From positions 250,001 to 310,000 of the forward strand of contig JBBHKE010002135.1 of assembly GCA_037447655.1 (NCBI GenBank): 60,000 bases of DNA. The letters are read 5' to 3'. Below are positions 1 through 60,000 of the stretch, piece by piece. The notes below the pieces were generated by a model. It saw only the letters and a list, made by a program, of their open reading frames with translations, was not told the DNA's origin and made no database searches. The stretch is from Zygnema cylindricum. Lineage: Eukaryota > Streptophyta > Zygnematophyceae > Zygnematales > Zygnemataceae. A program made the translations under genes and the position numbers. The number at the start of each line of letters is the position of its first letter. Within the stretch, counting starts at the first letter, position 1.

Positions 1-235
1 CGTTGTTCCCGCGCGAAAAAATAGTCGAAGCTAAACCCTAAAAGTTTGAAAATGTGCAGGTTTGTATTCGCGCATATGTTTTATGACATCGAAGCGTGTG
101 ACGTGTCACGTGACACGTTCAATCGGAGTTACGTCCCAAAATTTTGGTGTGAACAAGACCCGTTTTCCGATGACTTTTCGGAAAATCATCGGAATGGGCA
201 AAAAGTTACAAATGCTCCGGTGGGTATAGGCTATG
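1..235. other. Unassigned sequence at window edge
   Basis: No gene or recognisable repeat end is visible. It abuts the body of MITE A1 at the point (GAGTCGATATTCC) where copy A4 also carries an insertion, so it may be the end of another element inserted at the same internal site. Open frames here lack any recognisable domain. Confidence 0.3.
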
Positions 236-1513
236 AGTCGATATTCCATACGTGTTATACATTGGGTGGCACCACGTGGATTTTGACCGGATATTTAAAA
301 TCTTTTAAAAATCTTCACACCGACAAATTTCACTTCAAATCTTCACTTGCGTACAATGTAGTTGCGTATCAAGTCACAATGCGACAGAAGTTTTGTACTT
401 TCTGGAAACGCCAGTCTTTTACGCCAGCTCATTTTTTAGGGTTCCTATTTTCGAATATGACGAAAATCCTTTGCCGAAAATAGCGTGACAAAAGTAACTG
501 CGCGACGAAGGACCGTTTCAAGATTACTTTTTTAATTTTCAGTTGCATTTTTTAAAGTACATACCATTTGCAAATTTCGTCAATTTTCGTTGGTTTCCAT
601 CATGACACGTCGCTTATTTGTCCAGCGTGTCACGATTAATTTTTTTCTGTATCTGCCAACCCACCTCCTACACACCTCCTACAGGTACGTTGGCAGCTAC
701 AGAGAAAAATGAAGCGAACGCCTCGCAGATGAACATCCGACGGTCAGAATTACCTCGAAGTTCTTCGGAGAGAATTGACAAGATTCTCTGTAATGTTGTT
801 TCACTTATAAAAACAAAATAAGAGGTACGGTCTAGTACGGATGGTCGCGGATTTATGTAAACTACACCGCGAATCGTAATTAGAGTAATGAAAAAATTAG
901 AGTAAAAAAACAAAAAAAAACAATTAGAGTAATGAACTCTAATTTCTGTGATATAACTTTTTCACAGTCGAAGTTTACTCTAATTTATTTAAGTACTCTA
1001 TATTGGGTTATGTCGGCTATAATTATCCGCGCTGAAATTATGAACACTAAATTACGTAGACGTACAAAATGTGTCAGTCCGTATAGTTTTGACGTCATTA
1101 TGACGCTAGTATTATTTGTCGCGCTGAATGTCAGTTAATGTTCACACTGACGACGATGCTGTCGACGGACGAGAGTTATGCGAACGGCTTTTTTTTCGAT
1201 ATGACTGATTTTTCGTTTAGTCCGATTTCACGTACGAGTGCGATTATATTAAATCATTATTTGTACCTTTTTACTTAAAAAAGTACAGTTTTGCACGGTC
1301 GAAGGTCGTCCGTATTCCACACTATTTAAAACAAACCTATATTACAATTCTGTTACGCTAATTAAACTTACCTAAATTAGAATAATGAAAAAAATAGAAT
1401 CGTTTACTCTATTTGATGTCATAGAGTCGAAATTTCGAGCGACCGAATTAGAGTAATTTACTCTAATTACGATTCGCGGTGTACCCCACTTTTCGACTGA
1501 TGGAACTTGACCC
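236..1513. repeat. MITE family A, copy A1 (interrupted by D1)
   Basis: Non-coding repeat aligning with A2, A3 and A4. The right end reads like the family terminal repeat (reverse complement GGGTCAAGTTCCATCAG) and is followed by TA at 1514-1515. The left end is missing or lies under the unassigned sequence before it. An imperfect hairpin sits near 650-705 (arms CTGTATCTGCCAAC and GTTGGCAGCTACAG). A second MITE, D1, is inserted in its right part. TA targets suggest mobilisation by a Tc1/mariner-like transposase; none is present in the window. Confidence 0.7.
865..1481. repeat. MITE family D, copy D1, nested in A1
   Basis: 617 bp with terminal inverted repeats starting CACCGCGAATCGTAATTAG and ending with their complement. 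It is flanked by TA on both sides (863-864 and 1482-1483). Removing it with one TA restores the A-family sequence TGTAAACTACCCCAC seen uninterrupted in A4 at about 13913, so the insertion site is known to the base. The interior has no coding capacity but shares blocks with D2, F1 and F2 (for example the part around ACCTTTTTACTTAAAAAAGT). Confidence 0.85.
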
Positions 1514-1515
1514 TA

Positions 1516-2161
1516 AGGGTGGCGTTCCATCAGGAAATTCTGTAAACGTACGGTCAACATTACAGAGTGCTACATTTTGATCAGTGTACTATCGCGCAGA
1601 GTCTGTAATCCACGTGTACAAATATGAGTGGTTCTACGTAACATAAGATCGTATTTGAAAATCGTCAAATATTTTTTACACCGACCAACTTCAACTCGAA
1701 ATCGTCATTTGCATACCATGTACGTGTGGACCAGGGTATCGTACCACACAAATTTTGTACTCTTTGCAAATGCTTGTCAGACGCCAGCTCATTATTTTTA
1801 GGGATTCTGCTTTTTCGCGTGACGAATGAGTGCTTCCACAAATAGTGTGAAGAATGGCCGGTAACAAAAAAAATGCAACGACACGTACATTCATTATCCA
1901 ACGTGTCGCGGCTCAATTTTTTCTGTAAATGGTGATGTACCTCGAGAGGAGGTACATCACCATTTACAGACAATTTGGAAGCGAATGCTTCGCACAAATA
2001 TATCCAACGGTCATTCTTTTCTCCCAGACCTTTGGAGAATATTGGCAAGATTCTCTGTAATGCTGTTCGCCTATAAAAACAAAATAATGGGTACGGCGTA
2101 GTACGGAGAGGCCCCGATTTCTGTAAAGAACCTCACTTTTCGTCTGATGGAACGCCACCCT
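1516..2161. repeat. MITE family A, copy A2
   Basis: 646 bp, bounded by AGGGTGGCGTTCCATCAG and its inverted copy, with TA at 1514-1515 and 2162-2163. It lies back to back with A1, sharing one TA. Near 1925-1975 there is a long hairpin with arms of about 21 bp (TCTGTAAATGGTGATGTACCT and its complement) separated by CGAGAGG. Open frames on the minus strand here are shadows of the repeat. Confidence 0.85.
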
Positions 2162-2163
2162 TA

Positions 2164-2817
2164 TTTGTTCGGACCTGTCATGTCCTCAAATTCAATATGT
2201 ATTGGCTGCGATCGAAAATGCTTACCCATTAATGCTTGGAAGTCTTTAATCATTCATTGATTAATATTGTACGATTAATATTGATCAATACATTTTTATT
2301 TTTACGATTGTATAGGAACAATATGAAGAGATAAACAAATAGAATTGCCATGATGATAATTATTGGCGGGAGGAACATGACAAAACAGGGCGGAATCCCT
2401 GAAAAAAAGCAAGAAAATAGAAGTGGCGCAAGTGAAAATGATAGGTTGATTGGTTCAACCAGCACGTAAATTACGCGTGGAAAAATGATTTGGTTCATGA
2501 ATACACGGTATAGTTTAAGTTTGACTTTTTAGTGTGCGAAATCGTCACATGCCAAATCTGTCGTACATACTTTACATTCGTTCCACAAACGAGTAAGCTA
2601 CAGAACAGTACGTGTAAAGAAAACGAACGAATAGTTTTGTCCTTTTTCCTCCGTCGCTTTCCTCCGTCGACAAATAAAAACCCGGGACGTTTTTATCTTC
2701 TGAAGGAACTCCAGAATTTTATAGCCAATTTCCATTTCCCTGCTGATACAGAAAGGTTACTTTGTCACCTCTGCAAAGGAGAAGAGAAGAGTCAAATTAT
2801 AATAAAGCCTCCATTCC
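2164..2817. other. Upstream region of the Hsp70-like gene
   Basis: AT-rich, no recognisable gene. A 102-codon frame at 2532-2840 overlaps the Hsp70 start and has no recognisable domain. The promoter of the next gene should be here, but I cannot point to a convincing TATA box. Confidence 0.4.
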
Positions 2818-4504
2818 ATGTCACCCCAGCCTCATGGTGAACGATACGTCGTCGCACTCGACTTCGGAACCACGTTTTCCGGCGTCGCATTCGCTCGCAA
2901 ATCCTTTCCTGACGATGTTTTCCTCATCCACCATTGGCCGTCGCAGGAAGAGGCTGCGATGCCGTACTGCAAAACGCCAACTGCGCTTTGGTACATGCTG
3001 GACAAACGAGGTGCCTGGGTCGCACGTGCGTGGGGCTGTCCAGCTGTCGCCGGTTTCGCCAAAGAATCCGAAGCTGCAAGGCGTAGCAAATCCAAGGCAG
3101 AAAAACCTGCAGGATATATTCTAAAGAAATTCAAGCTCCAGCTGTCCGATGAAGGGACGCCTGAAATCCACGGCGGGCTTCCCCCCGGTGTTACTGCTGA
3201 CATGGCGATTGCCGACTACTTGCGAGGCATGTCTGCGTTTGTTCTGAACGAGCTGCATAAAACCTTTGGCTCACACGTGCTAATGAAGGAATTAGAGTGG
3301 GCGCTCACTGTGCCAGCTATCTGGGGAGAAAAGGCAAAACAGAAAATGCGCAATCTCACCCGAGAAGCCGGGATGACTGTCGAAGGATCTCCTCCTCTCA
3401 GCATCATTCTGGAGCCAGAGGCGGCCTCCACATATTTCCACCACAAGAAGGCGGTCATAGTGCAGAAAAAAGATAGAATATTGATTCTTGACGCGGGAGG
3501 AGGCACAGTGGACCTTGTGGTTCATGAGAAGGTGGGAGATGGAGCGGAGGTGAGAGAGGTAACAAGGAGCAGTGGAGGACTATGCGGGTCTTCCTACCTT
3601 GACGAGTGTTTTTTTAAACTTTTGGAGCAGGAGATAAGCTGTTTAAAGAGCTGCGTGCTGCAGGATCCGGGCATGCTAGGAAAGTTGTTAAAGCAATGGG
3701 ATGAAATGAAGAGGACATTCAGGTAAAACCATATCGATCTGATCAAAACTCCGAAATTTGTCACAAATCGAGCTACATCTCCCATTGGAGTTCTGTTTCT
3801 TCATTTTGAGATTACTGTGTCTGTGTGTATAGTACTGTAGTCACTATTTTAAAGCACAATCGCAACACATATTTTTTCTCATTATTGTACATGTTTCCCT
3901 ACGGAGATCCAACCGCATGTTTTTTCTTAACAATTGCTGTTTCTGTTTACATAACATGTTGCCTTTTTTTGTTTTCAGTGGTGACGGTCGCCTGAAATAC
4001 TTTGATCTTCCAAACAAGCTTGCCGCTGCTTGGGAGAAAACCGGTGCTGAAGAACCTGATTTTGATTCGATTGAGCTTACAAATAAGGTCTTGGAGGGAA
4101 TGTTTGACCCTGTAGTAAATAAAGTGATCGACCTTGTGGAGGCACAACTTTTAAAAGCTGGGAAATGCAAAGTCATTTTTGCAGTAGGGGGGTTCTCAGG
4201 AAACCCCTATCTCGTTAAGAAATTGGACGAGAAATTCAAAAGTACAGGTCTAGCTGAAGTTGTGGTGCCACCCAATCCCGGTGCTGCCATCTGTCACGGA
4301 GCGCTGCTGCAGAGATTGCATGCGGGCAAAATTCTTTCGCAAGTTGCACGAAAAATGAACGAACGAGCTACTTCGAGCCCCTTTAAGGCTGGTATTCATA
4401 CCTTCTACTCATGCAACAGAGAAGTTAGATGCAACAATGTGTTTTCCGTATTTGTGAGAAATGGAGAAACAACTCTCTCTCCCTCTTCTATCTTTCAGTT
4501 CTAG
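2818..4504 (+). CDS. Hsp70-like ATPase of the HSPA12 type, two exons
   Basis: Actin/Hsp70-fold ATPase, probably cytosolic. Exon 1 is 2818-3722, the intron 3723-3978 (GTAAAA...TTTTCAG, 256 bp) and exon 2 3979-4504; the junction keeps the frame and gives a 476-residue product. The phosphate-1 motif is VALDFGTTFSG near residue 12, phosphate-2 is LDAGGGTVDLV near residue 225, and the adenosine motif FAVGGFSGNPYL is in exon 2. These match the divergent HSPA12 branch, which lacks the classical Hsp70 substrate-binding domain. The ATG at 2818 is chosen because it lies just ahead of the first ATPase strand. The end is odd: after VFSVFVRNGE, where HSPA12 proteins normally continue for about 200 residues, the frame stops soon. 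The stop follows a pyrimidine tract ending TTTCAG (about 4498), so a further intron or a truncation is possible. The kinase-like locus downstream is on the same strand and may once have been part of the same gene. Confidence 0.8.
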
Positions 4505-5382
4505 GAAATAAATAACCATATCTATGTGTTTCACCGAGATGGTCAAATTGTGGCATTCCAATTTAACATTTTACACATGAATTGCCATTCATGAAAATTT
4601 GTTTTCAATTTCAGCAAGAAAATTTTGATGCAAGGAGTTTAAAAACTGTTAGATGGTGCACCTATTTTATTGCCTTTGGCCTCTTCTGCCTAACTGTATG
4701 GCCTCAGAGGATTGTGTGAGAATGAAATTAACCTTAATTTTGTCACATTATGTCACGTCTCATCTTTTCTATGTCATGGAGCGTTTGTTTGTCGTGTTAT
4801 GTTAGCATTTTTTGTCGTGTTTTGTCTAGTTTTGCTACATTTACCTTGTCTAGGTTTTGTCTGGCTTGCAATATATTTTCAGGTTGCATGGCATTGTCAC
4901 ATCACATCACATTTTTGTCTTTGCGCTTTGGTTTGTCTTGTTGCATGATATCACATCCTCTCCCATACTTTCGTCTTGGGACTTATTGGATTTAGAGGGT
5001 AGGGTTTTTCCTGCCGATTTAATCATTTATTTTGCGCTTTTCCTAATGGTTCCGTTGACTTTTCTGTTGGGGTTAAAGTACCAAGGGAAATGTTCGTTTG
5101 TTGAGGAATATTTTGTAGATGGGATCAAATTGAGTCTTGTGGACAACTTATCTCGCATAATCACACATGAGATTGAATTTCAGAGTACCTACTGTTTGTT
5201 GAAGATATGCCAATTTTACACCTTTGGAATCGTCCACTGTTCACTTCTCTCATGCCATCACTTCTTGGTTTGCATTTTTTTCTCGTGGAACGAGCATTGT
5301 CAACTTTAAATATGCCATCATCCGTATGCGTTCAGTGACGTATGATCTTAAGAAACTAATTCCTAAATCTCCGCTGCTGCAG
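4505..5382 (+). other. Spacer or intron between Hsp70-like and kinase-like parts
   Basis: T-rich sequence without a recognisable domain. It ends in TGCTGCAG at 5382, a good splice acceptor for the kinase exon. The stretch 5097-5170 (TTGTTGAGGA...ACACATGA) reappears at about 22919-22980, where it is joined directly to the downstream flank of this locus. It may be an intergenic spacer or one long intron; the sequence alone does not decide. Confidence 0.5.
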
Positions 5383-7121
5383 GCTGGCAGCTATTCCTCT
5401 GGAGACATGTGGCTCATCACCGCAGATGAAATTGCAGCTGCGACTGACAACTTCTCTTCTTCCAACAGGATTGGAAGTGGAGGCTTCGGTGAAGTTTTTA
5501 AGGGGCGTCACATGGTAGTGGATATAGCTGTGAAAAAGATCCTTCCCGGAAGAAAAGTAGATGACAAGTTTAAACAAGAAATTCAACTGCTGAATACGTT
5601 CAGGCACCCGCATATCCTGCTTCTGATTGGTTATGAATGTAGTGGACCCTGTCTAGTGAGTGACTACATGTCAGGAGGCAGCCTTAAAGACTACCTTGAA
5701 GAAAGGGAACGTGCCTTAACTTGGAAGGACAAAGTGCGAATCTATCGAGAAATGGCGTCTGCTGTGGCGTACATGCACAAGCGAAATGTGGTGCGTCGAG
5801 ACTTGAAACCAGTGAATGTGCTTCTCGACGACAGTTAAAAAGCAAAATATGTGATATGGGTTTGGCCAAACTGTGTGAGGGGAACCAGGTGAATGTGTCG
5901 GGCCTACTTGGAACATTCGGCTATATAGATCTCTACATCTCAAGATCCGGTCTTGTGGGTCCCCCTTCGGACACCTATGCCCTTGGACTCATTATTCTGC
6001 AACTGTTGACAGGGATGAAACTTATCCAAGATGTTCATATGTTGTTAGATGAACTTCAGAAAATTTCTCTAGTAAGCCGATGGGGGAAAGACGGCGTTGT
6101 TTTTAACGAGATTATCTGACATTTCTGTTCAAAGTTGGATCCAAGGAGCTCTGCGATGCCTAAAGAGGCCTTACAGGAGATTGTGGGGCTCCTGCTTAGG
6201 TGTTTGGAACCCACCTGGGAATATCGGCCCGACCTCAATGTCTTCCTGTCATCCCTAGAAGAGCTGGAAGTTTTGGCCATCAATGAATCTGAATATGTTT
6301 TGCAGGTGGAAGCAGAAGAAAGAGAAGCTGATGAAAAAAGCAAAAAGCTGCACGAGAATTTTGCCAGGTTGAAGGCAGAATTAGAGGTGAAATATTGTTT
6401 TCTGCAGTCAGACTCCGATTAAAAAAATAACATTATGTTAAGATTTTTTTTTTATGGTTGTTGTCTCATGGCACGTAATGAAAAGCCTTATAGCTTGGAG
6501 TTGTCTTACAGGTCGTCTTAGTGCTGTCCACTAGTATATGGTTTGCGAGATGCACCTGCTGATTTTTTTAATTTGTTAGGTTTTGTTGCCTGGAAATTAA
6601 AGCTATTCTGACGTACCAATTTACTTTTTGTTCTGCAGAAAATGGTTGCTAAACGCGAAGTGCTTGAGCAAGAATTTGTGACTATGCAAGAGCGTGCAGA
6701 AACGTCGAAGAAAATCATGTCAGAATTGCAACAGAAGATATCGTTTTCAATGTTCAATCAGAACTTTGAAAATCTCGCACTTCTCGGAGATGATGTGAAG
6801 CATTTAGGACAGACTATTGTTGCGGAGGAAAAGAAGAAGGTAAACCTACAGTCAGAACTGGAGGCGGTTGAAAAGGACATTACAGAAAAGGAGACTATGG
6901 CTTCTCATTTTGATAAAGATAATGCGGACGAGAGGGAGTCAGCCATGGCTTGATGTGAGAGGCTTCGAATGGAGGCCGCGGAGAAGAAGCGGGAACTAGT
7001 GGCGGCAGTAAATGGGAAACATTCTGTAGATCTGCAAATGCTGGTAAGAGAGGCACGGTTAGGCGATGGAAAAGTAGATGAGTTGCAAAAAAAACATTCG
7101 TTAAGAAGGTCGAAGGTTTGA
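5383..7121 (+). pseudogene. Receptor-like cytoplasmic kinase with coiled-coil tail, decayed
   Basis: Ser/Thr kinase of the plant RLCK type, similar to the kinases of U-box kinase proteins. Visible in order: ITADEIAAATDNF, glycine loop IGSGGFGEVFKG, the ATP lysine in VDIAVKKIL, the catalytic loop, CDMGLAKL at the DFG position, GTFGYID, YALGLIILQLLTG and the C-lobe ending LEPTWEYRPDL. A heptad-rich coiled coil follows across an intron at 6387-6638 (GTGAAA...CTGCAG), continuing as KMVAKREVLEQEF. Lesions: the catalytic HRD reads RRD; one base is missing after LLDDS (near 5836), so the frame changes before the CDMG motif; an in-frame TGA lies at 6117-6119 and another at 6951-6953, after which coiled-coil sequence continues to about 7121. 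In U-box kinases the coiled coil precedes the kinase, so this order is reversed. No start codon is assigned; the first exon may be the Hsp70-like gene upstream. Confidence 0.75.
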
Positions 7122-8110
7122 GCGCCATGATATTAAGGATTGATGATTTGGTTCGCAATAATTTGTCATAAACGAATAGTTAGAGAATCGAAGTGTAGTA
7201 GGTTCCATGAAGCTGTTGGAGAAGGGAATAGTTCTTGTAAGTGTGGGTAGAGTAGTGAATTTTTGGGGCTGACCTCATTGGTTGGTCTCACTCTTGTAAA
7301 TTCTAGAATGTGGTAGGCGACAATGAGGTTTGCAAAATGAGATGGTACTCGAATATTTAACGCGACAGACCTAGAATCCATTGGCTAGACATGGAAAATT
7401 GATGGTAGTAGACAAAAATATATAAAGGTGACAAAAGTAGGAGTAAATCGTCAGCATGACCACGTTTACCATCATTTTTTAAAGGGTCATCCCGGTGGAT
7501 GAAAATTTATTCACATGCCATTCACGTTTGATTGACCCAGTATTTGATTAATTAAACAATCTAAGATAAACTTTTTAGATGTACAATTTTGATTTTCAGC
7601 CAAGTCTCGTACTTGGTCCAAAAATTGCACAAATGCACATCCAAAAGACCATCTCGATGTCTTCCCTTGCTGCTGTTTCTTCTCTTTACATGTATTATGA
7701 AACGACTGCAAATGAGCCAATGAGGAGGTAATTCCTTGTTATTAAAAAATTGGTAAACTAATGACAGTGTCGTTCCGACTATCTTCTCTTAAATGTTTGA
7801 TGGGTTCAATTCAAAGACACTAACACAGAAGAGAGAGGACAAAAGAGAAGAGGGAGAGAGGACAGTGGGAACACATTAGGGCAGGTTCCCAAGAAGGGCA
7901 GATGTCATAATGCTCTCTGCCGTAGGTATTGGGAAAAAACTTAAGTTACTAGCATCAAATTTTTCCTTTTTTCAATTTGAAAAAAAAAGAGAGAATAAAG
8001 CAGTCCTGCCTAGCCAAACCTTCCTTATATTCTGTCCTTTAGGCCCAACTCTCTCCAACCTCCCTCTCCTTCTCCTCACTCCTTCCCTCTCCTCCCTCCC
8101 TCTCCTCCAT
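7086..8110. repeat. Segmental duplication, copy 1, first block
   Basis: Starts at the end of the coiled-coil region and aligns collinearly with 22985-24066: CGAATAGTTAG, TGACCTCATTGGTTG, GATGTACAATTTTGATTTTC, CAGATGTCATAATGCT and the A-rich stretch before the polypyrimidine tract occur in the same order. There are many substitutions, so it is not recent. No gene is seen inside. Confidence 0.75.
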
Positions 8111-8353
8111 CTCACTCCTTCCCTCTCCTTCCTCCCTCTCCCCCCACCCTTTTCAATCCTTCCCTCTCCTTCCTCCCTCTCCCCCCACCCTCTCCTCAAT
8201 CCTTCCCTCTCCTTCCTCCCTCTCCTCACTCTCTCTCTCTCCTTCCCCTCCTTCCTCCCCCCCACCCTCTCCTCAATCCTTTCCTCTCCTCCCTCCCTCT
8301 CCTCCTCCCTCCTTCCCTCTCCTTCCTCCCTCTCATCCCTTCCTCTCCTCCAC
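8047..8353. repeat. Polypyrimidine tract (CTCCTTCCCTCTCC-like)
   Basis: About 300 bp of almost pure C/T on the plus strand, built from imperfect CTCC, TTCC and CCCT units. It gives long, meaningless Ser/Pro/Leu-rich and Arg/Glu-rich frames on the two strands. A shorter CTCTCC tract occupies the same position in the duplicate at 23945-24066, so the tract predates the duplication. Confidence 0.9.
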
Positions 8354-8479
8354 CACAACCGTTCTAGTGTTGTGAAACAGCCTACGACTTCCGCCACGTG
8401 GCAGTGCCTGGACTGTCGATCTGCCATCACTACCAGCCATTTTTTTGTCGCAAAGAACCAACAGATGGACCAATACCGG

Positions 8480-8545
8480 AGAGAGAGAGAGGGAGGGAGG
8501 GAGGGAGGGAGGGAGGGAGGGAGGGAGGGAGGGAGGGTGGGAGGG
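8480..8545. repeat. GGGA microsatellite
   Basis: A short GA run followed by about 14 tandem GGGA units on the plus strand, purine-only, about 130 bp after the polypyrimidine tract. It is absent from the duplicate copy at 24 kb. Confidence 0.9.
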
Positions 8546-10699
8546 AACAAATGTACACAACACTCTCAACGCGTGTCAGCCAAACATCTCTCCAAACTAC
8601 GAGAACTGTCCATAACCGGAAGAATTGTCCATAACTGGAAGCATGTGCTGGACCGAAACTACGATACCACGCAACACCACAACCCTTCGGAGAGGTCAAA
8701 TGTCTCCTCGATCGTCCAAAGCTACTTCGTAGGCCGCAAGCATATTCCCCCGATTTGGAGAGAATGTTCATTTGGTTACTCTTTGATCTCGGACCAACAG
8801 TTGGGTGTGTTGTGAACTTTCGTCCATTGAGTAGATGGCTTCGTAAGTGGACTGTTTAGTATTTGAAATAATTTCTGTAACGAATTCTTCGATATGTGCC
8901 TCAAATAGTGTGACATGTAAAGGTATAAATACTGAGTTTAACTACCAGAGGGTTCACAAATCGTAATGATAACATTTTGGAAAAAACACTTCTTGTACGG
9001 AAACACCTGAAAAGAGAGATGTCATCAGTGGTGGGAATCTTAAACAAAGTCAGAAAAAACCGCAGGATATTTTCTAAAGTTACATTTGAATCCTGGTTTT
9101 GAAAGGTTTGGTTTGCATTTTTTGTTTTTTTCAGCTACCCGATTTCTTTGTTGTTCAAGTATTTGAGCTAATGGTTGGTATAACCTTTCGCTCCGTTCAT
9201 AAGGCTTTTAAATGAAGATTTACTTTCCCGTTTCAATTCAAATACAGGACAAGAAATGAAAAGTACAATACAACATACGGCAGCACTCCATGTTCCTAAG
9301 CGATCCACTTTTTCTTCCCAGAAAGAATTAAGTATAGCATTTAGGAATATGCGCCACAACTTTTCATGTGGTATAAAGCTCCTAATAGAGTTTGTAATAG
9401 GGCTTTTTTTTTTCCAAGCTTGTCAAGATAAAGGACACAAATAACCGCCTGCAAAATCATCATTATAAAAACGAAGTTTTCTAATTGGTTGTAGAGTGTT
9501 TTGTCTTTGAAGTTCCATTTCTTTCAGTGTAAAAGTAGCCCGTCTATTCTGCCAATCGTTGTGTTGTGTCCTCAACACTAAATTGTGATTTTTGGCCAAA
9601 AAAAGTAGCAGCCGAATTAGTGTTATTAACACTAATATCGAAGGACGGTGTAGTATCCTCCCTACAGAAACCAAACCTATGAAGCGGAATTTTCTTCTTT
9701 AACATGAAAAGGAATCATCATTGACTCACAGCGATCCTCCATCATCAATAACTGTACACACTTTAGTATTCCTACCATGCATTTACTAAATATTCATAAA
9801 TATAAGGTTCACTTAACCATCCCAATAAAAATGAATCAAATTCTACAGATGCTGGTAGATTCAAATTCAACAGCTGAGCAGCTGGGGTACGTTTCTTCTA
9901 ACCTTCAATGATCTACCTATGCTTCCTATACCGATTAAGTTCTCTAGTTGTTATCTGGTAATTCCTCTAATACAGTGCCGAAACCTATTTGCGGAAAAGC
10001 TGGTATTGTTTCTCAGAAATGTCAACAATATTAGTCAGCTGTAGTCTGACGTTTATCACGCAAAGTTATGGAGGTTCTTCCGAGACAAGATCCAGGATGA
10101 CAAGGAGTTCAAAATTCAGTTAAGATGAAATGTGTAGTTTTCTGAAACGTAAGTAGCTTTTGATTCTAGCAAGTCTCTAAGAATACCAATAGTGTAAATT
10201 CTGTACTTTAAGTAACCAGCTTCGAATTTAAGAATCTGTGACAGGTGGTGACAGTGTGTCACAATACATTTTAGCCATCCATTGACCAACGAGTACAACC
10301 AGAAAAGCTTAACAATTCGAAATTGGTAGTGATCTACAGTATATACGGCTATGACCAAAATTTCAGCATGGGCAAACATTTGAGCTGTTATGCTCAATAA
10401 TTGCCAACAAGTTTTTTACTGCATTTCGTAACCCCAACAGTAATAAAGTAAGCAATGAAATTGCCTAATTTAACTCCAATATATAGGTGACAGATTATTT
10501 GCAACCAGAAAGTAAACATCCCTTTCAAAACCGAATTATTACGATACCTTCCTAACGTCGATCATGATTTGCAAGAAAGGTTAAGTCTACCTAACCTCCA
10601 CAATAACTGCTTCCACAACTTTGGCTTCTCATGCCAACATTCCTTATCTGCAGTGTTCAAAAAATACAAAACTAAATATAAACTTGTCTATTTATCCAC
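8546..10699. other. Gene-poor sequence present only in copy 1 of the duplication
   Basis: No convincing gene. Together with the GGGA tract it separates the two blocks that are adjacent at 24.07 kb, so it was inserted here or deleted there. A degenerate MITE end may lie at 9615-9652, where a 21-bp palindrome centred on TTATTAA is followed by an ACGGTGTA end. Confidence 0.4.
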
Positions 10700-11312
10700 T
10701 CTACCAGCTCCTTCACGTACCGCATTGTACCGCTCCAGAATCCTGACCAGACCTAAATTGTTTGCTGCATTTTAATTCTATTGGCCCACACCTATTGTAA
10801 TCTAGTTCAGTCACCGGTCAATGAAGTGCGATGGCAGGGACTAATACATCAGATCAAACAAGTCTTGGATTTTCATGCAAAGCGCACTTCTTCCGGATAT
10901 CTCCAGGTACAAATCTACTACAGAATTCTCATACATGAAAAAATATTTCTCAAACTCGAAATCAACTTTTAAAATCGTGTAGAAGTGGACCAAATTTGTA
11001 CAAGTGCTTCGCCATAGATAGTCTAATTGGCCTTCATCTCATTCTCGAAAGCATCACTTTACTTCCGTCTCGCAACAGCTGAAAATCAAATCCTCCATCC
11101 AAGCCTGCAAGTCATCTGCTCCTCCAGCCATATCAGGCATTTGCTCCTCCAGCCATATCATCTGCTCCTCCAGCTATATCAGGCATTTTGCTCATTACCC
11201 CTTTCCAAGACCTGTTCCTGAACGTTCTGACTCTCATCGACACAGCTTTCACTGGACATAACCTAATCCATTGTCTGCAAGTTCTTTGAAATCGACCTTC
11301 TCATTCGGACAA
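10700..11312. repeat. Segmental duplication, copy 1, second block
   Basis: Aligns with about 24066-24628: ATTGTAATCTAGTT, GGGACTAATACATCAGATC, GTAGAAGTGGACCAAATTT, CATCACTTTACTTCC and GGACATAACCT occur in the same order. It holds a small local tandem repeat at about 11117-11187 (three units of CTGCTCCTCCAGCCATATCA-like sequence) that is single in the other copy. Homology ends where MITE-derived sequence begins. Confidence 0.75.
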
Positions 11313-11319
11313 ACCCCGA

Positions 11320-11403
11320 TTTTCCAAATTCTCAATTAGCGTTAATAACGATAATTATTTCTATACGCTAAAAAAACTTCTACTCTAATAACGATTCAAG
11401 GTG
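11320..11403. repeat. Right end of an F/D-type MITE, truncated
   Basis: Sequence AATTAGCGTTAATAACGATA through CTAATAACGATTCAAGGTG matches the right end of the F-type MITEs (compare 19600-19661), but no matching left end is present. It marks the break in the segmental duplication. Confidence 0.55.
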
Positions 11404-11415
11404 TACTGTACTGTA

Positions 11416-11624
11416 CACCGCGTATCGCTATTAATGCTGATATTTTTTCCGCCACTTAAAACATCTTTACTCCGTACACAATTGTCCGATTTAGACAACC
11501 AATTGGAAGCTCAGATCCTTACCTTTCAATCGCAACCGTCAGATCAACAAGCCGACAGTTGTGTACGGAGAAAAGATGTTTAAAGTGGCGAAAAGAATAT
11601 TAACACTAATAGCGATACACGGTG
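11416..11624. repeat. MITE family E, copy E1 (foldback)
   Basis: 209 bp flanked by TA (11414-11415 and 11625-11626). Almost the whole element is an inverted repeat: CACCGCGTATCGCTATTA at one end and TAATAGCGATACACGGTG at the other, with the arms continuing through ACATCTTTACTCCGTACAC and its complement. Its outer ends match families D and F, but the core differs. Confidence 0.8.
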
Positions 11625-11658
11625 TACTGTACACCGCGAATCGTTATTAGTGTCAATA

Positions 11659-12365
11659 AGAGCGTTGTTCCATTAGGCGCTCTCAGTAAACGTCAAAAAT
11701 TGGTTTACTGAAGCGATCGTTCCATTGTGTCGGGTCAGTAACCGACATTTGTTTTCCATGGCACATGTTGATTGGTCCACGTAATATATGAATAAGATTC
11801 TGTTAATCTTCAAAGAATCTCTGAGAGCAAATTGTAACCACATATTTGTACCAGCGAAAGGTAAAAAGTGACTCGTACGACGTATTGAATGAAATCTGTA
11901 CGAGCGGACGAAACGTAAGATATGTAAAAGCGTACGAAAATGTCAGAATGGTTGATGGATACCAACAGAAGCGTGAAACAATATCTTCCGTCAAAGATTT
12001 TCTTGCGGCTTCCGGTGGCCTCGCATCCTCCCTGGCGGAAGGCACATGTCATATGCGACGTGTACCCATCTGGTAGCGGGGTCGTCGTGGATATTTGTTC
12101 ACTTTTCCACGAGGCACGACGGTATTCGTTCAGGCACTGAGAATTGACCTACTCCGGGTCACTTGTTGCGAACTGAAAGTGTCAGACGACGTCGTATCCG
12201 ATTATGCATCCGACGGTCCACGTTTACGCCCATAAACGTGGAGAATCAAATCCCTCATTCAGTAGCCTTGTTTTTCTGACATTTTTTTTTCTTTGGTACG
12301 GCACTGTACGAAACAGTACGGCTTTCAGTAAACAACGTCATTTTTCCCCTAATGGAACCTTGCCC
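11659..12365. repeat. MITE family C, nested in D2
   Basis: 707 bp with imperfect ends AGAGCGTTGTTCCATTAGGC and its counterpart (reverse complement GGGCAAGGTTCCATTAG), TA on both sides (11657-11658 and 12366-12367). The CAGTAAACG subterminal string links it to B. Open frames inside are not supported as genes. Confidence 0.7.
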
Positions 12366-12429
12366 TAAGGGTGAAGTTCCACCAGATGTTTCTGTAATCG
12401 TACGGCTTGTCTCGTTATTAGTGTCAATA

Positions 12430-13950
12430 AGGGTGAAGTTCCATTAGACGTTTCTGTAATCGTACAGCCACAGACCGGGTCGATTGAGGGTGGAATTCCA
12501 TTAGGCCGTCCCAGTAAATGTACGGAAAATTATACTGACAGCGTTTACTGGAAGACTATTCCATTTTGTCGGGCCAGTAACAAACCTTCCTCAATTATGA
12601 TTAGCGCCACGCAGCTTAGAGTCCAGATTTGAAAATCTTAAATAAAATCTTCAAACGGAAAGTCAGAACGAAATATCCGTACGGCCGGAGGTAGTTAATG
12701 ATACGTACGTAAAGTTTGCGGCCAGATTTTTGATTTTAAAAACGGAAATCAAAATTTTGAAACGGAATGGCAAAAAGACGCGTCAAACTTTGAAGGTCGC
12801 GGCAAACTTTGAATGTCGGTGGATGTCAGACGGAGCGTGCGAAAAAAAAATCGGCTCACTTGCATCCAGCGTGGCAGGCGGCACATGGACCGTACGACGT
12901 AGGCACATGGCCTATACGACGTGTAGACCTGTGATCGCTTGTTCAAAGCAGATATTTTTTTTCTTTTTCACGTGTACCAATGGTACACGTCTAGTATCGT
13001 ACAACTCTCCTCCCGAGGAGACTATCGTGACACTGGATGATGTGCGCGATTGCTTCGCGGATCTGAAAAAGTGGAATATCCAACGGCCAAGAATTACGCC
13101 TACATCATTGGAGCTTCCCGACAGCTTTCCAGTAACGATTTTTCGTCTGACAAAAAAAAAAATTAAGGTACGTCGTGGTACGGATATGTACGAACTTGTA
13201 CGGCGTCCAGTAACGAACCACACTTTTCTTCTAATGGAATTCCACCCTGAGTCGATGTTCCATCACGAAGAGTCTGTAATCCACGTGTTATATATTTAGT
13301 GGCACCACGTGGATTTTGATCGGATATTCAAAATCTTTTAAAAATCTTCACACCGACAAATTCACTTCAAATCTTCATTTAAGTACCATGTACCTGCGTA
13401 CCAAGTCATAATACGACTGAACTTTTGTACTTTTTACAAACGCCAGCCTTTTACGCCAGCTCATTTTTTAAGGTTCTTGTTTTCGAACATGACGAAAATC
13501 CTCTGCCAGAAATAGTGTGTCGAAAGAGCGTTGCCAAAAATAGTGTGACGAAAGAGCGTTGCCAGAAATAGCGCGACGAAGGACAGCTTCAAGAATCCTT
13601 TTTTTTCAGTTGCATTTTGAAAGGTACAAACCATAAGGAAATTTTGTTATTTTTTGTTGGTTGTCCATCGTGACACGTAGCTTAATCGTCCAGCGTGTCA
13701 CGAATTTTCTTTTCTGTATCCGCCAACCCACCTCCTCGAGGTGGGTTGACAGTTACAGAGAAAAATGAAACGAACGCCTCACAGGTGAACATCTGACGAC
13801 CAATATTACCTCCAAGACCTTCGGAGAGTATTGGCAAGATTCTCTGTAATGTTGTTTTTCGTATAAAAACAAAATAAGCGGTACGAACTGGTACGGATAG
13901 TAGACAATTTATGTAAACTACCCCACTTTTCGTCTGATGGAACTTCACCC
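12430..13950. repeat. MITE family A, copy A4, nested in D2 and carrying B
   Basis: Starts AGGGTGAAGTTCCATTAG and ends CTGATGGAACTTCACCC, TA at 12428-12429 and 13951-13952. Without B it is about 760 bp, like A3. Its centre has the hairpin CAACCCACCTC-ctc-GAGGTGGGTTG (about 13723-13748), identical in A3. Confidence 0.8.
12489..13247. repeat. MITE family B, nested in A4
   Basis: About 759 bp with ends GGTGGAATTCCATTAG and CTAATGGAATTCCACC(C). It interrupts A4 at the string GATTGAGTCGATG, known uninterrupted from A3 at about 29212. TGAG occurs on both sides, so the target duplication appears to be about 4 bp (or 3 bp plus an ambiguous base), unlike the TA of the other families. Confidence 0.7.
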
Positions 13951-14464
13951 TAACTCTAATTTGGGTTCTTAAAATTTTGATTTTTTTTTCAAATCGGATA
14001 CATGATTTCAATTTTTCCTTGACGTTAATTAAGGTACGGTACAAAATAGCGTAAAGACCGAAAGTACGATAAAATGTAAATGGTGTGGTGTACGGTCATG
14101 TCAGACCATACATAAATGTACCTTTTTAAGTGAAAATTTACAAAAAATGAATTAAATCAGACGCGCACGTAGAGGAACGTGCGCTCAAAAAAACGGGATT
14201 AGTGTGACACGTAAATTAGTATGGCATGTACGGATATTTTAAATTCGCGACGGCGTACAATTTCTAATATTTTGTACGGATAGATATATTAATGTATATA
14301 ATCGTACGACGAATATTTCATTTTTGTTGTTCCCAAATTAGCATTAACGCCGAAATTAGAATACACGTTTTTTTTGAAAAAAAAAAAATCTTAATTAGCA
14401 TCAAGTACGGTAAACTTTCTTCAACACTATTTAAACTTTGACACTAATAATGATTCGCGGTGTA

Positions 14465-14811
14465 GTGTTGTGCATCAATGTTTCTTATCGCGATAAATCG
14501 AATGAGTGGTATATCGGTTTTTGAAATTGCGTCGTTACAGTACCAACAAAAGATTATAGCTATACATTAGATGGGAGGATCAAAACCATAGTAAGGAACT
14601 TCAGTAGGAAAACAAAGCACGAAATGTGTACCGAGTTATCCGGGCAAGTTGGAGAGGGGGAGGGCTTTTGATTTGTTTTTCACAACCCATTACGTACCAC
14701 AGTACGAAGTTATCGCCATGGTTATCGACCCGAAATTTATCGGTATCGTATTGCAATGCATCTGTATTGTATCGCATTGGTTCCTTTTACGAGACGATTA
14801 TATTTGTAGGT
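14465..14811. other. Unassigned spacer before the hAT element
   Basis: No gene or repeat recognised; two overlapping frames of 62 and 75 codons have no recognisable domain. Confidence 0.3.
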
Positions 14812-15712
14812 TAGAGGTCGCAAAAGTCAAAATTTTACATAACCGAAACCGACCGTTTTTGTGTTTCAAAATTTGATTAACCGACGCCCAACCTGGTTAT
14901 GTCACGCTCCAAAATTGTTAACCGTTAACCGACTGGCGTTTATGAAAATAATAGTTAACCGAAACTCGATTTCTCGCGACTAATCGTACCCACCCGTAAT
15001 CGAAAAAATAAAAAATTACAACGCTCATTGTTTTTAGCGTTAAGCATCTATTACTATTAATAAAAAATTATGATTAATAACACTATTTAATACAAGGAGA
15101 CGTGGCAGGTTGTAATCCACATCTTTAAATAGTAAAGACTTATTCACACTTATAACAATGAGCGATGTAGTGGTACATCTCCTTTTGCGTGTAACTCTTA
15201 TACTAATGTTTAAACTCTATGTTAATGTTTTTTCTCTCACAAATCTAATTTTTTCGCTACATGTTTTGGACGTTTTTTCTTTCGACTACGATACTATGTT
15301 ATGAATTATGCAAAAAAGGTAAAGTTTTTATTATGTATGCTTAAAAAAAAATAATAGTTTTCACATGGGAAATCAATTAGCAAAAAACACTTTGTGATAG
15401 GCAAAAAAAACAGAAATTATTTTGTATTATTAAATACAGAAACAAACAAATAACAACCTCGTTCTATTTTCGACTCTATTATACAAATTCTCAACCTCCA
15501 ACTTTAAAACTACACAAAATCTACAAATCTAAATTTGGTATACATACTATGCTTTAGTAATTTGATAAAAAAAAAAGCATTCCGGTTTAAAAAAAAATCA
15601 AAATAACACTAGAAAAATTGTGAAATACAACAAAAAATTCAAAGGAAAAAAAAAACAAGATAACTAATACTAAAAAAATAACAATAATTAGAAAACAGAA
15701 CAAAATAAAAAA

Positions 15713-17308
15713 CTATACATTTAAAATATCTCGGTTGGATCTAACACACAAAAGATCACTAACAATTGAAGTCGCTAGTGAGCTACACTTCTTTGTTATC
15801 GTGTTCCCGACATCCGAAAAATTGCATTCGGACATGGAGCTAGAAGCCGGAATAGCTAGAATAAATTTAGCAACACCGACTAGAATGGGAAATCCCCCAT
15901 CTTTCGCACGTACATTTGATTTTTTTTCCACCATTCAAGTATGTTAAAGTTCAATCTTTCGTCATTGGTTAAATTTAAATCAAAATAACGTTTCAATTCG
16001 TCACTACGAGTGTTTTTTTGTCGGTTTTGATATAACCTCATTTTTGTCATCGCTCTCACCAAAACAATTGTGGAAACCGTCCATACTTTGCAATGTTTTT
16101 CGTTTTTTTGTGATACGTTAAAGACTACCGAAATCAACGTCATCACTGAGGTCGTTTGCGAGTTTTTGAAGTTTGACCCTCGCGCTTTCAATTTCGGTTT
16201 TCAATACCCCAATTATTTCAAGCTTTTGTTTTTTGTCGGGGATATAAGATAGCCGCGATAATATGATACTCTTGAAAGCCCCTCTTCGGTAGCGCAAATT
16301 TCATAAAAAAGTTCTTTCAACTTTTGCAAGTTTGGGGAATCGGCCGGGCATTCTTTTTCACCGTCATTGTAAGATGTTTTTCTTATCTTACAATGGTTAT
16401 GGAGAGACGATAGTTCAAACAAAACCAAATGTAAAGTTGGTTCTTTTAATTTTTCCAACTTTAGGGTCGCTTCTTGAAACCTTTCCAAAAATCGTATAAG
16501 TTCGGTAAGGTGAGTCTTATCGATACAAGCAAAAAGTATCAATTTATTTTTTGCTTGAGCGTTGGTATTATCTCATTGAATGCATCATAAATACTCTTAA
16601 GCATTCGGAGTAAAGAATTCCACCGCGTTGCGTTTTCTTGTTTTAAAGTGTTTTTCAAAAGATTTTGTAAATTACTCTGTTTGAAAAACGTGACCAGTGA
16701 TTTACACGCGTCAGTTAGATCAAACAATTCAAAAACTTCCACATCATATTTGTATTTTTTGAAAGTTCCGCTCTTGTTCAAAATCGTTGTCACATTTGTA
16801 ACAATTTTATGGTCCGTGCAAAGTATCCAAGTAAACATACTCGGTAGTCCTTCAACCCCACACATGTTAGAGCCACTATCAGTCACAACAATGCAACGAT
16901 TTTGCAAAACATCAAAATTGGACATTTCAAAATTGGTCAAACAATTTTTGAAAGCCGTTAAAACATTTGCCGCGGTATGTTTTTCCTCCGGAAAATGATC
17001 GACTTGAAGCGTCCGTGCTTGAAGTTTAAATTCTTTGTCAATAAAATGAGCAGTTACTGACATGAATGAGGTTATTTTTATTGTCTCGGTCTAGAGATCG
17101 GTTGTAAATGCGACAAAAATATTGTTATCTATATTTTCTTTAAATTTTGGGAAGATCAAACTACAAATATATTTGGCAGAAGATATAATATAGTTTTTTA
17201 CGCTATTCACGGACGGGAGTAGCTGGTCGATGTCAACACTTTTGTTGGACGAAACACCAACATCAAATAATGCTTGACAAAATGTTTGAAAACCTAGGAA
17301 CAAAAAAG

Positions 17309-17355
<47 letters not shown>

Positions 17356-17375
17356 TATATATATACATATATCAT
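15713..17375 (-). pseudogene. hAT transposase remnant
   Basis: Read on the minus strand, pieces run from about 17330 down to 15713. The RNase-H-like core begins with FVAFTTDL, then TAHFIDKEFKLQ, the VVTDSGSNM motif, the cysteine/histidine pair in ILCTDHKIV and ATRWNS. After a frame break comes a helical part (LIRFLERFQEATLKLEKL). The C-terminal dimerisation region reads LVGVAKFILAIPASSSMSE followed by CNFSDVG, the hATC motif with Cys for the usual Arg after SE. At least three frame breaks or stops separate the pieces (between 17091 and 17063, near 16540, near 15900), and the N-terminal DNA-binding domain is gone, so it cannot encode an active enzyme. Confidence 0.85.
17311..17372. repeat. TA microsatellite in the hAT element
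   Basis: About 60 bp of almost pure (TA)n at the N-terminal side of the transposase remnant. It expands into a Tyr/Ile frame that is not protein-coding. Confidence 0.9.
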
Positions 17376-18358
17376 ACTATTATAACCATGATCAATAAAT
17401 AAGGTTTATACTAAAACAACATCATGCCAAACCAAATAATAATCAAAAAAATAAAAATAAGCGTACGAATATAAATTATAGATGAAAAAATAGTGATGAA
17501 ACTCAAGAATATAAATTTATTAACAAAACAAGTTATAATGACATATACATTAAAGCCATCCTACTGGAATTCAAAATAAATCATATCTGAACCGTCGACC
17601 ATCCAAAATGGTCGAATGTCCTCGCAACACAACAACGCCACCATTTTCGCAATTTTTTTCGGTTTTAAATACCAATTAACTTTATCAATTTATTGTTTGA
17701 AACATATGAGTAAGCTAATAATTAGGACTTGTCGTGGGAAATTGACGCAACAATATGATTTTCGCTGATTTATTAACTAATAATAACTACATGTCGCATG
17801 ACATTGACATAATAATATGATATATTTGTGGAATCATGTACGATGTATGAGTAAGCCAATAATTATGATCTAACACATGATATTGACATAATAATTTGGC
17901 ATATTTTTTTGAAACACCGTATAAAGTGCATAATTAACACTTTACATAGATTACGATTTGCGACCCTTATCTTTTAGTAAGATTCGCGAAATGAATAGTG
18001 TTAGTATCGTGTCAGATTTGCGACGCTAATCATGATGTCACGTACTCCACGATACCAAAATTACAAATTACAATAATGTTGGAAAAAAAAAACAAAAATT
18101 TCATTTTTTTTCGTTTTTTGCTTGACCGACCGTAACCCATTTTTTTTTCTGTGAATCAACCGCCTGAATCCGCCCGACCCCCCGAATTTGGCAACCGAAT
18201 CCATTCCGCAACCGGCGCTGGCGGTTGGTTAACGGTCGGTCACGGTTTCGGTTGGCCGTTTGCGACCTCACCTGCAAGTCAAAAATAGATACATATCGGG
18301 TGTCGGCAATAGGCTACGGATACTCACTCCACAATTTCTCATTGCTGCTACTGCAGCC

Positions 18359-18933
18359 CAGAGGTCGCAAACGGTCAACCGAAACCGTGACGGACCGTTA
18401 ACCGACCGCCCGCGCCGGATCTAGAACGGATTCGGTTGCCAAATTTTGGGAGTCGGGTAGTTGCGGTCGGTTCATTCACCAAAAAAAAAAAGTCGGTTAC
18501 GGTCGGTTAACCAAAAAAAATGGAAGTTTTGTACCCTCCATAAAACCCAACATACTTTGTACTCCTTGTTATCATGGAAGTACGTGATATCATGATTAGC
18601 GTCGCAAATCTGACACGTGAGTAACACTATTCATTTCGCAAATCTTAAGGAACGCGACAAATAGTAATTATTGGCTTATTCATACGTCGTACATTATTGC
18701 AAAGTACATTAACGCTAATAACAATGAGCGTTGTAATTTTGTACTGTTTCGGTTACGGGCGGGCACGGTTAGTCGCGAGAAATCGAGTTTCGGTTAACTT
18801 TTATTTTCGTAAATGCCGGTCAGTTAACAAGTTTGGAGCGTGACATAACCCGGTCGGGCGTTGGTTACTCAAATTTTGAAAAAAAAAAACGGTCGGTTTC
18901 GGTTATGTAAAAATTTGACTTTTGCGACCTCTG
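18359..18933. mobile_element. Non-autonomous hAT derivative
   Basis: 575 bp, ends CAGAGGTCGCAAA and TTTTGCGACCTCTG, 8-bp target duplication CTGCAGCC/CTGTAGCG with two mismatches. Its left half corresponds to the right end of the 3.46-kb hAT element next door (GACCGTTAACCG..., AATCTGACACG, CGCAAATCTTA) and its right half to that element's left end, both inverted. It is therefore an internal-deletion product in opposite orientation, inserted 88 bp away. Confidence 0.85.
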
Positions 18934-18941
18934 CTGTAGCG

Positions 18942-19099
18942 TGCTACCCAAGAAGAAGTGTACACGTGTGGCAATTATGAAATCTGTACATCGACGTCCG
19001 AAACATCTACTTTTTCAAACGAGAGTTTTTCACATGTACGTTGTCAGCATTTTGCTTTTAAAACAGGCCGTCAATATTTGTCAAATAGTCTCACTGTAG
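18942..19099. other. Spacer
   Basis: Flank of the small hAT element; no feature seen. Confidence 0.3.
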
Positions 19100-19101
19100 T
19101 A

Positions 19102-19661
19102 CACCGCCAATCGCTATTAGCGTAGTATACGCTAATTCCGTCCCGCTTTTTTTTGTATTATTCTCAAATAGCATAGCGTATGCTATTTGTTTCTGTACAC
19201 CATTTCGGGTTATTTTCCAAGTACGGTACAAAACGAAAGTACGTTGTCATTTAAATAGTGTGGTGTACGGTACGTTCATACCGTACCAAATTGTACCTTT
19301 TTAAGTGAAAAAGTATAATTAATGAGTTTTAGTAACCGCGGACGCATGAGAATATGCGCTCTAAAAAGGGGATATAATCGGGCTGTCAAATATCACGTTC
19401 GCACATATTCGTCCAACAACCGCGTTTCGACTGTCTGAACGTACGATTTGTGTAATATTTGTCAGATTATGTACAAATACCTTTATTAGTGTAAGCATGT
19501 TTGCGACCGACATATTTTTCTTTTCAAAGACCCAAATTAGAATTATTAAACAATTAGAATGTATGTTTTTTTTCAAAATTTATAAATTCTTAATTAGCGT
19601 AAACTACTGTAATTATTCACATACGCTAAAGAAACATCTACGCTAATAGCGATTGGCGGTG
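19102..19661. repeat. MITE family F, copy F1
   Basis: 560 bp, ends CACCGCCAATCGCTATTAGC and GCTAATAGCGATTGGCGGTG, TA at 19100-19101 and 19662-19663. No coding capacity. F2 has exactly the same length and is the same element inverted. Interior blocks (GTACCTTTTTAAGTGAAAAA, ACCGCGGACGCATGAG) link it to D1 and D2. Confidence 0.85.
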
Positions 19662-19978
19662 TACTGTACTTTGTCGAACAACCAGTCATCAATTCTTTCC
19701 TCCCGCAGCTGGAGGTACAACAACAACGCTCAAGGAAAAAATAAGAGGAAAAAAAAGGAAGCCTGACAATTGAAATATACAATAAAGTACGACAAAGGCT
19801 GCCGGATGTTGGCTGGTCATTATTGCCTTCATTATTCTCAGTTGACTTCGCCTCTTTGTCTCTTCCCTTCTGGTTCTCACGTTTTGTGTCCCTTGTCCCA
19901 TTGTTCAGCTCTTGCTGTCATTCTCCATTCGGTTGCCTCCCTCTCACAAAGCATTTTGCTTCCGTCGTCACCCGAGAG

Positions 19979-20171
19979 ATGAAGCCGAGCGGCCGAAGCC
20001 CTCCTCTTGAACAAACGAATAAGCTGCGAGGGCCGCACACGTCCGAGTAGCAGCGGGTTGCGGAAGAGCTCCAGCAGGATGAATATGTCGACTTGGAGAC
20101 CGCATTCCGTGTCCTGGAAGATGCAGATGGAACGCGTCCCATGGAAGTCTCTTCACATCAACAAATAGTCG
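19979..20171 (+). pseudogene. Possible first exon of an unrecognised gene
   Basis: From ATG 19979 the frame reads MKPSGRSPPLEQTNKLRGPH..., meets one TAG at 20048-20050, then continues as QRVAEELQQDEYVDLETAF and on to HQQIV, ending at a strong donor GTGAGTAAG (20172). The acidic, non-repetitive sequence looks exon-like. The TRIM at 20299 would lie in its intron. No domain is recognised, and a link with the frames at 21615-22286 is speculation. Confidence 0.3.
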
Positions 20172-20298
20172 TGAGTAAGAAATTAGTCCTCCTTGTTGAG
20201 TCACGATAATATGCTCGTTTGCTATCTCATGCATCAACTGTCTTACTAACAAATAGGACTCGTCAATGAGGAGTTCATACACGTGTGCCTTTTTATTT

Positions 20299-20517
20299 TG
20301 TTGACGTACGTGAAACGTGCGATCGATATCCGGAATTATGGTAAAATCCACATTAAAACCTATATAAAAACGGACCACCCAGCGTAACATCGGAGCTGGT
20401 GGCATAGTGGTAGTGCGTTCACAGCTAAAGTGAAAGGTCCCAGGTTCAACTTGGCCGGCTCATCAATCCTTTTATTGGGATCGTCCATTCTATCCCCCGA
20501 TTCTAAGAATCTTAACA
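20299..20517 (+). repeat. TRIM 5' LTR
   Basis: 219 bp, TGTTGACG...TTAACA. A TATATAAAA box at 20371-20379 lies upstream of the tRNA-like part. Followed directly by the primer-binding site. Confidence 0.85.
20393..20461 (+). ncRNA. tRNA-like sequence in the TRIM 5' LTR
   Basis: 69 nt that fold as a near cloverleaf. Acceptor GAGCTGG pairs with CCGGCTC (seven pairs, one G-U). The D arm is GCAT-AGTGGTA-GTGC, four pairs. The anticodon arm TTCAC-AGCTAAA-GTGAA has five perfect pairs and a 7-nt loop. The T arm has lost two bases relative to LTR2. The A box TGGCATAGTGG is good; the B box GGTTCAACTT is damaged. By position the anticodon would be CTA, but U33 is G, so a charged tRNA is unlikely. It is either a pol III promoter or a relic of one. 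Confidence 0.6.
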
Positions 20518-20533
20518 TGGTATCAGAGCCAGG
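20518..20533 (+). promoter_or_regulatory. TRIM primer-binding site
   Basis: TGGTATCAGAGCCAGG directly after the LTR; complementary to the 3' end of plant initiator tRNA-Met (from memory of that tRNA). Confidence 0.85.
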
Positions 20534-20574
20534 GGGACTAGGTTTACATAGACTATTATGACCGGTTACCTCTC

Positions 20575-20583
20575 GAGGAGGGG
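20575..20583 (+). promoter_or_regulatory. TRIM polypurine tract
   Basis: GAGGAGGGG immediately before LTR2, the expected plus-strand primer. Confidence 0.8.
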
Positions 20584-20802
20584 TGTTGACGTACGTGAAA
20601 CGTGCGCTCGATATCCGCAATTGTGGTAAAATCCACATTAAAAGGTATATTAAAACGGACCCACCAGTGTAACATCCGAGCAAGTGACACAGTGGTAGTG
20701 CGTTCGCAGCTAAAGTTAAAGGCCCCAGGTTTAAATCCTGGCTGGCTCAACAATCTCTATTGGGATCGTCCATTCTATCCTCCGATTCTAGGAATCTTAA
20801 CA
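20584..20802 (+). repeat. TRIM 3' LTR
   Basis: 219 bp, the same length as the 5' LTR, TGTTGACG...TTAACA. Confidence 0.85.
20678..20748 (+). ncRNA. tRNA-like sequence in the TRIM 3' LTR
   Basis: 71 nt with canonical spacing. Acceptor GAGCAAG/CTGGCTC has six of seven pairs; the T arm CCAGG-TTTAAAT-CCTGG is perfect; the D arm has three of four pairs; the anticodon arm TTCGC-AGCTAAA-GTTAA is partly broken. LTR1 is intact where LTR2 is broken and vice versa, so the ancestral LTR carried a complete cloverleaf. A third partial copy at 20835 preserves a perfect B box (GGTTCAAATCC). Confidence 0.65.
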
Positions 20803-20941
20803 TATTATGCTTAGAATCTCCTGTCTTGCGGATTAGGTTCAAATCCTGGCCGGCTCAACAATCTCTATTGGGATCGTCCATTCTATCCTCCGATTCTAGG
20901 AATCTTAAAATATTATGCTTAGAATCTCCTATCTTGCGGAT
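20727..20941. repeat. 108-bp tandem duplication over the TRIM 3' end
   Basis: Two units, 20727-20834 and 20835-20941. Each holds the last 76 bp or so of the LTR followed by TATTATGCTTAGAATCTCC and TCTTGCGGATT. The flank is duplicated with the LTR end, so it happened after insertion. Confidence 0.75.
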
Positions 20942-21539
20942 TCGGTTTTTCCTGGCCCATGTTTGAGTTGTGGTAGTTTAATTTCTGCCAATGTTGGAGT
21001 TTTCCAGACATTTAATTCGCATTGTGTTTCACTTTTGGGGCTCAAATGTTTTATTGTTCCTTTGTTTTTTACCTGTATACATGCATATTGTTTCTTTCTG
21101 TATTTGTTTGAAGAATATCAATGGAACATTTGTTGTTTTAGCAGGTAATTGTACAAATTATTTACCGATATTGCAGATTGAAGCTGAACTGTATTTCTTT
21201 TTGCAGGTTATACAAAACGATTAGTCAGTGTTAAATTAGTCCGTCAAGCCATAATTATTTTTAGATGACTAGTGTCTTTCCCACTGAGCATGCTTCAGGA
21301 AATTCTAGAACGGTTTCACCAGTCATCTCTAACCTTTGTCAAGCTAGGAAACCATCTTGCTAAAGAAGACTTTAATTAGTTACTGAGCTATCCCATTTAT
21401 GACAACGAAAGGCCCACGTCATCTGTGCTACCAATCTTTAACGACAATGTTTCAAGGCTGGAGATCAACACTCGTACCTGTTAAGGATCGGTGATATTCA
21501 ACATATCGTATGGGCGCCAAAGTGAAAACTTTGGAAAAT
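20942..21539. other. Unassigned sequence
   Basis: T-rich, no recognisable gene. A good splice acceptor, CTTTTTGCAG, ends at about 21206 and may belong to the gene fragments on either side. Confidence 0.3.
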
Positions 21540-21611
21540 GGCCAAGCCGGGGATCGATCCCGGGACATTATGTTAGCCGTACACTAGCTTTACCAACTGA
21601 GCTACCCGGCC
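21540..21611 (-). tRNA. tRNA or tRNA-like gene, isotype unclear (positional anticodon GGC)
   Basis: 72 nt on the minus strand. Acceptor GGCCGGG pairs with CTTGGCC (seven pairs, two G-U). The A box TAGCTCAGTTGG is perfect; the D stem has three of four pairs; the T arm CCGGG-ATCGATC-CCCGG is perfect with a good B box. The anticodon arm AGTGT-ACGGCTA-ACATA has four of five pairs. The base after the acceptor is A, followed at once by TTTT, a pol III terminator. Counting from the stem puts GGC at 34-36, but position 33 is C rather than U, and the acceptor lacks the G3-U70 pair of tRNA-Ala. It is thus either a tRNA-derived pseudogene or a divergent tRNA. Confidence 0.6.
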
Positions 21612-21614
21612 GAT

Positions 21615-22286
21615 GTGTATGAAAGCGCTGAAACCAAATTTACTGCAATAAACAACGCACTAGCAAAACCAACATTTACTGCGATACACACGTGTGGAGT
21701 CCGAAGTGGACATTCCTCCAACAGTAGCTTCCTCGAATGGCTAATTGATCAGGCATTGCAGTCACATGTTGATACTTCGTACGTTGTGACTTTGTTAAAA
21801 TTATCATTTGAGCTTAAGAGTGAACTGTTGAGCAATCAGTTGCATAATCTGAAGCTGGAAAGCCTTCAAGCATTGAAAGAACAAACTGTTTTATCCATTA
21901 TTGACTGCTACCGAAGCGGCAACGATTCTCCATCGGAAGAGATGTAGTCTGCGAGATCATTGGCAGACAGTTACCTGCTTTATTGTGGTGTTTGTCATAG
22001 TGACGAATGGAAGGCCCTACCAGATCATGCTTGCAATGACACAATCAGACGTTTCTTAGACCACCATCCAAAAGAAAGGAATGGCGAAATACAGATCGAT
22101 TATGTGGACTCCAACAAGGTCGCAGAAGCCGATGCTAGCCATGTGGACACGAAATGAAGTAGTTCGCTGATGCCAAATTCCATTCCCAGTTGGTCGGTGC
22201 CGCAGGTGGGACAAAAGACTTCTAAAGACTATGTCGGTAGGAATGAAAGGCCGTACGCCACAGAGGCAACAGTGAAAGAACCGTAG
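21615..22286 (+). pseudogene. Unrecognised coding remnant
   Basis: One frame stays protein-like from 21615 to 22286 across stops at 21945-21947 (TAG), 22155-22157 (TGA) and the end. The first part is helical (LEWLIDQALQSHV, LKLSFELKSELLSNQLHNLK); the second reads CGVCHSDEWKALPDH and IRRFLDHHPKERNGE. The string CGVC...C could suggest a metal site, but no family is recognised. It begins next to the tRNA-like gene and ends before AT-rich sequence. Confidence 0.4.
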
Positions 22287-22782
22287 AGAACGTTACAAGG
22301 TTCGAAGAAAAAGGTAGGCTTGTCATTTCTGACGACTCGATTGAAACTTGTTTTCCCTTTCAACCCGGTGCTTTTCTGTTCTAGAATGTCCTTGGTAATA
22401 TGGCAATCCGCTGATGTCGGAGCTCATGATGAGCTGAAAATGGAAGAATTTTGAAATGTGGCAAATTTTAGACTGGAAATATGCGAATGCGGGTTTTACG
22501 AAGGTTAGATTTGTTTTTGTGGTTTTACTAGTGTAATTTTTTGCCTGAAAAATGCAATCAAATAAATGAGTGCGCCACTTTAAAATTACCATGTGTTGAC
22601 TCAACGCCATAGTTTTTTCACTTAGTAGTATTTCAAAATTGAAGTTATTCTTGATTAACGTATGTTTTTTGGATTTTCTCTTGCATGTTCCCTTCAAAAC
22701 GAGTGTGGTTGAAGGAATCACTTCGGAAGAGAAGAAGACCAGAGAAGAAATGAAGATGGCGCACTGATGTGTTATTTATTTA

Positions 22783-22965
22783 GAAAGAGAGTTAAACAAG
22801 GCAATGCATACAATCAAAGAGCTCCAAAATGATTGGTCTACGGCAAATGAGCACATTTCTGAATTGCGAAACGACCTTCAATCCCTTGAGTCAACGTATT
22901 TGAAGTTATGTTCTTTTGTTGAGGAGTTATTTTGTAGATGGGATCAAATTGAGGCTTGTGTGTAG
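22783..22965 (+). pseudogene. Coiled-coil exon fragment of the duplicated locus
   Basis: After an acceptor-like TTATTTATTTAG the frame reads ERELNKAMHTIKELQNDW, then ELRNDLQSLESTYLKL, a clear heptad pattern, and stops at 22963-22965. Its last third (from about 22919) equals 5097-5142, upstream of the kinase exon of the first locus, and about 20 bp after the stop the downstream flank of that locus begins. The kinase is therefore missing from this copy. Confidence 0.5.
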
Positions 22966-22984
22966 CTTATACACACATGATGGA

Positions 22985-24066
22985 ATAAAAAAGTATTCGT
23001 TAGAAGGTCCAAGATTTGGGCGCCAGGATATTAAGGATAGATGATTTCGTTTTCAAAAAATTGTCATAAACGAATAGTTAGTGAATCGAGGTGTAGTAGG
23101 TTCCAAGAAGCTGCTGGAGAAGTGGACTTTTCTTGTAAGTGTAGGTAGAGTGGTGAATTTTTTGGGCTGACCTCATTGGTTGATTGTAATCTTGTAAAGT
23201 TTAGAATGTGGTAGGCGACAATGAGGTTGCAAAATGAGACGGTACTCAAATATTTAACGTGACAGACAGACATAGAATCCGTTGGCTGGACATGGAAAAC
23301 TGATGGTAGAAGACAAAAATGTAAAAAGGTGACAAAAGTAGGAGTATATCGTAACCATGCCTACATTTACTATCATTTTAGAACAGTAATCCCGGTGGAT
23401 GGAAATGTATTCACATGTCATTCACGTTTGATTGACACAATAACAGATTAATTTGACAATCTAAGATAAACTTTTTAGATGTACAATTTTGATTTTCAGC
23501 CAAGTTTCCTACTTGGTCCAAAAATAGCACGAATGCAAATTCAGAAAACCACCTCGATTTCTTCCCTCTCTTTTTGTTTTTTCTCTTTAATGTTTTTATG
23601 GAACGACTGCTAATGAGCCAATGAGGAGATAATTCGTTGTTATTAAAAAATTGGTTATCTAATTACAAGCTGTGGTTCCAACTATCTTCGCTATTTTTTT
23701 TTTATGGGTTCTATTCGAAGAGACTAACAGATAAAGAGAGAGGACGAAAGAGGAGAGAGAGAGGACAGAGTGGGAACACATCAGGGCAGGTTCAGAAGAA
23801 TGGCAGATGTCATAATGCTTTCTGACATATATTTTGGGGAAAAACGTCAATATCTAGCATTGAATTTTTCCTTTCTTCAATTTGAAAAAAAAAAGAAAAA
23901 AGCAGTCCTGCCAAGCAAAACCTTGTTTTATTCTGTCCTTCTCCGTCTTTCTTTCCTCTCCCTCTCCCTTATCCTCTCTCCCTCAACCTCTTCCCCTCTA
24001 TTTCCCTCTCTCTCTCTCCCTCTCTCTCCCCCCCTCTCTCTCCCTCTCTCTCCCCCTCTCCCTCTC
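22985..24066. repeat. Segmental duplication, copy 2, first block
   Basis: Collinear with 7086-8110, ending in a CTCTCC-rich tract (23945-24066) that matches the longer polypyrimidine tract of copy 1. It is preceded at 22919-22980 by a piece equal to 5097-5170. Confidence 0.75.
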
Positions 24067-24628
24067 CCAGCTCCTTGCATTTCCCACTCCAGAATCGGAC
24101 AGACCTCAATTATTTATACATTTCAATTCTATTTGCCCACCTATTGTAATCTAGTTTAGTTACCGTTCAATGAAGTCTGTTGGCAGGGACTAATACATCA
24201 GATCAAACAAGTCTTGGATTTTTATGCAAAGCGCACTTCTTCGAATATCTCCAAGTACAAATCTACTACAGAAATCTCATACATAAATAACTATTTCTCA
24301 AACTTGAAATCAATTTTTGAAATCGTGTAGAAGTGGACCAAATTTCTACTAGTGCTTTGCCATAGATGGTCTAATTGGCTTTCATCTCATTCTCGGAAGG
24401 CATCACTTTACTTCCGGCTCGCAACAGCTGAAAATCAAATCCTCCATCCAAGCCTGCAAGTCATCTGCTCCTCCAGCCATATCAGGCATTTTGTTCATCA
24501 CCACTTTCCACGACCTGTTCCTGAACGTTCTGACTGTCATCGACAAAACTTTCCTTGGACATAACCTTATCCATTGTCTGCAAGTTCTTTTAAGTCGACC
24601 CTCTCATTTGGACAAACCCCGATTTGCT
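24067..24628. repeat. Segmental duplication, copy 2, second block
   Basis: Collinear with 10700-11312. Here it follows the first block directly, whereas copy 1 has about 2.6 kb between them. Homology ends after CAAACCCCGATTT. Confidence 0.75.
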
Positions 24629-24930
24629 GTATAATCTTTTGTTGCATTTTAATACCATAAAATCACTTCCATCTTCACTCAATTCAGCCACCAAACTGCA
24701 GCGAGATGGCATTGCAAGAGCCGAAAGACTAGGAAGCTCTCCACTGCAGATAACTACACATCGTCACCTCTTCCACCAGTTCTGCAAATTTATTCATTAA
24801 TACTGTGTGCAGATTATGATAGGAACAGACTAATCATGGAAGTCTGGATCATGCATGACCTCTATTTCTACCTTATTATAGAAAGTTTTCCATTTTCACG
24901 TAGGAGCCAGAAAAAGAAACTTATTTGTCG

Positions 24931-25910
24931 TCATTCCAACAAACAATTTCTTCTTTTCCTCGTCATAGAATACCTGCACATTTGGGCTTTCAGGTGTAAC
25001 CTTTCTTTTCGATAACATCTTTCCTCGTATCTTGGCTCTAACATATCCAACAGAACACATCCAGTTATCGGCTTTGTTGACTTTCCTTCTCCCTCCCTCA
25101 TTCTAGGCTTTTCCTCTTGGCATGGCTCCTCAGCCGGCAATTCTAATAAATCCAGCAGATAACTCCCTGTTATCGTTTCCCCTTCATACATTACAGAACC
25201 TTCCCAATAAGAACCTTCCAGACTTGGTCCCTGATCCCTATTTGGAACCTCCTGTACCTCCTCCTCCAAGCCAGCATCCATGCCATACCTTTCCCCAACC
25301 TGACCACACACCACATTGACAGACAGGTTCATAAAGCTGTCAAGCTTCCTTTGAAACCTCATCGTCACTTCCCCATCATACACATTTTCCAGCAAATACT
25401 GCCTGCATTTTAATCCCATAACGGCTCTACTGCTATTGAAATCTTGCTCAGCTACCAGACCTTCCCAGAAGAAAGGCAGAGAGCAGGCCATCTATCAGAT
25501 CGATGAGACGCATGGTAACGCACTTATTTGCTACATTTCCCTCCACCAAGTCCGTCCTCTTCAACTGTCCCATGAAAACTGAGCTTTCAGTTTCGCACCA
25601 TTGGAGACGAAACAAATTGTTTTGCCATCCCTCAACCGACTTTCGACGACTTCGACTTCGATATCAATAGTTGCGGTTTTTTGTATGGAGCCTTGTGAAT
25701 AGACAATTTATTATTCTCAAGTTGAATCTTGAACATACATTTTTGCTTGTCGTCTCCTTTTTTGTGTTTCACTTCAATCAACCATGAGGCTCTTTCCATA
25801 TACTTGGACAACGATTTCTTGGTCCCTTTTATAGCTTTAGTGATCGTTTTTAGGACGAGCGTACCAGCGACTTCCGTCAGTACAGCAACTAAAATTGCCG
25901 CCATGGGCAC
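24931..25910 (-). CDS. Unrecognised protein gene, two putative exons
   Basis: Two minus-strand frames look coding. 25910-25632 (92 residues) starts MPMAAILVAVLTEVAGTLVL, a hydrophobic N-terminus that could be a signal anchor, followed by a basic region (KAIKGTKKSLSKYMER). 25491-24931 (186 residues) is acidic, with two similar segments, GSYLLDLLELPAEEPCQEE and GCVLLDMLEPRYEERCYRK, suggesting an internal repeat. The two are in different frames, so an intron in 25492-25631 is assumed, but no clear donor and acceptor were fixed. No family is recognised. There are no in-frame stops and composition is less AT-rich than the flanks, which is the main support. Confidence 0.35.
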
Positions 25911-26066
25911 CTATTTCAAAATGAGTACACAGAATGAAGAAAATAACTTCTTAACAAGGAGAAGCATTCAAAAGATCACCGCAAGAGCAACAGAGAAGGC
26001 TTGGTAAAGTCCACAGTATTTGAGCATGAGGTCTTCCAACGATAATCATGGAAGTACAGTACAGTA

Positions 26067-26270
26067 CACTGTGTATCGCTATTAGTGTTGATATTTTTTT
26101 TGCCACCTAAAACATCTTTTCTCGTTACACACATGTCGGATTGTGCAATTGAAATGTATTATTCTCAGCTTCCGGTTGGCGGTCTCAAATTGAAAATCGG
26201 AGAAAAGTGTACGGATAAAAAAAAAATTAAGTGGTGAAATAATTATTGACACTAATAGCGATACACGGTG
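26067..26270. repeat. MITE family E, copy E2
   Basis: 204 bp, ends CACTGTGTATCGCTATTAG and CTAATAGCGATACACGGTG, TA at 26065-26066 and 26271-26272. Same design as E1, with arms including CCACCTAAAACATCTTTTCTC, but the arms have diverged more. Confidence 0.75.
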
Positions 26271-26349
26271 TACTTCTCTCACACTCACCCTCAATTTTAC
26301 CAGCTTGTAAGTCAACTGTGGTGAGAACAAGTTTTCATACAAGTGTTTT

Positions 26350-26850
26350 GATTCGATATATAATCGGACGGTCGATGTTTTTGCCCAGACCCTTGGAGAA
26401 TCACAATCGTATCTTATGCACTGTCGATTTTCAATAACAAACTAAAATATAATACGCCATGCTACGGTAAAGTACAAAATTATGTAAAATATCTCACTTT
26501 CCGTCCGATGTAACTCCTCGGTTAAAGGAAATTGTTGAGTCGCGACACGTCGATGATACAGATACGCGTCACGAATGAATACCACCGGAACTTCATTTAC
26601 CTTCGGACGAAGTTGACGCGAGTCCACCAAAGTCCAACCGACAATCCGAAAGTTAATTCGTAACGCTCTTTCGTCACGATATTTCTGCCAGCGTACTTTC
26701 ACAACGCTATTTCTGTATTTCTGTTGTACAATGACCTGACATGGTACACAAAGTACATGGTACGCAAATGAATATTCGACATAAAAATTGGTCGGTGTAA
26801 AAAATCTCTGACAATTTGTAATATCCGATCAAGCTTACGCTACAGTCATG
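26350..26850. repeat. Rearranged MITE family A fragment
   Basis: 26365-26515 resembles the right part of A elements (CCCAGACCCTTGGAGAAT, ATGTAAAATATCTCACTTTCCG). 26640-26830 is the left part in inverse orientation (AACGCTCTTTCGTCACGAT). The two halves face each other, so this is a rearranged or foldback copy without intact ends. Confidence 0.5.
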
Positions 26851-27586
26851 TCGCGTAGTGCACGTGGCTTACAAACTCTACAAAGTACAAATGGCATCTC
26901 GCTTTGTCCGACGCATTGCAGCCAGCAATGTTGGCCGTACAGCTACAGAAGCCTCCCGATGGATCTATTCTTCGACCGTATTCCACATCCTGCCAAAGGT
27001 CAAAAAAGTACAGTGCGCACTAAAATGCGCCACTCAACAAACTGTCAAAACGTACAGAAGCAATGTGGAAAGAGTGCAACTACCGTACTGTCCAGAAAGT
27101 CTTCGGTACGTCACCAAAATACTAATTGCGTACCTCATCACATCTGGCTCTGTCAGCAGAATTCGGATAGATCGGGCGGTAGCAGCTGACTCCGGACTAA
27201 TTAGGTGTGACGTCGTCAACAGATTTCTTCTAGAAGTCAATCGACGTCACCCGAAAAGGGTTGTACTCTCATAACGACAGACTGACGCCTGTCGGCTTTT
27301 AAGGGAGATCGGAATGGTCGGTGGCGATGGTTCAGACAGTCCAGAATAGCATTGTACGGACGGGACGGACCGAACCGCGAGGTTAAATGAACCCGACGAA
27401 CGAAAAGCAGCGTGACGCGTCACTTGGACCACAATTACGCAACTGAACTTGTCGGATGGCAAACATACCTGTCGGTCAAACCTTTGCATAAGACCTAAAT
27501 TGCCTTTTGTGCATTAGATTTTAGTGTGTACAGCAGCATTATCTGATTCAGCTAGAATATTAGGATTCGATCGTATTCAAGCACAG
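26851..27586. other. Unassigned sequence
   Basis: Contains a 138-codon plus-strand frame (26858-27274) that is basic and shows no domain. Nothing else is recognisable. Confidence 0.3.
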
Positions 27587-27588
27587 TA

Positions 27589-28148
27589 CACCGCCAATCG
27601 CTATTAGCGTAGAAGTTTCTTTAGCGTACATGAATAAATACCGTGGTTTACGCTAATTAAGAATTTGAAAATTCTTAAAAAAAAAAAACATACATTCTAA
27701 TTGTTTAATAATTATAATTTGGGTCTTTGAAAAAAAAAATGTCGGTCACAAACATGCTTACACTAATATAGGTAGTCCTTCAAAATCTGACATGTCGTAC
27801 ACAAATCGTACCTCACACAGTCGAAACGTGGTTGCTGGAGGAATATGTGCGAACGTGATATTTGACAGCCCGATTATATTCCCTTTTTAGAGCGCAAATT
27901 CTCATGCGTCCGCGGTTACTAGAACTCATTATTTATACTTTTTCACTTAAAAAGGTACCATTTTGTACGGTCTGACACTGTCCGTACACAACATTAATTA
28001 AATGATGATGTACTTCCGTTTTGTAAGGTACTAAAAAATTAAGCCTAAATAGAGTAAAGAAAAAAATAACATGAACGACGCTAATGGAGAATAAAAAAAA
28101 AAAGCGGGACGGAAATAGCATACACTACGCTAATAGCGATTGGCGGTG
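27589..28148. repeat. MITE family F, copy F2
   Basis: 560 bp, ends CACCGCCAATCGCTATTAGC and GCTAATAGCGATTGGCGGTG, TA at 27587-27588 and 28149-28150. It is in opposite orientation to F1: the GCGGGACGG-type block lies at its right end here and at the left end in F1. Confidence 0.85.
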
Positions 28149-28150
28149 TA

Positions 28151-29152
28151 CCTCCCGTACACCACTGTGTTCCTATTGGCTTAATTGTCAGCTTTGAGTA
28201 TATCAAGTCGGTTCAGGCTGTTATGATGGAACTACGGCTGGATAGTGTGAGCAGTCGATCACCCTGTTGATGATTTTGTATCATAGTTCAAAAGTAGGCG
28301 TTTTTATGGTAGGCCTTTGGTGGGCGCACAAAACTTGGCACAAAACTCGCGTAGAGTACGCATACTGTATGTGTGTGCGTTTGTGCACACTCTTGTACGA
28401 ACGTACGAACTGACGTATGATCATAGTACAGCGCATGCCGCTGGACACAATTTTTCAGCGACTGGCACGGCGTAGGATGAGTTGTATTCTGGGCTTTTCA
28501 TGTGATCTTCTTCAATTACTACTTTGATCAGCGACCGTCCGATTGTCCAAATCTGACGGTTTAAATAAAAAATACCTCAAAACTCACAGAAAATTATTTT
28601 TTTGTTCGAATGTTTTTCAAAATTTAGACATGACGTTTAATTCTCTATCGATCGATGTGCAACTCAACCCTATTACTATTATTTTTCATTTTGCGAAACG
28701 CCAAATTGTATGTTTTGCGTACAATAGGCATATTGTATGGGCCTACTTTCACTTACTTTTGAACTATGGTTTACAATCGCTAATAGTGTGCGAAAAGGTG
28801 GGCAGTGGAGTCGGTGTTCCCATTTGTCGTGACATACTACAAAACGACAAAACGACAAAACAACAAAAAAACCTCGAGGAAAATGACAGGGACGATCGGA
28901 TAGTGCAAACAGCGTGTCTACTCAGAATTGAAGATGTAGCAGTTGTGTAAATATCGGCGGGATTCTTTATTTGCTCATGGCATCTTTAGGAATGTCGGCA
29001 GGCAGTAAAATTGGTCCACGTGGCATTTGTGCAGTTTGTAATGTTTGGAAGGCGTACAATCGGGTGGTTGGTGGCAAAATTATGAAGAGAGCCAAATTCA
29101 AACTTGTCAAATTCAAACGGATTTGGAATTTTTTACTATTTTTACGTGGTAT
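28151..29152. other. Unassigned sequence
   Basis: No recognisable gene; a 135-codon frame at 28543-28950 has no domain or codon pattern I trust. Confidence 0.3.
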
Positions 29153-29154
29153 TA

Positions 29155-29876
29155 GGGTGAATTTCCATCAGACGTGTTTGTAATTGTACGACCAACTCTA
29201 CAAACCGGGTCGATTGAGTCGATGTTCCATCACAAAGAGTCTGTAAGCCACTTGTTCTAAATTGACTGGCGCCACGCAAGCTACGATCCGATATTGAATA
29301 TCTTTCAAATTTTTAGAATCGACAAACTTAACTTCAAATCTTCACTTTCGTACCATGCACTTGCGTACGAAGTAATCATACGACAAAACTTTTATACTTT
29401 TTGTAGACGCCAATCTGTACGCCAACTCATTTTTTAGGATTTTGTTTTGGAAAAATTACGAAAGTCCTTTGAGAGAAATAGTGTGACGAACAAAAGTTAC
29501 CGAAAATAGCGTGACGAAGGAATGTTACGAAATTTCGTTTTTATTTTCGGTTGTATTTTGGAAAGTGCGTTTCATGTGCAAATCTTAAGATTTATCGTTA
29601 GTTTTACATCATGACACGTAGCTTAATCGTCTAGTGTTTGTGTATCTACCAACCCACCTCCTCGAGGTGGGTTGACAGTTACAGAAAAAATGAAGCGAAC
29701 TCCTCGCAGATGAACATCCAACGACCAGTATTACCTCCAAGACCTTCTGAGAATATTGGCAAGATTCTCTGTTATGTTGTTTTTTGTATAAAAGAAAAAT
29801 AGGCTGTACGATTTGGTACGGAGAGTCGCAGATTTCTGTAAACTTCCCCACTTTTTCGCCAGATGGAACGTTACGC
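29155..29876. repeat. MITE family A, copy A3 (uninterrupted)
   Basis: 722 bp, ends GGGTGAATTTCCATCAGACG and the counterpart CGCCAGATGGAACGTTACGC, TA at 29153-29154 and 29877-29878. It is the best reference copy of the family and shows the empty sites used by B (in A4) and, with A4, by D1 (in A1). The central hairpin CAACCCACCTC-ctc-GAGGTGGGTTG is at about 29650. Confidence 0.85.
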
Positions 29877-30419
29877 TAATCAATTTGATACTCATCGTAA
29901 GTTTCGTATAGTTTTCCCTGTACCACGTACGGAAATGTACAAAAGTTGTCCTCTTAAACCCTAAAAAATCCTTAAGAAATCATAAACTGTACGGAAAATA
30001 CATGGATATGTATGGTTATATACTAAGTGTACCCTAAAAATCCTACGTATTAGTAAAACAATAACATGTGTTAAGATCACTAAAAGTGCTCAAAAATAAG
30101 TGAAGTTACCCAACATTCTCACAACATAAGATTAAAAAAAACCAGAGATCACAACAATTCACATCGACAAAATGTCATTATATTCAACTGACCGGATTTT
30201 CAATACAAACTCTGTCCCTCACAGTTTTTCTCTCACTCTGAAATAAATCTTAAAGTCTTATACTTCCTCCTTCGTTAGTTCTTCTCTCCCTACATCTTGA
30301 TGTATCTCACCTTCAAACACATGATGCATCTCTTACTACAAACCACATACAAAACTGATTGAGACACTCACTAATATATCTTCCTAAAATCGATAACTAA
30401 TGACCACTAAGCAATAGTA

Positions 30420-30785
30420 TTCAAATATACGAGAATATACTAAATGTACCCTAAAAACACTAAAATCCCCCTTATATAACTCTAAAATGTACATAAGTAT
30501 ACGGACATTATACGTAAATGTACAGAAAATATAAGGCCGTATAACTGAAATATACGAGAATGTAAGAGAATGTAAATTAAAAATCCCAAAATCATAATTC
30601 TAAAAAGTATGGAAAAATACAAACAATGTACGTAAAAGTACGGAAAATGGCAAGCAACTGTACTGAAATATACGAGAATGTACGGGAATGTACTCGAAAA
30701 CCCAAAAAACCCCATTAAATAACCCTTGAAGTACGAAAATGTATGGACGCTGTACGTAAATGTACAAAAAATTGCGGATACAAAG
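30420..30785. repeat. Minisatellite with GTACG-rich unit
   Basis: About three imperfect units of 118-126 bp, each opening AAATATACGAGAATGTACGG-like (30422, 30548, 30666) and containing AAAGTACGGAAAATG and TGTACGTAAATGTAC. Similar strings occur singly from about 29940, so the array may be longer and decayed on the left. Confidence 0.65.
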
Positions 30786-31659
30786 TCGGGTATGCATTTT
30801 ATTAATATTTCAAAATCGTTCGATGCAAATGGTAAGAAGTATTCGCGTGCCCATTTCGTGCGTTATAAGCGAATTTGACAGCTATGGCCAAATTTGACAA
30901 AATTGAGGAAATTACAGATAGGTTATGTGTTTTACAAAATTAAAGAAAAAAATGTAATGTTATATGGTAAAGAACATTAATGTACAATCTAATAGCACAT
31001 CCAAAATTAGGGTGTGTCCCCATGTGCTAAAGTAAGAGTTTTAGTCTATCGTTTTCCTCAAAAACATAGCCCCATATTGATAAAATTACAGCCGTCCGAA
31101 GAAAGTGAAAAACTTGAAAGAACAATTTGGGTTAGATTTAAACTTTGAATAAACGACATGTTTTCGTCTTGTGTTTTCATAACCAAGGCCACGTCATGAC
31201 ATGTCTTCTTCAAACTTCACCTAAAAATATAACGGAGATGTGTATTCAATTAAAGTATCACCGCTCCATAAATAGGAAAACAACTTCACATGTTTCACTA
31301 GATTTCAAAAGTCTTTGACGAGAAGAAGTACATTATTTTTACCAGTTGGTGCGGATATCATTTTTTTTATTATTCTAAGGGTCTTCATAATTTAAGGTCA
31401 TTTCACGACCACCGAAAAATAGGGGCAAAGGCAAAGGATAAATCTTCAGCCACGAACGACACAAAGGGTGAAAGGCTTTACATCTACAATATCATACAAA
31501 CACATGCGATGTCACAAGCAATTTCAACAAAAACGGTGCGACAACACAGGTGGTAGACATCAACAATCGATGTATGCAATCGTCGCAAACTTAAATAACG
31601 ATTTTAATTTTGCGGGTTTTTTCAATTTTCACCATTGTCACTGTTTACTCTTTTGATTG
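30786..31659. other. AT-rich sequence without visible genes
   Basis: No domain, repeat end or RNA gene seen on either strand. Confidence 0.3.
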
Positions 31660-32425
31660 AGGTTTCATGGAGTTTCTCACTCCATGCCTAATATCGCTTA
31701 AAACATTCCAGAGCCTTTGATTTTTTTTTCAAAAAATAATCTTGGAGTACCGAGACCAGCCATCGGTGATGGTCATCATAAATATTTTCTCTCGGGTGAC
31801 GTCACTTTAGTCGGTCCCCAGATATCCGTGTGTACCAAATCTAAAACCTTTTCTCCTTTATGGGTAGCGGTTTGTGGGAAAGGTAATCGGTGTGCTTTAC
31901 CTTAAGCACATCGACAACAATCACTAAGATTCTCATTCTCACCAAATTAAATCCCTCCAACTACTCCCATCTTTTTCATCTCTTTTAACTCATCTAGATT
32001 CACATGCCCAAGCCTCTTATGCCACAACATTATGTCATGAACACCAACATAGTAAAATTTCTTCTTTTTATTCCTTAAAATCAGCCTAAACATCCCTTGG
32101 CTAATTTTATCAGCAGTAAAATAAACTTGATCAACTTGAGGTGACATGAGGTGTTGTTATCGGTGTGACTATCTCTTTTTCTTTCCATTTTTCCATCACA
32201 ATGATCTCCCCGTCCTTCGAATCCTCCGGTGGAGTAGGATCTGTATTTTTGGTAAACTTGCTTCCCCCAAATCTTGGAGGAATGGCTGAGCTAGATAGAC
32301 GCTTAACTCTTCCAGTCAATATCCCCCAAAACTATTTTTCACATAGAGCTCCAGTCATCATACTCTTCCGCTATATGAAGCGTGTTCCATTAAAGATGGG
32401 CACCTTAGAGGGTGGGCCTATAACC
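31660..32425 (-). pseudogene. Copia I remnant: gag N-terminus joined to integrase N-terminus
   Basis: Minus-strand copia debris. From the right, 32425 to about 32150 encodes the gag start (GALCEK, LTGRVKRLSSS, IPPRFGGSKFTK). It then jumps to the GAG-pre-integrase region (SQGMFRLILRNKKKKFYYVG, ILWHKRLGHVNLDELKEM-like) and the first part of integrase, down to about 31660. The zinc knuckle and protease between them are deleted, and stops interrupt the rest. The site 32411-32425 reads GGTTATAGGCCCACC on the minus strand, the copia II primer-binding site with one change. Confidence 0.8.
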
Positions 32426-32901
32426 TGCAACTCTGACACCTCCATTAGTGCTCAGAGTAACAAGCTCACTATAAGCCCCTAGGATAACCCTGCCCCTTTG
32501 CCTTTGACCAAGTTTGTTTATCACCTTGAAAGACTACAGAAAGATCTGAATTCACCCTTGTGAAGAGTAGACTCCTCGAGTCTACTGCAAAAAGGATCTC
32601 TGATTTTCTCCTCTGAGCATTAAATTATCAATAGTCAAAAATGACCTTTTGTATATAAGCTTTCCTTGAGAGAGGTGGATAACCAAGATTTGGCTAAGTT
32701 CTAATCCCCTCTTCAAACCCCCTACTAACTAAGTACAGATCAAATTAAAACACTGTACAGTACAGAAAGGTATTTGAGCCGGAATACTTTCTAAACGGCC
32801 ATTGTACATCATGGCCATTTCTTGGACGCCTGTCATATCCGGACTTGTCCTCATGCTTCCCAAAGATTCTACAATCTAATGAGATGATGCCACGTGTGAT
32901 T
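32426..32901 (-). repeat. Copia I 5' LTR, cut by copia III
   Basis: Begins TGCAACTCTGACACC next to the primer-binding site and resembles the copia II LTR (TGTACAGTACAGAAAGGTA, GATGCCACGTG). It is interrupted at 32901/32902, where the LTR of copia III starts; the rest is not found nearby. Confidence 0.65.
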
Positions 32902-33054
32902 TGTAATTCTGTGTCCCCCATTGGACTTACAAAATTCAAGAAGCCTCTAGATAGTTTTTGACTAACCCTTCTTCCACTAAGACCACTTCTACCTAAGCAG
33001 GCAAATAGACAATCTGACCTCACCCCTGTGCAGTGTGGACTCCCTTGAGCCCAC
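32902..33054 (-). repeat. Copia III 3' LTR, left piece
   Basis: Starts TGTAATTCTGTGTCC. It is interrupted at 33054 by copia II, whose 5-bp duplication CCCAC is 33050-33054, and resumes at 39495. The pieces add to about 996 bp. Confidence 0.75.
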
Positions 33055-34099
33055 TGCAATTCTGTGTCCTCCATTGGACCACAGAATACAGGAAGCCTCT
33101 AGATAGTATTTAACTAACCCACTTTAAGCCACAACCACTGCTGCCCAAGAATTCAAACTGACAATTTGACTGCACCCCTGTGTAGCTTGGACTCCCCTGA
33201 GTCCGTAGAAAAAAGAATCACTGAAAACGGCCAACCAGGCGATAAGTTATAGGGTGGCAAAGATGCCAATTTATACAAACCTCTGAGAGAGAGAGGACTA
33301 TCTACCTAAATTTTCCTAAGTCCTAGTTTTTCCTAATTCCCTCTCACAGCTCCTATCTACTGGCTGTACGAACCAATCACAAAACTGTATAGTAATAGAA
33401 AGTACTACTGCCGATGTACTTTCTGTACGGCCTCTGTACGACAAGGCCATAAGTGGACGCGTGTATACTTTCCACTCATCCGTACGTTCCTCGGAATTCC
33501 CGCGACCGAATGATGTTTCCCCACGTGGCGCCAGGTGATGCCACGTCACTAAATGCCAAAGTGACCACTCCGGGATTTCGGCGATGATGTGCGCCGTTGG
33601 ATTATATGTGAAACGTAATCTTGGCCGGAATAAATACTTGCGCGATATTTGTTCCGATGTAAAAAAATACGTGGTATCTGTTTTGAATTAGCGTAGTACG
33701 ACGTACTTTATAAAACTGTATATATGTACGCCGTTAACAGTTTTAGTTAAATGAACTTTATCCTTTCGAACTAAATATATATCTATCACATACCATAGCA
33801 CTTAGCATTGGTCCTAGTCTATTAGGATAAAGCTGACCGCTATCGGTCGATTTGACGAACCGCAGGTATCGGGATCAAATCTCAAGTCCGTCAAGTATAT
33901 TTTTAGTAACCTACTAAAAATAGCTGTCTGTTGAACTAAGGCAGCCATGGATCAACCTCTCTCTCTTTCCTTCAGTGACTACAGCAAGTATGGGGGCTAG
34001 AGAGCGGAGGTGGAGGCAGGCTGTCCGTCCTTTTCTTTTTCCTTTTATAAAAACATATTTAAACCTAGAAAATACTCTAGAAATCTATAAATTTCAACA
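33055..34099 (-). repeat. Copia II 3' LTR
   Basis: 1,045 bp; on the minus strand it begins TGTTGAAATTTATAG and ends ACAGAATTGCA. It includes an orphan copy of the gag start (MEDTELQ) at its inner end. Around 33826-33895 the plus strand, antisense to the element, carries a tRNA-like B box, GGATCAAATCTC. Confidence 0.95.
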
Positions 34100-34107
34100 C
34101 TCCCCTT
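34100..34107 (-). promoter_or_regulatory. Copia II polypurine tract
   Basis: AAGGGGAG on the minus strand, touching the start of the 3' LTR; the same motif precedes the LTRs of copia III, IV and V. Confidence 0.85.
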
Positions 34108-34112
34108 ATTTT

Positions 34113-36833
34113 CTAGTCTAATTTAATTTTTTCTTTCAACCCGCATTTTTCCCGACAATATTTTAGTTTAGGAGAGGGCACAGGTTTGGTCATCATGTCA
34201 GCCACCATTTCTTCATCAGGTCTATACAGAAGATTTAAAATTTTATTTTCAACTTTTTCTCTTACGAAGCTTAATCTTATGTCCATATGTTTTGCTTTGA
34301 AATGGTGTTTTGGATTGGCTGCAATTGCAATTGCAGCTTGGTTATCGCAAAAGATTTCATGCACTCCCTCCTTCATAAATCCCAGTTCTTGTAACAATGA
34401 TTTCACCCACATTAGTTCTTTTACAGCAGAACACGATGCCATATACTCAGCCTCCATAGTAGACTGAGCAACCACCTTTTGTTGCTTACTGCTCCAACAG
34501 CAAGCACCTTCCCCCACATACAAAACATATCCAGAAGTGCATCTTCTCATAGGTGCATCCCCATAACTGGCGTCACTCCAAGTGGTGATATCAGTATGCT
34601 CCCCTCCCAAATGCAACCATAACTCTCTAGTTCCCACCAGATATCTCATGACTCTCTTGGCTGCCTCCCAATCTCTCTTCCTAGGATCATTAAGACTCCT
34701 ACTGAGTACTCCAACTGCTGCCGCTATGTCCGGCCTGGTACAGTTCATAAAATAGATTAAGCTTCCTACGACCTGTCTGTAAGGAATAGACTTCATGAAC
34801 TCTCTCTCCTCTAGACTCATCTGATCGTCTAAGATCATCACTCCTCCTTCTACACTCCCATCACTTACTTTTTTCAAGTCCATGGGAGTGGTACAACTGT
34901 TAGCATTTTCCATCTGGAATTTCTCAAGCATATTACCTATTGCTTCTTTCTGAGTAAGTCTGATGATCTTCTTCCCTCTATCTCTCTCCATTTGGATCCC
35001 CAAAATATATTTTGCCTCCCCTAAATCCTTCATATCAAATCTGCCCCTAAGATCTTTCTTTAGCCTATTCATATTATCTAAAGACTTACTTAACACAAGC
35101 AGATCATCCACATAAATTGCAATAAAAATGACACCATTCTCATCTTCAAACATATAGATAGAATGGTCAGAGCTGATCCGGATGTATCCCAGATCGGTGA
35201 GAAACTCATCTAGTTTCTTATTCCACTGTCGGGGAGCCTGTTTCAGTCCATATAAGGACTTTATGAGCCTGCACACTTTGCTCTCTTCTCCTTCTTCCAC
35301 AAACCCCTCGGGTTGCCTCATAAAAATTTCTTCCTCTAACTCACCATTAAGAAAAGCAGTCTTAATATCCATCTGGTGAATTTCCATGTCTTCCGCTGCG
35401 GCCAGACTGAGGAGAATCCTTACCGATGGGAACCGAACAACTGGAGCAAAGGTCTCCTCGTAGTCAATCCCCTCTTTTTGGGTGAACCCCTTTGCTACCA
35501 ATCGAGCCTTATACCTCTCAATTGTATTATCTGGGTTCAGTTTTAGTTTAAATACCCATTTACATCCAATAGGTTTTCTGTCTGGAGGGCAATCCGCTAG
35601 TTCCCAAGTGTTTGCTTCCATGATAGAAGCCATCTCATCATTTATGGCTCTAATCCATCTATCTTTCTCTGGACTATTCACTGCCTCTAAGTAAGACTGA
35701 GGCTCATCTGGGTGAGATAGCTTAGTTACCTTATGGGCAGCTTGTTTTTCCTGTATCCTTTTGCTGCTCCTCCTTCCTCCCTCAAACTCCGAAGCTGGAA
35801 TGGATGGAAGTCTTGGATTTCTTCTCACTGTCTCATCGGCTCCCCTGTCCAAAAAAACCGTATCTTGTCCCGCTTCTTCCATCTCCTCGAAGTCCATAGG
35901 AGTATGTGAGGTTTCCGGTGAGTCTGCTGTATCTTCGATCTCCCCTGAATCTGTAATCACAGTTTCACTCATGTCTTTTTCGGGAACGACTGAGTTCTCC
36001 TCACTTTCGGACTCAAATCTGATCCTTATCTTCTTTGTATATTTGAAGGGGTCAAATGACTTCCCTTCATCCATGACAACTAAGTGTTTGACCAGAATGA
36101 TATCTTTCTTTGCTAAGTCATAGACTCTATATCCCTTAACATCCTCATCATATCCCACAAAGTATCCAGGTTTTCCCTTAGCATCTAGTTTCCAGTTTTT
36201 CCTATCCGTGTCAAGACTGTAAACTTGGCTACCAAATACTTTAAGGTGTGAGATATCTGGTTTCCTTCCAACCCATCTCTCATAAGGTGTCACTCCCTTT
36301 ACAGCTGAGGTAAGGACTCTATTTTTAATATAGTTGGCACAGTTCATTGCCTCTGCCCAAAATCTCTTTCCTATTTTCTTGTCTGCCAACATACTACATG
36401 CACTATCTCCTAGTGTTCTATTCAACCTCTCAGCTACCCCATTTTGTTCTGGGTTATATGGTACAGTTTTCTGGTGCTGCACTCCCTCATCTCTCAAATA
36501 TTCCTCAAACTCGTTAGAGGTATATTCCCCCCCATTATCACTCCTTATCCTTTTAATGGGGGTTTCATGCAACTTCTCACTCCAAGCTTTATATTCTTTG
36601 AAGTAAGTTGATGCTTCAGACTTTGTTTTCAGAAAGTAGACTCTAGAGTATCTAGACCAGTCATCAGTTATTGTCATCATAAACCTCTTTCCTCCAACCG
36701 AAGGTACTTTTGCAGGTCCCCAAATATCTGTGTGGACTAAATCTAATACTTTCTCACCTCTATATGTGGCGGCTTTGGGAAAGGGAAGTCTGTGAGCCTT
36801 ACCTTGAGCACAACCACTACAATCATCCATCAT
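34113..36833 (-). CDS. Copia II Pol: integrase, reverse transcriptase, RNase H
   Basis: 906 codons open without a stop. Integrase comes first: the end of its zinc site (CSGC, residues 5-8), then a DDE core with D36 (HTDIWGP), D99 (RSDNGGEY) and E135 (NGVAERLNRT), giving the family's D-35-E spacing. A linker rich in Glu/Ser follows. Reverse transcriptase runs from about residue 370 (WVFKLKLNPD, ARLVAKGFTQ, QMDIKTAFLNGELEEE, SLYGLKQAPRQW) to the catalytic YVDD at 574-577. RNase H has TTWSDASYGD, QSTMEAEYMA and FCDNQAAIAI near the end. The product acts in cytoplasmic virus-like particles and then integrates cDNA. The listed start is only the first Met; in the ancestral element this frame continues from gag-protease, and a single extra A in a run of seven (about 36865) now separates them. 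Confidence 0.95.
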   Translation of the reverse strand: MMDDCSGCAQGKAHRLPFPKAATYRGEKVLDLVHTDIWGPAKVPSVGGKRFMMTITDDWSRYSRVYFLKTKSEASTYFKEYKAWSEKLHETPIKRIRSDNGGEYTSNEFEEYLRDEGVQHQKTVPYNPEQNGVAERLNRTLGDSACSMLADKKIGKRFWAEAMNCANYIKNRVLTSAVKGVTPYERWVGRKPDISHLKVFGSQVYSLDTDRKNWKLDAKGKPGYFVGYDEDVKGYRVYDLAKKDIILVKHLVVMDEGKSFDPFKYTKKIRIRFESESEENSVVPEKDMSETVITDSGEIEDTADSPETSHTPMDFEEMEEAGQDTVFLDRGADETVRRNPRLPSIPASEFEGGRRSSKRIQEKQAAHKVTKLSHPDEPQSYLEAVNSPEKDRWIRAINDEMASIMEANTWELADCPPDRKPIGCKWVFKLKLNPDNTIERYKARLVAKGFTQKEGIDYEETFAPVVRFPSVRILLSLAAAEDMEIHQMDIKTAFLNGELEEEIFMRQPEGFVEEGEESKVCRLIKSLYGLKQAPRQWNKKLDEFLTDLGYIRISSDHSIYMFEDENGVIFIAIYVDDLLVLSKSLDNMNRLKKDLRGRFDMKDLGEAKYILGIQMERDRGKKIIRLTQKEAIGNMLEKFQMENANSCTTPMDLKKVSDGSVEGGVMILDDQMSLEEREFMKSIPYRQVVGSLIYFMNCTRPDIAAAVGVLSRSLNDPRKRDWEAAKRVMRYLVGTRELWLHLGGEHTDITTWSDASYGDAPMRRCTSGYVLYVGEGACCWSSKQQKVVAQSTMEAEYMASCSAVKELMWVKSLLQELGFMKEGVHEIFCDNQAAIAIAANPKHHFKAKHMDIRLSFVREKVENKILNLLYRPDEEMVADMMTKPVPSPKLKYCREKCGLKEKIKLD

Positions 36834-36849
36834 TTCATTATCCCCAAAC

Positions 36850-38463
36850 TCAATGCCATCTACTACCCCAAGTTTTTTTCATTTCCCTTAACCTATCAAA
36901 ATGTACATGTCCCAACCGCTTATGCCAAATCATCACCTTAGGAACACCAACATAGTAAGCATTCTTCTTTTCATTACTCAAGTTAAGCCTAAACATTCCT
37001 TGGCTACCCTTATCTGCTGTGAAGTAAACTTCATCCCCATACTTAGCTGTAAAGACTCCCTTTCTGGTGAAGGTATCAAACTCTTTGTCATCTAACACAG
37101 ACGTAGAGACAAGGTTTTTACTCAGCTGTGGAATGTAAAGTACATCTGAGAATGTAAGTATAGAAGTCTTACCCTCCACTAAGACTTTCAGATCTACTGA
37201 TCCCACTAGATCTGTAGTAACTACTCTCCCATCCCCATACTCTATCTCTACAGTAGGAATCTTTCTTAACTTAGTGAAGAGTTCTTTATCACGACACATA
37301 TGCATGGATGCACCTGAGTCGATGATCCATCCTTCCTGTGGAGCTTCCCGGATCGCTCCAAGGGCACACTTCTGCCTCCGAGGAATCTCCTTCTCCTCCA
37401 AACTCTCGTCAAGAAGAAGCTCCCCATCCTCCTCAGAGGACTCATCCTCGGTTTCTCCTGACACCTTTGTAACCACAAGTGCCTTTTTCTTCCCTCCGGA
37501 AGAACCCCCTCCACGGTTTTCTTGGAGCCTCAGCTCTGATAGCTTGACACAATCTGCAATAAAGTGCCCCGGCTTTTTGCAAAAATGACAAAGACCCTTT
37601 CGGGGCCTTTGTCCCCCTGAATGATCTCTTTCCCCTCTATAAGGTTTCTTTGGGTCCTTTCCCCATCGGTCCCCTCCTACTGCTAGAGCTTGAATGCTCT
37701 TTCCTCCTCTCCTAATCTCCATTGTGTTTTCCTGCACAAGTATCATCCTCACTACTGTGTTCCATTTCCATGAACTATCAGGCATTCCCTGTACTCGGTA
37801 CACTAAGTTTTCGAACTCATTTGGTAATTTCATGATAAGGGTGTTAACTTTCATTTTCATTGTACCTATCCACCCGGCACTTTCCATTTCTGTATACAAA
37901 CAAGAAAGATCATTACAGTAATCTAACATCTTTCCTCCTTTGTAAGTGTAACTCAATAGCTTTTGCTCAGCCAACTGGAGCTCCTGAATAGTTCCAGCTC
38001 TATAAATTTCCACCAAACTCACCCAAAACTCCTCGGCCTTGTAAATGTGAAGATGAGGAGTGGCCAAACCTTGAGTGAGGTGCCTCAGAATGAAGTTCTT
38101 GGCAGCCATGTTTACATCCTCCCACATTTGAGTATCTTTCTCCACGGTCTTCACGATTGCCGCTCCCGATACTGTGGCAATAGGAGTAAGGGGTGTCTCC
38201 TTCCCTTTCCCCTTTTCGGACACACTGCTGTCCCCATCATCTGCCTCCTCCGCCGAGGCAGCCGTTGTTGTAGGAAACCTTACTCCTCCAAATCCTGGTG
38301 GAGTTCCTGAAGGTGGACGTTTCACTTGTCCACTGACGATACCCCAGTATCGTTTTTCACACAAAGCTCCCATCATCATGGCTTCCCAATAGATGAACCC
38401 AGATCCATTGAAGGTGGGTACCCTAGAGGGTGGGCCCATAACCTGCAATTCTGTGTCCTCCAT
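36850..38463 (-). CDS. Copia II Gag-protease, starting inside the 5' LTR
   Basis: 537 codons. The first seven residues (MEDTELQ) are encoded within the LTR, and the next codons (VMGPP) are the primer-binding site itself. The gag head (VPTFNGSGFIYWEAMMMGAL) and a UBN2-type capsid region follow (FILRHLTQGLATPHLHIY, LSYTYKGGKMLDYCNDL). One zinc knuckle CHFCKKPGHFIADC lies near residue 290, the protease active site DSGAS near 385, and the GAG-pre-integrase motif IWHKRLGHV near 525. The frame ends in a short aberrant tail (TWGSRWH) because of one extra A after MKK. The start choice is supported by the same ATG context (CAAATGGAGGACAC) in copia IV and by the upstream LTR sequence having no longer frame. 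Confidence 0.9.
   Translation of the reverse strand: MEDTELQVMGPPSRVPTFNGSGFIYWEAMMMGALCEKRYWGIVSGQVKRPPSGTPPGFGGVRFPTTTAASAEEADDGDSSVSEKGKGKETPLTPIATVSGAAIVKTVEKDTQMWEDVNMAAKNFILRHLTQGLATPHLHIYKAEEFWVSLVEIYRAGTIQELQLAEQKLLSYTYKGGKMLDYCNDLSCLYTEMESAGWIGTMKMKVNTLIMKLPNEFENLVYRVQGMPDSSWKWNTVVRMILVQENTMEIRRGGKSIQALAVGGDRWGKDPKKPYRGERDHSGGQRPRKGLCHFCKKPGHFIADCVKLSELRLQENRGGGSSGGKKKALVVTKVSGETEDESSEEDGELLLDESLEEKEIPRRQKCALGAIREAPQEGWIIDSGASMHMCRDKELFTKLRKIPTVEIEYGDGRVVTTDLVGSVDLKVLVEGKTSILTFSDVLYIPQLSKNLVSTSVLDDKEFDTFTRKGVFTAKYGDEVYFTADKGSQGMFRLNLSNEKKNAYYVGVPKVMIWHKRLGHVHFDRLREMKKTWGSRWH
38429..38443 (-). promoter_or_regulatory. Copia II primer-binding site
   Basis: GGTTATGGGCCCACC on the minus strand, directly after the LTR end TTGCA. 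It does not fit the 3' end of initiator tRNA-Met but is the exact complement of 15 bases of its anticodon arm (GGTGGGCCCATAACC in the plant tRNA as I recall it), i.e. a half-tRNA primer of the Drosophila copia type. Confidence 0.75.
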
Positions 38464-39489
38464 TGGACCACAGAATACAGGAAGCCTCTAGATAGTATTT
38501 AACTAACCCACTTTAAGCCACAACCACTGCTGCCCAAGAATTCAAACTGACAATTTGACTGCACCCCTGTGTAGCTTGGACTCCCCTGAGTCCGTAGAAA
38601 AAAGAATCACTGAAAACGGCCAACCAGGCGATAAGTTATAGGGTGGCAAAGATGCCAATTTATACAAACTCTCTGAGAGAGAGAGGACTATCTACCTAAA
38701 TTTTCCTAAGTCCTAGTTTTTCCTAATTCCCTCTCACAGCTCCTATCTACTGGCTGTACGAACCAATCACAAAACTGTATAGTAATAGAAAGTACTACTG
38801 CCGATGTACTTTCTGTACGGCCTCTGTACGACAAGGCCATAAGTGGACGCGTGTATACTTTCCACTCATCCGTACGTTCCTCGGAATTCCCGCGACCGAA
38901 TGATGTTTCCCCACGTGGCGCCAGGTGATGCCACGTCACTAAATGCCAAAGTGACCACTCCGGGATTTCGGCGATGATGTGCGCCGTTGGATTATATGTG
39001 AAACGTAATCTTGGCCGGAATAAATACTTGCGCGATATTTGTTCCGATGTAAAAAAATACGTGGTATCTGTTTTGAATTAGCGTAGTACGACGTACTTTA
39101 TAAAACTGTATATATGTACGCCGTTAACAGTTTTAGTTAAATGAACTTTATCCTTTCGAACTAAATATATATCTATCACATACCATAGCACTTAGCATTG
39201 GTCCTAGTCTATTAGGATAAAGCTGACCGCTATCGGTCGATTTGACGAACCGCAGGTATCGGGATCAAATCTCAGGTCCGTCAAGTATATTTTTAGTAAC
39301 CTACTAAAAATAGCTGTCTGTTGAACTAAGGCAGCCATGGATCAACCTCTCTCTCTTTCCTTCAGTGACTACAGCAAGTATGGGGGCTAGAGAGCGGAGG
39401 TGGAGGCAGGCTGTCCGTCCTTTTCTTTTTCCTTTTATAAAAACATATTTAAACCTAGAAAATACTCTAGAAATCTATAAATTTCAACA
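38444..39489 (-). repeat. Copia II 5' LTR
   Basis: 1,046 bp, TGTTGAAATTT...GAATTGCA on the minus strand; it should hold the promoter. Nearly identical to the 3' LTR, and it supplies the gag start codon. Confidence 0.95.
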
Positions 39490-39494
39490 CCCAC

Positions 39495-40337
39495 GGCAAA
39501 AAGATTCACTAAAAACGACCAACCAGACGATTAATTATCAACTGGCAAAGATGCCAATATTTATACAAGCTCATTGGGAGAGAAGTGACTACCTCCTCAA
39601 TCCTCTAAGTCCTAAACCCATCTCACAACCCCTATCTACTTATATACGAACCAATTAGAGAACTGTACAGTACAGAAAGGTACTATGGCAGATGTCCTTT
39701 CTGTACGCCCTCTGTACGACAAGGCCATGGAGTGGACGTCTATCTCTTCTAGACTTGTTCCTATGCTCACCGAGATTCCCGCTTTCTAATTCTATCATGC
39801 CATGTGGCGCCAAGTCATGTTACGCCCGAAAACCGCCAAAGAAGCCATTTCGGGACCTCGACGATGTTGCGTGCCGTCGGATATAAACTGGCATTTAATA
39901 TTAGCCGTTAAAACAAATGTCCGGTATATTTGTTTCGTGCGGGTTTATGTTTGGACTATATTTCAGCTAGTCTCTATGCTTGTTATCTATAATTTTGTTA
40001 ATCAGATTAAGGTTCTTTAGCATTGTTGAAATAAGAATCAAACCCTATATGCTCTTACAAACTTTTATGACAGACCGGTTAGAGCTGACGGCTACGCCTC
40101 GCTCTGCCGGTGGAGGTTCGAGTCTTGCCGGACTCAACCATTTTGTTAAGAGTGACTTATGTCACTCTACAGTCCAGCCTGTGTAGCTAAGGCAGCCATG
40201 GCACCACCACTTTCTCTCACCTTCAGTGACTACAACAAGTATGGGGGCTAGGGAGAGAAGGTGGAGGGAGACTGCTTGCACTTTTACTTAATCTATTTAG
40301 ACCTAGAAAATACCCCCTAAATCTAGTGATTTCAACA
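39495..40337 (-). repeat. Copia III 3' LTR, right piece
   Basis: Continues 32902-33054 after the copia II insertion and ends at TTTCAACA (minus TGTTGAAAT), followed by the polypurine tract and copia III pol. It includes a plus-strand tRNA-like part at about 40064-40133 with a good B box, GGTTCGAGTC, and complementary ends GACCGGT/GCCGGAC (six of seven pairs). Confidence 0.8.
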
Positions 40338-40339
40338 CT

Positions 40340-41372
40340 CCCCTTTTTATCTAGTCATATTTTAATTTTATTTTATCCGCACTTTTCTCTCCAATATTTT
40401 TACTTGGGAGATGGCACAATTTTGGTCATAATATCAACCACCATTTCTCCATCAACCCAATACACAAGATTCACAATTTTGTTTTCTACCTTCTCTCTTA
40501 CAAAACTTAATCTTATGTCAATATGTTTAGCATTGAAGTGATGTTTTGGATTGGGAGCAATTGAAATTGCAGCCTGGTTATCACAAAAAACTTCATGCAT
40601 TCCCTCTTTCATATACTGTAGTACTTGCAATAAAGACTTAACCCACATCAACTCTTTCACAACAGAAAAAATTGCCATGTACGCAGCCTCCATAGTGGAC
40701 TAAGCAACCACCTTTTGTTGCTTGCTACTCCAACAACAAGCACCATTCCCCACACACAACACATATCCAAAATTGCATCTTTTCATAGGTGCATCCCCAT
40801 AACTGGCATCACTCCAAGTAGTGATGTTAGTGTGATCTCCTCCCTAATGCGACCATAAATCCTGGGTTCCCACCAGATATCTCATAACTCTCTTGGCTGC
40901 CTCCCCATCAGTCTTTCTAGGATCATTAAAAAATCATACTGAGGACTCTAACTATTGCCGCTATGTCTTTCCTAGTACTGTTTATAAAGTAGATTAAGCT
41001 TCCTACAACAAGCCTGAAACGAATGGACTTCATAAACTGTCTCTCACTTGGACTCATCTGATCATATGAGATTATCACTGTTCCTTCTACACTCCCATCA
41101 CTTAGCTTCTTCAAGTCCATGGGAGTGGTACAACTATTTGCCTCTTCTATTTGGAATTTGTGATGCATATTTCTTATGACTTCTTTCTAAGGAAGTCTGA
41201 TAATCTTCTTCCCCCTATCTCTCTCGATTTTAATTCCCAAAAATATACCTTGCTTCCCCCAAAATCTTTCATGTCAAACATGCTTATAAGATCTTTAACT
41301 TATTGATCTATTCCATAAACTTACTCAACGCCAGCAAATCATCCACATAAATTGCAATGAAAATAACACCAC
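40340..41372 (-). pseudogene. Copia III Pol remnant: RT C-terminus and RNase H
   Basis: Minus strand. RNase H is visible at 40400-40693 (MEAAYMAIFSVVKELMW, FCDNQAAISI, KHIDIRLSFVREKVENK) and the region before it at 40926-41168 (NSCTTPMDLKKLSDGS). The RT catalytic part [12 protein letters not shown] lies at the break near 41372. Frame breaks and stops separate the pieces. The upstream two thirds of pol and gag are missing because LINE sequence begins at the break. Confidence 0.85.
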
Positions 41373-41531
41373 ATATATACATATATATACATATATACAT
41401 ATACATATACATACATATATACATATATACATATATACATATATACACATATACATATATACATATATACATATATACATATATACATATATACATATAT
41501 ACATATATACATATATACATATATACATATA
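41373..41531. repeat. TATACATA microsatellite at the LINE 3' end
   Basis: About 160 bp of TATACATA-type repeats on the plus strand between copia III pol and the LINE. On the minus strand it is the tail of the LINE, so it is probably the element's 3' simple-repeat end. The Tyr/Ile frames here are not genes. Confidence 0.85.
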
Positions 41532-44496
41532 TGCTGCTAAATATAATAGCAGGATAAATTTAAAAGCACGATGGTAACCCATCTGAGTCTAGGGTACAAA
41601 AAGGGTGGCACGGCCAAAACTGAAAAACTACAATAAAAAACAAATAGAGCGATGGGAACACAAAAGAAAAGAAAAGAAAAGACACAATCGACAAGGAAAA
41701 TAAAAGCACCCAAACTCGAAATGAAAAGCACGACAACTCAGAAAACCAAAACTACAACCCCAACCCCAAATCAATTAAATATCTACGAAAAGCAACCCCG
41801 TAAGTCCCCCCAGCCTGGGGGAGCACGTTGAGGGAGTTGCGGAACACGGCGACAATCCATAACCCTAAACGCCGATCGGAGGATAATAGAAGCCTGCACT
41901 CGCTGTAAAGCCACCGATAAACGTTGACGATAAAAAGAAGTAGGTACCGAAAGAGGAGGGCTCCCAGGTCCTCGACGCTCGAAAGCACGTCGAGCACAAG
42001 TATGGAGAAATTCGTCCAGTGCAACACCCAAACAACCAAAGATCTCGACCGCCATCGGAATAAAGTCATCTATAGGGTCCCTGTGGGCATAATCACGCTC
42101 TTTCGCCTTAGCGGCATCACGAGCTACCACCCCAACATGTCGAGTCGCCTGACCAACAACTGTAGCTGAAGTAAGGTTTGCTTAAACAATATCACAGAAG
42201 ATGCGACGGGCACCATCAAGTAAAACAACATCGATCCGACGCGAGAGAATGATATGAGTAACCTCTCGACGCACAGAAAAGCCTATTTCCGAAGCGATAG
42301 TCGCAATGGTGTCGCGAATAGTGTCATGCGCCTGGATCAAATCTCCCCCATGGGAGCAACGAAGCAAATGGACACCATCGAGCCCCAAGACACGACCACA
42401 TGCAAAAACAAGAGAGCCAAGTAAAAGAGGATGGGGGAGGCCAAGGCGAAATCGGAGAGCGGTGGTGAATTGAGCAGGTGAAAATCGGAGAGTGGCCAAA
42501 CTAGGTGTGGCGAAAAGCCAAGACCCAAAACCAGGTCCACCACAATAGAGAAGACGGGCACACAAAGAATCGGAGGGAAGCTCCTTGAGAAGGTCGGATT
42601 TAATGGCGTCGACAACCCGATCAGAAATCGATTCCTGGACACTAGGGGGTACCAGGAGCTAGAATGGGGGTGTCCCCAGCCAAGAAACGGGAAACACGAG
42701 TAGAGGCAATAAGACACAAACTTCCCAAATAGGCAGCAGGAGCAACATGAGCAGTGGATAATAGACCCAACCCCCCGGTAGAGACAGGGAGGGATGCTTG
42801 AATGCGAGCCGATGGCCTGAACTCACGATCAAATGCCCCACGACTTAGCTGAGTATGGAGGACGTCCATGAGGCGATCTTCAAAAGCCGAGAGAGGGGAG
42901 ATAAATGTTGGAGTGGGAGAGGAAGTATGAGTAAGGTAAGAAGGCGGTGGGGAAAACACCTGGTTAACATAGCAAAAGCAACTTGGGGATCGGGAAGGCA
43001 AGGAAGATCGTCCACTTGGGCCAGATCTATCTGTAAAGCATAATGAAGGAATTCGGTCACGAAAGTATCAAACCAAGGGGGCAACCAAGCACCCGAATGC
43101 CATCGGAGGGAGAAGGGGTTTGAAAAATAGGAGTGGGAGTAAACAAATGTGGAATATCCCGAGGAAACCAAATAACACACTTCGACGGTAGGACTGAAAG
43201 GTTGCGTTCGGCAAACGTTCCTTGAAAAAGTCATATGCCAACATGACTTGTTCTCTGGGCCCAATAATGTGCGTATCATCTGTGACCGAAGGGAAAAGGC
43301 AAGAAGGGAGGGCGGCCGCGGAGGCACGAAGGGCCCGGTAATGGGCGAGGGCACACAAAGGTCCGCCGAGAGGGTCGCTTTGGCGAGTGCCACTAGGAGA
43401 GGAGAGAGGAATGAGATCTCCATCGACCGAGAAGGAAAGGCTCATTATCAAAGAATAGAAAGCCCTCACAAAGGGGTATAATTGGACAATAGGAGATGGA
43501 GCCGCCATAGGCTCTAAAAAAATCACGTTCCGATCCACCGTATTAAAGGCATTGGAAATGTCGACCTGAAGGACCAACCAATCCGGATGTACATCCAATA
43601 AAGCCCGAATCCCGTGGACCACGACCTCAAAACCCCCTCTCGTGGCCACTCCAAACTCATGAGGAGAAAAACAATCATGGAAAGCTCGTTGGAGTAGGAG
43701 ACATATTGCACGAGCCACCAATCAATATAAAACCTCTCCCACGGCGATAGGGCGGATCCCACCATGAGGTTTGGCGACTGCCACAAGGCGGGACGCCGTG
43801 AGAAGATCACAAATCCGAGGGGGAACATCCCCACTAGCAATATGGGAACATACTCGAAAAAACACATCGAACCCCGGGCACCCGATTCTGGGGGCAAAAC
43901 ATCGCGAAATAACTCATACACTGTGCCCAAGGGGCCCCCCGCTGAAAGGTGAGGAGAAGAGCTAAAAGCCTTGACGAAAACCTCCCGATTCAAAGTAAAA
44001 CTCCCAGAAGGCTCAAAGGCGTGGATGGAAGGGGGTAAAGGGGAAGGGGCAGGGGGGTGGAGAGCTCGAAGAACCTCAATAGTGGAAGAAGATCCGGGGG
44101 GAGGGGTGAATGGCTGTAGGGCCCTAACCGCTCGAGAAAGCTCACCAACACGGCCTAAGTGAATTTCTCGACGATAAGAGGCTGGGACATTTGATGGCCT
44201 AGGTGGCCGACGTGGTATGAAAGAGGTGCTCGATACCCGATCCTCATGCTCGGCGTGGAGGGCCTTCCAGTCACCAAGAAGGAATCGGCGACAACGTGCC
44301 ATAGTTCCTCTAGCCCCACTGCCCCTTTCACGACCTGGAAGGACTAGCACCCAAAGAGAGAACATAAGAAGAAGGTGCCAAGGAGCATTGTCCGCCGAGT
44401 TTAAAAAAATGTGGGACAAGGAGAGGTGGAGGGCATCTTGTACTATTGTCCTGACGGCCATAGGAATACCGGTGTACAATCGCGGGCCGGGGGCTC
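41532..44496 (-). mobile_element. Non-LTR (LINE-like) retroelement, 5' truncated and decayed
   Basis: Minus strand, about 3 kb, inserted in copia III pol. Order from 44496 downward: N-terminal linker region, reverse transcriptase, thumb and C-terminal domain, about 200 bp of 3' UTR, simple-repeat tail. There are no LTRs. The 5' side ends at the gypsy LTR, so the start is lost or interrupted. Confidence 0.75.
41783..44479 (-). pseudogene. LINE reverse transcriptase polyprotein remnant
   Basis: 44479-43523 (318 codons) is the region before RT, ending at a frame break near SRRPALWQ. 43721-43068 is RT: AICLLLQRAFHDCFSPHEFG, motif A LQVDISNAFN, motif B SGTRQSDPLGGPL (the usual GDPLGG reads SDPLGG) and motif C VTDDTHIIGP (TDD for ADD). 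Further frames give the thumb (ARIQASLPVSTGGLGLLS), a C-terminal part with RCSHGGDLIQAHDTIRD and RRIDVVLLDGARRIFCDIV, and a last piece DFIPMAVEIFGCLGVALDEF. At least five frame changes make it non-functional. I do not assign a LINE clade. Confidence 0.8.
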
Positions 44497-45679
44497 TGTC
44501 AAGCTCGTGTGTGTTTTCGGCACACCTTTATTTTCCCAAGATCTTCAGAACCCTATCTACCTGTACGGACATCAGCGTACGGCGAAGGAGGCGCACAAAA
44601 CCGGACCAGATCAAGGGATTTCCTGAACGGAACGGAACACACTTTATTTCACGCCTAACAGAGGCCAGAAAAGCCAAGTTATTCTGCTTCAAAGATTTCA
44701 CTTCTATTACATGCAGCCAATTGCCACTTGACCTTTTGGGGGTCACATTGTGGAACGCCACGCAACTCTTCGGATAGTCATTTAGATTTGGCTGTCTTAT
44801 GTCAGTAGGAATTTAGTTCAGGTCCAACTGGCTTTTTGTCCATTAATTAAGCCTGGTCAAAATTTGGCGTTTAAACGTCAGTTTTAGTACTTTGTCTTAT
44901 TGAAGTGGAACCAACTTGACTTTCATCCGGAAATCTAGCCGTAACTGAAAGCTCATCTTTTTTCCCTAAGTGTAGTAGAGCTTAATTTGTCGTTTGTCAG
45001 TTCGATAGCATTTGCTTCCCGCTGATTGGTTCATTGTATTGCTTTGACTTTTTGGACCGGAAGTGGACAAACTTGGTTGTATAAGGCACTTGGGGCCGAA
45101 GGAGACAGGTTGCTTTTCAGTACTGTCTCCTGTGAAAACCTTAAAGAAATTCCAAACAAACCTTCTTTTGGAGAATCGTTGTTGTGCTTGCTTGTTTGAC
45201 TCTATTGCCATCTTGGTTTGGATTTGTCTTGGTTAGAGATCGTAGTTCGGGCGGCTAGTTGGCACTATCAATCCTTTTAGGCGATCTTGAGTTTTTGCTA
45301 TTGAAACCAAGAAGAGTCCAGTTGGTTTCGATCTGTGGAAACCGAGTGGTGAAGGAGAATCGTACCGCTCTTTAGTGTCCCTGGGAGATATTTCTTCTTC
45401 CTTTGTGGTCATCTTGGCTTTCTAGGGTATGTTGCGCTTGCTCTGCCATAATTCTTAATTCTATCTTTAATTCCATCTCTGGGGCAAGGTGATATTGTTG
45501 AATCTGAAACAGCCACTCATTTCTATTTTTATTATTTCCACGTGGAAGTTCCCTTGTCCTCCTCCGGTAGTGCCATTCGGATTCTGTTGTGTTCCCTCCG
45601 GAACCGGTTTCTTTCATCTTGGGTACTTCAACAGTAGGTTCTAAGGGTACAAAAGCTAGACTTCCAGTGGATCAGCACA
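44497..45679 (+). repeat. Gypsy 5' LTR
   Basis: 1,183 bp, TGTCAAGC...CAGCACA. The following sequence GTACTGATAAGCAACC is where a primer-binding site should be, but I cannot match it to a tRNA. Confidence 0.85.
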
Positions 45680-45808
45680 GTACTGATAAGCAACCTGTCT
45701 CCTTAGATTAGAGGAGATAGGAGCTTTGACTCAGGAATCTCTCTTAGTGGAAGGGGGTTTTATTTTCTCCTTTTTGTATTACTTCCTCTTTTCAGTGGTT
45801 ACCCTTAG

Positions 45809-46792
45809 ATGGGAGGAGGAGAGGCTCAGGATAGGAGAACTCCCAGCATCACGCCGGAGGAGGAAGTTAGTCAGGGGGGATCTCCACCTGGGGAGGGCCC
45901 TCCCAGGACAGAGGAGGCAATCCAGGAAGCTCCCATGTTTGAATCTCCACCCAAAGGACCGGCCAAGGGAAATGTCCCTCCTATCCCTCCAGTCCTCACT
46001 CCTGAACAATTCCCTTCTCTAGCCGAAGCTGCTCGGGCACAAGCCGAAGAGAAAAGGAAAACGTCTCCTACCTCTCGACCAAAAAGGTTGGCCCATAAGG
46101 AGCCAGTCTCCGGACATCTGCCGGAGGTTGGATTCCACACCCGATCCAAAATTCCAAAGGCCGAGATCCCAATTGATCCTGCGGTGTTAGCCGATCCTTG
46201 TCGTCCTGGTCGTAAGGAACTTCTTGCTCTACATGGTCTCCATGAGCTGAAGGTGAAAAAAGAGTTGGTTCAACGAGTGGCCCAGGCCGATCGAGCTCGG
46301 GTGGTTAGACCAGTGGGAGGAGTGGTGGAAATTCTGAGCAGTTCCACTGAAAGTAGCTCATCCCCATCTGAACATAGTCCACCTCGGAGAGCACCGGAAT
46401 TTCGTCCTACGCCATCTTTCTCTCAGGACACATCTACCAGCAGGCCAGCCAGGGGACGTGCCACTTCTCGATCCCGCCCCGGAGAAGGGGGCAGCAGGAA
46501 GGATTTCCCAGATCCTTGGAAGGGGAAGCGATTCGACCACCGGGATAGTAAAGGTAGATTTGCTCCTATGACCAAGGAGGAAACATTTCCAACACCACCT
46601 CCCACCTCGACTGAAGGGCCTACCTCCTCAGTTCTAAAGGGCTCACCTCCTTTGGAGCTTCGGCAATCCAAACCCACCGATTCCGAGGTTCCCGATGTAG
46701 ATCGGGGGAGATCCTTTCCCAAGGATCCCACAGATCGCCCTTCAGGGGGGCTATGGCGAACCAAACTTACAGATCCCGAGGTTCCGAGGTAG
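45809..46792 (+). pseudogene. Proline-rich leader frame of the gypsy element
   Basis: 327 codons, Pro/Ser/Arg/Glu-rich and probably disordered (GGSPPGEGPPRTEEAIQE, SSSTESSSSPSEHSPPRRAP). No domain is recognised. Similar low-complexity coding sequence continues in other frames at 46753-47031 and 47155-47385, so this looks like the N-terminal part of a long gag now split by frameshifts. It could also be a separate accessory frame. The start at 45809 follows the LTR and about 130 bp of leader. Confidence 0.55.
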
Positions 46793-47417
46793 AGGTGGGA
46801 GATCTAACTGGGGTCTTAAACAGTGCTCAGGAATTGGTAAAGAAGTTGAGATCTCAAGGTGGGGCTACGACGGGGGCCGGACCTGTCGAAATAGATTGGG
46901 AGGCTTTAGAGGAAGAAAGAAAGAAAGTATGGGAACAGGAACTACGTCTGATAAGGGACGCACGGCTTAGGTCCGGAGGACTTCTTAGGGATCAGATCTC
47001 CACGTCTCCTATACTCAATCCCTACATATAGGAGCCGACTAGGGAAGCCGCTCAAGTTCACAAGTCCCACCCTAAGGAGACTCCATCTCAAAAGTCTCCA
47101 GAACTTCCTCTTCAGCGGGGAGAGGGAGGACCAACAGGACCTAATGAAAAGGGGTTGGGTGCAGATTTACGTTCTGAGTTTGCTCCTGTCCCTCGAGAGA
47201 ATCCTACCTTTGTATCTGTGGAGATCGCCTCCGCCGTGGAGGCTGTGGTAGAATTAGGACCAGACGAATGGGTCCATATCCCTTTGAGACCAGCTACTCC
47301 ATCTTCGTCGTCTCACAGGCACAATCCTGATCCGACAGCCTCTTCTCCTCTGCTCACCTCCTTCCAGCCCCGGGACCCGCAGTAGATCCCAAAGACGTTC
47401 CCATAAGAGTCCCCGGG

Positions 47418-49409
47418 TTGACAGTTGAATCACTCGTCACTGCTGCGCGACCAGAAACTTCCATTCCCGCTTATTCGCCACCTCACCGGCGTTCTCCATC
47501 ATCCAGTTCTGAACCACTCCCTTCTTCTCTTGCTGGGCGCACGGCAAGGGGGCAAACCCTGTATCCCAAGCACGGTCCTTCGCCATCCGCGTCTTCTTCG
47601 TCATCCAAGGGAACACCTCCAAAACGACCGGATCTTCAAATCCCACCGGAAAAGAGAAGTAGGCGATCGCGAAGACCTTTCGCACCTCGGGGAACAGAAG
47701 CGTCACCATGGGGAGACATTTTCCCCCCAACCATTTTGTCAAAACCAGGCACTTCCTCCGTGGGGGAGAGAGTGGCCATTTCTCAAGCGGCTACTTCCGT
47801 CGGGGAAGTAGGTGATATGGGATCCGAAAACGAAGAGCAAGGGGTGATTTCTCCCGCACAGTTTGTCAGTCCCACTAGACCTCACTCACCACAATTCACT
47901 AATCTCGCGGAGGAGGAGAAAGAAATGGGGGACAACCGAATATTTACGGGAGATAATTCCAGAATTGCCTTCTCAGATTTTGAACTGTTGTGGAAATCTT
48001 TCACTCAGTCCGAAATCAACAAATATCGGGGAGAGGTTATTCCTGATGACTTCGAGACTACCCTCTTCCCCATGATGGTCAACTATCTCTCTAGGGGTGC
48101 CTTGGCGGATTACAAGGAGCAGCAACATCTTCTAATGGCTCCTAGCATCAAAATATCCGATCCGACTCTCGATGCGGCAGTTTTACAAGCGGAGGCCGAT
48201 TTGGCAGCAGCGGCAGCCGCTCCTATTTCTCGCGTCTTTACCGAACACATGAAGCTGCAGGCCTAAGGTCGAACATACGTTAACCAACTACAAGCTATTC
48301 AGGCAGCCCGAGCTGCCACTCGAATGATCGCCAACCCCTCTCCGTGCACAACACTCCTCGACGCCTGGAGAGTGTTGTATATTGAGAGGAATGAGTCCGC
48401 CATCAAGGAATTCACGGACTTCCGATGCTTGAAGAATGAGATGCCCAAAGCCCTTTTCAATAGGCTCTCCAGTCTTTGCCAGAAAACCAAGTTGTCAACA
48501 ATTGATCTTCCAGCAATGGCAACAAAATATTTTATTGCAGTCGGAAATTTGTTTGGACCCACCGGACAAGCTGCTCTAGATAACTGGATCGCAAGCTAGG
48601 CAATCCAAGACATTAACCCCTCAGCTAAAGAAATTTCCCTAGCAGCCATGAAACTGTACGACCATTTCGTCAACAGTGAAGCTAGGGAAAAAGTGGTCAC
48701 CGGCAAAGCCAGAGCAAATTTTGTCGGGTTTGACGGAGAAACCCCTTTGAGCAAAGAAGAGCAGCATGAACTCCAAGCTTTGCGGAAGCTTAAGGGCAAA
48801 CAGATAGCTGATAGCGGATCAGAACCCGCAATGGGGGCGGATGAAAGGATGATTTTGTATAATTGTCTGAATTGTCAGCAGAACGGCCACGGGTGGAAAC
48901 GGTGCCCCCGAAAACTAAAACCGGAACTCGCTCTGAAACAGAAGGAATGGGAAAAAAAAAGGGCTGAAAGAACTCAGAAGCAAAACGAAAGGAAACAAGG
49001 AGGGGGATCGGAGGACAAAACTCCAGTAACAAAGGCTAATTACTGCCCAACTCCCCTGTCCGAAACCTCCAAAATGTCTCAAGCCAAGTTGAGATTAATC
49101 AAACTTCCTAAGTTCGATGACGCCAAAATTTCTAATGAATTACGGATCAAATATACTACCGAGGGTTCCAAATGCGAGGCATGCGGTTTTATTGGCCACA
49201 AGAAAGGGCAGTGTTTCCGAAAGAATGGGGTGCCAAAAGAGATGATGCAATACGCCCTGTTTACCGGTGAAGGGGAAGCCGCCTTGAATTCTCTCCCTCT
49301 TCAGCTCCTTTACCCCTGGGGACGCTGCACCATGGAGGAACCCGAAAGAACACCGGCAAGTCGAGCAACCAGTACCCTGGAAGAGATAATTCAACATCAA
49401 AGCCAGTAA
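47418..49409 (+). pseudogene. Gypsy Gag with two zinc knuckles
   Basis: One frame from 47418 to 49409, broken by TAA at 48264-48266 and TAG at 48597-48599. After a disordered N-terminus, a capsid-like helical region runs from about 47940 (FSDFELLWKSFTQSEINKY, DAWRVLYIERNESAIKEF, MATKYFIAVGNLF). Two CCHC knuckles follow: CLNCQQNGHGWKRC near 48870 and CEACGFIGHKKGQC near 49180, separated by a Lys/Glu-rich helix. Gag packages the RNA in cytoplasmic particles. After the stop at 49409 the same frame stays coding-like to about 49635 (ASQLAALSLNSPS, ELEQEATAVGDDDD). Confidence 0.75.
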
Positions 49410-49635
49410 TTGGCCGCGATGGCTTCACAATTAGCGGCCTTAAGTTTAAATTCCCCCTCCCGTCCGGCTGCTCTGACGCCTGCTCAGAAACTCCAACAGA
49501 GAAAACAATAGCTATTACAAAAGCTAGCGGAGCTTGAACAGGAAGCCACGGCGGTTGGAGATGATGATGACATTATGGGATGGGATATGACACCTCCAAG
49601 AGTTAACCATGCCCAGACTTTTCATTCAGAAGCCT

Positions 49636-50396
49636 GAAATGTGGGGGTGGGGGATAAGCGCAGACAACTCTGTCACACAACATCGGAGCAAAGGAGGGAC
49701 AGACAGGGACTAGCCCCAGGAGATCATAACAGAAAGACCACATGACCATTGTCATTCACCCCCCGGGCGGTAATAGTGAACAATGACATCGGCCTAGGAA
49801 TAAAACCTACACACCCTCCCCCACAAGCTATGAAAAAACTACCGCCCGGATTCGAAAAATACAAGTTCGACAAACAAAGGGAGACAAAGAAAAACGCTAA
49901 AGAGGAAGAGAAGCGGAAAACCCAGGACTGGTTCGAACGGTACATGGCTGAACGCTCGGAGGATGAAACACTAGAAACTCCTCCCACGCTAGGATCGGAC
50001 GCCGAAAACGAGGAAGCAAGGGGGGGGGGCAAGAGGAGCAGAAAACCGAGGAGAATACCCTCATTTCCTCCCCTAAAGTTGTGCCTCCTTCCTCTAAATC
50101 AGCTGCTATGTTAGTCCGTCACTTAATGTCCTACGCCCTTACACATGTCAAAACTCTCGCCTCATCACACAATCTATCAGAAAATATCCTTATTAAGGCA
50201 TTGGGAGAGGAAATTCACTCAAGACGGGAGAAAATAGAGCCGGCAGACCAATCCAGTTTCGTTTTTCTATTCGCCAAACCCAAGACCCCTATGATGGATA
50301 GGGATTACAAAGCCTTATTGGTGGCCCTCATCCTCAACCGGACCGGAAATTTCCGAAAATTTCAAGCTCAACGGATACGGGGGCTATCAGGATGCC
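49636..50396 (+). pseudogene. Gag-protease linker of the gypsy element
   Basis: Frames at 49749-50114 and 50081-50458 in different phases. The first is rich in Lys/Glu (KNAKEEEKRKTQDWFERYMAE); the second leads into the protease (HLMSYALTHVKTLASSHNLS, RDYKALLVALILNRTG). Probably the spacer between gag and protease with at least one frameshift; no catalytic motif. Confidence 0.45.
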
Positions 50397-50693
50397 GTGG
50401 TCAATACCGGTGCGCTTCCAAATTTAATAACAACTTTTGCTTTACAGCAGATGCTTGAGGAATCACGGCCAGAAATTTTACCAAGCGATATCTGCCTGAG
50501 TACAGTAAGCAGCGGAAGTCAACCGGTCCATGGAATCATCAAAGCTATGGAAATTGAATTCTCAAATGATACTGGTCAACGAGTCAAGATCGAACTCCCC
50601 TTTCTAGTGGTGGAAGGGAAGCAGTTCGAGATTCTGCTGGGGATGGCAACTTGGACCCGACTAAATATGGAGTTGAGTGTGTGGAAGAAGTAG
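50397..50693 (+). pseudogene. Retropepsin-like protease with mutated active site
   Basis: Reads VVNTGALPNLITTF, where a retropepsin has D-S/T-G; the catalytic Asp is Asn (AAT at 50403-50405). The flap and end look right (SSGSQPVHGIIKAMEIEF, then FEILLGMATWTRLN, the usual LG-M-W element). The enzyme normally works as a dimer to mature Gag-Pol; with Asn it should be inactive. An upstream start is not needed since it would be part of a polyprotein. Confidence 0.7.
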
Positions 50694-50732
50694 TTCACGG
50701 TGAGGGGCCGCGAGGAGCCCGAAGGGACCTAG

Positions 50733-51490
50733 GTGGTGGTGCCGTTAGGATTATGGAGTAGGGGAAAGATAAATGCGCCCGTGTCCGGCTGTTACCCCGT
50801 ATATTCCACATCCTCTCCGGCTGAACTTTTTGCCTGCTCACCAGATATTGCCAACGAAATATACCAATTCCCTATTTCTAAGCGGTGGGAAGAGGAATAC
50901 CAAGCCCGACTATTTCAAATGGCAACACTTTGGCGGAGAGTGAAACAGGCTTTTACAGCAATAACACCAAATGAAATCCTTTCAACTCTTCGGTCAGAAT
51001 CTTCGGAAATCCTGTCCCAAGATGGGAAGTTCAACCGACAAGTGGTGTTACTCACCATCCCAGCTTGCGGGCTCCGGATTGTATCATTATTTTTAGGAAT
51101 CAACACTGATCTAGAAGCGGTTTTGAAAGCAGGATACGTAATAGAGGCGTATACGGCTGTGGAAATATCACCCGAAGCTCGAGCCGTCAGCGAGCATCGC
51201 CTTCACCAATTACACCAACTCTATCCTCAACAACTCCCAGTGTCGGCAATCTCCCACGCTCACCGAAGCTTACCTCAGAATGTGGAAAACATCATGACCC
51301 CTCACGTCGCCAGTCTGGGAAGGGTAGATTTGGTGGTAGCAGGATGGCCTTGTCAGGGATACTCTCTAGCCGGACAAGGAAAAAGACATGCAGACCGAAG
51401 AAGTAGGACTTTCTTTAAGATGATACAAGTAATATCATGGATACAACAGCTCTAAGACACACCAGTGGGGTATGTTTTGGAAAATGTCCA
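50733..51490 (+). pseudogene. Cytosine-5 DNA methyltransferase domain inside the gypsy element, truncated
   Basis: A 240-codon frame (50733-51455) plus about 12 more codons after a TAA at 51453-51455. Motif I of the SAM site reads LRIVSLFLGI near residues 114-123, where the family has SLFDGI, so the usual Asp is Leu. An acidic strand with VEISPEAR (143-150) follows. Motif IV reads LVVAGWPCQGYSLAGQGKRH (200-219) with the catalytic Cys207 intact (codon at 51351), followed by DRRSRTFF. Beyond the stop, in the same frame, motif VI is GYVLENV. Motifs VIII-X and the target-recognition region are absent: the sequence passes within about 130 bp into integrase. The domain sits where reverse transcriptase would begin. 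Known from the literature: retrotransposons of charophytes and dinoflagellates have captured such enzymes. This copy cannot be active as it stands. Confidence 0.85.
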
Positions 51491-51552
51491 CCCTTCGACA
51501 AAAAGGGTGGAACTGAGATGCATTCTTTGCCCATCCGGGGAATGTTTTACCG

Positions 51553-52512
51553 ATGGTCTCTGGATCTCTTACGGCCTCTGCCTACCAGTTGAAGGGGCAA
51601 TCGCTTCGTTCTTTTTATGATCGAACATTTTTCCAAATGGATAGAGTTTTGTGGTTTTGCCCCGGAAATAGTCCAAGTCTATTGCACATGCATTTTTGCA
51701 GAGAGTATTGTCTCAATTCGGAGCGCCCGCAGAGGTTTTGACAGATGAAGGCTCTGAATTCGCCAGAGAATTTTCCACCCTCTTCGAGAAATGCCTCATC
51801 GATCATCGGCTAACCAGTTGGGACCACCCACAGGCCGACGGACTGGCCGAAAGGTGCGGCAAAACAGTGAAGCGGTAACTGCGGAAATATGCGGTCGAAG
51901 AAGATCTGGGGGAGTGGGACCGAAAGGTTCCTTGGATTGCCATGGGATAAAAGTTAAGCCGACAAGCTTCCCTCCACTCCTACAGCCCTTACTTCATCCT
52001 CTTTGGACGACATCCCATCCTTCCCGGAGCGGCCTCAGCCCAAGCGGTGGTTCTTCCAGGAAATGGATGACCAAGGGACTGTCGAAAAACTGATATCTGA
52101 AAGAGCTAAAGTGTTCCACCGCGAGATACCCCTTTCCATGGGAAATTTGTAGTCAGCTCAATACAGGGATCAGTTGTGGTATTCTCAACGACGGAGCGGG
52201 AATTATGTGCCCAGACATCGACAATTTATGCTCGGTGACTTTGTATACAGGATGCAACACAAAAAGGATAAGTTAGATATTTCTGCCGGTCGGGTAATTT
52301 TAAAAGTGGTGAAAGTTTCTAACAAGGGTGTTCTTACTTTGGAAGGGAAGGAGGGCCAGAGATTTAAAGAGAACCAAGTCAATGTGGCCCCTTGCCATCT
52401 TCGAGGATTGGAGGACGAACCCACCTTCCACTTGACTTATTTAGCCGATCCTCCCTCTTGCTCCTCATCCTGTGATTTGTCCTCCCAGCTGGATCACGTT
52501 TTTGGTGTGTAA
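51553..52512 (+). pseudogene. Gypsy integrase core and C-terminal domain
   Basis: Shifting frames give FMIEHFSKWIEF-like sequence (about 51615), then at 51696-51878 the catalytic block VLTDEGSEFAREF and HPQADGLAERCGKTVKR with the second Asp and the Glu of the DDE triad. Stops follow. 52174-52512 gives the C-terminal domain: RHRQFMLGDFVYRMQHKKDK and KVVKVSNKGVLTLEGKEG, typical of Ty3/gypsy integrases. The N-terminal HHCC finger is missing, lost with RT and RNase H in the deletion after the methyltransferase. Confidence 0.75.
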
Positions 52513-52645
52513 CCACTAGAGCCAGTGCTGGCATCCTTCATGTCTTCCCCCCACCTGGGAGCCAAGCCCTCAGCCCTCAATTACCTGGTTCTGCGGGAGT
52601 TGCAAATTGAGCGGATAACAATTTAATTCTTAGTCCCGATTGACT

Positions 52646-52660
52646 AAGAGGGGGGGGAAA
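52646..52660 (+). promoter_or_regulatory. Gypsy polypurine tract
   Basis: AAGAGGGGGGGGAAA, the only long purine run near the 3' end. It lies 286 bp before the recognised LTR start instead of next to it, which is unusual. Confidence 0.55.
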
Positions 52661-52944
52661 TCGAGACTACGGCCCGATGACCTCTACGACCACCCTTTCT
52701 CGGTCATATAGGGAAAAGGGAGGGGAAGTGGGGTATCTTTTTCTTCTTCCCAACCTTGCATTTCTCATCTTGCCTCATTATCTGCAATGCCTTGCATGCC
52801 CGTCGCCGGGAGGTATGGGAGGGCCGAACTGGACATTTTCACTATCATGGGAAACACCCGCATTCTCGGGTTATTGACAAGATTCCTGGCCGACAATTTA
52901 CGCCAAAAGCTTTATTCTTTCTGGTGCACTAGGCACGCGCGACA
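52658..52944 (+). repeat. 287-bp unit X, upstream of the gypsy 3' LTR
   Basis: From AAATCGAGACTACGG to GGCACGCGCGACA. It recurs after the LTR at 54121-54404 with many substitutions. It has no counterpart before the 5' LTR. Confidence 0.75.
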
Positions 52945-52946
52945 GG

Positions 52947-54118
52947 TGTCAAGCTCGTGTGTGTTTTCGGCACACCTTGATTTTCCCAAGATCTTCGGAA
53001 CCCTTTCTACCTGTACGGACATCAGCGTACGGCAAAGGAGGCGCAGAAAACCGGACCAGATCAAGGGATTTTTTGAACTGAACGGAACGCACTTTATTTC
53101 ACGCCTAAGGGAGGCTGGAAAGCCAAGTTATTCCGCTTCAAAGATTTCAGCTTGTTACATGCAGCCAGTTGCCACTTGACCTTTTGGGGGTCACATTGTG
53201 GAACGCCACGTAACTCTTCGGATAGTCATTTAGATTTGGCTGTCTTTTGTTAGTAGGAATTTATTTCAGGTCCAAATGGCTTTTTGTCCATTAATCAGGC
53301 CAGGTCAAAATCTGGCGTTTAAGCGTCAGTTTCAGTACTTGTCTTATTCAACTTTGACTTTCAGCAGGAAATCTAGCCATAACTGAAAGCTCATCTTTTT
53401 GCCCTAAGTGTAGGACAGTTGAATTCGTCTTTTGTCAGTTTGATAGAATTTGTTGTCCGCTGATTGGTTCATTGTATTGCTTTGACTTTTTGGACCAAAA
53501 GTGGACAAACTTGGTTGTATAAGGCACTTGGGGCCAAAAGAGAGAGGTTGCTTTTCAGTACTGTCTCCTGTGAAAAACCTCAAAGAAATTCCAAACAAAC
53601 CTTCTTTTGGATAATCTTTGTTGTGCTTGTTTGCTTCACCCTATTGCCATCTTGGTTTGAATTTGTCTAGATTGGAGATCGTAGTTCGGGCGGGTAGTTG
53701 GCACTATCAGTCTTTTTGGGCAATATTGACTTTTTGCTATTGAAACCGAGAAGGGTCCAGTCGGTTTCAATCTGTGGAAACCGAGTGGTGAAGGAGAGTC
53801 GTACCGGTCTTCAGTGTCTTTGGGAGATATTTGGTCTTTCTTTGTGGTCATCTTGGCTTTATAGGGTATGTTGCGCTTGCTTTGCCATAACACTTAATTC
53901 TACCTTTAATTCCATTTCTGGGGCAAGGTGATATTGTTAAATCTCAAACAGCCAATCATTTCTATTTTTATTTATTTCACCTGGAAGCTCCCTTGTCCTC
54001 CGCCGGTAGTCATTTGGGGATTCTGCTGTGTTCCCTCCGGAACCGGTTTCTTCGATCTTGAGTACTTGAGCAGTGGGTTCTGAGGGTATAAAAGCTAGAC
54101 TTCCAGTGGATCAGCACA
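52947..54118 (+). repeat. Gypsy 3' LTR
   Basis: 1,172 bp, aligned over its whole length with 44497-45679, including TGACCTTTTGGGGGTCACAT and TGGGGCAAGGTGATATTGTT. Divergence is clearly higher than between the copia II LTRs. Confidence 0.85.
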
Positions 54119-54120
54119 TA

Positions 54121-54404
54121 AAATTGGGACTACGGCCCGATGACCTCTACGGCTACCATTTCTCGGTCATATGGGGAAAAGGGAGGGGAAGTGGGGTATC
54201 TTTTTCTTCTTCCCAACCTGCATTTCTCATCTTGCCTCATTATCTGCAATGCCTTACATGCACGTCGCCGGGAGGTATGGGAGGGCCAAACTGGACATTT
54301 TTACTGTCATGGGAAGCATCCGCATTCTCGGGTTATTGATTGGATTCCAGGCCGACAATTTACGCCAAAAGCTTTATTCTTTCTAGTGCACCAGGCACGC
54401 TCGA
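54121..54404 (+). repeat. Second copy of unit X
   Basis: AAATTGGGACTACGG to GGCACGCTCGACA. It stops where the first copy meets the LTR and is followed at once by copia IV pol. This looks like the end of a second gypsy copy or of a tandem array, cut at the LTR boundary. Confidence 0.7.
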
Positions 54405-54556
54405 CAAGAATAAGATTGTGAATCTTGTATATAGATCTAATGAGGAAATGGTGGCTGATATGATGACAAAACCAATGCCCTCTCCTAAATTGAAATATTT
54501 TAGGGAAAAATGTGGACTAAAACTGAAAGTTAAATTAGACCATAAAATAAGGGGAG
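54405..54556 (+). pseudogene. Copia IV Pol, last 45 codons
   Basis: Plus strand: NKIVNLVYRSNEEMVADMMT, KPMPSPKLKYFREKCGLKLK, as at the end of copia II Pol, then AATAAGGGGAG, the polypurine tract, directly before the LTR at 54557. Confidence 0.85.
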
Positions 54557-55595
54557 TGTTGAAATTAATAGATTTCTAGAGTATTTTCTAGGTTTAAATA
54601 TGTTATTGTAAAAAGAAAAGAAAAGGACGGACAGCCTCCCTCCACCTCCTCTCTCTAGCCCCCATACTTGTTATAGCCACTAAAGGATAGAGAGCGTGGT
54701 TGATCCATGGCTGCCTTAGTTCAACAGGTAGTTATTTTTTAGTAGGTTACTAAAAATATACCTGACAGACGCGGGATTTAATCACGGTACCTACCGTTTC
54801 GTCAAGTTGGCCTATAGCGGTCAGCTTTATCCTATTAGACTAGGACCATTGCTAAATGATATTGAATGTGATAAATATATATCTATTTAGGAGGGAACAA
54901 ATTCATTTAACTGAAACTCTATACGGCATGCATAGGTACATTTTTATAAAGTACGAAGTAGGATACTACTTTGAAACGGATACCGCGCATTTTGTTTCGA
55001 CCTCGAAACAAATATCGCGCAAGTATTTATAACGGCTGAGATTGCATTTCAAGTCAAATCCAACGGCGCACATCATCGCCGAAATCCCGGAATGGTCACT
55101 TTGGCATTTAGTGACATGTCATGACCTGGCGCCATGTGGAGAGATAACATTCGGTCGCGGGAATTCTGAGGAACGTACGGACGAGTGGAAAAAGGACACG
55201 CGTCCGCTTAATGGCCTTGTTGTACAAAGGTCGTACAAAAAGTATATCGGCAGTAGTAGTATTATGTACTGTACAGTATTTTGATTGGTTCGTACAGTTA
55301 GTAGATAGGGGTTGTGAGAGGGAGCTAATACTTAGAAAAATCTGGTAGATGGTCTTCTCTCTCTTTGAGAGGTTGTATAAATTGGCATTTTTGTTGACTT
55401 ATAACTTATCGCCCGGTTGAGCGTTTTCAGAGATTCTTTTTCCTACAGACTCAAGGGAGTCCATGCTCTAGAGGGGTGCAGTCATATTGTCTATTTTTCT
55501 GCTTCGGTAGCAATGGTTGCCAATGAAAGTGGGTTAGTTAATAACTATCTAGAGGCTTTTGTACTCTCTAGTCAAATGGAGGACACAGAGTTTCA
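54557..55595 (+). repeat. Copia IV LTR
   Basis: 1,039 bp, TGTTGAAATTAATAG...GACACAGAGTTTCA. It has the end of pol on its left and gag on its right, so it is shared by two internal regions, as after recombination between tandem elements. It contains the gag start ATG at 55577 as in copia II. Confidence 0.8.
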
Positions 55596-57255
55596 AGAAA
55601 AGATTTTGGGGAATTGTGAGTGGACGGGTGATGCATCCATCTAGTATTGGCATTCCTCCAGGGTTTGGAGGAAGCAGATTCACCAAAAATCCAGATCAAT
55701 CTCCAATGGAGGAGACAAAGGAAGGGGAGGTGGTAGACAAAGGAAATGAGAAGGAGATGATCACACTGATAGCACCGGTTTTGCATTCATGTCACCTATT
55801 TCGAGGAACGAGGAGAATGATACTGATACTTAGGACTACAATAATATGGCGGCAAAGCACTTCATCCTCCGCCATCTTACTTAAGGGCTTGCATCTCCTC
55901 ATTTGCAGGTAGAGAGGGCATTCCATCTTTGGGTGGCTCTCATAGAGATGTTCCAAAGTGGAACAATTCAGCAACATCAGTTGGCTGATCAGAAAATTAA
56001 TTCGTATGTATACTGAAGGGTAAAGATGTTGGATTTTTGGAGCTTGCTACAGTTTTCATGGAACTAGAGAGTGCTCAAAAAATAGAAAGTGAAAAGGAAA
56101 AGGTTAACTGCTTGCTCATAAAGTTACTAGATGAGTTCGAGAACATAGTCAACCATGTGTAGGACTTGCCGAACTCAAGATGGATATAGAATTCAATGGT
56201 AGGGATGATTCTCGTTTGGGAGAATACGATTGAGATTCGAAGGGGAGGAAAGAGTGAGCAAGCCTTGACACCTAGGACCCATTGGAGGAACAAGGATTCT
56301 AGGAAAATGGTCGAAAATTATGGAGGGGAGGGGTAGAAAAGTCAGACCGACGAGTTCAAACCGAGGGCTCCCAAGGGTTTGTGTCATTTTTGTAAGAAAC
56401 CAAGGCACAATATGGCGGAGTGCACTTTGTTAACCAATTAAAGAAGGGACAGACTGGTGGACCCCTGAGTGGAAAGAAAAAGGCCTTTCTGACATAGGTA
56501 CACGAGGCGGAATCCGAGGATGAGGACGATGAGCTACTATTAGATGTGGAGTTAGAAGCGAAAAACGAGGTTGAAATTCCACAAAAGCATAAATGCGCTT
56601 TCAGTGGATTGAAAGGTGAAGCAGGCTGGATTGTTGATTCAGGTGCCTCCATGCACATGTGTAAGGATAAACACAAGTTCACTAAGATAAGAAAAATTCC
56701 TACCGAAGAGATAGAGTACGGGAATGGGAGGATAGTCACTAGTACTCTTGTAGGATCGGTAGATCTAAAAGTGTTAGTAGAAGGAAAGACATCCATAATT
56801 ACATTATCTGGTGTATTCATTATTTCGTAGCTGAACAAAAACCTCATTTCGACATCTGTATTAGATGATAAAGGTTTTGATACTAGCAATAGGAAAGAAG
56901 TCTTTAATGCTCATTTTGAAGAGGAAGTTTATTTCACAGCTGAAAAAGGTAGCCAAGGGATGTTTAGGCTGATTTTAAGCAATGAAAAGAAGAAACTTTA
57001 TTATACTGGTGTTAATGATATAATATTGTGGCATAAGAGGCTTGGGCATGTGAATCTAGATAAGTTAAGAGAGATGAAAAAGATGGTAGTAGTGGAAGGG
57101 ATTCAATTCAGTGAGAGTGAGAATCTAAGTGATTGTAGTGGATGTGTTTAAGGTAAAGCACACAGGTTACCCTTCACAAAAAAATCCACCTATAAGGGAG
57201 AAAAGATTCTAGATTTAAGACACACAAATATTTGGAGACCGGCCAAAGTGCCCTC
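55596..57255 (+). pseudogene. Copia IV Gag-protease and start of integrase
   Basis: Plus strand, many breaks. The primer-binding site and about 20 codons of gag after the LTR are deleted. Recognisable: IPPGFGGSRFTKNP (about 55655); a capsid part with FHLWVALIEMFQ; a zinc knuckle CHFCKKPRHNMAEC (about 56380); protease AGWIVDSGASMHMC within 56546-56830; MFRLILSNEKKKLYY and ILWHKRLGHVNLD at 56960-57151; and the integrase start CSGCV, a stop, then GKAHRLPF up to RPAKVPS. Copia V is inserted at 57255. Confidence 0.85.
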
Positions 57256-58303
57256 TGAAACTCAAAGACCTCCATAAGTCCTTAGAGTGGACAGCTTCCA
57301 AGAAGCCTCTAGGATAATCCTGACCCCTTTGTGTTTAAGCAAAAATAACTGCCACCCTGGCAGAGAAAAACTCTGACCACCTTCACCCTTGTGAAGGCAA
57401 GACTCCCCTGAGTCGATAGCAAAAAGAATCTCTGAATTTGTTCCCTTGAGTAGTAAGTTATGGAGGGTCAAAGTTGACCTTTTGTACAGAAGCTCTTTGG
57501 GAGAGAGGGTCCTATCTTCTAATTTTTCTAAGTCCTATCTCTCTCACAGACTCTATCTACTGATGTACGGAACCAATCAGAATATAGTTCCGTACGCAAA
57601 AGTACAGCTGCCGGTGTACTTTATGTATGGACATTGTACGACAGGGCCTAAATGTCTACACATGGAATATCCGGATTCGCTCCTTTAATCCTCGGAGATG
57701 CCGCGCTCCAATGTAACATCGCCACGTGTCATCCGATGTGGCGATGCCCACAAACCCCCGAATTCTTCTTCCGCGATCTCGGCGCTAATTCCGGCTGTCC
57801 GATTAAACTCGCATTTGATCGTAGCCGTAATAAATACATGCGCGGTATTTGTTTCGCTTACGAAATCAATGCGCGGTATTGATTTCTTATCCGTACCGCA
57901 ATTCGTACTTTTACACTACCATATCTATGTATCCCGTTAACAGTTATAGTTAAATGATTTATCCCACGTGTACATGTTTAAATCATTATCATACTATATA
58001 CTATGTAAGACTACTTGTAGACTTAACGGCTAAGGCTACTTACTACCTACTCTTTGACGGCCGGCAGGTACCAGGATCAAATCTTGTCGCCAACACATAC
58101 CTTTTATTAATTAATCCCTTGACTAATATAAATTTCCCGTAAACCTCAGGATAGCCTATGTAGCCATGGCTCTAGCTTCCTCTCCAATTCCTTAGTGACT
58201 GCAACAAGTTTGAGAGTTGGAGAGAGAAGTTAGAGGTAGACTGCCTCGGCTTCTTTATTTCTATTCAGACCTAGAAAATACTTAAAAACCATTAATTTCT
58301 ACA
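57256..58303 (-). repeat. Copia V 3' LTR
   Basis: 1,048 bp, on the minus strand TGTAGAAATTAATGG...GAGGTCTTTGAGTTTCA. The inner end again holds an ATG (ATGGAGGTC). Possible target duplication CCCTC (57251-57255); the other flank is outside the window. A plus-strand tRNA-like part lies at about 58013-58090 (B box GGATCAAATCTTG). Confidence 0.8.
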
Positions 58304-58316
58304 CTCCCCTTATTTT

Positions 58317-60000
58317 CTAGTCAATCTTTAATTTCAGACCACACTTCTCCTTGCAGAAAATTAGCTTAGGGGAAGGCACAGGTTTGGTCATCATATCTGC
58401 TACCATCTCACTATCTAGTCGGTACTCTAAACTGATTATTTTATTTTCTACTTTCTCTCTAACAAAGCTAAGTCTAATGTCCATGTGTTTGGCTTTAAAA
58501 TGATGTTTAGGATTGGCAGAAATAGCAATTGCTGCCTGATTATCACAAAATATTTTGTGCACACCACTCTTAAGATGACCAAGTTCACCAAGTAAAGACT
58601 TGACCCACATCAATTCTTTTACAGCAGAGCAAGAGGCCATATACTCAGCCTCCATGGTGGACTGAGCAATAACCTTTTGCTGTTTGCTACTCCAACAGCA
58701 AGCCCCATCACCCACATATAATACATATCCAGAAGTGCATCTCCTCATCAGAACATCACCATAACTAGCATCACTCCAAGTAGTGATGTCAGTATTCTCC
58801 CCACCCAAATGCAACCATAGATCCCTAGTTCCTATCAAGTATCTAAGAACTCTCTTAGGTGCCTCCTAATCCTTCTTATTGGGAGCATTTAGACTTCTAC
58901 TCAGCACTCCTACAGCTGCAGCTAAATCCGGCTGGGTACAATTCATAAAAATAGTTGACTTCCCACTACTTGCCTGTAAGGAATATTATGCATGAACTTC
59001 TGTTTTTCAAGAGATAATTCCTCGTCTAAGACTATGACTCCTTCTTCCTCACTCCCCTCACTTCCCTTCTTCAATTCCATTGGAGTTGTACAACTATTAG
59101 CTTTATCCATTTGAAATTTATCAAGCATGTTCCATATTGCTTCCTTTTGAGTCAATCTTATAATTTTTCTTTTTCGGTCTCTCTCTACTTGAATTCTCAA
59201 AATATATTTTACTTCCCCCATATCCTTCATTTCAAATCTCCCCTTAAGATCGGTTTTCAGTTTATTATTTTTTTCCATTGATTTACTTAAAACAAGCAAA
59301 TCATCAACATAAATTGCAATAAATATAAAACCTTCCTCATCTTCGAAAACATAGATTGAGTGATCTGAGCTGATCCGGATATATCCCAGACCGGTAAGAA
59401 ACTCATCAAGCTTCTTATTCCACTGTCAAGGCGCCTGTTTCAAACCATAAAGAGATTTAATCAGCCGGCATACCTTACTCTCCTCTCCTTCTTCCACAAA
59501 CCCTTCGGGTTGTCGCATGAAGATCTCCTCTTCCAATTCTCCATGCAAAAAGGCTGTTTTGATGTCTATCTGGTGCACTTTCATGTCTTCCGCTGCTGCC
59601 AGGCTGAGAAGTATACGGACGGAGGGAAATCTGACCACCGAGGCAAAGGTTTCCTCATAGTCAAATCCCTCGTTTTATGTAAATCCCTTTGCCACTAGTC
59701 GGGCCTTCTAGCGCTCGACTGTGTTATCTGGGTTCAGTTTTAATTTTGAAAACCCACTTACAACCGATTGGTTTTCGGTTAGGTGGACAATCCACCAGCT
59801 CCCAAGTATCGGCTGCCATAATTGAGGCCATCTCTTCATTGATGGGTGTCTTCCACCGATTTCTTTCTGGACAAGTCATCGGCTCTCCATAAGTTTGAGG
59901 TTCATATTGATGAGATAGTTTAGTTACCTTGTTATTAACATGTTTTTCTTGCAGTCTTTTACTACTTCTCCTTCCCCCCTCAAAATCTGAGGCCGGAATA
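58317..60000 (-). pseudogene. Copia V Pol: RT and RNase H, continues beyond the window
   Basis: Minus strand. RNase H is intact in 58838-58317 (TTWSDASYGD, QSTMEAEYMA, FCDNQAAIAI, ending KCGLKLKID). A stop and a frameshift near 58865-58950 separate it from 59299-58943 (KSMEKNNKLKTDLKGRFEM, ILRIQVERDRKRKIIRLTQK). RT continues at 59638-59426 (VRFPSVRILLSLAAAEDM, SLYGLKQAP), with the YVDD region at about 59305, and the linker runs to the window end. It is more decayed than copia II and probably inactive. Confidence 0.9.

Follow-up and report, generated by a model that had tools for sequence, protein, structure and literature searches.

The window, by which is meant the whole 60-kb stretch of Zygnema cylindricum DNA that was analysed, very probably holds a dead copy, with an internal deletion, of a Ty3/gypsy-type retrotransposon of the KnitGypsy-Dnmt3 kind, in whose polyprotein the order is gag, protease, DNMT3-type cytosine methyltransferase, reverse transcriptase (RT), RNase H, integrase and PHD finger, living copies of which would prime their own reverse transcription and methylate their own new DNA. 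This kind of element has been known since 2018, when de Mendoza et al. (PMC5890265) described a DNMT3 in the Pol of a gypsy element of Klebsormidium nitens, KnitGypsy-Dnmt3; the charophyte precedent for such a capture, as given in the first-pass annotation, is borne out. The window element is one member of a larger family of this sort. New here are 44 related polyproteins in two layouts (13 and 31), 26 of them with a PHD finger, and, in the window itself, a PHD remnant and a 28-nt self-priming signature. The features of the element are collected in Table 1.

Table 1. Features of the methyltransferase-bearing element (window coordinates).
Feature	Position	Strand	Basis or remark
Whole element	44497..54406	+	Order A-coding-B-A-B; self-comparison, joints and ends
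Repeat A1 (5')	44497..45679	+	Starts TGTC, ends ...CACA; 89.6% vs A2
TATA-box-like TATAAGG inside A1	45080..45086	+	Read from sequence; about 20-30 bases before presumed RNA start
Presumed 5' end of element RNA, self-primer sequence	45099..45126	+	Reverse complement of 45677-45704, 27/28; start inferred from TATA box
Primer-binding site, A1 end	45677..45704	+	Pairs with 45099-45126
Gag remnant, two zinc knuckles (about 48864-48905 and 49173-49214)	48342..49823	+	tblastn with P0001 residues 5-463, E 1.3e-13, 22%; knuckles aligned
Aspartic protease, NTGA replacing DTGA	50358..50681	+	35% to P0001 615-723, E 6e-13; family profile 43.8 bits
Linker before methyltransferase	50733..51062	+	P0003 colinear over protease, linker and methyltransferase, 50388-51494
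DNMT3-type cytosine methyltransferase, N-terminal half (motifs I, IV, VI)	51069..51506	+	PF00145, P0002 match, family profile
Deletion junction	51494..51509	+	P0002 residues 178-1118 without counterpart
DDE integrase core and C-terminal part, three frames	51509..52455	+	P0002 67, 76 and 51%, aligned from 51494
PHD-finger remnant, second half	52496..52603	+	Family profile 17.4 bits, E 7.6e-5; only match in six frames, E <=0.1
Polypurine-tract candidate, at B1 start	52646..52660	+	15-base purine run
Repeat B1	52658..52944	+	Ends GACA; 92.7% vs B2
Repeat A2	52947..54118	+	89.6% vs A1
Repeat B2, outer 3' end of element	54121..54406	+	92.7% vs B1

The methyltransferase and the deleted coding region

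A protein-family search with the translation of 50.7-51.5 kb, as suggested in the first-pass annotation, gave a significant match to PF00145 (Pfam, frame 50733-51452, E 5.6e-7, 29.7 bits, cut-off 22). The profile built on the family matches a single site when all six frames of the 60 kb are scanned (E <=0.1), namely 51078-51506, with 164.5 bits and E 6.6e-50 over profile positions 1-143 only. By tblastn, the related polyprotein P0002 matches 51069-51506 with 49% identity (E 2e-39) and P0001 matches 51075-51491 with 50% (E 7e-35). Motif I lies at about 51075, motif IV (GWPCQGYS) at about 51342 and motif VI (YVLENV) at about 51471, so that the C5-methyltransferase with PCQ, motif I and ENV that had been read from the letters is borne out, as is its place between the aspartic protease and the integrase. 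An in-frame stop at 51453-51455 closes the stop-to-stop frame from 50733, with motif VI directly beyond it, and the second half of the catalytic domain is missing from the window copy. A protein search with the 240-aa frame gave none of 601 candidates at E <=0.001; when the methyltransferase region was re-searched with a longer parent length P0001 was found, one of 268 candidates.

The extent of the deletion can be mapped on P0002, the closest relative. Its residues 32-177 end at 51506, residues 1119-1170 correspond to 51494-51649, residues 1170-1306 to 51648-52058 and residues 1308-1438 to 52063-52455, leaving a missing stretch of 941 residues (178-1118). By this map the window copy lacks the latter half of the methyltransferase together with RT (532-735), RNase H (798-929) and the integrase zinc finger (1061-1116). 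The proposal that the enzyme lost its C-terminal half at the same junction as RT and RNase H agrees with the alignment of P0002 on both sides of about 51.5 kb. One deletion, seen without intermediates, is the simplest reading of this loss. Profiles of RNase H and of the integrase zinc finger find no match in six frames of the window (E <=0.1), and the RT profile, over the same six frames, finds Copia elements only and nothing in the gypsy-type element. The frame shifts at the junction and again at about 51648 and 52060, and there are further stops; the copy is therefore dead.

The earlier description of the methyltransferase as standing in the position of reverse transcriptase applies to this copy only, as eleven relatives, P0001 and P0002 among them, have the domain ahead of an RT that is kept. 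The interval 50733-52512 that had been given for the feature does contain the domain, but its first part (50733-51062) is linker, the integrase runs to about 52455 and is followed by the PHD remnant, and the element as a whole spans 44497-54406. The PHD spot ranks first in a window-wide tblastn of the PHD pieces of eight relatives (E 1.3e-6).

Repeats, ends and priming

The methyltransferase lies inside a unit bounded by repeats, as had been claimed for it, and the repeats of this gypsy-type element are ordered A-coding-B-A-B. Self-comparison (E 1e-5) revealed no further copies of A or B in the 60-kb window. A starts with TGTC and B ends with GACA, the inner B1-A2 joint reading GACA-GG-TGTC. 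The A repeats differ by 9.5% and the B repeats by 7%, a divergence too great for the copy, or its parts, to be young. No target-site duplication was seen around 44497-54406, and the flanks belong to two different elements, the right-hand one being a Copia tail (85% to 34247-33761). We read the locus as a recombination between two insertions or as an assembly join; in the case of recombination both ends of the element would be genuine insertion ends, and both fall at the B-A joint. Adjacent to the left end, minus-strand frames at 42182-44527 resemble by eye the RT of a non-LTR retrotransposon and stop at that end; two of these frames gave no match in Pfam.

A plain LTR retrotransposon, in which A would serve as LTR (TG...CA) in the usual way and B2 would be a chance neighbour or a product of rearrangement, is an unlikely description of this arrangement. 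It would account for the TG at the start and the CA at the end of A, and the two-element flanks and missing target-site duplication do indicate a rearranged locus, but the purine tract (one of 11 purine runs of at least 13 bases in the element) is found at the start of B1 and not before A2, both outer element ends fall at a B-A joint, and the same repeat order has been described for KnitGypsy-Dnmt3 (PMC5890265).

With A-coding-B-A-B as the preferred structure, the likeness to KnitGypsy-Dnmt3 extends from the DNMT3-type domain in a gypsy-type Pol to the repeats, which the figure legend of PMC5890265 gives as DIRS-type and which were compared by the legend text; the window copy differs in being dead and deleted, and in another genome. 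SymbioDIRS-Dnmt3 of Symbiodinium, in the same source, likewise has a DNMT3-type domain in Pol and A-coding-B-A-B repeats. It carries a tyrosine recombinase, whereas the integrase of the window element, P0002 and P0004 is of the DDE (rve) type; the window element has this DDE integrase and not the tyrosine recombinase by which DIRS elements are recognised, and Phage_integrase (tyrosine recombinase) had no match in the nine frames scanned with Pfam.

The primer site at the end of A1 is complementary to the element's own sequence. With post-A1 bases alone counted and no more than one mismatch allowed, the complementarity extends over 25 nt, as compared with a best of 14 in 985 windows of the internal region and a best of 17 in 500 shuffles of the site; the diverged A2 gives a match of 17 to the primer site. 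TGG, the partner of the tRNA CCA end, is absent from the first 41 nt after A1. Judged from these letters, and with the 5' end of the RNA presumed, the arrangement at the A1 end is that of self-primed elements. In Tf1/sushi and Tcn1 chromoviruses (PMC6317226) the primer site also pairs with the element's own RNA and not with a tRNA; the parts of that source cited here do not mention a methyltransferase, which the window element has. A hairpin, GGAGACAG...CTGTCTCC (-15.7 kcal/mol over 36 nt), can also form at 45101-45131 in the presumed RNA 5' end, and its formation would compete with the pairing of this end to the primer site.

Relatives, layouts and a possible role of the enzyme

A search with the methyltransferase region of P0001 yielded at least 45 matches, P0001 included, among 7989 scored candidates. 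At least 44 of these are whole or partial polyproteins of the gypsy type; P0045, an enzyme of bacterial type, was excluded from the counts. The relatives come from green algae and environmental DNA, the only named species being Closterium sp. NIES-54 and NIES-53 (P0027, P0028). The presence of Closterium here would, like the Copia elements and the kinase and Hsp70-like frames of the window, fit a host of the green lineage. Domain orders were taken from profiles built on the relatives, with Pfam run on six of the 44 (P0001, P0002, P0004, P0013, P0027 and P0031), and can be grouped into two layouts. Layout one, with the methyltransferase before RT, includes 13 of the 44 listed relatives, among them P0001 (gag-protease-methyltransferase-RT) and P0002 (methyltransferase-RT-RNase H-integrase). 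Layout two, with the methyltransferase before the integrase, includes the other 31. RT follows the domain in 11 of the 44, precedes it in 26 and is absent from the piece in seven; of the latter, P0003 and P0005 were counted in layout one because the protease precedes the domain, and P0018, P0020, P0022, P0036 and P0037 in layout two because the domain runs into the integrase zinc finger. The methyltransferase of layout two (within P0006-P0042) stands between RNase H and integrase, a position that the cited parts of PMC5890265 do not describe for gypsy elements; for SymbioDIRS-Dnmt3 they also give two domain positions.

A gypsy-type RT, deleted in the window copy, is present in the same polyprotein in P0001, P0002, P0004, P0027, P0031 and others, and that of P0001 best matches Ty3-type structures. 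A PHD finger follows the integrase in 26 of the 44 listed relatives, 23 of layout two and three of layout one (P0038, P0043 and P0044); P0002 reaches only 2 bits with the PHD profile, its tail being Cys-rich by eye.

P0002 is the neighbour of the window both in the methyltransferase tree (99/81 when 20 of the 44 relatives are included; with all 44, support 86, and 95 with P0001) and in the integrase tree (support 96). The two layouts are parted by a single branch, with SH-aLRT 99 in the tree of the methyltransferase and 90/93 in that of RT (37 rows). The integrase tree is less clean, with three changes of layout, two in the careful tree, and a single-branch split on the integrase is not rejected by the AU test (p 0.093). 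Placement of the long branches P0043, P0044, P0038 and P0037 is less certain, and the sample consists of domain-bearing elements only, which puts the number of captures outside its scope. A search of viral contigs with P0001 gave no relative. An alignment-based search gave 12 loci in viral and three in bacterial/archaeal collections; when the P proteins were compared with these 15 loci by tblastn, all 405 rows fell within the methyltransferase part, so by that test the loci are no retrotransposons, and they were used as outgroup.

A 2025 survey (PMC12344493) refers, in one sentence, to DNMT3 members in retrotransposons and names LTR Copia and DIRS; among the matches listed from open-licence PMC full text there was no further report of a gypsy-DNMT element or of a gypsy PHD-DNMT combination. 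According to PMC5890265, DNMT3 enzymes of Symbiodinium DIRS elements were shown to methylate CG in yeast, and the Klebsormidium gypsy enzyme had no activity there, a result its authors termed inconclusive. Why retrotransposons should bear an enzyme of the class that silences them was left open in that 2018 paper.

In living copies, the RNA of the element would prime its own reverse transcription. As part of the polyprotein that also supplies RT, the methyltransferase may be held in the particle and could methylate the new cDNA at CG sites ahead of integration. The copy would then arrive in the genome already marked; the PHD finger may bind histone tails and help to choose or mark the insertion site. 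Self-methylation of new copies is put forward as a model, and what the element would gain by it is the least certain part of the proposal. For the element, the ratio of observed to expected CpG is 0.68. Its left flank has a ratio of 0.82 and the Copia flank on its right one of 0.60; the Copia element at 34-38 kb has 0.34, and the stretch 1-33 kb has 1.03. Compared with the other elements of the window, the element has no excess of CpG depletion that could be taken as a trace of self-methylation; its 0.68 against 0.34 and 0.60 in the Copia sequences lends the model no special support.

This lack of excess CpG decay would fit a methyltransferase that is a passenger, captured once and of no benefit or role in the life cycle, as would the mobility of elements without a DNMT3 domain in the same kind of genomes (PMC5890265). 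Such a passenger is nevertheless quite improbable. Among relatives with a letter in the column concerned, all 43 have the catalytic Cys, all 44 the motif VI Glu and all 43 both motif VIII Arg, in both layouts, the motif I Phe column being more variable (F in 29, C in nine, empty in six of the 44). Identity to P0001 goes down to 34%, and constancy of the catalytic residues over that range argues for selection on the enzyme. Purifying selection has also been reported for the DNMT3 domain of the Klebsormidium copies (PMC5890265). The breadth of the family, its conservation of catalytic residues, its two domain orders and its histone-reader finger suggest that the enzyme has long been useful to its carrier, and the many lineages of the family could serve to test whether new copies are methylated before landing.

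A more specific version is possible, though on balance doubtful. The element may be a self-primed gypsy with permuted ends (A-coding-B-A-B, TGTC...GACA) whose DDE integrase acts at the B-A joint (GACA-GG-TGTC), which would point to a circular or permuted cDNA as in DIRS; its own DNMT3 writer and PHD reader would act on that intermediate, and the methyltransferase would have moved once across RT/RNase H, remaining catalytically intact in both lineages. The repeat order in any case raises the question of a DDE integrase handling ends that resemble a circle opened inside an LTR.

Enzyme class and the rest of the window

By sequence comparison the window methyltransferase is of the DNMT3 type. Against PDB, the window piece alone matches DNMT3C (E 0.0017), DNMT3A (0.011), HhaI (0.018) and DRM2 (0.044), and P0001 alone matches DNMT3A (1e-11), HaeIII (5.6e-7) and 4onj (1.9e-5). 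4onj is presumably a plant DRM. A profile of nine relatives scores DNMT3A at 84.9 bits, DNMT3B at 75.3, 4onj at 43.9, HaeIII at 38.7, HhaI at 38.1 and DRM2 at 36, and no chain named DNMT1 or CMT is among the best 60 of its 62 PDB matches. The motifs follow one another in the canonical order I-IV-VI-VIII, while those of the plant DRM domain are described as rearranged (PMC5890265).

The tree proposed in the first-pass annotation was run for DNMT3 against prokaryotic and phage enzymes, with DNMT3A as three printed pieces and DNMT1, CMT and DRM sequences left out, and it places the window on the DNMT3 side: the relatives, the window and DNMT3A are split from 16 prokaryotic/phage enzymes at 100/99. 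The view that the domain is closer to bacterial-type enzymes, and derives from a bacterial or phage-type methyltransferase because of its PCQ context, is scarcely credible: PCQGYS in motif IV does occur in many bacterial enzymes, and with the window piece alone HhaI comes close behind DNMT3C and DNMT3A, but the nine-relative profile prefers DNMT3A to HaeIII and HhaI by a wide span of bits and the tree separates the two sides.

Elsewhere in the window, a long Copia element, whose two large open frames encode 921 and 545 aa (gag, integrase, RVT_2), lies at 34113-38487 (-), and Copia-related pieces lie at 39151-39490, 40178-40483, 54409-54896 and 58162-58409. Two Rfam tRNA matches about 900 bases apart, at 20678-20749 (+) and 21539-21611 (-), score 37.9 and 38 bits; ARAGORN calls neither and places one tRNA at 20393-20462 instead. 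An Hsp70-like frame at 2806-3726 (+) (PF00012, E 2.3e-6) and a protein kinase frame at 5203-5838 (+) (PF07714, E 3e-25) are both probably exons of host genes.
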